Source of the DNA: Ilex aquifolium
Lineage: Eukaryota > Streptophyta > Magnoliopsida > Aquifoliales > Aquifoliaceae
Direction of reading: 5' to 3'
Length of the DNA stretch: 64,000 nucleotides
NCBI GenBank assembly: GCA_951799425.1
Contig: OX637393.1
Location: 24,818,744-24,882,743, forward strand
Below the pieces are notes generated by a model. It searched no databases. It was not told the DNA's origin and saw nothing but the letters and a program-made list of their open reading frames with translations. Shown in pieces: positions 1 to 64,000 of this stretch. Position 1 is the first letter of the stretch, and each line of letters starts with the position of its first letter. A program made the position numbers and the translations under genes.

Positions 1-419
1 TCTGGTCTCTGCATGGGTTGAAAGAAATCGGCTATAGTAGTCGATGTAACTTGAAAAATACTACCTCGTACGAACACACGCAGTTGCTTTTCTCCAATTA
101 TCTCAGCATTACTATAAAATTCCCGAACTAAGCAGTAATAGGCAGGAGCAAATAATCTAACATAATTTAACCATCCTCTTTCGGCAAGAATTTGTCTTAG
201 TCCTATGTTCTCAAAATTTTCAAAAACAACTGGTCTTTCAGAAATAATAGTTTTAGTCAGAAAATTAGTATCATACCACGCCTGTTGTTCAAAATTCTCA
301 AACATCACCTCATTGAAGATATTTCCTGGTTCAGGTTGTTGTGGAGGTGCTTGAGGTGGTGGAGATTGATCTCTTCGTGCTTGGCTTGAAGACCCTCTTG
401 TTCGTCGTCTTGAATCCAT
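1..419 (-). CDS. ORF3 of Athila-like element A, 5' part (runs off window)
   Basis: The frame is open from an ATG at 417-419 to the window edge (about 139 codons) with no stop. After an Arg/Ser/Gln/Pro-rich start (MDSRRRTRGSSSQARRDQSP) comes a folded-looking stretch containing ILAERGWLNYVR, VREFYSNAE and RVFVRGSIFQV. The pattern E(R)GW...vreFY.N......V.VRG.. is the one I associate with the 'putative plant transposon protein' domain found downstream of pol in Athila-like elements. It lies on the same strand as the gag-pol of element A and 1.35 kb downstream of its pol stop, the usual ORF3 position. The function of this ORF is not established; it is sometimes called env-like by position only, and I see no signal peptide or membrane segment here. 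A promoter-like module lies about 215 bp upstream (632-681). Confidence 0.7.
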   Translation of the reverse strand, partial: MDSRRRTRGSSSQARRDQSPPPQAPPQQPEPGNIFNEVMFENFEQQAWYDTNFLTKTIISERPVVFENFENIGLRQILAERGWLNYVRLFAPAYYCLVREFYSNAEIIGEKQLRVFVRGSIFQVTSTTIADFFQPMQRP

Positions 420-631
420 ATTTTTCTTGATTTCTCTTCAAATACTCCGTTTTAATTGATTCCAATGGGTAGATATCTTCAAAATGTTATGGGTAAGTGA
501 ATAATCGGAGAAAATTTGAAGAAAAATGGTTGAGTGTAGCAGATTTGAGGGCTATTCTTTGGAGAATTTCGGCTGATTTCGTATTTGGCTTGCGAGGGAA
601 ACTGAACTTATTGGTTTTCTGCATGGAGAAG

Positions 632-681
632 GTATATATAGAGGCACTACCGTCCGGACGCTAGTCCCGCCGTCCGGACGG
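632..681 (-). promoter_or_regulatory. Palindrome pair plus TATA box upstream of ORF3
   Basis: Two palindromes (CGTCCGGACG at 651-660 and CCGTCCGGACGG at 670-681) lie just upstream, on the minus strand, of a TATA-like CTATATATA (633-641). ORF3 starts about 215 bp further on. The same arrangement of GTCCGGAC-type palindromes and TATA occurs in the 5' LTR of element B at 15633-15730. I infer a promoter for ORF3; nothing here shows transcription. Confidence 0.5.
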
Positions 682-1769
682 TGCTATCTGACTGGTTTTT
701 GGCTTGCAACTGCAAACTGTTTCTCTGATTTTCTACATTTTTCTTTTTTTCCTGTAAATTTCTGCAGTTTACAAAATTAGATACAATTTTATATATTCTA
801 CAAAACTTTGCTAACCACTCTTTTTCTTTTCAAAAAAATTGGTTTTATTATTTTATTATTTGTTATTTATTATTTACTGATTTCCTTATTTATTCTATAG
901 TTATTTACATTTATTTACAACTGTGTACAGTTATTTCCAAAACTATATATCTTGTTGATCATATCTAGTTAGTATCAGAACTATCTGGATCAATAACACC
1001 AGTGACATGGTTAACTTCACTTCTCACGTAACTTGTTAACATTGGGGTAGAATAGGATGGCGACTCAAGATAATCCTTACTCTGCCCATACCTAATCTAC
1101 CGTAAACGATCTGATGCTCGACCTGAAATTGGTTCCGCACCCTGATTATATTGTCTCAAATGTTCTATACGACCACATCTTACACAACCGCCAAGACGAT
1201 TTGCTCATCGGTGTTTAGCATATGTACTTTTTCCACACAGGGGTCTTGCCTGACTTTCAAAAATTTCTAAATTTCTAACATACCTAGCTTTTTGCATGAT
1301 CAACACATGTATATCTTTTGGAAAGTGGCGTAGTAAAATTAAACTTAACCAAAATAATTTTTCGTCCATTTTTCAACTTTTAAGAAGAAAGAAAGAAAAA
1401 ATTAAAAATGACTCAAAAAATTATTGACAATTGACTCACTATCTGGTTCTTTAACGTCTACCAATTACAAAGACGAACAGAATTTTTAAATCAAAATTAC
1501 TATGCTAAAAACAAAAAGTAAATTCACACCCATACCCCCCCAACTTAAATTAAACCTTATATGTAATATAAAAACAGTAATAACCAGCATTGATAATAAA
1601 AATCAGCAATTTGTTGTATTTCAGCGATTAGGATATCTGGCTTTCACTCAGGAGATTTAATCTATCAAACAAATTACAAGTAATTAGTAATATTACTTAT
1701 AATCAAACAACAATATATTTTTTTTTAGCGCACATAGACTAGATCAAAAAGTTGCCTAGAAGTTACATT
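682..1769 (-). other. Non-coding spacer between pol and ORF3 of element A
   Basis: This AT-rich spacer has no credible coding frame on either strand. On the minus strand a run of seven G (1535-1541) in the context AAGTTGGGGGGG lies about 230 bp after the pol stop. It resembles the polypurine tract context of the plus-strand element at 22450-22465, and a similar G run follows pol there at 18611. Confidence 0.6.
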
Positions 1770-3034
1770 TTAAGTGAATCCATTATAATATGGTTTAAGT
1801 CTTTGCCCGTTTACTTTGAAGATATTCCCAGTTACTGGATTTTCAATTTCAATTGCCCCATAGTCAAGAACTTGCTTGACTATATAAGGTCCTATCTATC
1901 TAGATCTTAATTTTTCAGGGAATAAATGAAGTTTTGCATTGTACAGCAGAACTTTTTGAGATGGTTCAAAAGATTTTCTCATGATATTTTTATCATGAAA
2001 AACTTTTGTTCTCGATTTAGCAATCTTTGCGTTTTCATAAGCTTCGTTTCTTAATTTCTCTAATTCATTAATTTGCAATTTACGTGATATTCCAGTTTTA
2101 TACATATCAAAGTTCATCATTTTGATTGCCCAATATGCTCTATATTCTAACTCTACAGGCAAGTGACATGGTTTACCATAAACTAACCGATAAGGAGACA
2201 TTCCTAGAATAGTCTTATACACGGTATGGTAAGCTCAAAGCGCATTAGTTAATCTTAAAGACCAATCCTTGCAATCTGGATTTACTGTTTTTTCTAAAAT
2301 GTATTTTATCTCCCTATTAGCTAATTCAACTTGTCCACTTACCTGAGGATGATACGGAGTGGATATTTTATGAGAAATCAAGTATTTTTTCATCAGATTT
2401 TCAAAAATTTTATTACAAAAATGTAATCCACCATCACTGATGATTGTTCGAGGAATCTCAAATCTGGATAAAATATTTTCTTTTAAAAACTTGATCACCG
2501 TTCTGTGATCATTATTTCTACATGGAATTGCCTCTACCCATTTAGAAACATAGTCGACTACAACCAAAATATACATATATCCAATGGATGGGGGAAATGG
2601 TCCCATAAAATCGATGCCCCAACAATCAAAAATTTCAATAATTAAAATAGGGTTTAAAGGCATCATATTTCTTTTTGAAATATTCCCCATTCTTTGACAA
2701 CTGTCACAATTTAAACAAAAGATATGAACATCTTTAAAAAGAGTTAGCCAATAAAATCCACTCTGCAAAATTTTAGCAGCGATTTTCTTTGAAGCAAAAT
2801 GACCTCCGCAAGCTTCAGAGTGATAAAACTGAATTATCTGACTGATTTCATGATTAGGTACACAGCGTCTTATTATCTGGTCCATACAGTATTTAAATAC
2901 ATAAGGATCTTCCCAGAAAAAATTACGCACCTCACTTAGGAACTTGTTTTTATCAGTCCAGGTATAATTAGAAGGAATAGTACCAGTAACTAAATAATTA
3001 GCTATATCTGCATACCATGGTACTTCAGTTATTG
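1770..3034 (-). pseudogene. pol: Integrase region of Athila-like element A (degenerate)
   Basis: Minus-strand frames 2930-2235 and 2222-1896 encode an integrase. The zinc-binding H/H residues precede CLNCDSCQR. The catalytic triad can be seen as D in GIDFMGP, D in IISDGGLHF and E in QVELANREIK, the D,D-35-E layout. The frame continues past an in-frame stop at 1896 through sequence reading like [19 protein letters not shown] to a likely true stop at 1770-1772. Stops and small frameshifts near 2222-2235 and 2930-3035 disable it. In an active element it would insert cDNA into host DNA. The sequence style (Athila-type YILVVVDYVSKWVEA) matches the plus-strand copy at 17330-18381. Confidence 0.85.
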
Positions 3035-4773
3035 CTAAAAGTTGTTCATCTGGAAGGTTTCTCTAATCAGAATTGATTCTTCATTTATATTGTAATTTAA
3101 TCTTGACAAGTGATCTGCTACCACATTTTCTACTCCCTTCTTATCTTCAATGATAAGATCAAATTCTTGAAGTAACAAAATCCAACGCAGGAGACATGGC
3201 TTCACATCTTTCTTAGTAAGTAAGTATTTTAAAGTTACATGATCTGTAAATACAACAATTGATGATCCAACCAGATATGATCGAAATATATCTAATGCGA
3301 ACACGACAGCAAGTAATTCTTTTTTTGTGGTTGAATAGTTCATTTGTGCATAATTTAGAGTTTTGCTTGCATAGTAAATAACGTATGGTTTTTTATCTTT
3401 TCTTTGACCTACTACAGCTCCTACTGCATAATCACTTGCATCACACATTAATTCAAAAGGTAAGGACCAATCAGGAGGTTGCATGATAGCTGCAAAAATA
3501 AGCATGTTTTTTAATTTATCAAATGCTAATTGACATGCATCATTCCATTCAAATATTATATCCTGACATAAAAGATTACAGATTGGCCTAGATATTGAAC
3601 TAAAGTTTTTAATGAATCTTCTATAAAATCCAGCGTGACCTAAAAATGATCGAACATCTTTTACAGTTTTAGGTGAAGGAAGATTAGCTATTAAGTCAAT
3701 TTTGGATTTATCAACTTCAATTCCTCTTTTAGACACTATGTGACCTAAAACGATAGCTTGTGTAATCATGAAATGACATTTTTTCCAATTCAAAACAAGA
3801 TTTGTTTCTTCACATCGAATAAGTACTCTTTCAAGATTTTCTAAACATAAGTGAAATGAATCACCATATACTGAAAAGTCGTCCATAAAAACTTCTAGAT
3901 GTCGTTCTACCATATCACTAAATATACTTAACATACAACACTGAAAAGTAGCTGGAGCATTACATAACCCAAAAGGCATCATTTTATAAGCAAAAGTTCT
4001 AAACGGACATGTAAATGTAGTTTTTTCTTGATCATCTATTGTAATTTCAATCTGATTATAACCATAATATCCATCTAGAAAACAATAATATGCATGACCA
4101 GCTATTCTTTCAAGTACTTAATCTAGGAATGGTAATGGAAAGTGATCCTTTCTGGTGAGGCAATTTAGCTTTCAATAGTCAATACATACACGCCAACCTG
4201 TGACTGTATGCATTGGGACTAATTCATTTTCTTGATTTTTTATTACAGTAACACCAGATTTTTTAGGAACTACTTGTGTAGGACTGACCCATTTACTATC
4301 AGATATAGGATATATAATATTAGCATCTAATAGTTTAAGTGCTTCAATGTGAACTACTTCATTTAAGTGTGGATTCAATCTTCTTTGCATTTGATGAGAT
4401 GGTTTAGCAACTTCTTCTAAATAGATACAATGAGTACATAGAAGTGGACTTATACCTTTTATATCTGTTATAGTCCATCCAATAACACTTTGATGATTTT
4501 TCAAGACTTTCGTCAATTCTTTTTCCTGAATTTCAGATAATTTTGATGATATTATTACTGGATATATTTCATTTTCTCCTAAAAAAAACATATTTTAAAG
4601 TGGTTGGAAGAGGTTTTAATTCTGGCTTAAAAACCTTGACATTAGATTCTGCAAGCTTTGGTAACAATTTTTCACATTGTAGATTCTTTGCGGATATATT
4701 TTCAGATTCAGCATCAGATATAGATTCCAATGCAAATAACTCTTTTTTTCAGAAAGTTCTTTTCAAAAAAACT
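3035..4773 (-). pseudogene. pol: Reverse transcriptase-RNase H region of Athila-like element A
   Basis: The frames 4591-4172 and 3982-3035 cover an RT and RNase H. The RT shows [32 protein letters not shown] and the catalytic FMDDFSVYG; the RNase H shows [13 protein letters not shown] and the FTDHVTLKY and VVADHLSR motifs. An in-frame TGA (4172-4174) directly follows IDY where an Arg codon is expected (IDYRKLN), and a second stop follows within 30 codons, so full-length RT cannot be made without recoding. [13 protein letters not shown] plus FMDDFSV is typical of the Athila lineage of Ty3/gypsy. It lies between the protease upstream and the integrase downstream, the normal gypsy order. Confidence 0.88.
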
Positions 4774-5519
4774 TTAAGTTAATGTTTCCACACAATTTAC
4801 TTCATATATCTCTTTCTCTTCTCTAGGTTGTCTTGCACTGTTAAAAATATTTAATTCCAAAGTCATATTTCCAAATGAAAGTTTCATGACTTCATTCCTA
4901 CAATTAATCAATGCATTTGATATAGCTAGGAATGGTCGACCTAAAATTAGAGGTATGGAAGCACATGCATGACAAATTGGTTCCGTGTCTATAACGATAA
5001 AATCTACTGGAAAATAGAATTGATCGACTTGGACAATAACATCTTCCACAACTCCTCGTGAAATTTTTATTGAACGGTCTGCTAGTTGTAGTGTAATATT
5101 GGAAGGTTTTAGCTCACTTAATCCTAATTGTGTATATATTGAATATGACATTAGATTACAACTAGATCCAAGATCTAGCAACACTTGTTTAATTCAAAAT
5201 TTTCCAATGATGCATGAGACTGTAGGACTACCTATATCTTTGTACTTAAGAAGCGTGTTATGCTGTATTATAGTATTAACTTGTTCAGTTAAAAATGTTT
5301 TCTTTGGTACATTAGTTCTTCTTTTTATTGTGCAAAGATCTTTTAAGAATTTAGCATAAACTGGAACTCGTTTTATTGCATCCAACAAAGGAATATTAAT
5401 TTTTACCTGTTTAAATAAGTCAAGAATATCAGATTGATCTATTTCGGATGAAAGTTTCTTGACCCTTTGAGGAAAATGTAAAGGAATAGGACATGGAGGA
5501 TTTTTTTTCACTTTGTACT
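4774..5519 (-). pseudogene. pol: Aspartic protease region of Athila-like element A
   Basis: Frames 5511-5194 and 5184-4774 join across one stop. The protease active-site motif appears as LLDLGSSCNLM (Athila copies usually have DLGAS), followed by ISRGVVEDVIVQVDQFYFPVDFIV and the flap-to-C-terminal ILGRPFLA motif. It would cleave the Gag-Pol polyprotein. A stop between IIGKF and the active-site block and another after the protease break it from the flanking domains. Confidence 0.8.
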
Positions 5520-7081
5520 TCTGATTGCTTTTTGACTAAAGATTCAAGTTCAAGTGGTTCATTTACAGGAGTTGACTTACGTATTTTCTTTGGAATCTTG
5601 GGTTTAATAGTTTTATCAATTATCTTACCACTTCTTAGTGTTGTAATTGTTTGTATTTGACTTGGCGAGGCTTCAAATGCCACAGAATTAGCTTGAATCT
5701 GACTTTGTGGAGGTTTAGGTTGAGATGAAAACTTTCCTTTTTCTGACGTACTTAAAGATTGGGTCAACTTAGCTAGATGACTCTTAATATCTTCAATACT
5801 CTGAGAAGTTTGAGCTTTAAAATCATTAAATGTCTGAGTTGTTTGAGTATTAAAACTCATTTGACTTTGAATAAATTGATTCATAGTATCTTCTAGAGTT
5901 CTTCTCTGAGGAGGTTGATATGGTTGATATTGTTGTTGATTTTGTAGCTGTGGTGGACCTTGTGTTTGATTTGTAGGTTGTGTATTTTTTCAACTAAAAT
6001 TTGGATGATTTCTCCATCTTGGATTGTAAGTTTCAGAATATGGATTGGAATACGGTTTAGTATAAGTTGGAATAGCATTAGATTATTCAATTAAAACTTT
6101 TTTAAAGGCAGGTATAGTTGGACATTCCCCAGTAGGATGTCCTGACAACGCACAAATTTCACATACTTGATTAGTAGAAGAAACAACAGCTACTTGCTTA
6201 ATTTTTTTTATTTTCGAGATAAATTAGTCATTTTAGCTCTTAGATCATCATCTTCTTTTAATACATATTTTCCTCTTTCAGATGTAGATGGCTTATTTTC
6301 CACAATATTTGAAGAAGTCGAGTCCCACATCTGAGAACTCTCTGAAATAGTATCAAAAAATTGAAATGCTTCTTCAAGGTTTTTATTCATAAATTCTCCT
6401 TGAGCCATCATTTCAACAAATTGTTGCATTACAGATGGAAGAGCATCATAGAAAAACCCGACTAACGTCCAGTTTTCAAATGTATGATGTGGATAAGCTT
6501 GGAGAAGATCCTTAAATCTTTCCCAACATTGATAAAAAGTTTCTTTTTTTTTTACAGCAAAATTCATTATTTGACGTCTTAATGCATTAGTACGATGCAC
6601 AGAAAAAAAAACTTTTTAAAAACTCAGTTTGTAAAGCTTGCCAACTTGTGATAGAATTTGCTCTTAAAGAGTTAAGTCATAGTTTAGTTTTATCTTTTAA
6701 GGAGAAAGGAAAAAGTTTTAATCTGACCATTTCAGAATTATCTTGCAAAGTTCTACAGACTTCTTCAAATTCTTTCATATGAACATAGGGTTTTCCAGTT
6801 TCTAAACCATGGAACTATGGTAGTAACTGTATTGTTCCTGGTTTAATATTAATATTTGGAATGTCTGTTGGAAAAGCAAAACATGATGGGACATTCGTTC
6901 TTGTAGGATGTAAATATTCTCTTAGCGGTCAAGCATTTTAAACTACTTCTTGTTCTCTAGCTTCTTCCTCCGTAGGTACGTTGTGAGTCATACTTAAATC
7001 AAATGATTCTTGTGTAGATGAAGATGAAGAAGATGAGGGAGATGACTGATTTATGGAACCTACTGATGAATGAACAGACAT
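5520..7081 (-). pseudogene. gag: gag of Athila-like element A (degenerate)
   Basis: The start ATG (7079-7081) gives MSVHSSVGS followed by a Ser/Thr-rich leader; it is the first ATG after the primer site and is shared with copy B at 8894. The capsid part (6600-6208) has FYQCWERFKDLL, the core of the retrotransposon Gag domain. A zinc knuckle reads CEICALSGHPTGEC (about 6122-6163). The coiled, Gln-rich part (5884-5429) with TQTFNDFKAQTSQSIEDIK follows. Several stops and frameshifts break the frame (about 6905-6950, 6600, 6200, 6090). Gag would package element RNA. Confidence 0.82.
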
Positions 7082-7161
7082 AGACTATTAAAAACAAACA
7101 AACAAACTATAAACATACAATACAGATAAACAAATATATATATATATTAAATTACCATAAC

Positions 7162-7179
7162 TCCCCGGCAACGGCGCCA
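7162..7179 (-). other. tRNA-Asp primer binding site, element A
   Basis: The minus strand reads TGGCGCCGTTGCCGGGGA, complementary over 18 bases to the 3' end of plant tRNA-Asp including CCA. This is the primer site known for Athila-type elements. It lies 6 bp inside the LTR end at 7186 and about 80 bp before the gag ATG. Confidence 0.93.
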
Positions 7180-7185
7180 AAAACT

Positions 7186-7512
7186 TGATTCGCACTATTT
7201 TTTTATCTGAATTATATTATACACCCAAGTATAAGTGGTTGAATTTTAGTTTTCTTGGTTTTAAGTCCAAGTATCGATCCCACGAAGAGTTTGAGTAACT
7301 TAGAATTTAAAAGAAAAATAGTAAAGTTGTTTAAAGCATTATAACAGTGATAGCTTGTGATGTGAGCTTAGATTGACAACTAGTTTAATTAAATAAAGTA
7401 TGTTGACGAGCGTGTTGACAACAAGAATATTAAAGATACCCTTCAGTTTGGAGATTCCATATGTTTTATATTGGTTAAGTACTAGAAATGCCACCTTACA
7501 TCAATTAACATC
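7186..7512 (-). mobile_element. 5' LTR fragment of element A
   Basis: The sequence begins (plus strand) TGATTCGCAC, the inverted end of an LTR ending GTGCGAATCA. It matches 9009-9345 of the LTR of copy B with scattered substitutions. It stops at about 7512 where the sequence jumps into the middle of gag of copy B. Only the last 0.33 kb of an LTR of about 1.88 kb remains. Confidence 0.85.
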
Positions 7513-7527
7513 AATTAAAGATACCCT

Positions 7528-8894
7528 TCTTAATGTTGTGATTGCGTGTACTTGATTTGGAGAAGGTTCAGAGGATGCAAAATTAGCTTGACTTTGACTT
7601 TGCGAAGGTTTAGGCTGAGATGGGAATTTTCCCTTTTCTGGCATACTGAGGGATTGAGTCAATTTTGCTAGATGACTCTTGATATCTTTAATACTCTGAG
7701 AAGTTTGAGCTTTAAAATCATTAAAGACTTGAGTTGTTTGAGTGTTGAAATTCATTTGACTTTGAATGAATTGATTCATAGTATCTTCCAGAGTTCTTTT
7801 ATGTGGGGGTTGATATGGTTGTTGATTTTGTGGTTGTGGTGGACCTTGTGTTTGATTTGTGAGTTGATTTATGGCTTATTATAAGTTGGAATTGCATTAG
7901 ATTGTTCAATCAAAACTTCTTTAAATGCAGGTATTGTTGGACACTGTTGCAGGATGTAAATTTCGTATATTTGATCAATAGTAGATACAACACACTTGTT
8001 TTATTTTTTTTATTTCTAAAGCTTCTAATTTGCGAGATAAATTAGCCATTTTAGCTCTTAAATTATCATCTTCTTTTAGTACATATTTTCCTCTTTCAGA
8101 TGTAGATGGCTTAGTTTCTACTATATTTGAAGAAGTCAAGTCCCACATTTGGGAACTCTCAGAAAGAGTATCAAAGAATTGAAATGCTTCTTCAGGATTT
8201 TTATTCATAAATTTCCCTTGGGCCATCATTTCAACAAATTGTCGCATTGCAGGTGGAAGAGCATCATAGAAAAACCCGACTAAAGTCCAGTTTTCAAATG
8301 CATGATGTGGACACGCTTGGAGAAGATCTTTAAATCTTTCCCAACATTGATAAAAAGTTTCTCTTTCTTTTACAGAAAAATTCATTATTTGACGTCTTAG
8401 TGTATTAGTACGATGTACAGGAAAAAACTTTTTAAAGAACTCAGTTTGCAAAGCTTGCCAATTTGTGATAGAATTAGCTCTTAAAGTGTTAAGCCACTGT
8501 TTCGCTGTATCTTTTAAAGAAAAAGGGAAAATTTTAATTTAACCATTTCAGAATTATCTTGTAAGGTTCCACAGACTTCTTCAAATTCTTTCATATGAAC
8601 ATAAGGATTTTCAGTTTCTAAACCACGAAATTGTGGTAATAACTGTATTGTTCCTGGCTTAATATTAAGATTTAGAGCGTCTGTTGGAAAAGCAAAACAT
8701 GATGGAACATTAGTTCGTGTAGGATGTAAATATTCTCTTAATGGTCGGATATTTTGAACTACTTTTTGTTCTTGTTCTTGCCCCCTAGGTACGTTTTGAG
8801 CTATACTTAATTCAAATAATTCTTGTGTAGATGAAGATGATGAAGACGAAGGAGATGACTAATTTACTGACCCTACTGATGAATGAACAGACAT
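7528..8894 (-). pseudogene. gag: gag of Athila-like copy B (truncated)
   Basis: This second Gag runs in parallel with that of element A. The ATG at 8892-8894 again gives MSVHSSVGS, the capsid core is in 8451-7975 (FYQCWERFKDLLQACPHH), and the Gln-rich part is in 7779-7530 (TQVFNDFKAQTSQSIKDIK). The zinc knuckle is destroyed by a small deletion near 7935-7960. The protein is cut at about 7528, where the DNA is fused to the LTR fragment of element A. Stops lie near 8540 and 7900. No pol of this copy is present in the window. Confidence 0.82.
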
Positions 8895-8984
8895 AAAAAA
8901 AGAACAAACAATCTGTATATAGTTATAAATATTCAATACATGTTAACAACTTCCCTATTATATTTAATTTCAAATTATTTTAAC

Positions 8985-9002
8985 TCCCCGGCAACGACGC
9001 CA
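8985..9002 (-). other. tRNA-Asp primer binding site, copy B
   Basis: It has the same 18-base site as at 7162-7179 with one mismatch (plus strand acGACGCCA against acGGCGCCA). It lies 6 bp from the LTR end at 9009. Confidence 0.9.
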
Positions 9003-9910
9003 AAAACTTGATTCGCACCATTTCGTGATCTGATTTATATTATACACCCAAGTATAAGTGGTCGAATTGTAGTTTTCTCGATTTTAAGTCCAAGTATCGA
9101 TCCCACGAAGAGTTTTTAATAATTAGGAAATAAAATAAAAACAGTGGAGTTGTTGTTTAAGTAATGTAACATGAGATAGCTTGTGATGTGAGTTTAGATT
9201 GATAACTAGTCTAATTAAACTTTTGTTTGCAGATAGATAGTTAAAAGACAATGGTAATAATATAAAAAGTATCCTTCAGTTTAAGGATCTCATATGCTTT
9301 ATATTGGTCAAGTACTGGAAATGCCACCTTACATCAATTAACTTACATGTTACTGACAAGACAACCGGTAGGTCTGATGTATATAAACCATCACACAGCA
9401 ACTTCTTAGGTTAGCTGGTGGTATCCATAATAATTGATTAGTCCAAGTGAACCAGAAAGACAAGTCATTCATGAGGAATACTTGAATTACTCAATTGATC
9501 CCATGATAGTAAGTGCATACATAATAAACCATAATACAACAACTTCTTAGGTTTGTTGGTGGTATTAAATCATAACACAGCAACTTCTTAGGTTAGCTGG
9601 TTATAGATGTGTCAATTGACTAATTCAAGTAAACTAGAAGGACATGTCATTCATGAGGATCACTTGAATTGTAAAACCCGGGTAAATTTGAACTTTTACT
9701 GAAAAATGGCAAAATGGTAATTTGTCACTATAGTGCGCATTTAAAATACGTATTTCTCTAAAGCTTGGAAGACGAAATGGACCTCACCGTTGTATTCGTC
9801 TCGCGAAATCTAGTTGCCCTGTCAATTTTTGTCGAATTCTGAGATAGTCGAATTTTGCACGTTTTACGAGATGACTGTGTCGAATGACCTCACAAAGGTC
9901 CCCAAAAATA

Positions 9911-12540
9911 CCCATGGGGGCTTAGCAGAGTTGGTAAGGCGCTCTGCTAGCTTAACCAAAGGTCTCGGTTTCGAGCCTTTGGGAACGCAGCAGCCTTAAT
10001 GTAAAACCCGAGAAAATTTAAACTTTTGCGAAAAAGGGCAAAAAGGTAATTTGCCACTATGGTACAGGTTGTAAACCTGAATTTTTATAGATCTCGGATG
10101 ATGAAACGGACATCACCGTTGGATTCGTCTCGCGAAATCTAGTTAGCCTGTTAAATTTCATTTAATTCCGAGTTAATCGAATTTTTCGCGTTTTACGAGG
10201 CGGTCGGACCTCGGGAGACCCAAAAACGAAATTCTGAATAAAATTTTAGATTTTGGGAAATAAATGATGGCAAGTTAAAATAAAAATATTTTGAACTTGA
10301 ATCGGAGCGAAATTTAATCGTTTCGGGGTTAAAACGGACCCGGGAAATAAGGGCCGTGTGGCGCGTTGTAGACCAAGCATTTAAAGAGTATTTAAAGGGG
10401 AGAAAATCAGATTTCTCTCCCCATTTGCTCAGCCGGTTTTAACGTAAGAGGAAGAGAGGGAAAGAGCAAGTTTTCTCCACCTTCTCTCTACGATCTACAC
10501 CCATTGAGAGCTCAAATCCACTCGGGCCAAGAACAAAAGTCGCTCTCCTCGCCAAGGGCTACAAAACCATACCAAGGAGGTCGGGTTTTGGAGAGAATCC
10601 AAGGACGGGATTTTTGGAGGCTAGGGCTTTGGGATAGGATCGGGTTTTGGAGGCTTCCTACGGTTGTTCTACACGCTACAAGAGGTAGGATTCCCTCCTA
10701 CTAAGGTTTATTCCAAACCTAGGATGTTTTTATGAAATGGGTAGGATGATAGATTGTATATCTCTTGCCTATTGTTGGTAGTGTGTTGAAATGGGTGTTG
10801 GAATGGGTAAAGATCAATTCTAATGGGATTGGTAATTAGAAATTTTTAAATGAAATTTCTAGAATTTGGTATATGGGATTGACCTAATATAATTCTTGGA
10901 TTATGTGAATTGTGGGCATGCTATGTGCTTATATTATGCCATGAGAATTAAAGTGTGTTATTACTTGATTTTGTGATGACATGCTTGGGTGCCATTCAAG
11001 ATAAAATGTTGATATATGTATACATGTTATAATATATTGACATTGTAGAGAATTATGGAAATTATATGCTTACGATGTAATTTTACCATGAAATATGTAA
11101 AACGTGATTAGAATGTTCATGTGTTACTCATAGCATATTGAACATGATAATATTGTTGCAATGGAGCATCACATTGCATATGCACGGGAACATCGCATTT
11201 AGTGGGTGTGTGTGCATGGTGGTTGTCTTCACCACGCTTGGTGGATGACGAGTGGGCTCGGGTAATATGGGTCGATGACCTAGTCGAGTCGCACGGTTTG
11301 CATGGGTGATAGGGTTGGGGTAGCAAGAAGGGCTAGAAAATCCCTCGGGTGAGAGACCCGGTGATTGGATACGCACTCCGTTGGTATAAGAGTTCATAAA
11401 GTGTGTCGTTGTACGCGGAACCGTTGGTGGAAGTCCATGAATTCCGTGTCGGTTGGGTGCCGTTGGTGTAAGTCCATAAATATCCACCCCAAGAAAGACC
11501 CTAGAATGAAAGGTCATTTGATGTGCAACATCAATGACGGATTGGTACACATTGGCACTTGCATGTGTAGAGGAGCCGGGAAGGGCTCGGTTGATATGCA
11601 TGAGTGGGTCTCACCTCATTCCATAGCATGGCGTTGCAAATTCCATCATTGAATAGATTTCCTTGCTTGGGATGTTATGAATTGTTGTTTTGTGGCATGT
11701 GAACATTTCATATGCATATAGGTTGGGGAGTAGCCTCATTAGGAGATACCCTATTGAGCGTGGCTCACCCTTTGTGGGAAAAATATTTCAGGTGCTGGGT
11801 TCACACCGGCGGACGGCTCCCATTTCGAGCCCCAAGGTTGAAGAAAGCCGGAATGTGGCTTTATTTTGAGTTTTTGTAAAATTATTATAAAAACTTGGTT
11901 TTGGCATGTAAATTCATATAAATGTTTGTAATAGAATTTATAGGTATCATGTTTTATGGGAAAAACTTCATTAAATATGTGTTGGATGGAAAATGATGTG
12001 TGTTGAATGGATTGGAGGTGAAAAACAGAGGAAAAAGGCAAAAGTGGCAAAATCGTACCGGTACGGAGACAGACAGAAGGTGGAGCGTACCGGTACGCAG
12101 AGGTCCAGTGGGCATAGCGTACCGGTACGCCCTCCAAAATTTCTGAAATTTTTTTTTTTTTTTTTTTTTCTTGCCAAACCCTTGGGCTATGTCTTCCTCC
12201 CTTCTAATGTTATAAATGGACTATAATGGAGTATAAATCATGGTATATTGAATATTGGTTAAACCCAATGAATAATTGAATCCGGTTAACAATTGGGAGT
12301 TAAGATCTCGGTTAAGGGGATACTACTACCGTGGTGTTAGGTTGAGTGACATCCACGGGTATTTCCGCGGGTTGACGGGTGGTCAACGGTTAATAAAGGA
12401 TCTCCGGAAATTGGGGCGTCACACTTAAAACCTGTGAGGGAGAGCTTTGCCACCCGAAAGGGTCCTACCCGGCTCGAATCCGGTTTTAGTCGGGGCCCAA
12501 TGTGGTCTCCGGATACCGGATGGTCAGACCAAAAAAAAAA
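9911..12540 (+). mobile_element. tRNA-derived SINE with 14 bp target duplication, split by a solo LTR
   Basis: The two outer parts (9911-9999 and 12429-12540) make an element of about 200 bp. The 5' part has a pol III A box (TTAGCAGAGTTGG) and a B box-like GGTTTCGAGCC at normal tRNA spacing, and the 3' end is ten A (12531-12540). It is flanked by perfect 14 bp direct repeats GGTCCCCAAAAATA (9897-9910 and 12541-12554), the length expected for L1-type target-primed insertion. It is non-coding and would depend on a LINE. I do not recognise a named family. Confidence 0.9.
10000..12423 (+). mobile_element. Solo Tekay-type LTR inside the SINE
   Basis: The LTR of 2424 bp has ends TGTAAAACCCG and GGGGCGTCACA and is flanked by the perfect 5 bp duplication CTTAA (9995-9999, 12424-12428). 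A TATA-like TATTTAAA lies at 10389-10396, followed by a CT-rich leader. Three GTACCGGTAC palindromes lie at about 12056-12127, some 300 bp before the 3' end. A T tract of about 22 bases follows near 12150. Long frames inside it (for example 11128-11601) are not genes. Confidence 0.93.
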
Positions 12541-15500
12541 GGTCCCCAAAAATAGAAATTATAAAATTTCCTTATAATTGAATAAAAGTTCAAATAAAGT
12601 TAATTTGAACTTAAACCGGGATCAAATAAATCGGTTCAGGGCGAAAACGGACTCGAACAAGTGGGGGACATGCGGCGCGACGTGAGCCAAGTCTTTAAAA
12701 TTATAAATAGGGCAAAATATCTAAATTTTTGCAGAGATTTTCTTCTGGGTTCTGGGTTCTGGGTTCTAGTTTCTCACGTTGGAGAGGAAGAGAGGAGAAA
12801 AAGTGAGATTTCAAATTTTCTTTCAACGATTCACGGAGTTCCGTCGGTCGGAATTCGTCGAGCCAAGAATCAAAGTTGATCTCCTCGACGAGGGCTACGC
12901 TTATGTACCAAGAACAAAGGATTTCACCGAATATCCAAAAGGAAGATTTTGAGGAAATTAAGAGTTGGGTCGTGGTTGGTGTTCTTGACGGTTCTACCTT
13001 TCGTTTTACGCGTCAAGAGGTAGGGTTCTTCCTACTTTGGTTTTATTTCTACCTATGATGTCCATAGGAAGAGGGTTAGGCGTATAAAACAAATTATTAT
13101 ATGCCTATGGTTATGGAAATGAGGAAATGGGTATTGAAATAGCTTGAATTCGGTGTGAAAAAGTTACTTGTGTAATTTCTTGTAACTTTGTGAAATTTTG
13201 GCATGATATGTGTTTAACATAATTGGTGCATTGAATGTGTTTGATAAAATGCCTTGATTGATTGAAATTGTTATTTTGATATAATTGGAATAACATGTTG
13301 GGCTTTGTTAGTGACATGTGAACATATGTTTTATGATATGTTAGCTTGATGATGAATTATTGAAATTATATGCATATGATAGCAATTTCCATGGAATATG
13401 ATGATATGTGGTTAATGTTGCTCATTTGGCATCTATTGCATATGGAGCATGATAGTGCATCACATTCATGAGCATAAGTCATGAGTGGGGGTGTGTGTAT
13501 GCATGGTTGATCACCTCATTTGGTGGTTGATATGTGGGCTCGGGAAAGTTGGATCGAAGACCCGGCTGAGTTGCATGGATTGCATGGAAAAACTTGTGTC
13601 GGGTATAGCAAGAAGGGCTAGACTCTCCCTCGGGTGCAAAACCCGGCTATTGGTTTATACACTTCCGTCGGTGCAAGTCCAAAAAAGTGTAACGGCATAC
13701 GGAGCCGGTGGTGCGATTCCAAAAAATCTGTTGCCCAACAAAGACACAAGGGTTTTGATTTTCGAAAATACTCTTTTGATGAAAACATCCTACAATGATT
13801 TGGTTTTATAAAACATATGATTTTTGTTTCAAACGATCATTGGATGTATTTCATTAAGGATAAACGTTTTATACAAGTGCATTGCATTGTGTTGCAGGAG
13901 TCGGTGAGGGCTCGGGTTAAGTGCATGGATGAGTATCATCTCATATCATGACATGACATGGTTAAATTCCAATCTTGACTCACATGTTCTTGTTTGGAAT
14001 GAATAAATGTTGTTGATTGTTGCATGTGCATACTTCATATGCATCATGGTTGAGGAGTAGCCTCTGTAGGAGACACTCTATTGAGCGTAGCTCACCCTAT
14101 ACTGGAAAACATTTCAGGTGCGAGGTACACACCTGCGGATGACGCTTATTCGGGGCCCCAAGGATGAAGAAAGGCCGATATGTGGCTTTACTTTGGGTTT
14201 TTGTAAACTAATTATGAAAAATTAGTTTTTGACATGTAAATGTGTACAAAGGATTGTAATAGAACTTATATGTATCATGTTCTATGTGAAAAAAATCATT
14301 AAACATGTGTTGGATGATTGTAGAAAGGTTTGGAATGGATTGGAAATGAAAAACAGGTGAAACAGGGAAAAACTGGGCACAGCGTACAGGTACAGTGTAT
14401 CGGTACACTGTGGTCCAGCAGGTACAGCGTACCGGTACAGCGCAGTCCAACAGGCAAACCGTACCGGTACGCCGTACCGGTAAATTTTCCAAAAATCAAA
14501 AATTTTAAATTGTTTTGCCAAGCTTTTGGGCTATGAGTTCCTTCCCTTCAATGTTATAAATGGACAATAATAGAGTACCAATGGTGGAATATTGGACCTC
14601 GGATGGGTCAATCAATCAAAAACATATAGACTTTATATTTTTTTTTAATCCCGGTAAAGGCGATGTGGTGCCGCAGTGTCGGGTTAACCGGCATCCATGG
14701 GTATTTTCGCAGGTTGATGGGTGATCAACGGACTTATAAATGACCCTTGATTTTTGGGGCGTCACAAGAATTACTCAATAGGTCATCTGTAATATATATA
14801 TACCAGTTAAACATCCTCAGTGCCTTTGGAGGTTAAGCCATACCGGTGGAACACCGTAGATATTTGACTGGCAATATTATTATGTATACCAGTTAAAAGA
14901 TCTTAGTAATCCAGAAGGACAAGTCATTCATAAGGATCACTTAGGTCATTAATCTGATAGTTATATATATAAGTTAAACAACCCTAATAACTCAGAAGGA
15001 AAAGCCATTCATGAGGATCATTTAGGTTTTGTACCATGCATCAGTAGAACATCCTCAGTGCTCTGGTGGAGGTCAAGCCATACCGGTGGAAACACCGTAG
15101 ATATTTAACCGGCAGGTTGATGATGCACTGATGACATAATTCTAGGCACAGCACCAAAATTACGTACATCACTGTATCATGCATGAAGTGTATAATACAT
15201 ATATATATATAAATATAAATAAAACATCAACATTTCCAAAAGTTAACCAATATTATACATATGTTTACCTCTCACTGGAGGATCGAAGTAACTACTCACA
15301 CCCCATTACTATAGACAAGCAAGGAGTGCTGGTAATTTTCATTATAACTGTAAATACAGTACAGACTCGGACACTTCTTTCACAAGGAACAACTGAAATA
15401 CAACCACCTTTACTATCAGTTAAGACAAAAAGATGATGGCAGTACAACTATCCGAATAGAAAGATAAAACAGAAATGTAGAAATACAGAGTTTCGGCTGG

Positions 15501-15632
15501 AGTGTATGACGGACCGGATTTGTATCTGACTTCTTCTTTCTCTCTTTCTATTTCTCTTTCTCTTTTTTCTCTTTGGAACTTCTCCCTAGAATTCTCTAAA
15601 CCCGGCCTCTCGTTCAACTGAAGAGGACTTGC

Positions 15633-15730
15633 ATATATATAGGGAAAAAGGAAGCATGAGGTGAAGGATTTGCTTGAGCCGACTTTGGTCACCGTCCGGA
15701 TGCCCCTCCACCGTCCAGACAGTGGAGACT
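15633..15730 (-). promoter_or_regulatory. LTR promoter of copy B: palindromes and TATA
   Basis: On the minus strand two degenerate GTCCGGAC palindromes (15692-15703 and 15710-15722) precede CTATATATAT (15633-15642) by about 50 bp. A purine-rich leader follows on that strand. This would set the start of element RNA in the 5' LTR. Confidence 0.6.
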
Positions 15731-15995
15731 TGCTGGATCATCATCTTTTTGGCATGTTGACTCTTCTTTTATGTATATTACACTGTGCTTCCTTTGTTCT
15801 TTCAAGCTTTGACGCATTGTTCTTTGTATTTTCCGGCGATTCCGTATTGATCCCTGAAATTTTAAACATAACACAATTAAAACCCTAATTTACGCACAAA
15901 CCCTAATTGACTCTAATTGATAGTTTTTAGTTATTTTATCATATCAATTTGAATTTTTTAACTATTCTAATTTACATACTAATTAGGGTTAATCA

Positions 15996-16994
15996 GTTGC
16001 AAATGAGGAGAACGAGTTGATTCCGACAAGGGTGGTCACAGGTTGGAGAGTTCGTATCGACTATTGAAAACTTAACTCATGCACAAGCTTCTTGGATGGC
16101 TATTCCGGTTACAACCAAATCGAGATTGCTTTGGAGCACCAAGAGAAGACAACCTTCACGTGCCATTTCGGCACCTTTGCTTATTGCCGAATGCCATTCG
16201 GGTTGTGTAATGCCCCGAGAACCTTTCAGAGATGCATGATGAGAATTTTTAGCGATATGGTGGAGAAAATTGTGGAGGTGTTCATGGATGATTTCTCAAT
16301 TTTTGGGGACTCATTTGAGGGGTGTTTGGAGAATCTAGAGAGAATGGTTGAAAGATGTGAGAAAAAGATCTTGGTACTCAATTGGGAGAAGTGTCACTTC
16401 ATGGTGACACAAGTGATTGTGCTCGGGCACATTGTATTAGAGAAGGGGATTGAAGGATATCAGGTCGTTTCTTGGCCATGCCAGTTTTTATCGTAGATTT
16501 ATAAAAGGCCCTTGATCAATTTGCTTACAAAGGATGTTCCCTTTGTGTGGTTGGATGATTGTGAGGCTTCTTTTAAAAAATTAAAAGCATGCTTACTTCA
16601 CCTCCAATTATGCGACCACCCAAGTGGGAACTCTCATTTGAGCTTATGTGCAACGCGAGTGATTACGCGGTCAGTGCAGTGCTCAGTCAACAAAAAGAAA
16701 AAAGGTCATATGTAATATACTACGCTAGCAAGACTCTAAATGAAGCACAAATGAATTACACTACTACCGAAAAAGAGTTGCTAGCCGTAGTATTTACATT
16801 GGACAAATTTAGGTCTTACATCATTGGTTCGTCTATTGTAATCTACACTGATCACTCTGCGTTGAAGTATTTTTTGTCTAAGCAGGACGCAAAACCGAGA
16901 CTCATTAGGTGGATCCTTCTCCTACAAGAATTCAACTTGACCATTAAAGACAAGAAAGGAATGGAGAATGTGGTGGGGGACCATTTGTCCTGAC
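15996..16994 (+). pseudogene. pol: RT-RNase H of plus-strand Athila-like element E (truncated)
   Basis: The frame opens in mid-RT (ENELIPTRVVTGWRV) directly at the LTR of copy B. IDY is followed by TGA (16065-16067), then the sequence jumps from KLN to SFLDGYSGYN, so about 25 residues of the RT fingers are deleted. After that come [13 protein letters not shown], the catalytic FMDDFSIFG and LNWEKCHFMVT. Frameshifts near 16450-16500 and 16570 separate it from RNase H (LMCNASDYAVSAV, where the first catalytic Asp of the CDAS motif is Asn, then YTDHSALKYF and DHLS). It belongs to the Athila lineage and is the partner of the integrase at 17160 and ORF3 at 20921. The gag and protease of this element lie outside the window. 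Confidence 0.87.
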
Positions 16995-18381
16995 TTGCCG
17001 TCCAAGATGCCCAAGAGCATATTCTTATCCCTGACTCTTTTCCTGATGAGCATTTATTTTCTATTAATTCTATTTGCCCTTGGTATGCTGACATCTGTAA
17101 TTATCTTGCCACAGGACAAATACCATCACATTGGAGTCCGGAGAACAAAAGAAGATTCATGACGGATGTGAAGTACTTCTACTTCGACAACCCGTATTTG
17201 TTCAAGTATTGCCCAGATCAAGTGATAAGTAGATGCGTACCTGAAAATGAATAACGGGATGTCTTTTCATTATGCCATTACGAGGCATGCGGTGGCCACT
17301 TCTCTTCAAAGAAAACTTCGGCTAAGGTTTTGCAATCTGGTTTTTATTGGCTTTCTTTAATTAAGGATTATGTTTCATTTTGCAAGGAATGCGATAGATG
17401 CCAAAGGTTGGGTAGTGTGACCCACACAAATATGATGCCTCTTTCCCCCGTGCTAGTCATAGAGATATTCAATTGTTGGGGTATCGACTTCATGGGTCCT
17501 TTCCTTATGTCATTTGGCTACCTTTATATACTACTGACAGTGGACTACGTGTCCAAGTAGGTAGAGTTCATCCCAACCAAAACCAATGACCATCGAGTTA
17601 TGGTCAAGTTTTTAAAAGAAAACATCTTTGCAAGGTTTGGGGTACCTCGTGCAATGATAAGTGATGGTGGTTGTCATTTTTGTAATAGGTCATTTGCATC
17701 TTTAATGCATAAATATGGCATAACACACAAGGTGTCCACCGCTTATCACCCACAGACTAATAGCCAAGCCGAGTTGGCAAATAGATAGATTAAAAACATA
17801 CTAGAGAAAACGGTGAGTCCGAATCGAAAGATTGGTCACTTAGGTTGACCGATGTCTTGTGGGTTTACCGCACCGCGTACAAGACCATCCTAAGTATGTC
17901 TCCTTATAGGCTATTCTATGGCAAGGCTTTTCATTTGTCGGTAGAGATGGAACACAAGGCTTATTATGCCATCAAAACCTTGAACTTCAATTTAAGAATG
18001 GCCAGAGAGAATAGGAAGTTGGAGTTGAATGAATCAGAGGAAATTCGGAGAGATGAATATGAGAGCTCAAAATTTTCCAAAGAGAGGGCAAATATCTTTC
18101 ATAATAAATCTATTGTGAGAAAAATATTGGAGCCCGAACAAAAAGTGCTCTTGTATAATTATCGACTCTCCATTTTCCAAGGAAAACTCCAATCTTGTTG
18201 GGATGGCCCCTATCTTGTTAAGGTGGCCTACCCCAACAGAGCCGTGGAAATTACAAACCCTGAAGATGGCAAAACATTCAAGGTCAATGGCCAAAGACTT
18301 AAGTCATTCTTCAAGGGTTTTGAGGTTCAAAAGGTGGAGGAAGAGTTCGTGGATCCGGTCTACCCGGAGCTTGTTGATTGA
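16995..18381 (+). pseudogene. pol: Integrase of plus-strand Athila-like element E
   Basis: The frames 17330-17560, 17600-17788 and 17845-18381 together give an integrase: the zinc-binding part with CKECDRCQR, D in GIDFMGP, D in MISDGGCHF and E in QAELANR, then the C-terminal FKVNGQRLK block ending at a stop at 18379-18381. Stops at about 17250, 17560 and 17788 and a frameshift near 17820 break it. Residue order and spacing agree with the integrase of element A on the other strand. Confidence 0.86.
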
Positions 18382-20920
18382 TAACTGTCCAAGTAGATTT
18401 TAGTGTACAGTCGCTTTCTTTTATCATGTACTTTCCAAGTTAATTTGTTTACTTACTTTCATATTTTCGTAGTTTTCTTTCTTTAAATGTGCAGATTACG
18501 GTGTTTTTTTCAAAACTCAGTGCAAGGTGATCTCTAACCCTACTTATTTTTTTAAGTCCATCATTGCATTCTATATATTTTGGTTGCATTGAGAACAATG
18601 CATGAATCAAGTTGGGGGTGAGGTGCACTATTTGTAGGATACACCAAATTTTTATGGAAATTTTTTGTTGATAATACCATTTTGTGGTGAAATTAACCAT
18701 TCACATGCTCTAAAGAGTTTTGTTTAGAATAGTTGAGACATATGTGAAAAAAAAATTAAAATTTTTTGTGAAAAATATCTGAATGTTGACCTATATTCCC
18801 CTTTTCAGAGTGTCATGGGTGTGTGGTTATTTTGATCTTCGCTTTGAATTTCGAATGCATGAGCACATTATAGAAGTTTATCATATGCTTGAGTATCACA
18901 TATGTGTATGCTTTTGAACTCAACCATAAGTGCACCTTGAATGCGTAATTTCGACAATTTACGGATTGGATTCACATTTTAGTGCTTGACATGCATAGTG
19001 GAGATGAAATAAGTACATGTGTGAGCTTTAGTCCCAATCCATGTTGGATGGAACTTACATTTACTCAAAAGAACAATTTTTTAAATTCAAAATATGTTCA
19101 ATAATCTCATTATGCTTGCTTCGATCAGAGTGCATGTGGATAGTTGATTAACTTTGTCTTGAAATGCCAACATGCCTCCCCATGCTTATTTAGAAATGAT
19201 CTTATGCCATCTTTGAAATGCTTTGAGATTTGTCCCTAGTGCGATGATTGAGCCTTAAATGAAAATTTTGTTTCCATGCCGCATAATTGACAAAGCCAGT
19301 GCAAAATGATAAAATTTACCACACCTTCGTTGTTCCAAGAATTGATTGTGATTGATCATAAAAGGAAAGAAAATGTGGAGAAGAAACCCAAAGAGGGATA
19401 AAAGATGCTGAATTCAAAACGTTGAATGGAAAAGACAGAAAAAAAATCCAAGAAAATGAGAAAAAATGGGTGGAAGAAGGAAAAGAAAGAGAAAAAGAAA
19501 AGGAAAATGAGGGAAAAAGAAACAAAGAGTGAAATGAAGGTGATAAGCTGAAAATTCCACAAAAAGAGGAAATTGTTGACAATAAAGGTCATGCCTCAGA
19601 ATAACCCTCTTTATTGTCCTCTTTCCTTCATTTTATTTGCCTAAATATCACCCCAAGGCCTCATTACAACCCTTGAAAGTCCTAAATGATCTAGAGGAAG
19701 CATGGGGAAGGCACACCTTTAAAGAAAAAGAAAAGTTGATTTTGCTATCTAGTGCCCTAACATTCCTTTCATAAAATTATGCCAAGGTTGTTTCATTTTT
19801 ATGCATGTGCTTCATTTTTGGATTATATGCGAGCATACTTCGGTTTGTGCATAAGATTCTATCTCACATATACACATGGAGAGCATGCCAGGATAATCAT
19901 AGTGTGATTCATTGTTGAGAGAAACCCTTGGCGAGTTTTGCATCGAAGCTGAATTTGGACAGCTAAGTGAATGTGAATTCCATTGGGTAAATTCTTAAAT
20001 TACATGTCCACTTCACACCCACACGAGTTTGAAAATGAATGTGTAGGTGCATACTCTATAATAGCATTTAAAGCCATGGTGATGCCCATGTGTACTTTGT
20101 TCGGGTATTTGAACATTGTTATCATTAGCCCTATGCTTGGGAGATTGGGGGAATACTTCTCAAACTTTAGATATTATGAAGGATTAGGAATGCCTTTACC
20201 ATTTAAATATGTGCTTTACATCTTGGGTATTCATTTTGGTAGTTAGATTTGGAAATCCATGTCTTGTGTTTTTGAAAACATCAAAATTTTAAATCATATT
20301 GTAATTTCGTAAATGACTTTGGGCATGATCACTCAATTGAGGTTCACAATTCTAGTTTAGATTTTTTGTGGAGTAGAGGTCGTAAATAGGTTGTTAGAAT
20401 GTGTAGAGAGTGAGTGAAATTGGACTGGAAATGAAAATGGGAGCGCAGGGAATTTTTGGAAAAAAGCTAAAACCTACCGGTAGATGTCTATCAAAACCTA
20501 CCGGTACGTTTTGATCGTTCTGCTAGTAGATTTTGCCCAGAAAACCAGGAAACGAGGGTTTTAAGTCTGAATTTTTGGGAAAACCTTTCACTTTCTCCTC
20601 TAATCTCGATCTCTCAAACCCTCTTCTCTCTCTCAAAGTTCCACTAACCTTCAAAGATTCCTCACCCATCCATCTACTCTCTCAAAGGCACTAAGGTCGA
20701 TTATTACTTAGATTTCATTGCGAATTGCTTGGATTTCTCACAAAACCCTAGTTCTCTCAAAGAATTTCCCCAAATCCATTTCACGTTGGTTTTCCTCAAA
20801 ATCTTGGAATCCATTGCAATAGCTCGTCTAGGTAAGCATGCTCATGATCCCATTGATCTCTTTGAGACAATTTGGACGTGGTTTCTACCCTTTGTGGCCC
20901 TTGGGGCATTTTTTATTTAC
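18382..20920 (+). other. Long spacer and ORF3 leader of element E
   Basis: No coding frame is supported over 2.5 kb. AAGTTGGGGGTGAGG at about 18608 repeats the context of the 3' polypurine tract at 22450. The part 19370-19560 is a strongly purine-biased tract (GAAAAAGAAAAGG type). Two CTACCGGTA palindromes lie at about 20475-20510. They are followed by a CT-rich stretch (20590-20650) like a plant 5' leader, then ORF3 at 20921. Confidence 0.6.
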
Positions 20921-22135
20921 ATGGCCCGTACCAAAAAAACGGGACCGAGTTCTCCACAACCCGCGGGCACGAGTTCCCGCAAGAGGACGGAGGTGGACCC
21001 TAGTGAAGAGAGTGGGGAGAGGAGAAAAAAGCAAAAGAATGATGCTCGCGCAAAGAGCATTGACAAGAAGAATGTGACATGCGAGCGTCATGTGCACATG
21101 CCTACCCTCGGGCTGAATGACGAGGTTGTGAGGGTGATAGAGGGACATGGGATTCGGATATGGTTTGATCCAGTTGCAGGGTACAGCCTCCCGATGTGTA
21201 GGGATTTTTACAAGAGGTTAAATGTGGTGGACAAGGACCTTTGTATACTCAAGACCAATGTGAGAGGGAAGGTCTTTGAGATTACCCCGGACTTGATAGC
21301 GATTTTGATGAAGTACTAGAGGCCTCCCCCCCATACCCCAGTTTATCCATACAATGTCCAAGGGAGAAAATCACTCCCAGAGTACGTGCAATTGATGTAT
21401 GAGGATCCGACGCAATTCAAAAGAAAAATTCAATCTGGGGGCCTTAAGCACGCATATGGGGTGATGAACAAAGTCCTACATTACAATCTACTACCCCGGG
21501 GTGCGGAGAAGACCCCAGGGGAAGAGAAGTTTGCCCTCCTCTACGCCTTCATGATAGGGAAAATGATGGACGTGGCCTTGTTAAATAGGTATTTCATGAA
21601 CGAGTTGGCCCAAGCTAGCAAGCCGAAGGCGAATCTCCCTTTCACCAACTTGGTTACGAGGTTGTGCTATCACTCTAAAGTAAAGGCCTATGCCTCCGAT
21701 GTGTTGCTACCCCCAGAGTTTGGAGCTATTGGGAAGTCCAGTAGCACCAAGAGGACAACAATGAGTGGGGGTGAGAGAGCCAGAGCTCCGAGACCTGAGT
21801 CATCCCCTGCCGGGCCGTCTACTGCCAGGCCATCCACCATTGCCCCACCTAGCACCGTTTCTCAGCGCTTGGACGCTATGGAGAGTAGGATGGATGACCT
21901 AGGCGGGAATATACATCAGATATCCCTGATGATGACAAGGATATATGAGCACACCTTCCCAGGAGAGCCGATCCCCGATGTGTCTCCGCCTCCTACTATT
22001 AGACCCTCCACCTCTGCCCCTATGGCTTATACTATTATTAAGGTGGAGGGCTCCAAAGATGACGACTCCGATGATACAGAGGACAGTGAGTATGAGAGTG
22101 ATAAGGAGGAGTCTGGAGAAGAGGATGATGAGTAG
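20921..22135 (+). pseudogene. ORF3 of Athila-like element E (one in-frame stop)
   Basis: The ATG at 20921 gives MARTKKTGPSS and a basic, Lys/Arg-rich start that could act as a nuclear localisation signal. A central domain follows with DFYKRLNVVDKDLCILKTNVRGK, the same type as the ORF at 1-419 (FY.N...V.VRG). One TAG (21317-21319) interrupts the frame, which continues without shift to 22135 for about 405 codons. The C-terminal part has a Pro/Ser/Thr linker, a short coiled-coil-like RLDAMESRMDDLGG and a very acidic tail (about 22060-22130). The upstream in-frame ATG at 20729 is less likely because it reads through leader-like sequence. The function is unknown in this family. It lies between pol and the 3' LTR. 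Confidence 0.78.
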
Positions 22136-22449
22136 AGTGACCTTTTGTTTTATTTGTGTTTGTAATTACACATATAGGAGTAGAGTAGATGAGAAAGTAG
22201 AAGAGTTGTCCAAGATCTTAGGACGTTTTGCTTTTGGCATCTACTCCTTGTACTTAAATCTTTGAAGTAATGAAAGAAAGAACCACAATTGTTTTTGTTC
22301 CATCGTGCCAAGTTCATTTATTTAATTGAAATGTGACTTTTGCATTTTGATTGTTAGGTGATTTGATTTGCATGAATGGATTGTTTGTAGTTTTGGTTTT
22401 ATGCTTTAAGTTTTGGAAATAAAGTTTGCTAGGGACTAGCAAAACTCAA

Positions 22450-22465
22450 GTTGGGGGGGGGGGTG
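22450..22465 (+). other. Polypurine tract of element E
   Basis: GTTGGGGGGGGGGG ends 2 bp before the LTR start TGATGAGC at 22466. It would prime plus-strand cDNA synthesis. This run of 11 G is longer than its internal look-alike at 18611. Confidence 0.8.
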
Positions 22466-24156
22466 TGATGAGCATAGAATATTGCACATCATTTATCTCT
22501 TTGCACCCATTTTATACTTGCTTTTGTGGAGAAAATGGGGGAAATTGCATTTAATATGTCAATTAATGGAGTTTTGTGTGATTGTAGGTAAAGAATAGGT
22601 AATGGCGCTTATTAAGCCTTCCATCAAGTCCTAAAAGACAATGAAGAAAGAGGGGAGGCTTAACGGGTGGCTCGGGATAGCAAGAAATCAAGAAAAAGCC
22701 AAAACAGGTGAAAACATACCTGTAGGTTCTGTTGACGTTCTACCGGTAGGTTTTGTACACTGGAAATCTTCTATTGCTGCCCCTGCCAAAACCTACCGGT
22801 AGGTTTTGCCTACTGGAAAAAACCTATTGGTAGGTATTGTTGACATTCTACCGATAGGTTTTGCCTAGAAACGCCAGAAAGCTACAATCTCAACTCCAAC
22901 TGCTTCGTGGGCCCACCCCTGCTTCTCCAACACATACCATGACATATTCTACATACAAGCATGCTCTTTTACACCTAAGGTATGACTTTGAAAGAAAAAT
23001 CATGGAAGAGGAAGAGAGAGAAAGGGAGTGGTTGGAGAAGCATGGAAAAGGCAAGGCAGGGCTTGTCCTTGCTTGTGCAAGTGTCCAATCCCTTCCCAAT
23101 GATGGAAAGTCAGCTCTCACAGACCTTAGGGGGGTCATGGACGAAAATGAAGACAACTCTTACATTATTATTCAGCTACACACATAGTTTTAGAGAGAGA
23201 AACTCAAGGAAGAAGATGAAGTTTTAGAGAGAGAAAGTTAGGTTTTTGCATTTCCTTCTTCATTTCAGTTGTAGTAAGCTTTAAATCACTTGTAATCTTT
23301 ACTTCTTGCACTTTAACCTCCTTTATTTCAAGTGTATTCAAGTTTAGCTACATATTCTTGTATTCACCATGTCTACATTTGGATTTTTCCTTCCAAGCTT
23401 TACTTTTGGGTATGAAATGAACTTGTCTTTGTAGTTTAACTTCTCTTTCATTAATACAAGTTTTAATCTTCATTTCTTCACCATGTCTCTTTACATTATG
23501 CATTTTTTTTGTTTTGACTCTGGATAGCTAAGTTTTTAGTTAGCTAATCCAAGGGAGATTTCCTTTTGGTTATGCTAAATCAACTCTCCTCCATTCTTCC
23601 TCGTAGTGTAAAGTGTTTGGTTTGACTAGGTTGAGTTCGGGCATGGTTGTCAGCTCTTGATACACTGTAGATTTGTCACGGGGTATGCTTGAGTCTACAC
23701 CTCCACATTAGTCCCTCACTTCCTACGAATCAATCAAGCACCGAGACACCATTGGTAGAATGTTTTGAGTTGATTTGGAATTCCCATTGAAATGATCTCT
23801 TCGGATTAGCCAACCTTATTTTCTTGCAATTTTATCTAAACTCCACTCACCAAAACACAAAACTCATAAGATTTTACACTTTTTATTTCTTTACAAAATC
23901 ACCTTCACCACAATTTGACCTTCCTTTCCTGAGGATACGACCTTTGAATACTCAATTCCAAGTAAAACACGACATTGCAAGTCTCTCTACGCTTGGGGAG
24001 CACTTTTGCACATACACACACACATTTTCATTCACACATATGTTTTCTCCATTCCTAGCATCGAACCTGAGGAAGAGTGACACTCACCTACTCATATAAG
24101 TCACATACACATAGTCTGGGTTCGTGTTCAGAGATTAAGGTGAACTGAACCAAGCA
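22466..24156 (+). mobile_element. 3' LTR of element E (family 2)
   Basis: It is 1691 bp, starts TGATGAGC and ends CCAAGCA. The same ends occur in the solo LTRs at 29541-31431 and 42385-46030. Near its start (22710-22868) are five CTACCGGTAG-type palindromes with spacers TTTTGCCTACTGG. The right flank (gtagc from 24157) is chromovirus gag, so element E inserted into that gene. The matching left flank is outside the window. Confidence 0.88.
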
Positions 24157-24251
24157 GTAGCCTCCATAAAGACTTGTTGGTCAAAGGTCGGTGGTGGTTG
24201 GTTGTTATTCCGCCCACCTCCTCGGCCGCGTCCTCTTCCTCTATTTTCCAT
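24157..24251 (-). pseudogene. gag: gag start of chromovirus C (31 codons, cut by element E)
   Basis: The ATG at 24249-24251 gives MENRGRGRGRGGGRNNNQPP and then TFDQQVFMEA. It is clearly the same N-terminus as the gag of element F at 52225 (MASGRRGRRGGGRNNNQPP). The arginine/glycine-rich start is typical of Tekay-type Gag. The frame ends where the LTR of element E begins. Confidence 0.85.
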
Positions 24252-24517
24252 CTACACACATGTCAAATAGCAACAGAGTACTAACTTAGCATCCCAAGAT
24301 AGGGATCAAGTTCAAACTTTGAGATTTTTCTTCTTGTCTCACTAGTAGAGCATGTGCCACCCACTAGTAGGCACCTACACCATAAACAATCCCATTCATT
24401 CTTTTCCGACCCCTAAGGTTATATTCTCTAACCCTAGTGTCTCTTCTCCATATACATTTAATCATACATATTGTTCACATAACATATAACACATAACATA
24501 TAGCATTTACAGCACAT

Positions 24518-27500
24518 TGACTTGATCCGAAATGTGTACACCCAAGTGCAGGCGGTCAAGCTGTCTTAATAATCTGGTTTGAGTCCGGAGTCGAATCCAC
24601 AGGGAACTTTTGTTGGTATTTTTGAGATAAGCAGTAGTGAAGACCTATTGATTGTAACCCTTGAGATTTGTTGTGAGGTGTGAGATTTCCTGGACAGAAT
24701 ATAAGATTCTAACAAAATATGAGATAAGCTCTAATAAAAAAAAGTCACTCTTTAGTTCAAGGATCTGGACATGTAGTTAATTATCCGGTTTATTATACTT
24801 GTGCTTGATAACTCAATTAACTCCCGTGTCAACAGCAAGTTAATCGGAAGATAAAGATGGACTGTGAGAATTAAGAACATGATTCCGATGTCTTTCTAGA
24901 AGTTTACAAGAATTGTCTGTGCCGAGACTTAACCCGTCTACAAACAAGCAAGTGTTTCTACAAGACATCCAACCATGACATTAATATTCCATTCTTTAAG
25001 TGAAGCACAATAATGGGGAGGATTGAAGGGTAGTCATGAGGATCTAGCCGGGGTACTTGCCTTGAACCGATGAGTCTTTCTATGCAAGAGGCATCCGTGT
25101 CATAGAAAGAGCCCACGGTTTTACAAAGTACCTTAGTTTTGCTAGCTGCAATCAATCATCCAATAAGCAAGAAGAAATAAACATTAAGCATAAGAATAGT
25201 GCACAAATATAATTCCCGGATAACTTATACATGCCCTTCTCCTCTTACTAAAGAGTGAATGAGAAACTACTCACTCTTCATGGCTTTGGTAAAGCTAGAA
25301 AAGTGGGTGATGCTTATCCCTCCAAGTAAAGGACTTACAAGATGAAATAACAAAAAATAAGGAGCCAATCTTTAACAAAGAATGAGTGAATCACGTTCCA
25401 CCCTTCACGGATTTGGTAAAGCTCTAGAAAAGTGGAAGAGTTTCACTCCTCTAAGAAAGAAAGAAGCTCAAGAAATGGAAGTGAAGTACATAAACAATAA
25501 AAGTAGAAGAAAGCTAGTCACATTTGGAGGGTGGCTTCCTCAACCAAAGAATGGAGGGTTGCTTCCTAAACCAAATGATGAACTAACTCCCTTCTATGCA
25601 TGTAAGTGAAAGCATAAGCATAAAACTACTTTTATAACAAGCAAATAGATGTTGGACTATGCACAAAATTATTTTTATAACAAGCAAAGAGATGTTGGAT
25701 TAAAGCCAAACTAATCTCTAAAAACAACTACTTCATACAAGGAAATGTAAGCTAAATCTACAATGTGAGTGGGAGTCTAAGCCTCCATCAACCTCTCTAC
25801 CTCCCCCCTTTCAGCTCTCCAATAATGGGAGTATTTATAGGCAAAAGGAGGAGACAAGAGGGGGTGAAGGAATAGTGTATGCCGCCCAAGTCCAAGTGAA
25901 AAACCAACTACTCTACTGTCAGTCTGTGGAGAACGTTCGAACGTGAGTTGGCGTTCGAACGTTGTTTCTGTTTTTGCTTTATGGTCGTTCGAACGTTTTC
26001 TGCCGTTCGAACGTTTCTTCTGTCTTTGCACTATGGGCGTTCGAACGCCAGATGTGGTCTGACCTTCTCACTCAAGTGGCTTGTTGTAACGCCCCAAAAC
26101 ACACCCTGGACGGCATTACTATCCAAGACCATTCACAGCATGAGAGCGACTAAATAATTTCCATAAATAAAGAAATTTCATTCATCATATATCATGTCCA
26201 TAGCATTATCCCAAAATAATAAGCCAAATCATGGCAATTACATCCCAAAAGAATTAAACGTAACTTAGCAGCGGAATAACAAAAGATTATATTTTACATG
26301 ATCCCAAAATAACCCTTCAATCTAATACAAAGAAGGACCGTCGAGATATCCCCCTCCGGATCCCTCTACTCGTCTTCTAACCGATCCTCCTCTACAGCAT
26401 CACCTGAAAAATGTGTTGGTTTGTAGGGGGTGAGCACTAAGCTCTGTAGGAAAATCCTCCCAAACTCAAACAAGGTTTAGAAAACAAGTAAAACCAGGAC
26501 ATTTAAATAGATCTCAAGTTTAAGGAACAACAGTAATTGAATGAAAAGTGAAACCAAGTATAATTGACAACCAATTTCCAAAACATAATTCATTCCACCA
26601 TACACTATTTCCACAAGTTCTCGTGGCATCCCATACTACCCAAAATTCTTGTGGAAATCGTATCTGGTACAATGAACAATACCCATATATAATTTTATAA
26701 TCCATTTCCACCATAAACTATTTCTAACAAGTTCTCGTGGCATCCCATACTACCCAAAATTCTTGTAGAAATCGTCTATGGTAGAATGACCAATAACCCA
26801 CACTGTATTCGTATCACAAATATGTAGTAAGATCCCGCATGGTCACAATCGGAGGTCTCATGTCCCACGTGTACGCATACCCCGTGGGCGATAGCGGGTT
26901 AGTCCCCACAAGGCCCTAACCCCACTATGAGTGGTAGGAAAAGTTCCGACCCCTACGGAAGGCGTCTACCCCCTCCATGATACCCGGTCGATAGCAGCCC
27001 ATGTTCACATCGAACCACCACACATGAGATACAATACCCCCGCTTTTCAAATATATTCAACCATTTCATCACCATTTTCTCCAATTTTACCTTTTCGGAA
27101 TGAGCATCCTTACAAGGAACCTCTCACCCTCAAGGTTTCATTCCACAATTTACCAACAATTCCATAATCCCCAATTTTTTCATCCCACTTCACATGTAAC
27201 ATTTTAATAAAACAATTTAAGAAAAACACATGAGATCATCGAAATATCATTTTATTACTCAACACAAAACACTAAATTTCTTTTTAAAAACAAGACAAAA
27301 GAATATCCAAGGAGAATCCACACTTCATGAAGAAATAGAGTTTTGAAGTGAGGACATGTGAATGTTGGGTTAGGATATCAAGGGCCAATGGATATAAAGC
27401 TTGAAATCAAGAACAATTAAACACAAGGTCTTGAAATTAAGAATAAAGGAATAACAAGGTTGGACATCAAGGACAAAAGAACAATCAAGCCTTGACATCC

Positions 27501-29121
27501 ATAGCAACAAATATCAAGCTTGGGAATCCAAAAGTGAAGGAACAATCAAGTTTTGTCATTTATAACAACAAACATTAAGATTAGACCTCATGAACAACGG
27601 GGAAATCAAGAGGAACCCCATTTCCTTGCAATTAGAGTTTCGAAGGCACACCAAGAGATTTATGGCTATCAAGCCCTAATTTCGTTCATGATATGGTAAG
27701 GGATTACAAGAGCAACAAGAAATAGAGATTCCATAACATACATATAGGATTTGGGAGCAAAACATACATAAATATAAACCCTAACCTCAATGTAAGAGAA
27801 AAGGAGGAAACCCCTACCTCAACCAAGTATCTCTAGCAACCCAAGCTTTAAAGACTCACTTTTCCCCTCTTTCTTGCTCCCTTGCTACTTTCTCTTTTGG
27901 TTCTAAGAGGTTTGAGTGAGGGTGACGTGAAATTATAGAAGAGAGAATGGGTGGAGAAGTGGGTTCTTGAAAAACTAGGGTTTGATTTTATTCAAGGTGT
28001 AAATCTCTCTTGATTTTCGTGTTTTTCTCTTCCTCTCTTCCTCTCTAATGGTTTCTAGGGTTTCAAGTGGTGTAATGAGGTTCAAGGAGGCGGCATTAAG
28101 CATTTATAGTGGAAGAAATGGAGAAAGAACCGCAGTCGGATCGGGCTGGGCTTTATCGGGCGTACCGGTACGCGTACCGGTACGGTTTAGCTACTGGAGT
28201 TCGGCGTACCGGTACGGTTTGACTGCCAGATTTTTGTTTCAACTTCCAATGAAGTTTTGACCCATTTAGAGGTCGAATTGGAAAATTTTCATGAGACACA
28301 CTTTTGTAGCCCTAAATGTCTACTATCTACTGTCCAAATTTCAGATCAATTAGAGTTACAGATAAAAAGTTATGGCCAAAATACTAGAAGGTGTCCCAAC
28401 TCCTTTTTACCCAAATTTTCTCCAAGTGTGTTTTCACTCCGGAATTCTTCCTAACTTCCAATACCCTCATATTACCTCTCCCAAGGTTGTTCGACCTTCC
28501 GGATTCAATGGAGAACTTATTTTGACCTAAAAATATTTAGACACTTCCATAATCCCTCTTCTCAAGTTTACACACCTTCGAAACTCAAACTTCCCCAATC
28601 CATTTGTATCTCTAGTTTTTGCTTTTATTCATACCGTCACTACACATATCCATATTTTTACAACAATTATTTACTATATATCTATATACCTATATAAAAT
28701 AAAATGCGGGGTGTTACACTTGTGGTCATCTGTGAAGTTCATTTTCTCACTCTATGCAGTAGTATGGTCTTCAATCAACTCGAGTGCACGTTCGAACGTG
28801 AGTTGGCGTTCTAACGTGACACTCAAGTGCCTCAGAGCCTCAGAGTCTTCTTTCCTAGCTGCAACACGTCTTCTCTCAATAGTCAAGTCTGCTATAGTTC
28901 AATGTGGACGTTCGAACGTGAGTTGGCGTTCGAACGTTCTGGCTGTGCTCCAAGCTTCTCCAATTTTGTACCCTAATGTGCTGGTGTTACATTCAAGTGT
29001 GATACTTGTTGTTCTTGAGTCCTTGTTCAGTTTAGGGCCTGAAATGACATCACTTAAATTCCATCAAAGTACAATTAGTCTTAAAACGGCATAGTAAAAT
29101 GTTAATTTTAAGTGCTAATCA
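24518..29121 (-). mobile_element. Solo LTR, family 3 (Athila-like), split by another solo LTR
   Basis: On the minus strand it starts TGATTAGCAC and ends GATCAAGTCA, and it is flanked by CACAT on both sides (24513-24517, 29122-29126). Without the insert it is about 1.97 kb. Its 3' end resembles family 1 (gtacacccaagtgcaggcgg against tatacacccaagtataagtgg). GTTCGAAC palindromes lie at 25930-26046 and 28790-28940, upstream of CTATAAATAC at about 25836-25845 on the same strand. Confidence 0.9.
26085..28718 (-). mobile_element. Solo LTR inside the family 3 LTR
   Basis: It is 2634 bp, with ends TGTAACGCCCC and GGGTGTTACA and the perfect duplication CTTGT (26080-26084, 28719-28723). It is the reverse orientation of the family seen at 54903-57089. 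On the minus strand GTACCGGTAC palindromes (28155-28215) precede CTATAAATG (about 28102-28110) by about 50 bp. It holds a 114 bp tandem repeat (26614 and 26728). No coding region. Confidence 0.92.
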
Positions 29122-29213
29122 CACATAACATGTAATGCACAATGCATGCAATGGTCTAAACTCATGCCCCGCAAGCCCTAGGTAAATTGTGAACCTAGGC
29201 TTTGATACCAAGC

Positions 29214-32200
29214 TGTGATGCCCCTAAAATCGGGGGTCCTTTGTCAACCCGTTGATCACCCATCAACCCGCGAAAATCCCCATGAATATCGCATAACCCG
29301 ACACTACGGCATAACATTCCCTTTATCGGGATCACAACAACACAAAGTTTGGGCAGAGTCTCCCTTGTACTGGGCACTCCCAAACGCATAACCTGTATAC
29401 CATTCAATCACATGACCCATCCAAGGTCTAATATACAACAATTTATACTCCATTATTGTCAATTTACTTCATTTGAATTAAAGGACCCAAAGCCCGAAAA
29501 CATGGTAAAGCATTCTTAAAATTTGAAGTTTTAGGAAAACTGATGAGCGTGTAATATTGCATATTAAACAGTCTCATTACATGCATTTTAACTCAACTTT
29601 GCATTTAATTACTTAGAGTTAGTCAAAGTTATGAATAATGTGGAAATTTTGATGTTGCAGGTAATCATAGGGTAAATGATGGCTTTCGGAACCCTGCAAT
29701 TAAGTGTGGATGAGTGGTGAAGAGATGGACACATTACATGAGGATCGGGAGGCTTGGAAGGTGAATAAATCAAGAAAAATTCATTTGGAAGAAAACCTTT
29801 TGAAAGGTTTGCATCGACCTTCCGGAAGGTTTAGCCCACTGGAATTGGTATTAGTACCTCTGTTTTTTCCCTTTTTTACCATGATTGACTTCGAATCTGG
29901 AGAAGTTCAAAACATAAAAGTTGTAGATCTGGATGTCTTCTATACTGTGTCAAAATTTCAGCTCAATCGAATGGTTGGATCAAAAGTTATGACAATTTTA
30001 CAAAAAATGGTCCTTAGTTGGCACCTTCCGGAAGACCTTCCAGAAGGTTTAGCCTACTGGAAACAACCTTCCGGAAGGTTTGCTTCGACCTTCGGGAAGG
30101 TTTTGCCCAGAAACGCCAAAAAGCCTACAACTCATGCTCCACTTACTTGGGGGTCCCACCTATGATTATCCCACTTGTCCCCTGACATATTCTACATACA
30201 TACATGCCTCCTACACCCCAAAGTTAGCCTTGGAAGATGAAGGATAGGAAAGGGGGAGAGAGAAGAATGGAGGCATGGTGGGTGCAGGCTAGGCTTGTCC
30301 TAGCCTGTCCAAAGCCAATCAACTCACCTCCCATTGATGGGAGGCCTGCATACAGGCTATGGGGAGCGTCATTGACGAAAATGCAAGAGCTCTACACCAT
30401 ATATTCAGCTTCACACAAGCTTTAGAGAGGGGGAGGCTACCTAAGCTTAGGAGTAGTTTTTAGAGAGATAAGTTCCAATGGAGAAGGTGAAGTTCTAGAG
30501 AGAGAAATTTATATTTTTGCATTTTCTTCTCCATTTCAGTTGTAGTAAGCTTTAAATCACTTGTAATCTTTACTTCTTGCACTTCAATCTCATTTATTGA
30601 AAGTATATTTCATGTTTAGCTATGCATTCAAGATTCTACCATTGTTGTATGAGTTTTTTCACTTCAACATTTTAAAATGGGTAGTAAATGCACTTCTTCA
30701 TAGTTTAACTTTTCTTGCATTGATTGAAGTTCCAATCTTCATTTCTTCATTATGTCTCTTTACATTATGCATGTCTTCCCTTTTATTATGAGTAGCTAAG
30801 CTTTAAGTTGGCTAATCCAAGGGAGAACTCCTCTTGGGTATGCTAAATTAACTCTTTTCCATTCCTCCTCGTAGTGTACGACGGTTTGGTTTGACTAGGT
30901 TGAGTGTGGACGTGGTTATGAGTTCTTGATACACCGTAGACTTGTCACAGGATTGCTTGAATCCTCACCTCCATTTTAGTCCCGCGCTTCCTACGAATCA
31001 ATCGAACGTTTACGCACCATTGGAAGAATGTATTGAGTTGAGTTGGCATTCCCATTGGAATGACCTCTTTGGATTAGTCAACACTTGTTTCCATTTCATT
31101 TTCATCAAGAACACAATCACCAAAACTTAAACTCAAAATATTTTACACATTTCCATTTTTTGCAAAATCACTTTCACCACAACTTGACCTTTCCTTCCCT
31201 GAGGAGACGACCTTGGAATACCAATTCCAAGTAAAACACGACACTCGAAAGTCTCTCTGCGCTTGGGGAGCACTTTTGTATACACACACACACATTTTGT
31301 TCATTCACACCCATTTTCCCATTTCTTGCATCGAACCCTAGTGAGAGTGACACTCACCCACACACATAAGCCATATACACATTGAGGGTTCATGTTCGGA
31401 AATTAGGGACAACGACGGAATAAGTCAAGCAAAAACCTACCGGTAGAAGATGACCATGATCTATTGGTAGAAAAACCTTCTGGAAAAGTTCTATCGCAAA
31501 ACTTGAAGTTCTACCAGTAGGTTTAGCCTACAAGAAAAGTTCTACCGGTAGAAGAACTCATCGTTCTACCAGTAGGTATTTCCAGTTTTCCTACGATTCT
31601 TTTCTTTTTCAATTTCAATCCATTCTAACCTTGTACAACGCTAACCCAAACTCATATAACATCTATGTTCAACAAAAATACAGTTCATATGAGTTCTCTT
31701 TACAATCCTTCACAATATTACATGTCCAAAACTAATTAACATAATAATTTTTACAAAACATGTTTTAGAAGCCACATCTCGGCTTTTCTTCAACAATGAG
31801 GACTCGATTGTGAGCCGTCCACCGGCGCATGTCCCACACTTGAAATGTTATCCACATAAAGGGTGAGCCACGTTCAATAGAGTATCTCCTAAAGAGGCTA
31901 CTCCCCAACCTAGATGCATATGAAATGTTCACATGCAACATTCAACAAGCAACCACTATTTCAATCAAGAATATGCAATTCAATTTTGGAAATCACCATG
32001 CCATGTCATGAAATGATATGAGACTCACTCATGCATTTCAAATCGAGCCTTCACCGGCTCCCTCAACACATGCAAATGTCATGCGTGTGAACTCTGGGCA
32101 TTCCAAGCCCCCTGCCACTGATGTTACACATCCAATGACCATTCAATTCTCGGGTCTTTCTTAGGGTGAGTATTTATGAACTTCCACCAACGGTTACCCA

Positions 32201-33628
32201 ACTGACACAACATCTATGGATTTCCACCAACGGCTCCGCGTACGCCGACACACTTTATGGACTCGATACCAACGGAGTGCGTATCTGAAGTAACCTGGTC
32301 TTGCACCCGAGGGATTGTCTAACCCTTCTTGCTAACCCCGACCAAATTTTCAATGCCAATCGTGCGACTTAGCCGGACATTGGCCCAACTTTTTCGAGCC
32401 CATGCATCATCCACCAAGAAAGGTGTTTGATCAACCATGCACACACACCCACACTCATGTCAAACGCCCACGAATGTGATGCTACCCGTGCATATGCAAT
32501 GTAAATGTACAATTGCGATACTAATTTCATGTTCAATATGTTATGAGTGTCATATGAATCATTTCAACCACATTTCAACATATGTCATGACCAATTATAT
32601 CATATGCATATAATTATCATAAATCATCTTAATGTCAATAAATCACAAAGCATATATCAACATTATACCCAACAACATGTTATCACATAATCCCAAGCAA
32701 ATAACACACTTAATTCTCCAAGACATAATATATACACATAGCATGCCCACATATCACAATTTTGCAAGAAATTACAAGCTAGTAATTTCTAAACACCAAT
32801 TCATACTAGAATTGATTTCACTCATTTCCAATACACATTTCATCAAATTAACAACAATAGATAAGTGTTATATACCTCTAACACCCTACTCATTCCATAT
32901 AATCACCCTAGGTTAGAAATAAACCTAATTACGGAGAAAACCCTACCTCTTGAAGCATAAAAGCAACGGTAGAACCTTCAAGAATACCACCCAAGATCAA
33001 ACACTTGATTTCCCAAAATCTCGTCTCAAAAACTTCGGTGAAATCCGTACTTTTTGGTGCGTAGGCGTAGCCCTCGTCATGTAGATCAACTTTAATACTT
33101 GGCCCGAAGGATTCCGACCAAAGGAACTTCGTAGATCGTAGAGAGAAGTTGGAGTTTTTTTCTTTTTCCCTCTCTTCCTCTCTCCAACGAAACCCAGCAT
33201 AAATTTGGGGATAAAATTTGATTTTCTCCCCTATTTATATCCCTTGGAATGCTTGGGCCTCGTTGCGCCACGCGTCCTCCATTCCCGGGTCTAGTTTTGT
33301 CCTAAAACGATTAAATTTCGTACAGGTTCAAGTTCAAAATATTTTTATATGAATTCCCTTTAAATTATTTTTCAACTTTCAAAAATTTATTTCATATCTC
33401 GTTTTTAGGTCACGCGACATACGATCGTCTCGTAAAACGTGAAAAATTCGACTGTCTTAGAATTCGACAAAAATTGACTGGATAACTATATTTCGTGAGA
33501 AGAATCTAACGGTAAGGTCCGTTTCATCATCTGAGCTCTAGAAAAATACGGGTTTTCAACCCGCACCAAAGTGATAAATTACTATTTTGCCATTTTTCAC
33601 AAAAATTTAAATTTACTCGGGTTTTACA
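29214..33628 (-). mobile_element. Chromovirus LTR shared by elements C and D
   Basis: The plus strand reads TGTGATGCCCC...GGGTTTTACA. The initiator Met primer site of C lies on its left (29199-29210) and a polypurine tract plus integrase end of D on its right (33629 on). It thus serves as the 5' LTR of C and the 3' LTR of D. Without the insertion at 29541-31431 it is about 2.52 kb. TATAAATAG lies on the minus strand at 33231-33239. Palindromes of the CTACCGGTAG type lie at about 31437-31590, the slot where element F has GTACCGGTAC. Confidence 0.85.
29541..31431 (+). mobile_element. Solo LTR, family 2
   Basis: It is 1891 bp, starts TGATGAGCG and ends GTCAAGCA, with the perfect duplication AAAAC (29536-29540, 31432-31436). 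It carries CTTCCGGAAG-type palindromes at 29817-30105 where the 3' LTR of element E has CTACCGGTAG; the flanking words (CCCACTGG, AGAAACGCCA) are the same. Confidence 0.93.
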
Positions 33629-33641
33629 TTCTTCTCCCCTT
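33629..33641 (-). other. Polypurine tract of chromovirus D
   Basis: The minus strand AAGGGGAGAAGAA directly abuts the LTR start TGTAAAACCC. The same place in element F is 47555-47567. Confidence 0.85.
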
Positions 33642-33722
33642 AAAAAGAATTTCATCCCCGAAATTCACAAACTCATTCACACTTAACTGCATGCATATGC
33701 AACAAGTAATACAATACTTATG

Positions 33723-35640
33723 ACTACAAGAATGTACATTCATCCTTGAACAAGAACGGATAACTGGTACGTATGGTGTCCTCACGCTCCCATGTCGCCT
33801 CCTCCACACCTCCGTGCTTCCACAGCACCTTCACCAGCCTCACGGTCTTGCCTCGCAAAACCTACTCTCGGCTATCCATGACGTGCACTAGTCCCTCCTC
33901 GAAGGTCTCATCCGCATCAACAATCAGCTCACCCCAATCCATCACTTGTGTCAGATCTGGGGTGTACTTCCGGAGCATGGAGACATAGAATACGGCGTGA
34001 ATACCCGATAAATATGACAGTAACGCCAACCGGTAAGTAACTGTACCAACCCTCTCGAGTACCTCGAAGGGCTCGATATACCTCAGCGACAGCTTTCCCC
34101 GCTTCCCGAACCTGACCACTCCCCTCTTAGGTATCACATTCAAGAAGACATGATCTCCAACCTCACACTCTAGAGGTCGCCGCCTCTTGTCGGCGTAGCT
34201 TTTCTGTCGGCTCTGAGTTGTAAGAAGACATTTCCGTATCAAGTCCACCTTCTCCAAGGTGTCTCTAACCAAATCTGGACCCGTAGAGGGTCTCTCTCCA
34301 ACCTCCGTCTAACAAATCGGAGAACAGAACGGCCTACCATAAAGTGCCTCATAGGGTGTCATATGTATGCTCGTCTGATAACTATTATTGTATGTAAACT
34401 CCACTAAGGGTAAGTTCTCTTCCCAACTACCCTTGAGATCTAAGACGTATGCCCGTCCTCTAATGTCTATATGGTCCTCTCTGACTGACCGTCCATCTGG
34501 GGATGAAAAGTTGTATTCATCATCAACTGTGTCCCCATGACCTGCTGGAAACTCCCCTAAAAATGGGTCGTGAACCTAGAATCCTGATCCGATACTATAG
34601 ATACGGGAACCCCAAGCAACCAGACTATCTCCCGTATATACAATCGGCATAATTCCTCTAGTGTGAAGGTCATCTGCACAACCAAAAAGTGTGCCGACTT
34701 AGTAAGTCGGTCCACTATCACCCATATCGCGTCATGTCCCCCGCGATGTCCGTGGCAAGTGGGTCATAAAATCTATTGTGACGTGCTCCCACTTCCACTC
34801 AGCCACCTACAAAGGCTGGAGCAACCCTGCTGGTCTCTGGTACTTAGCCTTGACCTGTTGACACGTGAGACATCGACTAACGAAATCTCCGACGTGCCTC
34901 TTCATCCCACTCCAGTAGTATTGGCGATGAAGATCATGATACATCTTCGTGCCACCAGGATGTACAATAAAAATGGAGCAATGAAACTCCCTAAGGATCT
35001 CCTCTCTCAGATCCGTAGACTAGGAACCATAACTCTTCCCCTGAACCAAAGACTACCATCCGCATGAATGGCCTAACCCTCGTCACCAGTACCCGACTCC
35101 TGCTGGTCTCTGGTACTTAGCCTTGACCTGTTGACACGTGAGACATCGACTAACGAAATCTCCGACGTGCCTCTTCATCCCACTCCAGTAGTATTGGCGA
35201 CGAAGATCATGGTACATCTTCGTGCCACCAGGATGTACAATAAAAAGGGAGCAATGAAACTCCCTAAGGATCTCCTCTCTCAGATCCGTAGACTGGGAAC
35301 CATAACTCTTCCCCTGAACCAAAGACTACCATCCGCATGAATGGCCTAACCCTCGTCACCAGTACCCGACTATACCCGGTCCCTGATGGATAATATATCT
35401 ACCTCCTATCCCTAGGACTCAATCACTCTGCTCAGTAGGGAAGGCGTAGCCACCAAACTCCCCAAAGTGCCCTGAGCCTGACTCCTATAGTGTAGTCTGA
35501 ACTGCCTCACAGTCTCGAGCATCTGCCACTCCCAAGAAACCACACTGGCCAAGAATTTATGTGACTTCCTGCTGAGTGCATCAGCCATCACATTTGCCTT
35601 ACAGGGATGGTAGTGCAAAGTGAAGTCATAGTCCTCTAAA
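33723..35640 (-). pseudogene. pol: Integrase with chromodomain of chromovirus D
   Basis: Seen in order on the minus strand are the end of RNase H (MHYHPCKANVMADALS), an integrase zinc finger (EFHCSLFIVHPGG and CLTCQQVK) that is present twice because of a 273 bp tandem duplication (34826-35371), a degenerate catalytic core (about 34800-34300), and the C-terminal part (34272-33862) with VGDHVFLNVIPKRG, LRKYTPDL and the start of the chromodomain. The frame then continues with shifts to a likely stop at 33723-33725. Many stops make it non-functional. The chromodomain of this lineage is thought to guide insertion to heterochromatin. Confidence 0.82.
34826..35371 (-). repeat. 273 bp in-frame tandem duplication in integrase of D
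   Basis: Copies 34826-35098 and 35099-35371 are nearly identical. Differences I see include gatgaagatcatgata against gacgaagatcatggta, one indel-free base change near 34970/35243 and gactagg against gactggg. The unit is 91 codons long, so the frame is kept. It covers the HHCC zinc-binding region. Element F has this region once. Confidence 0.88.
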
Positions 35641-36880
35641 TACTACAACCACCAACGTTGCCTCATATTGAGGTCCCGCTGTGTAAAGATGTAATTCAGA
35701 CTCTTGTGATCCGAAAACACCTCAAACTGCTCATCATACAAATTATGGCGTCAAGCCTTCAAGGCAAAGACAATGGCCGCCAACTCCATGTCGTGCGTAG
35801 GATAGTTCTACTCGTGGTTTTTTAACTGCCAAGAACCATAAGCTACCACCCTCCCGGACTGCATCAAAACACACCCAAGTTCATCCTTGGAGGCATCACA
35901 ATACACTGTGTATCTCCGTCCCCTCTCCGGAACTGTCAAAATCGGAGCTGAAGTAAGCCTCTTCTTCAACTCTTGGAATGCTCTCTCACACGATTCATCC
36001 CACTGAAACTTGACCTCCTTCTAGGTTAGTCTAGTCATAGGTGCAACTAGTCAGGAGATGTCTTCAATAAACCTCTTGTAGTACCCCCGTCAATCCCAAG
36101 AAACTGCGTATCTCGAAGACTGACCTCGGCCTCTCCCAATTCATAACCGTTTTAACCTTCTCCAGGTCAACTGATACTTCCGAAACAGACACCACGTGTC
36201 CCAAAAATTTCGCCTCCGTAAGCCAAAATTCACACTTGCTGAACTTGGCATACAACTGATGGTCCCTCAAGTGACCCTCATGCTCCTCCTCAGACTTGGA
36301 GTAGATCAAAATGTCGTCAACGAAGACCACGGCAAATTGATCTATGTAGGGCTGGAACACCCTATGCATGAGATCCATGAATGTCGTTGGGCATTCATCA
36401 ATCCGAATGGCATCACTGTGAACTTGAAATGCCCATATCGAGTCCTAAATGTCATCATAGGGATATCTACATCCCTAATCCTCAACTAATGGTATCCCGT
36501 GCGCAGATCTATCTTGGAGTAGAGCCGCGCCCCTCTTAGTTGATCAAATAAATCATCAATTCGCGGCAAAGGGTATCTATTCTTGATAATAACCCGATTC
36601 AACTGTCAGTAGTCTATACACAGCCGAAGGGTCTTTTCCTTCTTCTTGGAAAATGGCACCGGAGTGTCCCAAGGTGAGGTACTCAGTTTAATGAAGTCCT
36701 TGTTCATCAATTCTTGCAATTGGACCTTGAGTTCTTACAACTTTGTCGGTGTCATTCTATACGGAGTTATAGAAATAGGTGATGTACCACGGTGCAACTC
36801 AATAGTGAAGTCTACATCTCTATGTGGAGGTAATCCCGATAGTTCGTCCGAAAAAATATCTTCATACTCACAAACCACCC
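35641..36880 (-). pseudogene. pol: RT-RNase H of chromovirus D
   Basis: Minus-strand pieces include [20 protein letters not shown] (catalytic FVDD, 36378-36300), [25 protein letters not shown] and an RNase H part around 35950-35640. A TGA (36606-36608) follows IDY, the same codon as in elements A and E. Further stops and frameshifts (36064, 36378, 36730) break it. It is the Tekay-type sequence also seen intact over 49120-51060 in element F. Confidence 0.83.
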
Positions 36881-37627
36881 AAGGTAGACCCAACTCCTGT
36901 CTCGCCTTGTCCTCTAGGGTTAGGCTCGCAAGCCAGCCCATTAACTGCCCATGCCAACGGGAATCATATTTCACTTGGGCTAAACACATCATGTTTCTCC
37001 CCCAGAAACTTGAAACAAACACCCTCCGGTGTGTAGGCAGTGAGCCTCTTCCGATCGCAGTCAATGACAACTCGGTGTGTTGTCAACCAATCCATCCCAA
37101 AGATGACATCAAACTCTGACATGTCCATAACCCTAAGGTCCACGGTGAGTAGAATTCTCGAGATCTCTAACTCATAACCCCGACATATCTGATCAATATT
37201 CACCCTAGCTCCTAGGGGAGAACTCACATGCAATGGCTCTTCTAAGGTCTCAACCTCTAAGCCTAAATCTCTCACACATGATACATAAATAAATGAATGT
37301 GATGCACCAGAGTCAAATAATACCCTTGCCCATAAACAAGAGAGTAGAAATGTACCCTGAATAACTGACTGATCCGCTGGCTCAGTCAAAGGTGTGATGG
37401 CATAGACACGCCCTTGAGTCCCCGAAGTCCCAGCCTGTGAGCCCTGTCCTCGGCCTCGGCCCATGCCCTAGCCCATCTGGCCTGATTGCAGAGTCCCTAC
37501 ACGTGAAGTAGTAAGGGCCTGTGCAGCACCCTAAAACTGATACTGGCTTCCCTGGCCCATGGTGGGGTAGGGAGGAATGAAATAAGTTTGTGTATGCTCC
37601 ACCGATGACTGGGACTGAGATGCCCCA
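36881..37627 (-). pseudogene. Protease and gag end of chromovirus D
   Basis: The frame 37464-36964 has the protease motif [11 protein letters not shown] and DVIFGMDWL, preceded by the Gly/Arg/Gln-rich end of Gag ([18 protein letters not shown]). A frameshift near 37000 moves the protease end into another frame. The gag part stops at about 37627, where it is fused to LTR sequence, so the zinc knuckle and capsid are deleted. Confidence 0.82.
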
Positions 37628-38021
37628 TTATACCTCTTGGAATGCTTGGCCCTCGTTGCGCTACGCGTCCTTTATTCTTGGGTCCAGTTTTGTCCCGAAA
37701 CGATTAAATTTTGTTCCGGTTCAAGTTCAAAATATTTTTATATGAACTTTCTTTAAATTTTTTTCTAACTTTCAAAATTTTATTTCATATCTCGTTTTTA
37801 GGTCAGGCGACACTCGATCGCCTCGTATAACGCAAAAAATTCGACTATCTCGGAATTCGACGAAAATTGACTGGGTAATTAAATTTCGCAAGACGAATCC
37901 AACGGTGAGGTCAATTTCGTCATTCGAGCTCTATAAAAATATGTGTTTTCAACTCGCACCGAAGTGGCAAATTACCGTTTTGACATTTTTCACAAAAATT
38001 CAAATTTATCCGGGTTTTACA
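37628..38021 (-). mobile_element. Deleted 5' LTR of chromovirus D (first 0.39 kb)
   Basis: It matches 33235-33628 of the other LTR of D (cttggaatgcttgg...ttatccgggttttaca). It ends in TTTTACA at 38021, the outer LTR end. About 2.1 kb of LTR, the primer site, leader and most of gag were lost between here and 37627. Confidence 0.85.
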
Positions 38022-38616
38022 GTGTTAAACAAAAAATGAACCTAATACCATAGAAATTAAACACATAGAAGGCATATGATTTAGAGTAAATAATTCTCAA
38101 GATGCCATTTTCGCAGTGACCTTCCACAATTGATCACGCTTGTTTATAAATAAAAAATACTTAACAAATCAAGAAGAAAATTTTCAAGATGTTAGTGCAA
38201 GCTTAGCTCCAAATAAAACATAAATCATATGGAAAGAGCAATAACATGTAACCTGATAAAAAACGTGAATATGAGAGAATGGGAGAGGAATAAAATAATA
38301 TTACTATTAATTTAGGATTGAAATTCATGGGATTGAATATTTGACTATTAGCAGCCCACATAGCCATAAAATGGAAGATGAAATAATTCAAATTCTATTT
38401 GATTAATTAAAATATTTATTGCCAGGAATTTGTGAAAAAGTTGTACATCAGTTCATATTAGATAAATGATAAAATGAACTTTATGATGGTTATCAATGGC
38501 ATAATAGTTGTATTAATGATAATCTATTATTCTTCATAAATTAAAGATGATTAATGGATTTATTGTAAACAAAAAAGTTTATGAGAAGTCAAATGAAAGA
38601 GAGATAGCGTCATTAA
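38022..38616. other. AT-rich DNA between the two nests
   Basis: I see no coding frame, RNA gene or recognisable element here. It is the flank of the PIF/Harbinger insertion on its right side. Confidence 0.5.
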
Positions 38617-39070
38617 GAGCAACTCCAAGGGGAGTTGCAAAAAATGGGGTGTCAAATGCCATTTTGCAACCTTGAACAGTGTTTTAGCACCCCTGAACAG
38701 TGTTTCTGCTCCAATGGTAGGTGCTAAAATGGGGTGCCATTTTAATATTTCAATATGTTTTATTAAAAAATATAATTAAACTTAACGATTATATTTTAAC
38801 GGGTATAGTTTTCATAAAGATCGCAATTTAATGGATATATTTTTATAGGAAAAATTTTAAATTTTGTCCGCCGAATTTCAAATTTCAACCGTTGAAATTC
38901 AAATTTGAAAATTTAACCGCCAAAATAAAAATTAAAAAAAGTATAATTCGTCTATAAACATGATCATTTTTCTCATGTTTTCATCCATATATCTTACATT
39001 ATCTCTATAAATTCAATATCTCCTTTCTCTTAGACTATTTATCCTTTCATATTTTCATTCATCAAGCTAT

Positions 39071-40345
39071 ATGAATCGTTATCCTAATATTTTAGGAGAG
39101 ATCCTCAATATTGTAGAAGAAGATAATGATGACTTGGATATGTTGTATGCTGCAACTAGAAGGTCAAAGGGTCTAGTCAGGGACGGATAAGAAGGCATCG
39201 TGGTTCCATTCCAGGCCACAGAATGTTAATCGTGGTAGAGTTGAAAGTCACGAAAGACTCTATCGTGACTATTTTGCTACCCCTTGTGTATATGAAGGTT
39301 TTTTTCGAAGGAGGTTCCGAATGAGGCGTCCTCTTTTTCTTCGAATTGTAAATAAGGTTGAACAACACGATTCATACTTCATCCAAACAATAGATGCCGT
39401 TGGAGTTCTCAGTTTGTCATCCCTTCAAAAGATAACAGCTGCTTATAGAATTCTTGTTTACGGAACACCGGCAGATTCTGTGGATGAATACATCAGAATT
39501 GCAGAAAGCACTGTCATACAGAGTCTGAGAAGGTTTGTGAAAGCTGTTATTGCAGTGTTTGGCGACCATTACCTGAGGTCACCAAACAATATCGATATTG
39601 CTCGATTGCTACAGATGGGGGAACAACGTGGCTTTCCCGGCATGTTAGGGAGTATTGATTGCATGTATTGGAAGTGGAAAAATTGTCCTACCGCGTGGCA
39701 AGGTATGTATACTGGTCATTGTCATGAACCAACAATCATTTTAGAAGTTGTGGCTTCTCAAGATCTTTGGATATGGCATGCATTTTTTGGGCTTCCTGGT
39801 TCGCTGAATGACATAAATGTTCTAGATAGGTCCCATGTTTTTGCATTTTTAGCAAATGGTCATGCTCCTCCAGTCAACTATATAATTAATGGCCATGAGT
39901 AAACAATAGGATATTATCTAGCTGATGGTATTTATCCAAATTGGTCGACATTTGTAAAAACAATTCTCTGTCCACATGGTTTGAAGAAAAAACATTTTGC
40001 TAAAGCACAAGAGTCGGCAAGAAAAGATGTAGAGCGGGCATTTGGGGTACTTCAAGCCCGTTTTGCAATCGTGCGTGGACCAGCACGCTTTTGGGATGAA
40101 GAAACACTTGCAGATATTATGAAAGCGTGCATAATAATGCATAATATGGTCATTGAGGATGAAGGAGATATTGGTAACAATGACTTTGATGGAAGTGGTG
40201 CAAATCTGCCTGTAGAAGTGTCGCATGCGTATACACCAGAATTGGAAAACTTCATGCAAACCCATTGTCAGATCAGGGACAGTGTTACTCATTCTCAACT
40301 GCAGTCAGATCTTATCGAGCATTTGTGGGAACGACATGGCGACTA
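39071..40345 (+). pseudogene. PIF/Harbinger DDE transposase (frameshift and stop)
   Basis: It starts MNRYPNILGEI at 39071. A frameshift near 39174-39190 moves to the frame running through 39321-40345. One in-frame TAA (39900-39902) splits the catalytic domain. The acidic triad is visible as D in GSIDCMYWKW, D in GSLNDINVL and E in KDVERAFGVLQARF, the pattern of the plant DDE_4/Plant_tran transposases. The N-terminal part (CVYEGFFRRRFRMRRPLF) precedes it and the acidic C-terminus ends at GD. The length of about 425 codons is normal. It would cut and paste the element at TWA sites together with ORF1. Confidence 0.9.
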
Positions 40346-40519
40346 ATAATTTTCTCAATTTCAATTTCAAGTTGTATTTTCAATTCCAATTTCAATTTCG
40401 TGTTGTATTTTCAATTCCAATTTCAATTTGAAGTTGTAATTTCAATTTTCATAAATGATAGCAACATAATAAATAATGACTACAAATTAAAAAATAATAG
40501 CAACATAATAAATAATGAC

Positions 40520-41502
40520 TAAAAATTAAAATCCCGCTTTTTCATAATCTCTATCTTCAGGTTATTCCGATATGTTGCAGAAATTGGGTCCATGCCAGTA
40601 GTATCAGTTTCCATGATTTTCATTTCATTTTGCCTTTCAATTTCTTGCACCTGCCTTTCTTTAATTTCTAACTGTCTACGATGTTACTCCAATGCTATCT
40701 CCTATTGAGCATAAATTTTGTCGTGTCGCTCAACTTTTTGTCGTTCCACTTCCATTCTTTCATTCCAGTGGTGATGATCTAGTGATATTTCAACACCGGT
40801 TTGCTTCTCTTTGTTTTTAAGTTGTTTCTTCGAAGCCTTTCTGCCCAATGGCCTATCGAGGTTGGGAGTGGACGAGGGTTCAGTGTCATCCCCTAAATAT
40901 GGAGTTGAATAGCAAGATTCAACATGAGTTGATTCAACAGGACTACCAGTTGAATGAGTTTTTGCTCTCTTATTACTAGTGAGATTATCAGTCTATTTCC
41001 GCTCCATTTTCAATATATTCCAACAATGCTCATATAGAAATGGTCTTCCAATAATCTTAGCAAACATTTCTTTTGCGTCATCAACCTGAAAAACATATGA
41101 AATTATTCAGTCAATAGTTCAAATATCAAATCATAGTAGTGTCTAAATTAAAAGCTTAATCATCACATTATTTTGGTCGGTGTGTCCACTTTGTCGCAGT
41201 CTTTCAATTTGACTATAAAAACCGACAAATTTGCTGCATTCTGCATTTATATCAGTCCAACGACTTTTAATAAAAGATTGCGAATGCCCTTCTTGATTGC
41301 CTCCATGAAGTTCTACGTATTGCAATATTCTTTGCCAGAAAGCACCACCTTGTTGTTCATTCCCAGTAATTGCATCTTTACTCGTGTTAAGCCACGCAGA
41401 CACAATTAATTTATCTTCTTCTAGAGAGAAGTTCTTTGTCCTTTGCGATTTTCTCACTTTTGGAACGGCTTCATTTTGTACTGGCGCCAATACTGTGGGA
41501 TT
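40520..41502 (-). pseudogene. PIF ORF1 (SANT/Myb-like), exon 1 rest and exon 2
   Basis: Exon 1 runs minus-strand from 41502 with KSQRTKNFSLEEDKLIVSAWL, the SANT/Myb-like helix start, and IKSRWTDINAECSKFVGFY. The frame passes a likely GT...AG intron (GTGATG at about 41170 to TTTTTCAG at about 41092). Exon 2 starts VDDAKEMFAKI and continues with GSPVES and RPLGRKASKK, with stops near 40995 and 40700. The first 25 codons of exon 1 lie at 57128-57205, on the far side of the inserted retrotransposon. ORF1 is the DNA-binding partner of the PIF transposase. It is transposon-borne, not a host Myb gene. Confidence 0.85.
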
Positions 41503-43369
41503 GATCTTGTAACGCCCCTAAAACTGGGGGTCATTTATAAGTCTGTTGATCAACCATCAACCCACGGAAATACCCGTGGATGCCGGTTAACCCAACACCG
41601 CAGCATCACATCCCCTTTACCGGGATTTAAAAAAAATATAAGGTATATATGTTTTTGATTGATTGACCCATTCGAGGTCCAATATACCACCATTGGTACT
41701 CTATTATTGTCAATTTATAACATTGGAAGGAAGGAATACATAGCCCAAAAGCTTGGCAAAACAGTTTGAAATTTTCTGATTTTTGGAAAGCGTACCGGTA
41801 CGTTGTGCCTACTGGACCACTCCGTACCAGTACGCTGTACCTACTGGACCACACCGTACCGGTACGCCGTGCCCAGTTTTGCCTGTTTCACCTGTTTTTC
41901 ATTTCCAATCCATTCCAACACATATCATGTCCATCCAACTCATGTATAATGGAGATTTTCATATTACACAAGGTCCATACCAACTCTATTACATATATTT
42001 ACATGAATTCACATACCAAAACTAAGTTTTCATAATAATTTTACAAAAAACTCAAAATAAAGCCACATTCCAGCTTTCTTATTCTTCATCCACGGGGCTC
42101 GAACTAGGATCCATCCACCGGCGTATATCCCGCACCCGAAATATTTTTCCCGTATAGGGTGAGCCACGCTCAATAGAGTATCTCCTAAAAAGGTTACTCC
42201 TCAACCTAGATGCATATGAAATGTTCACATGCCAAAAATCAAAAACTCATAACATTCCAATTTAGAATATGCATTCCATGTTGGAATCTACCATGTCATG
42301 CCATGAAATGAAATGATACTCACTCACGCACATCATCCCGAGCTCTTCCCAGCTCCTCAACACATGCAAGTGCCAATGTGTATGTGATTAGCACAAAACT
42401 TTGTATATTTTTATGTGCTAAATCATGTTATTTTAATTGTTGTTGGAGATTAAATGATGGGAGTTAGGTTAATTGAGTTCTTAACAATAATATTTGGTGT
42501 TTGCAGTTAACAGATGCTAAAAGAGGCTTCTTAAGACCTTCTCAAATCAATTGAGACAAATGAGGACAAAAATGTAGCTTGGGGATAGCTCAGGAGAGGA
42601 GGAAATTAGAAAATCAAAAACTCAGCCAAACCGTACCGGTACGCGTACCGGTACGCGTACCGGTACGCTGAGGCTACTGGAGCAAATCTCAGAAAACCAA
42701 GAAGTCAGTCAAACCGTACCGGTACGCGTACCGGTATGCTAAAGTTACTGGAGTTAATCGTACCGGTACGCAGAAGCCACTGGAGTTCGCCGTACCGGTA
42801 CGCGTACCTGTACGATTTGCCTGATATGCCCAACTGTTCTGCAACTCATGTCTGCTGCTTCGAGGGTCCCACCAACAGACCCCCCATGCTCCCCTGACAT
42901 GCCCACAACACTATTCATCCCTATTGATTAACCCTAAATTGTGTGTAAATTAAAATGATAAGTACTCACTTTTGTAAAAATAAAACAAATAAATATTATG
43001 AATTATGTTTTGGGTGTGAATTAAAGTTTTTAATAAATTATGTTAAACATTGCAGGGTCAAATGCAGAAATACTGGAAAGTACAAGACAATTTTGCAAAG
43101 CTGGAAATGACGAAGGACTAAAGTGCAATAAAGAAACTTGGACCAATGGGAGCATGACACTTGGACCAATAAGAAAAAGACATGTGTACCAATGGAAGCA
43201 AGACAAGTGGCAGCCCAAGACGGTGACACCTAGCATCACTGCACAACCTTCTGGAAGGTTGCGAAGTGGCAGCTCCGGACGGCGACACCTAACCCTACTG
43301 CAAGACATAACCTTCCTAAAGGGTTGATGACCTTCCTAAAGCCCCCCCCCTACCGTGCACCTCCCCCTC

Positions 43370-43378
43370 TATAAATAG
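43370..43378 (+). promoter_or_regulatory. TATA box of family 1 LTR
   Basis: TATAAATAG after a C-rich stretch is followed at about 30 bp by a TTACA/TTTCC leader region. It is the best-preserved LTR core promoter in the window. Confidence 0.65.
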
Positions 43379-43924
43379 GGGCTGAATTCTTACATTTCCT
43401 TTACACACCAACACAAAAGAAAAAAGCCTTCATACCTTACCTCCATTCTCTAGCCTTTCCACACCAAGTCTTCCTTTGTTTTTTTTTCTACATACAGTTA
43501 CTTCCAACATACAAAATCAGCCCCTTATTCATACAAGACCAGCCGGCCTCCAAGCTCCAAAGGAAGAACACCTTAGAGAAAGATAGAGAGAAAAGAGAAA
43601 GGAATAGCCGGTGTGTGACACCCTTTCCATATTTCTACATTTCTGTTGTAATCTTTCTATTGGGACAGTTGAACTGCCGCCACTTTTGTGTCTTGAATGA
43701 TAATAAAAGTGGTTGTGTTTCAAGTGTTCTTTGTGAAAGAAGTTCTATTTTAATTTCTGTTGTAATGAATACTACCCGCACTTCTTGCTTTTCTATAGTA
43801 ATGGAGTTTGAGTAGTCGTTTATACCCTTCAACTAGGGTGAACATATGTATAATATTGCTTAAGTTCTGGAAATGCTGATGTTTTATTTATATGTTTATA
43901 TATATATATATATATTATATAACT

Positions 43925-44193
43925 AGACTGACAGTCTAACAACCATGGTGTTCCTATTGGTATGGCTCTGCTTCCACTGGAATACTGAGGATGTTTAACT
44001 GGCGGTTATGTAACCAGCTTTCCTAAGAAGTTGCTGGGTTATGTTATATATATATATATAAATTATATACTTAGACTGACAGTCTAACAACCACGGTGTT
44101 CCTATTGGTATGGCTCTGCTTCCACTGGAATACTGAGGATGTTTAACTGGCGGTTATGTAACCAGCTTTCCTAAGAAGTTGCTGGGTTATGCT
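43925..44193 (+). repeat. Two 148 bp tandem units in family 1 LTR
   Basis: Each unit starts AGACTGACAGTCTAACAACC and runs through GGTATGGCTCTGCTTCC to GCTGGGTTAT. The copies differ by few bases; the second is slightly shorter. Related blocks occur in the LTR of copy B (about 9400-9600 and 14800-15100, reverse strand). Confidence 0.85.
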
Positions 44194-47100
44194 ATACTAC
44201 CACCAGTTCGCTTAAGACGCGGCTGTGTTATGGTTTATTATATAAACAAGTAACAATCATAACATCAAGGGAATAACTCAAGTATTCTTCATGAATGGCT
44301 TGTCCTTCTGGTTTGCTTGGGTTAATCAATTGAAGGGGATATAACCAGCTTTCCTAAGAAGTTGCTAAGTTATTATTTATACCACCAGCTAGCCTAAGAA
44401 GCTGCTGTGTTATGATTTATATACATCAGACCTGCCGATTGACTTACCAGTAACATGGGAGTTAATTGTTGTGAGGTAACATTTCCATTAACTTAAGCAA
44501 TACAAAGCATATGGATCCCTAAACTGAAGGGTATATTTTATATTCCTGTCATCACTCTGTTTTATTTACGCACTTTATTTAATTCGTCTTTATCAAGCTA
44601 AGCTCACATCACAAGCTATCAAACGATATTCTGCTTCAAACAACACCTTTAATATTTTTATTTTATTTTAAGTTTTAAATTACTAAACAACTCTCTGTGG
44701 GATCGATACTTGGACTTAAAACCGAGAAAACTACAATTTGACCACTTATACTTGGGTGTAAAATAATAATATAATTCAGACACACTAAAAAGTGCGAATC
44801 ACCTATCACACCATTGATTGCAAGTTTTAGAGTCTAGGTGATTAATGAGGAGAGAGAAGAGAAGAGGAGCTGGGTGTGCAGACAAGCTCTGCAACCCCTC
44901 TGTCCAGTCATCCCTCCTGCATCCCTACAGATGGAGGTCAGTTCTGAAGACTAGGGCACCTTTCCAGGGACGTTTTTGGAGGGAGAAGGATCTCCAGGAT
45001 AGCCATTGAGCCATGAGCCAGAGATAAACTGAGATAGAGAGAGAAAGTCTAGGGAAGATGATGAATAGTGTCTAGAGAGATAAACTTGAGATTTTTCTAT
45101 TTTCTTCATTACATTGTCTTGTAATTTGTTGTAAGAACTATTCAAGCTTCATTTAAGATCATTAATGTTGTTCTCCTTCAAGTGCATTGCTAGTTTAATG
45201 TTCTTTTAAGCTTTTACCATTAATGCAACAAAGTTCTTCATTTCTTAGCTGTAAAATGGGTTTTAAATGCATTCCCTTCTAGCTTATGTTTTCTTCCATT
45301 TATGTTTTCAAGAACTTTATCTCTTTAAAATGCATTATCATTACCTTATTGATTTCATTTCAAGCATGAGTAGCTAAACCTTCTAGTTGGCAAAACCAAG
45401 GGAACCTCCACTTGGGTATGCCATTTTCAACTCATTCTCCTCCCTTTTTCAGAGATCAATGGTTCGGTTTGACTGGGTTGAGGGTGGATAAATTGGTGAG
45501 TCTTTGATATTCCGTAGGCCTAGTCACGGTTTATGCTTAGATATTCACCCTTCTTATCCCTAGTTTCCCACAAATCAATCGTTCATTCATGCTCTATTTG
45601 AGGAGGGATTCAAGTTGAGATGGCATTCCTAGTGGAGTAACCTCTTGGGTTTGCCAACATTTGTTTCTCACTTCATTTTCATCAAAACACACTCACCAAA
45701 CAAATTTTCAACCACAAAGATTTTACACTTTCTTTACTCGAAATCACCTTCACCTTGGTTTACTTCCTTCCTCGTGGAAACGACCTTGGAATACCACCAA
45801 ATAAAACACGACCCACGAAAGTCTCCTTGCGCTTGGGGAGCACTTTTGTACACACATACACAATTTTTGTGCATTCACATTTCATATTTCCACCATCAAA
45901 TTTTCCTTTCTTGTTGCCCTTTCTTTTGACACTATCCCAAGGGAGAGTGACACTCCCCCTTATTCATACACTATACATTTCAAGGGATAGTTTTTAGAGG
46001 TTAGGAAACAACAAGGTTTTTGGCCAAGCAGTATGAATCCGTCATCTATGATCACATCAGATGACATTTACCAATCTAGGGTCTTTGTAGGGGTGGATGT
46101 TCATGGACTCACACCAAAGGTCACCCAACCTACATGGAATTTACGGAATTCCACCGAAGGTTCCATGTACACCTACACATTTCATAGGGCGAGTCAAAGG
46201 AGTGCGTATCCTAATCACCGGGCCTTGCACCCGAGGGATCTTCTAGCCCTTCTTGCTAACCCCAACCCTATTAACCATGCAAACCGTGAGACTCGGCCAA
46301 GTCTTCGACCCAGCTTACTCGAGCCCACCCGTCATCTACCAAGTGTGGTGTTGACAACAACCATGTACACACACCCACAAAATGCGATGTTCTTGTGCAC
46401 ATGCAATATGATGCCTCATTGCAACAGTGACACAATGTTCAATATGCTATGAATGACATATGAACTATTTCAACGCATTTCACATGTCTCATGGCAAATT
46501 ATATCATAAGCATATAATTCCCATAATTTTTCACAATGTCAATATATCAATATGTGCATATCAACATTTTATTTAGGAACAACACCCAAGCATGTTATCA
46601 CATAATCAAGTAATAACACATTTAATTCTCAAGGCAAAATGTAAACACATAAAATGCCCACAATTCACATAACTTAAGATCAAATTAGGTAAATCTCACA
46701 TACCCAATTCTAAAAATCACAACTAGCAATTTCTACTTATTTTCCATACCCATTTCACTAATTTTCATCACAATAGGTAAATGATATATAATTCTATCAA
46801 CCTACCCATTTCACAAAAACATTCTAGGCTTGGAATAAACCTAAATAAGAGGGAACCCTACCTCTTGAAGCGTAAAACGACGTTGAGAAGCTTCAAGAAC
46901 CCGATACAAGCTAGAATCTTCACTTCCCCAAAATCCTGTCCTTGGAATCTCGCCCAAACCTGACCTCCTTGGTATGATTTTGTAGCCCTTGGCGAGGAGA
47001 ACAAATTTTGTTCTTAGCCCGAGTGGATTTGAGCGAAGGGGTGGCGTAGATCGTAGATAGAAGGTGAATTTTCTCTCTTTTTTTCTTTCCTTTCCCTCTC

Positions 47101-47554
47101 TTCTCTTCTCACGTTAGAACCGACTGAACAAATGGGGCGAAAATCATATTTTCTCCCCTATAAATACCCTTTAATTGCTTGGTTCACAATGCGCCACACG
47201 GCCCTCTTTTCGCGGGTCCGTTTTCGCCCCGAAACGATTAAATTTCGCTCCGATTCAAGTTCAAAATATTTTTATTTTAACTTGCCTTCATTTATTTCCC
47301 AAACTTTAAAATTTTATAAAAAAATTCGTTTTTGGGTCACCGAGGCCCGACCGCCTCGTAAAACACGAAAAATTTGACTATCTCGGAATTCAACCAAATT
47401 TTACAGGGTAACTAGATTTCGCTAGATGAATCCAACGGTGAGGTCCGTTTCATCATTCGAGATCTAAAAAAATTCAAATTTGCAACCCGTACCGTAGTAG
47501 TAAATTACTGTTTTGCCCTTTTTCACAAAAGTTCAAATTTACCCGGGTCTTACA

Positions 47555-47567
47555 TTCTTCCCCCCTT
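47555..47567 (-). other. Polypurine tract of chromovirus F
   Basis: The minus strand AAGGGGGGAAGAA is immediately followed by the 3' LTR start TGTAAGACCC. Confidence 0.88.
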
Positions 47568-47641
47568 AAAAGAATTTCATCCCCGAAATTCACACATACA
47601 TGCACATACAAGGATATGCATATGCAACAGTGATAATACAC

Positions 47642-49180
47642 TTAAAAATGTAAACATGTACCTCCATCCTCGAACAAGAAAGGATAATTGGCACGTATGG
47701 TGTCCTCACGCTCCCATGTTGCCTCCTCCACTCCTCGGTGCTGCCATAACACCTTCACTAGCCTCACGGTCTTGCCTCGCAAAATCTGCTCCCGGCTATC
47801 CATGATGCGCACCGGTCCCTCCTCGAAGGTCCCATCCGCATCTACAATAAACTCACTCCAATCCACCACATGAGTCGGATCTGGAGTATATTTTCGGAGC
47901 ATGGAGACATGGAATACCGCGTGAACACTCGATAAATTTGGCAGTAACGCCAACTTGTAAGCCACAGTACCAACCCTCTCAAGTATGTCGAAGGGCTTGA
48001 TATACCTCGGCGATAACTTTTCCCGCTTGCCGAACTTGACCACTCCTCTCTTAGGCATCACCTTCAAGAAGACATGATCCCCAACCTCAAACTCCAGAGG
48101 TCACCGCCTTCTATCGGCGTAGCTCTTCTGCCGGTTCTGAGTCGTGAGAAGACGTTTCCGTATCAGGTCCACTTTCTTCGAGGTGTCTTTTACCAATTCC
48201 GGACCCGTAGAGGGTCATTCTCCAACCTCCGTCCAACAAACCGGAGAACAGCAAGGCCTCCCATAAAATGCCTCATAGGGTGCCATCTGTATGCTCGCAT
48301 GATAACTGTTGTTATAGGCGAACTCCACTAAGGGTAAATGTTCTTTCCAGCTACCCTTAAGATCTAGGATGCATGCCCGTAGCATGTCCTCTAATGTCTG
48401 GATGGTCCTTTCCGACTGACCGTCCGTCTGGGGATGAAAGGTTGTGCTCATCATCAATTGCGTCCCCAGGGCCCGTTGGAAACTCTCCCAAAAATGAGCC
48501 GTGAACCTGGGATCTCAATCCGATAATATAAATACGGGTACCCCATGCAACCGGACTATCTCCCGTATGTACAATCGACAGAATTCCTCCAGTGTGAAGG
48601 TCATCCACACTGCCAAAAAGTGTGCCGACTTCGTAAGCCGGTCCACTATCACCCACACCGCGTCATGTCCCTGCGATGTCTGTGGCAAGTGGGTCACAAA
48701 ATCCATCGTGACGTGCTCCCACTTCCACTCAGCCACCTCCAACGGCTAGAGCAGACCTGCTAGTCTCTGGTGCTCCGCCTTAACCTGTTGACACGTGAGG
48801 CATCGACTAACAAAGTCGCCAATCTACCTCTTCATCCCACTCCAATAATACTAGCGACGAAGATCATGATACATCTTCGTGCCACCTGGATACACAGCAA
48901 AACGGGAGCAATGGAACTCCCTGAGGATCTCCTCTCTCAGATCTGCCGATTAGGGAACCACAACTCTTCCCCTAAACCGAAGACTGTCATCCGAGTGAAT
49001 GGCCCAGCCCTCGTCACCGGTACCCATCTGCACTCGGTCCCTGATGGATGATAACTCTGGGTCCTGCCCCTGGGACTCAATCACCCTGCTCAGTAGAGAA
49101 GGTGTAGCCACCAAACTCCCTAAAACACCCTGAGTGTGACCCCGATAATGCAACCCAAATTGTCCCATGGTCTCAAGCAT
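47642..49180 (-). pseudogene. pol: Integrase with chromodomain of chromovirus F
   Basis: Minus-strand pieces give the zinc finger (EFHCSRFAVYPGG, where the second His is Tyr, and CLTCQQVK), the catalytic core with D in TMDFVTHLP, D in FILSD and E in QTDGQSERTIQT, the GPY-type region (VGDHVFLKVMPKRG, LRKYTPDPT) and a chromodomain ending VKVLWQHRGVEEATWERE. A TGA lies right after the second catalytic Asp (SD*DPRF, about 48517) and further stops at about 48790, 48830, 48940, 48210 and 48100. The chromodomain places this element among the chromoviruses; the overall sequence is Tekay/Del-like. Confidence 0.9.
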
Positions 49181-51060
49181 CCGCCATTCCCGGAAGCCAC
49201 ACTAGCTAAGACTCCCCGTGACTTCTGGTTAAGTGCATCAGCCACCATATTTGCCTTACCGGGATGGTAATGCAAAGTGAAGTCATAGTCCTCCAAATAC
49301 TCCATCCACCTACGGTGCCTCATGTTGAGGTCCCGTTGAGTGAAGATGTACTTCAGACTTTTGTGGTCCGAAAACACCTCAAATTGTTCACCATATAAGT
49401 AGTGGCACCAAGCCTTCAAGGCAAAGACTATGGCCCCCAACTCCATATCGTGCGTGGGGTAATTCTGTTCGTGGTTCTTTAATTGTCGAGAACCATAAGC
49501 CACCACCCTCCTGGACTGCATCAAAACACAACAAAGGCCATCTCTGGAGGCGTCACAATACACTGTGTACATTTGTCTCCTCTTCGGAACTATCAAAATA
49601 AGAGCTGAAGTAAGCCTCCTCTTTAACTCCTGGAATGCCTTCTCACACGAATCATTCCACTCAAACTTGACCTCTTTCCGGGTCAATCTCGTCATAAGTG
49701 CGGCTAGTCGGGAGAAGTCCTCGATGAACCTCCGGTAGTACCCTGTCAATCCCAAGAAACTACGTATCTCGAAGACTGACTTCGGCATATCCCAACTCAT
49801 AACTGCCTCAACCTTCTCTGGGTCAACCGATACACCCGAAGCCGACACCACGTGTCCCAAAAATTTCACCTCCGTAAGCCAAAATTCACACTTGCTGAAC
49901 TTGACATACAACTGGTGGTCCCTCAAGGTCTGAAGAACAATCCTTAAGTGACCGTCATGCTCCTCCTCAGACTTGGAGTAGATTAGGATGTCGTCAACAA
50001 ACACCACGACGAAATGATCTAAATAGCGTTGAAACACCCTATGCATGAGATCCATGAATGTCGCGGGGGCATTCGTCAATCCAAATGGCATCACTGTGAA
50101 CTCGAAATGCCCGTACCGCGTTCTGAACGCCGTCTTAGGGATATCAGCCTCCCTGATCCTCAACTGATGGTAGCCCGTGCGGAGATCTATCTTGGAGTAG
50201 ACCCGCGCTTCCCTCAGCTGATCAAACAAATCATCAATCATCGGCAAATGGTACCTATTCTTGATGGTGACCCGGTTCAAATACCGATAGTCTATACATA
50301 GTCGAAGAGTCTTATCTTTCTTCTTGGCAAACAATACCGGAGCGCCCCAAGGTGAAGTGCTCGGTCTGATAAAACCCTTGTCCAACAATTCTTGCAATTG
50401 GACCTTGAGTTCTTGCAACTCAGCAGGTGCCATTCTGTGCGGAGTCATAGAAATAGGAGAAGTACCGGGATGCAACTCAATGTTGAAGTCCACATCTCTA
50501 TGGGGAGGTAATCCCGATAGTTCGTCCGGAAAAACATCCTCATATTCATAGACAACCCGAGGTAGACCCAACTCCTGTCTCGCCTCGTCCTCCAGGGTAA
50601 GGCTTGCAAGCCAACCCATCAACTGCCAATGCCATCTAGAGTCGTACACGGCTTGTGGTAAGGCATCGTGTTTTTTCCCTTGGAATTTAAAACAAACACC
50701 ATCTGGTGTATAGGCAGTGACCCTCTTCCGATCACAATCAATGGCGACTCGGTGTGCCGCCAACCAATCCATCGCTAGGATGACATCGAACTCCGACATG
50801 TCCACGACTCTAAGGTCCATGGTGAGTAGAATCTCCGAGATCTCTAACTCACAACCCCGACATATCTGATCAACACACACCCTAGCTCCTAGGGGTGAAT
50901 TTACATACAATGGCTCTTCCAAGGTATCAACCTCTAAGCCCAAATCCCTTACACATGATGCAGAAATAAAGGAATGTGATGCACCAGAGTCAAATAATAC
51001 CCTAGCCCATAAGCGAGAGAGTAGGAATGTACCCTGACTGATCCACTGGCTCAGCCTGTG
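49120..51060 (-). pseudogene. pol: Protease-RT-RNase H of chromovirus F (long open part)
   Basis: This is the longest open frame of the window (about 640 codons of real pol sequence from 51040 to 49190). Protease: [54 protein letters not shown] and the catalytic FVDDILIYS. RNase [37 protein letters not shown] and NMVADALN. A frameshift near 51040 separates it from gag and another near 49190 from integrase. The sequence upstream of about 51040 in this frame is gag read in the wrong frame. Confidence 0.93.
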
Positions 51061-52225
51061 GTGTGATGGCGTAGACACGCCCCTGGGTCCCCGAAGTCCC
51101 GGCCTGCATACCCTGTCCTCGGCCTCGACCCATGCCCTGGCCTGATTGCGGAGTCCCCACTCGGAAAGTGGTAGGGGCCTGAGTAGTGCCCTGGAACTGA
51201 TACTGGCTTCCCTGGTCCATGGTGGGGTAGGGAGGAACAAAGTGTGTCTGTGGCTGCCCCATTGATGATTGGGACTGAGATGTCCCATAACTCTGGGATC
51301 CCTGCTTCTGAGGACAATCCCGCTTCACGTGACCCGGCTGATGGCAATAGAAACAAGTCTTCTGGTCTGCCTGGTAGGTCGTCCTGAAGTTTCTCCCGCC
51401 TTGGGAGGATTGACCTTGGCCTTGACCTTGATGGCTGCGGCCCTGTCCCTATTGTCCCTGTGGAGTAGAAGTCCTCTGCTTCTTCCCCGAACTAGAAGAA
51501 GAGGATTGACCCTCCTTCTTTTTGTCCTTAACACCTGCCTCCCGGATGCTTCGTGCATCCTCAACTTCTCTCTCAATGGCCATAGCTGTCTCGACTATCG
51601 AGTCCAAGTCTTGCACGCGGAGGCCCACAATCTTGCCTCGGATTGATAGTTTCAAACCATCCTCAAACCTTCTTACCTTGGCCATGTCGGGGGCCACGTA
51701 ATCATCGGCAAAGCAGGCTAATTCGGTGAACTTAGCCACATACTCCATCACCGTCATTGTCTCTTGCTTCAAGTCTAGGAATTCCCGTGCCTTTGCATGT
51801 CGAACGGCCGTTGGGAAGTATTTGCCCATGAAGTGCTCCGGAAACTCTCCCCATGACATGGTCTCTAAGTTCTTTGAGGCCGTCACCCAATCCCACCACA
51901 ACTGGGCTTCTCCCTCTAGCTGAAATGCAGCTAGTCTTATCTTAGTGGTGTCTTAGGTGATTTCCATTGCCCCTAAGATTTTATTGACTTGTCGGAACCA
52001 ATGGTCGGCCACCATCGAATCCGCCCCTCCCTTAAAAACTGGAGGTTTGTGCGCTTTAAACTGTTGGAGGTTACTCGTGCCTCCTTGGTTTGCATTGGCG
52101 CTAGCTTGTGCAACAGTAGCCGCCATCATGCCCATGGTTTCAATAAAAGCTTGTTGGTCGAAGGCCGGGGGTGGTTGATTATTGTTCCGTCCACCGCCTC
52201 GGCGTCCTCTTCTTCCACTTGCCAT
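51040..52225 (-). pseudogene. gag: gag of chromovirus F
   Basis: The start at 52225 gives MASGRRGRRGGG. The capsid region spans a TAA (about 51953) and continues through FQLEGEAQLWWDWV, FPEHFMGKYFP and EYVAKFTELACFADDY (retrotrans_gag domain). A TAG lies at about 51449. The zinc knuckle [14 protein letters not shown] lies at about 51313-51354. A Gly/Arg/Gln-rich end follows, then a frameshift into pol. Both stops can be explained by C to T change in Gln codons. Confidence 0.9.
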
Positions 52226-52566
52226 CTACACACATGTCAAGTAGCAATGGTACACTAACTTAGTATCCCGAGTTAGGGATCAAAGTTGAAACGTTTAGAA
52301 TTCTCTCATTGTCTCACTAGTAGAGCGTGTGCCACCACTAGTAGACATCTACACTTTGAACTATCCCGTTCATTCACCTTCCCACTCCGAAGGTTATGTT
52401 CTCTAACCCTAGTATGTCCATTTCTATACACATTTTACCATGCATATAATTAACACAACACATATCACATAACATGTAGCAATTTAAGTACATAACATGT
52501 AATGCACAATGAATACAATGGTCTAGACCCATGCCCCATCAAGCTCTAGGTAAATCGTATACCTAA

Positions 52567-52578
52567 GCTCTGATACCA
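52567..52578 (-). other. Initiator tRNA-Met primer site, element F
   Basis: The minus strand TGGTATCAGAGC lies 3 bp from the LTR end at 52582. This is the standard plant chromovirus primer site. Confidence 0.93.
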
Positions 52579-54902
52579 AGCTGTGACGCCCCTAAAACCG
52601 GGGGTCATTTATAAGTCTGTTGATCAACCATCAACCCGCGGAAATACCCGTGGATGCCGGTTAACCCGACACCGCGGCATCACATTCCCTTTACTGGGAT
52701 TTAAAAAAAATATAAGGTGTATATGTTTTTGATTGATTGACCCATCCGAGGTCCAATACACCACCATTGGTACTCTATTATTATCCATTTATAACATTGG
52801 AAGGAAGGAATACATAGCCCAAAACTTGGCAAAACAGTTTGAAATTTTCTAATTTTTGGAAAGCGTACCGGTACGCTGTGCTTACTGGACCACTCCGTAC
52901 CGGTACGTCGTGCCCAGTTTTGCCTGTTTCACCTATTTTTCATTTCCAACACATATCATTTCCATCCAACTCATGTATAATGGAGATGTTCATATTACAC
53001 AAGGTCCATACCAACTCTATTACATACATTTATATGAATTCACATACCAAAACTAAGTTTTCATAATAATTTTACAAAAAACTCAAAATAAAGCCACATT
53101 CCGGCTTTCTTATTCTTCATCCACGGGGCTCGAACTGGGATCCATCCACCGGCGTATATCCCGCACCCGAAATATTTTTCCCGTATAGGGTGAGCCACGC
53201 TCAATAGAGTATCTCCTAAAGAGGTTACTTCTCAACCTAGATGCATATGAAATGTTCACATGCCAAAAATCAACAACTCATAACATTCCAATTTAGAATA
53301 TGCATTCCATGTTGGAATCTACCATGTCATGCCATGAAATGAGATGAGACTCACTCACGCACATCATCCCGAGCTCTTCCCAGCTCCTCAACACATGCAA
53401 GTGTCAATGTGTATGAATCCGTCATCTATGATCACATCAGATGACATTTACCAATCTAGGGTCTTTGTAGGGGTGGATGTTCATGGACTCACACCAAAGG
53501 TCACCCAACCTACACGAAATTTACGGGCTTCCACCGAAGGTTCCGCGTACACCTACACACTTCATAGGCCGAGCCAAAGGAGTGCGTATCCTAATCACCG
53601 GGCCTTGCACCCAAGGGATCTTCTAGCCCTTCTTGCTAACCTCAACCTTATTAACCATGCAAACCGTGAGACTCGGCCAGGTCTTCGACCCAGCTTACTC
53701 GAGCCCACCCGTCATCCACCAAGTATGGTGTTGACAACAACTGTGCACACACACCCACAAAATGTGATGTTTCCGTGCACATGCAATATGATGCCTCATT
53801 GCAACAGTGACACAATGTTCAATATGCTATGAATGACATATGAACTATTTCAACGCATTTCACATGTCTCATGGCAAATTATATCATAAGCATATAATTC
53901 CCATAATTTTTCACAATGTCAATATATCAATATGTGCATATCAACATTTTATCTAGGAACAACACCCAAGCATGTTATCACATAATCAAGTAATAACACA
54001 TTTAATTCTCAAGGCATAATGTAAACACATAAAATGCCCACAATTCACATAACTCAAGATCAAATTAGGTAAATCTCACATACCCAATTCTAAAAATCAC
54101 AACTAGCAATTTCTACTTATTTTTCACACTCATTTCACTAATTTTCATCACAATAGGTAAATGATATATAATTCTATCAACCTACCCATTTCACAAAAAT
54201 ATTCTAGGCTTGGAATAAACCTAAATAGAAGGGAACCCTACCTCTTGAAGCGTAAAACGACGTTGAGAAGCTTCAAGAACCCGATACAAGCTAGAATCTT
54301 CACTTCCCCAAAATCCCGTCCTTGGAATCTCGCCCAAACCTGACCTCCTTGGTATGATTTTGTAGCCCTTGGCGAAGAGAACTAATTTTGTTCTTGGCCC
54401 GAGTGGATTTGAGCGACGGGGTGGCGTAGATCGTAGATAGAAGGTGAATTTTCTCTCTTTTTTTCTTTCCTTTCCCTCTCTTCTCTTCTCACGTTAGAAC
54501 CGGCTGAAAAAATGGGGAGAAAATCATATTTTCTCCCCTATAAATACCCTTTAATTGCTTGGTTCATAATGCGCCACACAGCCCTCTTTTCGCGGGTCCG
54601 TTTTCGCCCTGAAACGATTAAATTTCGCTCTGATTCAAGTTCAAAATATTTTTATTTTAACTTGCCTTCATTTATTTCCCAAACTTTAAAACTTTATAAA
54701 AAAATTCGTTTTTGGATCACCCGAGGCCCGACCGCTTCATAAAACCCGAAAAATCCGACTATCTCGGAATTCAACCAAATTTTACAGGGTAACTAGATTT
54801 CGCGAGATGAATCCAACGGTGAGGTCCGTTTCGTCATCCGAGCTCTAGAAAAATTCAGATTTGTAACCCGTACCGTAGTGACAAATTACCGTTTTGCCCT
54901 TT

Positions 54903-57089
54903 TGTAACACCCCGCATTTTCGTTTATATATGTATATAGATGTATATTAAATAATGGTTGTAAAAAATGTGGAGATGTGTAAGGATGTAAGAATAAATTA
55001 TATAGATTGTAATAGTAGGAGAACGCTAGAGATAAATATGGATTGGGAAGTTGGAGTTTCCAAGACGATTAAACTTGGAAAGGGTGACTAGATGAATTTC
55101 TAAATATTTTTAGGACAAAATAAGGTGTCCATTGAATCCGGAAGGTCGAACAGCCTTGGGAGAGGTAATATGAGGTGTATTGGAAGCTAGGAAGTATTCC
55201 GGAGTGAAAACACACTTAGAGAAAATTTGGGTAAAAAAGAGTTGGGACACCTTCTAGTATTTTGGTCATAACTTTTTACCCTTATATCCAATTGATCTGA
55301 AATTTTTACAGTAGATAGTAGACATCTAGGGCTACAAAAGTGTATCTCATGAAAATTTTCCAATTCGACCTCTAAATGGGTCAAAATCGCGCTGGAAGTT
55401 GGAACAAAAATCTGGCAGTCCAACCGTACCGGTACGCCGAACTCCAGTAGCCAAACCGTACCGGTACGCGTACCGGTACGCCCGAAGCTTGGCACCGAAA
55501 AAGTCAGGATTTTGGTGTTTTAAAACACCCTTTTAAGCCTCATTTGACCCATTCTTCCATCCCACTCTCACCCCCAAACATCTTAGAGCCCTAAGAAAAG
55601 AATAAAGAAGGAGAAAACACAAGATCAAAAGGGGAAAACAAAGGATTTAAGAGTGATTCAAGATCAAACCCTAGATCTTCAAGAACAAAAAAAAAGGTAG
55701 GGGTTTTCTCTCACTCTCTTACATTGAGGCTAGGGTATTTATATATGTATGTTTTGGCTATCAATGGTATTTATATGCTATGGAATCATCCTCTCTTAGG
55801 CTTTTTGGTAAAGATTACATGTTTTGAACAATGTTAGGGTTAAATACCCATGAAATCTCTTTTTATGTTTTAAAACCCTAGGTTGTGGAGAGTGATGTAT
55901 TTCTTCTTAAATGCTTTCTCTATTATGAACTTTGAAAAATCGTAGTTGTTTGTGTTGGGTAGCAAAATAATGTTATTGTGATCTCATGTATTTTCTTGGT
56001 TAGCCATTATAAAATGTCACATGCTTAATTTGGGGGTTTTGGATAAATGATTGTAATTTGAGATAAATATTGGAATTGTATGCTTGGTTGGGTTGTTTGT
56101 GATGCACATGAGTGAGAGGTTCCTTGTAAGGATGCTCACCCCTTCCCAAGAGGTTCCTTGTAAGGATGCTTGGGAAACAATGTAGTGATTGGTGGGAGGT
56201 TTCTTGTAAGAATGCTCATCCATTCTCAAGAGGTTCCTTGCAAGGATGCTTGAGAATCAATGAATGGGGGCGGAGGTTGCTCTTAAGTATGCCACCTACC
56301 GGAAGAATGGGGGTGGACGTTGCTCTTAAGTATGCCACCTACCGAAAGAATGGGGGTGGAGGTTGCCTTAAAGTATGCCACCTACCGAAAGAACGGGTTC
56401 TCAAGAGGTTCCTTTTAAGGATGCTTGAGAATCAGAGATGATCTAAAGGGGGGTGGAGGTTACCTTAAAGTATGCCACCTACCTAAAGAATTGTTTGGGA
56501 TTGTTTATGGCCATTAATGATTATCTTTATGTGGTGCTTGTTTATTCCTTAAGTAATGTTTATACATAAACTTGAGATCCTTTTTAAATGTCACTGCTTT
56601 CGTTCAAATTATGTATCTATGTTTTGTTAAAAATGAGACCGACCGTTGTAAATGCTTTTCTAAACCTTGTATGGGTTTGAGAGAATTGTTCTACAGAGCT
56701 TTGTGCTCACCCCCTACCGCTAACATTTTTCAGACTAACCGCTTGAGGAGGACGTAAGGGTCGAGGAGCCCGCTACTTGGGAGACTCCACTTGACGGGAG
56801 TGTGGATCCCGAGGTGGACGCATAGAGCGACCTCCTTTCCTTTTGTACTAAACTAGGACATTCTTCTGGAACATTGTGTAGTCTAGCTTCTTTTGTTTAT
56901 TCCGCTGTGCTACTTTAATTCATTTGGAGATGTAAATGTCATAGCTTGGCTTATTCATTTGGGATGATATTGTAAATTTTATGGATGATGAATGGAGAAT
57001 TTTCTCATTGATGAAATTATATTAGTGCTCTCATGTTGTGAATGGTCTTAGAATGTAATGTCGTCCAGGGTGTGTTTTGGGGCGTTACA
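54903..57089 (+). mobile_element. Solo LTR inside the 5' LTR of F
   Basis: It is 2187 bp, with ends TGTAACACCCCGC and GGGGCGTTACA and the perfect duplication CCTTT (54898-54902, 57090-57094). It is of the same family as 26085-28718 (shared block around 55200-55420 and 28215-28440, opposite strands). GTACCGGTAC palindromes lie at 55424-55482. Confidence 0.94.
56100..56490 (+). repeat. Minisatellite arrays in the solo LTR
   Basis: There are two interleaved units. One is about 44 bp with GGTTGCTCTTAAGTATGCCACCTACC (shown in pieces at 56265, 56309, 56352 and again at 56455). The other has GAGGTTCCTTGTAAGGATGCT (about 56122, 56150, 56199, 56230, 56405). Both are GT-rich on this strand. Confidence 0.85.
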
Positions 57090-57127
57090 CCTTTTTCATA
57101 AAAGTTCAAATTTACCCGGGTCTTACA

Positions 57128-57205
57128 GATCTGCATAGCATCATCATATAAATCGGTGTCGTTCATAAGCAAATCAGTGAAAGAACCGTCAAATTGAGAA
57201 TCCAT
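57128..57205 (-). pseudogene. PIF ORF1, first part of exon 1
   Basis: The ATG at 57205 gives MDSQFDGSFTDLL and runs to MQI at the retrotransposon boundary. The frame resumes at 41502 as NPTVLAPVQNE when one copy of the GATCT duplication is counted. The retrotransposon therefore inserted into a then continuous reading frame. Confidence 0.88.
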
Positions 57206-57899
57206 CTACAAAAAAAAAAATTATAATCAATTTAAAGAATGAGCATAAAATAATCAATTAAATTAAAAAATAAATAAAATTACCCTTAATTAAAAAAAAT
57301 AAATCTGCCATAAATTATAAACAATTTATAAATTACAAATTATATTACAAATTATAAATTAAAACAAGAACAAGGGGCAGATGTAATTATAAATTACAAC
57401 GCTTTCCCATTCCCCTAAATAAAACGGTTCCTACCTCTTCCCCTTACCAGATCGTCTTCTTCCCCTTCCCCTGCACCTCTCTGCAACTTACAACGGCAAC
57501 GGGGCTATGCGAGCAGTACACCAATGGCAAGGGTTCAGGGAAGCTAGGGTTTTCGATATCAAAGGCAAGGATTCAGGGAAGCTATTTTCTGGGAGCAGTA
57601 CAAAAATCAATTTTCAGGCAAGTCTCCTTCTCCTTTCCTCTCTCTGTATTTTTATAGAAATTTTGGGTGGAATATAGCCGTTGAGAGGAACAGTAGCCAC
57701 CAACGGCTATTTTGCAACCTCTCAATTCTCTCTCCAAAATTGTCAAATATGCCACCCCAAAACCCTAGATGTCATTTTGCCACCTCTGATGCCACATTTG
57801 TTGGAGTCCGAATTTTTGCAGTTGGGGTACCATTTTAGCGGTTATGGGGATGCCACCCCTGATGGCAACTCCCGTTGGAGTTGCTCTCAAGAAATAAAT

Positions 57900-58069
57900 A
57901 AATAAAAGTATAATACATGAAACAATAATTATTATGAAAATGGAAGTATATGAAGAGTCATTTGAATATATAATTAATATTAGGTAATTAGAAAATAAAA
58001 AAAAAAGTGCAATATATGGAATAATAATTCTTATGAAAATGGAAATATATGAAGAGTCATTTAAATAGA
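57900..58069 (+). repeat. Two copies of a local repeat of about 100 bp (second interrupted)
   Basis: The units share AATAATTATTATGAAAATGG and ATATGAAGAGTCATTT (57930 and 58020). A third copy is at about 63150-63230. The second is cut at 58069 by a Helitron whose other side resumes at 62984. Confidence 0.8.
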
Positions 58070-58081
58070 CTAGTAGTTGCA

Positions 58082-58098
58082 CACGTGCGTTGCACGTG
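58082..58098 (-). terminator. Helitron 3' hairpin
   Basis: The minus strand CACGTGC-AAC-GCACGTG has a perfect 7 bp stem with a 3-base loop, 8 bases before the CTAG end. Such hairpins mark the end of rolling-circle transfer in Helitrons. Confidence 0.88.
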
Positions 58099-60214
58099 AT
58101 CTATTTTGATTATGGAATAGTGTATATTCAAATTATGTACCATTTTATAGTACATCTAAAAAATTATTCTTTTCCTTAAGACGTTGGTTATAATGTTCAT
58201 TTATCAAGACCCACTTTTTGTTTAATTTTACTTGGATCACCACTTTCATTGGTGAAATTTTGGTCTTATGACACAAGAAAATCTTATTAGGCTTCAAAAG
58301 AAAACAAGAATCAAGAATTTTAAGATATATATATATTACTGAACTTGTATTGTACATGATGAACTTGACATGCCACACATATTATTATATCAAGAGATGC
58401 AATAGCTAATGCATGCACAGTGTATAATGGAGTGGGTTGTTGATGTAAATAAAATCTCATCAATCCACCCTAATTTGTTTATTGGTTTTTCATCATCAAA
58501 AAAAAGGAGTCATCGAGCTCAACCCATAAATAGATCTTGTCCTTTAGGTGGATGCATTGTCATCACCATATTCATCACTTATGTCATGAATTGCAAGCAT
58601 CCTCTTATGAAGATCTTCCTAAAATTGTGGAGCAATATATAAGTGTAGTACTATTGTCGATATTTGAATAAGAATTTTTCAAAATTCTTTTGTTTGTGGT
58701 AAAAAGAGAAATCTTACTCATGCATGATAGAATTCTATAATTATTGGTTTCTCTCATCTTACCAAGTCCTCTTATTTCTTTGGCTAAATACCAAGTCCAA
58801 TTATTATATAAAACTTTTATGCATTTCTGGGTTTTAAGTAAAACAACAATCTTATCAGTCTCTACAATTATATATTTTACATATATCAATTTTTAGTTGT
58901 AGATACGACTTAAAGAAGAATTGGATAGGTCACTAAAGGAGTGTTGAGCATGTGTTTGAAATGGAGATTTTTTCTTTCAATTACGGGCACAACTAAAAAA
59001 GTATTAGACATGTATCCGAAAGTTTTGAAAAATATCAATGATCGACTTGTTTCCCGCATGGTTCTGTCGTTTTCGTAGACTATCTGATTGATGTTCAAAT
59101 TTTCACCCCCACATCATTTTCAAATATTCAATTCTCATGTTCATTATTATGTTTTTATTAGAGCACTCTCTCTATTTGGAAAACTAAATAAAGAGTAATA
59201 GATTCCTAAAGATATTGCATGCCAGGTAAACAGAAGATTTTAAGGATGGACTAAATGACTTTGATATAACATATCCATAAAAAGAAAATAATCATCTCAT
59301 AGACATTAGTTGATAGACTGCTTTTCTCCTTGCCAATGATAGGAAAAGTTAACTGGCGTAGTCATAAAGAAAATATAAATTTAATCATTATTTCAACTCA
59401 TATCTCTATTGTAGAGCTCCAAACTTTATTAAGAAAGAACAAGAATGCATATTCATGATGAAAATAGAAAAAAGAAAAATCACCCGGCCCAACTCCAGAT
59501 TTTCCCCCAAGGTTGTTATAAAGTCCTTTTGCATCTGCTTGTAATCAACAACATGCTTCTCACCAATCTACACCATCCACAAACAATATCATAAAGACAC
59601 TACAAATAGGAAGAAAAAGCTGAAATATAACAAACAATAATAAGTCCAAAGAAGGTGGTCGTTGAATGAATTTATTTTGATCCTTCCGTAATAATAAGTC
59701 CAAAGAATGCACCATTAGAACTGAGACAACATTCACACATTGTAGAGAGAGGGACATAATAGGTCTTAAGTGTTACACAGAAGGAGATGAAAAAAGAAAT
59801 TAGAAGGGCTTGGCTTAGAATATAAAACAGAGGCAAAGTGAACCAAAGAACACACCAATTTTTTTAACCAGAGAATACAAAAGCAAAAGAAAATGAACTT
59901 TGAGTAGAACATTAATTCACTAACACTTCCAATTCAAAATGTGCTAGTGTCTTCTTTGGACTTTCCAGTTTCCTAAGAGAGGGAAAGATAGAGTAAATGG
60001 ACTCTCCAATAGTTTGAAAGATGAAAAGGAAAAGGCCAAGACTGACGTCAATTGACACGATAAATTTTACATTAAATCGGAAATGAAACATACTCAATTA
60101 CAATATTTGTTAAATGTCATTTGACCTTTAGTTTACACATATTCATAACTATGAATTTACTACATTACAAATTTTACTTTTTAAAATTGTTGAAGGGTAA
60201 ATTTGAAAATTAAA

Positions 60215-60239
60215 AGTTTTGATTTTTTAGTAGTATAGA
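60215..60239 (-). other. Second Helitron 5' terminus inside the 4.9 kb element
   Basis: The minus strand A|TCTATACTACTAAAAAATC is a second canonical 5' end. With the same 3' end at 58070 it would define a 2170 bp Helitron. Confidence 0.6.
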
Positions 60240-62983
60240 TATGGATAAATAATTCAACCTAATCAACTGAAAACTTAATCAACTGGTTTTTTGAAAATTG
60301 ATGCATGATGGAAGACTACAATGTCATGGTCAACATTAAACTAAATCAAACAGTCGACATGCTAGTGTTACCTATTAACACTTGAAATGTGATTTGAGTG
60401 TTATTTAAGGTAAATTAATGGCCGTTTTGTCCAACTAAAGATGTATCAGTGGAATACTTGACCCATTCGTCATCTACCCTTTTGGAGACACCTGTGAATT
60501 CACTAAAATACTAACAACTTGGGAAGAATTAGGTTGATAAAAATAAACTAAACAACATGGAAGGCATGTAAAAGTAAATAACATAAATTGCCATTTGAAA
60601 AAATGGTACCTTAAATGCCTACATTATTGTAGTAGTCATGGTTTAATTAGGTGATGAGCAACCAAATGAGGTCCCACAACCTATAGGAAGGTTTGACAAA
60701 GCAAACAAAAATTCCAGAAAAAACAAGCTCATGTTAGATTCTATTGAACATGGCAGCATCATATAGCAAATTGAAGCAAACATAGAGAAACTAATAGGCA
60801 CTAAATCCATTACCTATAACCGGAAAAGGGTGAGTTGGATAGATAAATGTCTATGAAGTATTTCATTCAATTCCATCATTGGCGGAGTTGTAATAGCAAC
60901 GTGAAGCTAGTATGTTGATGCCCACATTGAAGGCATTCACCATAATAATCCACAAAGTGATCCTTCCATGTGGAGATCAAGAAGGTGAAACAATATTTAT
61001 TGAATTAGCCAACCATCTATAGTCAAGTACAAGTCCCCAAAAAAAGTCCAACCAAGAATCTACAATGTCAATCTTTGATATTGGTCAGATCCTAAACGAC
61101 ACAAATTGAACACTACATAATTTGAACATGTAAAGTACCTTGGACCAATCTTGCTTTTGAAAAATACATAAGCATATATAAGTTGGGAAACATAACAGCC
61201 ACATACAGGTGAGAGTAAACCTATTAGATCAAAAAATAGAATCTAGTTATATATGCATAAATGCAAGCCCAATTGAAAATATGAGCCATCAAACACTTGG
61301 TTGAATTAAATATCTCACTCTTATAATTTTGTTTACCTAATGGATTGTATTTGAATCCAAAAAAAAAAAACAGATAAGAAATTCCTTATTAAACCCAAAA
61401 AAAGTTATAAGAAAATCCTCACCACACCCAATTAATTAGATTCTGGACATGAAGTCACCCATAGAAGAATCAACAAATATTCTTCTCTAACCGACCTAAT
61501 TCGCTTAAGGAGATTAAGACTAATAAGAGATTAGACCCAAATGGAGTTAATGCAATATTTTTTACAAGATATCGATTAATGTTTCTCATATCACAATTAT
61601 AGGATCCTATTGATTGGAAAACAAAGCAAGGATTCAAAGCACCAGTTTTTCTAAATATTAATATGAAGTAGATGGTGAAGGAGAATTACCAATGAAAATT
61701 TTCTTCACTATGAAAGTCAGATTTAAGAAAAATGCCACATGATTGGAAGAAAGGATAAAGACAATGAAAAGAGGGGAAAGGAAAAGCAGGAATCCATTCA
61801 CCAGATTGTTCCATTCAAAAGAAAAATTTGACAATGGCGTGACTGCAAGAAAAAATCAATGATGCTCCATTTAAAGCCCATTACATTTGCAATTATCTAT
61901 CAAATTGTAGTCCACTTTCTCCATCCCACAACATGCAATTATTAAAATTAACTGTAGCAGCTTCAACATTAAACTGATGTCATCAAAGAGATTCCACAAG
62001 CAAAAAATAGAAACTCAAGTAATATACATCATATATCGGGCCTAATAAGATCTCTGAATAATTCGAAACCATCAACTATCAATTTTTTTTTCATTTGAGA
62101 TTATTGCATAAGCGTGTTTTTTTTTTGTTAGTTTCACCATACATAGCAAAATGTCATTTAGTACAAAACGAACAATCAGATGAAGTTGAAAGGTATATTA
62201 GTTGCTATAGTGTACACCCATTCAATTTCTTGTAATGTAGACCACCAAAAAAATGTAGAAAAAAAATTTGAACAACCCACCGAAACATGCCTGCAATCCT
62301 ACATATATAACCCACCAATCTTCTTACAGCGTATTATATAACCAACGGTTTAAGAATCCCAATTTCGTTTCAGTCATCAAGCAAAAACAAACAAAAGAAC
62401 ACAAATATTATATGAAAAGAGAAATGGAGAACCTATTAGAGAAGAAACGGAGTACCGTTGGTTTGACAATGGGAACAATCACGTTGTGTCTGTGTCTGAG
62501 AGAGGAAGGGAGCTGAAGAAAACTACAGAACCTTGTGAAGAACAACACCTCTGGATCACAATTATTCAGATCCTCATTCGTAACTGATGTAGCCCATTGC
62601 TGCGATAATTAATGGGTGGAATCTGAATAGCCAAAAAAGGAGAGATAGCGGAAAAGAACATCAGCCGAAAGAGGGGAAGACGATGAGGTGCCTGTGTGCG
62701 TTAGCTTCTGATGTCAAAGAGACAGATAAAGGGTCGTCAGTGATTAATGGAGAGGTGATCATTAACTTTAATTTGGCCAATTTGTGAATATGCAGGCGAG
62801 GGGGAGGGGGAGAAGGGCTAGCGGCTGAAGAATGAGAAGAGGGAGAGAGAGAGAGAGAGATTTAATGGGTGAGAAGTAATGGAGTCTGTACTGAGGGATA
62901 AGGATGGCATAATAGTAGTTTTGGGGGGTAAAAGTGGAAAAAAAAAGTTTTTCATGCATTCAGACTTTTTAAAGTAGTATAGA

Positions 62984-63331
62984 TAATTAATATTAGGTAA
63001 TTAAATAAACAAAAAAAAAGGCAATTAAATAAATAAGGATACAGGTGCCTTTAATATTTTTTTATAGAGACATAATAAGTAATCAAAAGTTTTTCACTTA
63101 ACTTCCTTTTATTAGTAGTATAAATATTAGGTAATTAGATAAAAAAAAAGTGCAATACATGCAACAATAATTCTTGTGGAAATGGAAGTATATGAAGAGT
63201 CATTTGAATATATAATTAATACATAAATAAGGATACAAATGACTTTATATTTTTTATAGGGACATAATAGGTAATCAAAAGTTTTCACTTAGCTTCCTTT
63301 TATTGGTAGTATAAATATAAATATATACACA
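62984..63331 (+). repeat. Repeats with decayed Helitron 5' ends
   Basis: Two copies of a unit of about 190 bp (GGACATAATAGGTAATCAAAAG ... CTTCCTTTTATTGGTAGTATA) end at about 63124 and 63315. On the minus strand each begins TTTATACTAC, one change from the TCTATACTAC Helitron start. Confidence 0.6.
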
Positions 63332-64000
63332 CTATTTGGTGCACACGTACGTTGCACGTGAATTATTTTAAGTTTGTTTTTTGGTTTTATTTTTACTTTA
63401 TATCTATTTAAGTTGATAGGATTTTGCTTACAACGTGGATAGCAACTAAACAACAACAGAAATACAAAAAAAGAACGAATGGAAACAATAATGAAAATGA
63501 AAGTACAATAAAAGCAAAAAAGTTTTTGGCACAGTTCCATGCTAAAACACAAGAACCACCAAATTCAAATGAATTTGTAAAATATTTTTATAGAGAATTC
63601 TGAAATCCTCATCTTCTTTTTTCTGATCCAAAATTGTCTAAGCTCAAAGATAACTTACCATAATATACCAACTTCAATGTATTCTTGAGAATGCGATCAC
63701 ATGAGCAAACAAGCTTTATTTCCAGTATGTCATAATGATCTCCTGGAATATCACTAAAGTTTAAACCAGGGTTATAAAATATCATATATAAGATGGTTAG
63801 CTATACACATTAAATAAATATTAGTGTAAAATACCACTTGTTTAAATCATAATATTCTGCAATTCAGTCAGTAACAGACTCCTTTTTACAAATTAAACTA
63901 TCCTACATGTACCATCATAAAATGGCCTCCACTGTTTTAAAGAAAAGGAGCTCCCTTGGGATTTCCCACCACGTTTCACCATGTTTAATATTAATTAATT
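63332..64000 (-). mobile_element. 3' end of another Helitron (runs off window)
   Basis: The minus strand has the hairpin CACGTGC-AAC-GTACGTG (63344-63360, one stem mismatch), then 8 bases, then ATAG|T. This has exactly the spacing of the end at 58070, with CTAG changed to ATAG. The rest to 64000 is AT-rich with no supported gene. Confidence 0.5.

What the first reader, a model, noticed from the sequence alone, without database searches (positions are those of the whole stretch)
42632..42815. Shared palindrome-spacer module in LTRs of unrelated families
Short palindromes of 10-14 bp with a CCGG or TCGA centre, here three head-to-tail CGTACCGGTACG and more, occur 2-6 times per LTR. In the TACCGGTA and TTCCGGAA types they are joined by a spacer close to GCCTACTGGA. 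I see this module in Athila-like family 2 (22710-22868, 29812-30105, 42632-42815), in Tekay-like LTRs (12056-12127, 14384-14482, 41796-41873, 52863-52912, 31437-31590) and in the 26085/54903 family (28155-28215, 55424-55482). Other palindromes without that spacer lie in family 1 and family 3 LTRs. These families differ in almost everything else. Such sharing suggests module exchange by recombination or strong convergent selection, for example for a common host factor or a structural element.
Basis: partly seen in the sequence, partly recalled or inferred. Interest (0 to 1): 0.85.

Follow-up and report, generated by a model that had tools for sequence, protein, structure and literature searches.

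The report
Swappable palindrome cassette in plant retrotransposons
Unrelated families of plant jumping genes carry, at set places in their control regions, interchangeable arrays of a short mirror-symmetric DNA word followed at an exact distance by a second short word, which looks like a control switch that the families trade with each other.

Summary
The window holds 32 CCGG-centred palindromes of at least 10 bp against 1.6 expected. The "spacer" is phase-locked: CCGGNA-N9-YACTGGA occurs 11 times in the window against 0.02 expected, and 18,166 times in the window's 800-Mb genome against 47 for the reversed pattern. In the window three LTR groups carry it: Athila-like, Tekay, and a Tekay-like solo-LTR family (F26). 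Arrays sit in lineage-specific slots with homologous flanks, but fillers differ between copies and the same filler classes recur across lineages. Clearest case, 31433-31592: Tekay flanks, Athila-like module. Spacer orientation relative to transcription varies. Palindromicity is kept while letters change. Sense-RNA pairing is not favoured: 11 G-U and 11 A-C departures. One Athila-like element also has a copy before its envelope-position ORFs, as Sireviruses do. I read it as a cis-regulatory DNA cassette, similar in kind to Sirevirus repeated-motif boxes, exchanged between Ty3/gypsy lineages and probably docking a dimeric DNA-binding protein. Exchange is well supported; protein and function are inferred. 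Genome-wide adjacent-phase and non-palindrome controls could not be run.

The parts
22707..22872 (+). Athila-like LTR 'Ath22' module: palindrome units at 22715, 22739, 22792, 22823, 22847 (class CTACCGGTAG); half-sites ACTGGA at 22759, 22812; about 242-407 bp after the LTR start at ~22464
29818..30110 (+). Athila-like LTR insertion 'Ath29' (29541-31431, TSD AAAAC) module: palindrome units (class CCTTCCGGAAGG) at 29818, 30024, 30036, 30067, 30089; half-sites at 29838, 30056
42628..42820 (+). Athila-like LTR 'Ath42' (42385-46030 with nested insertions, TSD GTATG) module: eight CGTACCGGTACG-type units, three half-sites; 23 CpG in 193 bp, flanks 0 in 237 and 1 in 140
20466..20551 (+). Internal copy of the Athila-like LTR module between pol and the abutting ORFs 20648-21319 and 21320-22135 (PF20167 in the second), the envelope position; palindrome units at 20473, 20497, 20519
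12050..12135 (+). Tekay LTR 'Tek12' module: three CGTACCGGTACG at 32-bp spacing, one of two spacers with the half-site, antisense
14382..14486 (+). Tekay LTR 'Tek14' module, spacers antisense, half-sites with one or two changes (TGTTGGA, TGCTGGA)
41787..41878 (-). Tekay 3' LTR 'Tek41' module (element on - strand), spacers antisense
52860..52917 (-). Tekay 5' LTR 'Tek52' module, LTR position ~1996-2039 of 2322; PBS at 52578
31433..31592 (-). Tekay LTR 'Tek31' module: flanks Tekay, module most similar to Ath22 (chimera)
28156..28220 (-). F26a LTR insertion (26085-28718, TSD CTTGT) module, ~52 bp upstream of the TATA box at 28109 (-)
55425..55485 (+). F26b LTR insertion (54903-57089, TSD CCTTT) module
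28255..28396 (+). ~140-bp block shared by the F26 LTRs (also 55245-55386, - strand) and Ath29 (29873-30013), same order and orientation relative to the module
25933..26049 (-). Palindrome array CGTTCGAACG (spacings 18/34) without the YACTGGA spacer, upstream of TATA 25840 (-); similar palindromes at 28787-28936 beyond the F26a insertion
650..681 (-). CCGTCCGGACGG / CGTCCGGACG pair just upstream (- strand) of TATATATA; no YACTGGA spacer

Best explanation
The feature is a cis-regulatory DNA cassette of LTR retrotransposons. Its unit is a 12-14 bp palindrome with core TWCCGGWA, followed at a fixed 9-nt gap (counted from the A of CCGGNA) by a one-sided half-site YACTGGA. Units are repeated at 31-47 bp, some palindromes also head-to-tail at 12 bp. 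The array sits in a slot that is characteristic of each LTR lineage: from about LTR position 240 in the Athila-like LTRs, 490-560 in F26, 1940-2070 in Tekay. The content of the slot is replaced or inverted by recombination between families. [Shown in a limited sample: the grammar, the slots, the filler incongruence, the varying orientation.] Each palindrome is at once a direct and an inverted repeat, so it can serve as a handle for exchange in either orientation. [Inferred.] The array most likely docks a dimeric sequence-specific DNA-binding protein, probably a host transcription factor, that drives or tunes transcription from the LTR and from the envelope-position ORFs. [Inferred from palindromicity, phase, varying orientation, promoter proximity in F26 and in Athila, and analogy with Sirevirus boxes.]
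For: Phase: 11 motif matches in the window against 0.02 expected; genome 18,166 against 47 for the reversed pattern; among 258 palindrome sides (window plus 32 fetched loci, 12 of those chosen by the motif), ACTGGA at offset 18 in 43, next offset 6; in 20 random 10-kb stretches offset 18 is also the mode, 4 hits of 52 sides, three of them in one LTR. A spacer profile from Athila recognises both F26 spacers and 6 of 7 Tekay spacers at p<=0.002 by shuffling. Palindromicity: of 41 motif sites chosen without asking for symmetry (window plus 31 fetched loci, 11 of those chosen by the motif; 24 distinct), 40 have a complementary first flanking pair and 41 at least 3 of 4 complementary pairs; 23 distinct units keep 87.7% pairing against 75.8% in shuffles, with 16 two-sided changes against 7.0, 0 of 500 shuffles reaching either. 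Exchange: Tek31 module scores 31 and 23 with Ath22 and Ath29 but 10-14 with four other Tekay modules, while its flank scores 140-149 with Tekay and 9-12 with Athila. Slots: 13 arrays in 11 fetched loci placed; the Tekay slot holds four further fillers besides CGTACCGGTACG, the F26 slot two. Orientation: sense in L069, antisense in L100-L104 and L106; L097 has one each way. Location: of 26 core palindromes in the random 200 kb, 22 belong to arrays placed in Tekay, F26 or Athila LTRs. A copy lies on the envelope side.
Against: No binding, expression or methylation data. In Tekay the module lies ~1600 bp downstream of the likely TATA box (54543, 33239 on -), so it is not a simple upstream enhancer there; a TATA-like GTTATAAATGG (GTTATAAATTG in Tek41) follows it by ~70-80 bp in four copies, but nothing shows it is used. 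The two Tekay arrays in L082, and L079 and L091, have no exact half-site at the phase. Slot borders are loose in some copies: in L069 and L101 the right flank resumes ~150-200 bp further into the reference, in L100 ~40 bp, and the right flank of the F26 copy in L082 did not match. Two of the five covariation measures do not exceed shuffles (pairs with two-sided change 4 against 3.2, 189 of 500; further pair types 9 against 7.5, 80 of 500). The envelope-side copy scores higher with Ath22 in reverse (28) than forward (25), null maximum 20. CpG enrichment is absent in Ath22 and Ath29. Masked spacer similarity is not significant for several cross-lineage pairs, e.g. Tek12-F26a p=0.40, Ath42-Tek31 p=0.59, Tek31-F26a p=0.45. 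The genome-wide controls at adjacent phases and with mixed cores were not obtained.
Confidence: 0.57

Rival explanations
1. An RNA element: the palindromes form hairpins or kissing loops in the transcript, for dimerisation, packaging or 3'-end formation, with the spacer as a conserved loop.
For: All ten module stretches folded had lower energy than the mean of dinucleotide shuffles, z -3.3 to -5.5; adjacent palindromes can pair and leave the spacer in the loop; in Tekay the module is in the likely transcribed part.
Against: Any palindrome array folds well, so the z-scores are not independent evidence. Departures from symmetry are 11 G-U and 11 A-C in the sense strand, no bias towards RNA-tolerated pairs. 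Orientation varies, and the spacer would then be its complement in RNA. In F26 the module is upstream of the likely TATA box, so it would be absent from the 5' end of the RNA.
Confidence: 0.12
2. A target array for a sequence-specific anti-silencing protein, as VANC proteins have in VANDAL transposons, possibly encoded by one lineage and parasitised by others.
For: VANC targets are short motifs in tandem repeats of non-coding regions that evolve together and differ between related elements (PMC5735166, passages; PMC10398659, passages). CGTACCGGTACG arrays keep CpG, most clearly Ath42 (o/e 1.64 against 0.00 and 0.16 in flanks).
Against: No candidate protein was identified; Tekay and F26 share the motif with Athila, which fits a common host factor at least as well; CpG retention is not seen in Ath22/Ath29.
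Confidence: 0.12
3. A neutral minisatellite: palindromes provoke replication or repair slippage, arrays expand and spread by gene conversion, without function.
For: Array copy number varies (2 units in Tek52, to 12 in L069) and the slot is hypervariable between better conserved flanks; two of four nested LTR insertions checked lie beside palindrome arrays.
Against: The half-site stays in phase in arrays of different period and with different letters in between; symmetric changes are maintained; slots are characteristic of the lineage.
Confidence: 0.14
4. Independent convergence: each lineage evolved sites for the same host factor, without exchange.
For: The core and phase are what is best conserved; unrelated Sireviruses of distant plants were reported to share nearly identical boxes despite low homology (PMC2829016 section 9). 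Several cross-lineage spacer pairs show no significant similarity once palindromes are masked.
Against: With palindromes masked, Ath22-Tek31, Ath22-Tek41, Ath22-Tek52, Ath29-Tek31, Ath29-F26a, Ath42-Tek52 and Ath42-F26a spacers match with 0 of 300 shuffles as good; 33 identical bases, 24 of them palindrome, join Ath42 and F26b in inverted orientation; Ath29 and F26 share an extra 140-bp block.
Confidence: 0.15

Closest known systems
Sirevirus (Ty1/copia) repeated-motif (RM) boxes, Bousios et al. 2010, PMC2829016 (passages and section 9 read)
   Same: Multi-copy palindromic boxes with dyad symmetry in the LTR, extra copies in front of the env gene, CpG islands, closeness to a TATA box; one member with a TCGA centre (Tnd-1).
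   Different: Reported as Sirevirus-specific and absent from the classic Ty1/copia elements compared. Here the carriers are Ty3/gypsy (Tekay with a weak chromodomain match, Athila-like), the core is TWCCGGWA, a second half-site is phase-locked to it, and fillers are exchanged between lineages.
VANC target motifs of VANDAL transposons (Hosaka et al. 2017, PMC5735166; passages read)
   Same: Short motifs in tandem repeats in non-coding parts of transposons that evolve in concert.
   Different: VANC motifs described there are bound by a protein encoded by the transposons themselves; here several lineages share one grammar and no encoded partner is known.
Maize palindrome CACCGGACNNNGTCCGGTG shared by Copia and Helitron (PMC10760457; passages read)
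   Same: A palindrome of a cis-region found in different transposon superfamilies.
   Different: The passages I read do not describe slots with exchanged fillers or a phase-locked half-site.
Retroviral and retrotransposon U3 tandem-repeat enhancers (recalled; general remarks in passages of PMC2829016 and PMC10760457)
   Same: Repeated, sometimes palindromic, cis-regulatory sites in LTRs.
   Different: Palindromic letters change symmetrically and the array is exchanged between unrelated lineages in either orientation.

Membership tests
Sirevirus RM boxes | Carried by Ty1/copia Sireviruses | tested here: not met
   Tekay element: gag, RVP_2, RT, RNase H, Tf2-1-like SH3 and a Chromo match (E 0.0009, below Pfam's cut-off), iMet-type PBS (tRNA name recalled); Athila-like element: RT, RNase H and PF20167 in the envelope position. 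Lineage names rest partly on recall; no RT tree was built.
Sirevirus RM boxes | Palindromic units with dyad symmetry in many copies | tested here: met
   2-8 units per LTR in the window, 12 in L069 and 10 in L102. Sireviruses have at least eight per element, so low-copy LTRs here fall short.
Sirevirus RM boxes | CGG...CCG core signature | tested here: inconclusive
   The core here is CCGG, in which CCG and CGG overlap in the other order; the TCGA centre resembles Tnd-1 only.
Sirevirus RM boxes | Boxes form CpG islands | tested here: inconclusive
   o/e 1.16-2.25 in seven of nine arrays tested, 0.51 and 0.60 in Ath22 and Ath29; no CpG-island caller was run.
[quoted passage not shown]
   Ath22: 242-407 bp after the LTR start (met). 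F26: 502-557 bp, ~52 bp upstream of TATA. Tekay: ~1996, far downstream of the likely TATA (not met).
Sirevirus RM boxes | Extra copies in front of the env gene | tested here: met
   20466-20551, one element examined; similar to the Ath22 (25 forward, 28 reverse, null maximum 20) and Ath29 (23, null maximum 17) LTR modules. That the ORFs are env-like is inferred from position and PF20167.
VANC-type anti-silencing target | Bound by an element-encoded protein that removes methylation | not testable with these tools
   No binding or methylation data; no candidate protein.
RNA structural element | Sense-strand pairing tolerates G-U better than A-C | tested here: not met
   11 G-U against 11 A-C among 45 units, plus 7 transversion-type departures.

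The most novel reading that the evidence does not exclude
In this plant genome a bipartite regulatory code (TWCCGGWA palindrome, nine bases, YACTGGA half-site) is a common good of unrelated LTR retrotransposon lineages: plug-in arrays occupy lineage-specific slots, are swapped and inverted by recombination at the palindromes, and thereby re-equip whole families with a new promoter specificity or escape from silencing in one step, at some 18,000 sites in the genome.
Probability: 0.4. Interest if true: 0.86.

Novelty: new variant of a known kind. Interest (0 to 1): 0.7.

Why it matters
Palindromic boxes in LTRs were described as a Sirevirus feature. Here a like anatomy, including a copy in front of the envelope-position ORFs, appears in Ty3/gypsy lineages with a precise two-part grammar and with cassettes exchanged between families. 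That makes two old questions testable: how LTR families acquire new regulation, and what selects palindromes in LTRs. With about 18,000 motif matches it could also spread one host factor's binding sites through the genome.

Tried and rejected
Coding repeat: the 32-bp period is not a multiple of three, and a peptide query made from module translations found nothing (138 candidates, none at E<=10). A 153-aa ORF across Ath29 found one 89-aa relative (of two candidates) on a 513-bp unnamed contig, which shows only that a related LTR exists elsewhere.

Sense-RNA structure: rejected as main reading because of equal G-U and A-C departures.

External relatives: viral contigs gave 12 and 56 matches. 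The 12 of the first scan were read and show no module-like spacer; the 56 of the second were not inspected and are judged chance by a rough estimate of mine. Prokaryote genome contigs gave 0 matches. A literature search with the sequences found 6 papers, judged unrelated from the listing. No paper in the listings was recognised as describing this in Athila or Tekay; this is limited to the held open-licence library, to the rows listed, and mostly to titles, abstract starts and term counts. Bousios et al. 2016 is not held and is known only through citing papers.

A first alignment with a lenient gap cost gave long meaningless matches and was redone. One motif scan had a wrong gap and returned 0; corrected. 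The Tek31 entry in the spacer matrix was cut out of register and is not used.

Known host factors: CGTACCGGTACG contains the GTAC core of SBP proteins and TTCCGGAA fits a heat-shock element, but neither covers all classes; both are recalled, not tested.

Full report
What was claimed and whether it is there. All ten ranges hold them. The window has 32 perfect CCGG-centred palindromes of 10 bp or more against 1.6 expected (60 Markov sequences, maximum 7) and 11 TCGA-centred against 3.0, maximum 7. Many are copies within families, so what matters is the grammar and its distribution.

The grammar. In 15 spacers of the window the letters TGGA stand at positions 11-14 after the 12-bp palindrome (13, two more, Ath29b and Tek41b); in the arrays the next palindrome then follows after 5-6 bases, giving a period of 31 or 32. 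The second Tek12 spacer and the Tek31 spacer lack it. CCGGNA-N9-YACTGGA is found 11 times in the window, 0.02 expected; ACTGGA alone is near expectation. The window's own genome (800 Mb, 103 contigs) became searchable once: 8,839 + 9,327 matches against 20 + 27 for the same pattern read backwards. The first hundred listed places include sites with other letters in the gap and with repeats at 43 and 47 bp, the phase there being set by the pattern. In 20 random 10-kb stretches, not chosen by the motif, 26 core palindromes were found and offset 18 is the commonest distance to ACTGGA: four cases of 52 sides, three of them in one LTR of L082 whose array has 43- and 32-bp steps. In the window plus 32 fetched loci together, 12 of the loci chosen by the motif, 43 of 258 palindrome sides have ACTGGA at offset 18 and no other offset exceeds 6.

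Which elements. The minus-strand element around 41.5-54.9 kb has gag, protease, RT, RNase H, a Tf2-1-like SH3 and a chromodomain match below Pfam's cut-off (E 0.0009), an initiator-Met type primer site at 52578 and a polypurine tract beside 47556: Tekay. The plus-strand element ending in the LTR at ~22464 has RT and RNase H, then two abutting ORFs (20648-21319, 21320-22135; PF20167 in the second) in the envelope position, then a G-rich tract and the LTR: Athila-like. Both lineage names rest partly on recall. Ath29 (29541-31431), Ath42 (42385-46030), F26a (26085-28718) and F26b (54903-57089) are LTR insertions with exact target-site duplications AAAAC, GTATG, CTTGT and CCTTT. I read F26a as sense on the minus strand: TATA box at 28109, GA-rich leader and a GAGGTAGGG splice-like site as in Tekay.

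Slots and fillers. Tekay flanks agree with each other and Ath22 and Ath29 flanks with each other, but the modules do not follow. The Tek31 module scores 31 and 23 with Ath22 and Ath29 and 10-14 with Tek12, Tek14, Tek41, Tek52; its flank scores 140-149 with those Tekay copies and 9-12 with Athila flanks. The Ath42 module scores 40 and 38 with F26a and F26b, 26-36 with four Tekay modules, and 12-16 with Ath29 and Ath22. With palindromes masked, spacers still match across lineages in seven pairs with 0 of 300 shuffles as good (Ath22 with Tek31, Tek41, Tek52; Ath29 with Tek31, F26a; Ath42 with Tek52, F26a); other pairs are weaker or not significant (Tek12-F26a p=0.40, Ath42-Tek31 p=0.59, Tek31-F26a p=0.45, Ath42-Tek14 p=0.13, Ath29-Tek14 p=0.10; within Tekay, Tek52-Tek31 p=0.83). 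Thirteen arrays in eleven fetched genome loci were then placed against the reference LTRs. The Tekay slot (reference about 1940-2069) holds CGTACCGGTACG (L079, L103), AGTACCGGTACT/GGTACCGGTACT (L102), CTACCGGTAG (L101, L104), GCTACCGGTAGC (two LTRs in L082) and CCTTCCGGAAGG (L069). The F26 slot holds CGTACCGGTACG (L106) or ACTACCGGTAGT (L100, L082). The Athila slot holds CCTACCGGTAGG (L085, L091); L097 and L098, which match the first ~680 bp of the Ath29 LTR, hold the TTCCGGAA class. Borders are not equally tight: the right flank resumes only at reference 2200 in L069, at Tek31 reference 2401 in L101, at F26 reference 600 in L100, and was not matched for the F26 copy in L082. So the same filler classes recur in two or three lineages. 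The L082 Tekay arrays, L079 and L091 have no exact half-site at the phase, which is evidence that the half-site is not indispensable.

Orientation. Relative to transcription the spacer is sense in the Athila-like LTRs and antisense in Tek12, Tek41, Tek52, F26a and F26b (with the strands above). Among the fetched loci it is sense in L069 (Tekay; four spacers) and L085 (Athila), antisense in L100-L104, L106 and the F26 copy of L082. In L097, an Ath29 relative, one spacer points each way. A palindrome is a direct and an inverted repeat at once, so exchange at palindromes can invert what lies between; this mechanism is inferred.

Selection for symmetry. The 23 distinct units keep 87.7% standard pairs against 75.8% in shuffles and show 16 two-sided changes against 7.0, with 0 of 500 shuffles reaching either, and sliding the partner destroys it; the number of pairs with a two-sided change (4 against 3.2) and of further pair types (9 against 7.5) do not exceed shuffles. 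Since units were partly collected for symmetry, a second test used sites chosen only by CCGG and the half-site: 40 of 41 have complementary letters beside CCGG and all 41 have at least 3 of 4 flanking pairs complementary (window and 31 fetched loci, 24 distinct locus-sequence combinations). Departures from symmetry in the sense strand are 11 G-U, 11 A-C and 7 others among 45 units, so pairing in sense RNA is not what is kept.

Position and likely working. In F26a the array ends ~52 bp upstream of the TATA box. In a third type of array (CGTTCGAACG, no half-site) it ends ~93 bp upstream of TATA at 25840 on the minus strand. In Ath22 and Ath29 it lies ~290 bp upstream of a similar TATA-like, GA-rich region (my reading). 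In Tekay it lies ~1,600 bp downstream of the likely TATA box and ~70-80 bp upstream of GTTATAAATGG, GTTATAAATTG in Tek41; rice Retrosat2 also has a ~2-kb R region (PMC3485330, passages), so the Tekay array may lie within the transcript. The element with Ath22 has a further array at 20466-20551 in front of the envelope-position ORFs, similar to the LTR modules (Ath22 25 forward and 28 reverse, null maximum 20; Ath29 23, null maximum 17; 20 shuffles). Most arrays are CpG-rich (o/e 1.16-2.25 in seven of nine); Ath42 stands out against CpG-poor flanks (1.64; 0.00 and 0.16); Ath22 and Ath29 do not (0.51, 0.60). I take the array to be a DNA element bound by a dimeric protein, with the half-site as part of the same or a partner site. 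TACCGG in the palindrome and YACTGG in the half-site are alike, so one protein could touch both; this is inference.

Comparison with what is known. Sirevirus RM boxes (PMC2829016, passages and section 9 read) are palindromic, start 200-400 bp after the polypurine tract, form CpG islands near TATA, and recur in front of env. The Ath22 array matches this anatomy in position and in the extra copy, though not in CpG, and its carrier is Ty3/gypsy; that paper compared Ty1/copia elements. Other papers report small-RNA hotspots at such palindromes in maize and a palindrome shared by Copia and Helitron (PMC5311732 and PMC10760457, passages). What I did not find in the searches listed under Tried and rejected is the phase-locked half-site, lineage-specific slots with exchanged fillers, or the presence in Athila and Tekay.

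Limits.

Noticed in passing
29873-30013; 28255-28396; 55245-55386: A ~140-bp block beside the module is shared by an Athila-like LTR and the F26 LTRs (local scores 35 and 45 against null maxima 21 and 17); a profile of the three finds no other place in the window below E 0.4; same order and orientation relative to the module.
   Followed up: partly
31432-31436 and 26080-26085: Ath29 inserted within a few bases of the Tek31 palindrome array, and F26a inserted between two groups of CGTTCGAACG palindromes: two of the four nested LTR insertions checked lie beside palindrome arrays.
   Followed up: partly
25933-26049 and 28787-28936: CGTTCGAACG palindrome array with 18/34-bp spacings, interrupted by F26a, CpG o/e 2.25 in the first part, upstream of a TATA box on the minus strand.
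   Followed up: partly
650-681: Two TCCGGA-centred palindromes directly upstream (minus strand) of TATATATA, in an unassigned element.
   Followed up: no
34826-35371: A 273-bp tandem duplication, 98.5% identical, inside a Tekay-like internal region.
   Followed up: no
39177-40346: Plant_tran transposase matches in two adjacent plus-strand ORFs, DDE_Tnp_4 in the second (Harbinger-type by recall).
   Followed up: no
L082:4222-4391 and L082:8496-8623: Two Tekay-type LTRs with GCTACCGGTAGC arrays at 42-43 bp that lack the YACTGGA half-site at the usual phase.
   Followed up: partly
L105:378-668: A sequence with ten TTCCGGAA cores and spacers in both orientations that matches none of the reference LTRs well.
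   Followed up: no
43237-43260: An imperfect CAACCTTCTGGAAGGTTG palindrome ~115 bp upstream of CTATAAATAGGGG (43369) in sequence inside the Ath42 insertion.
   Followed up: no
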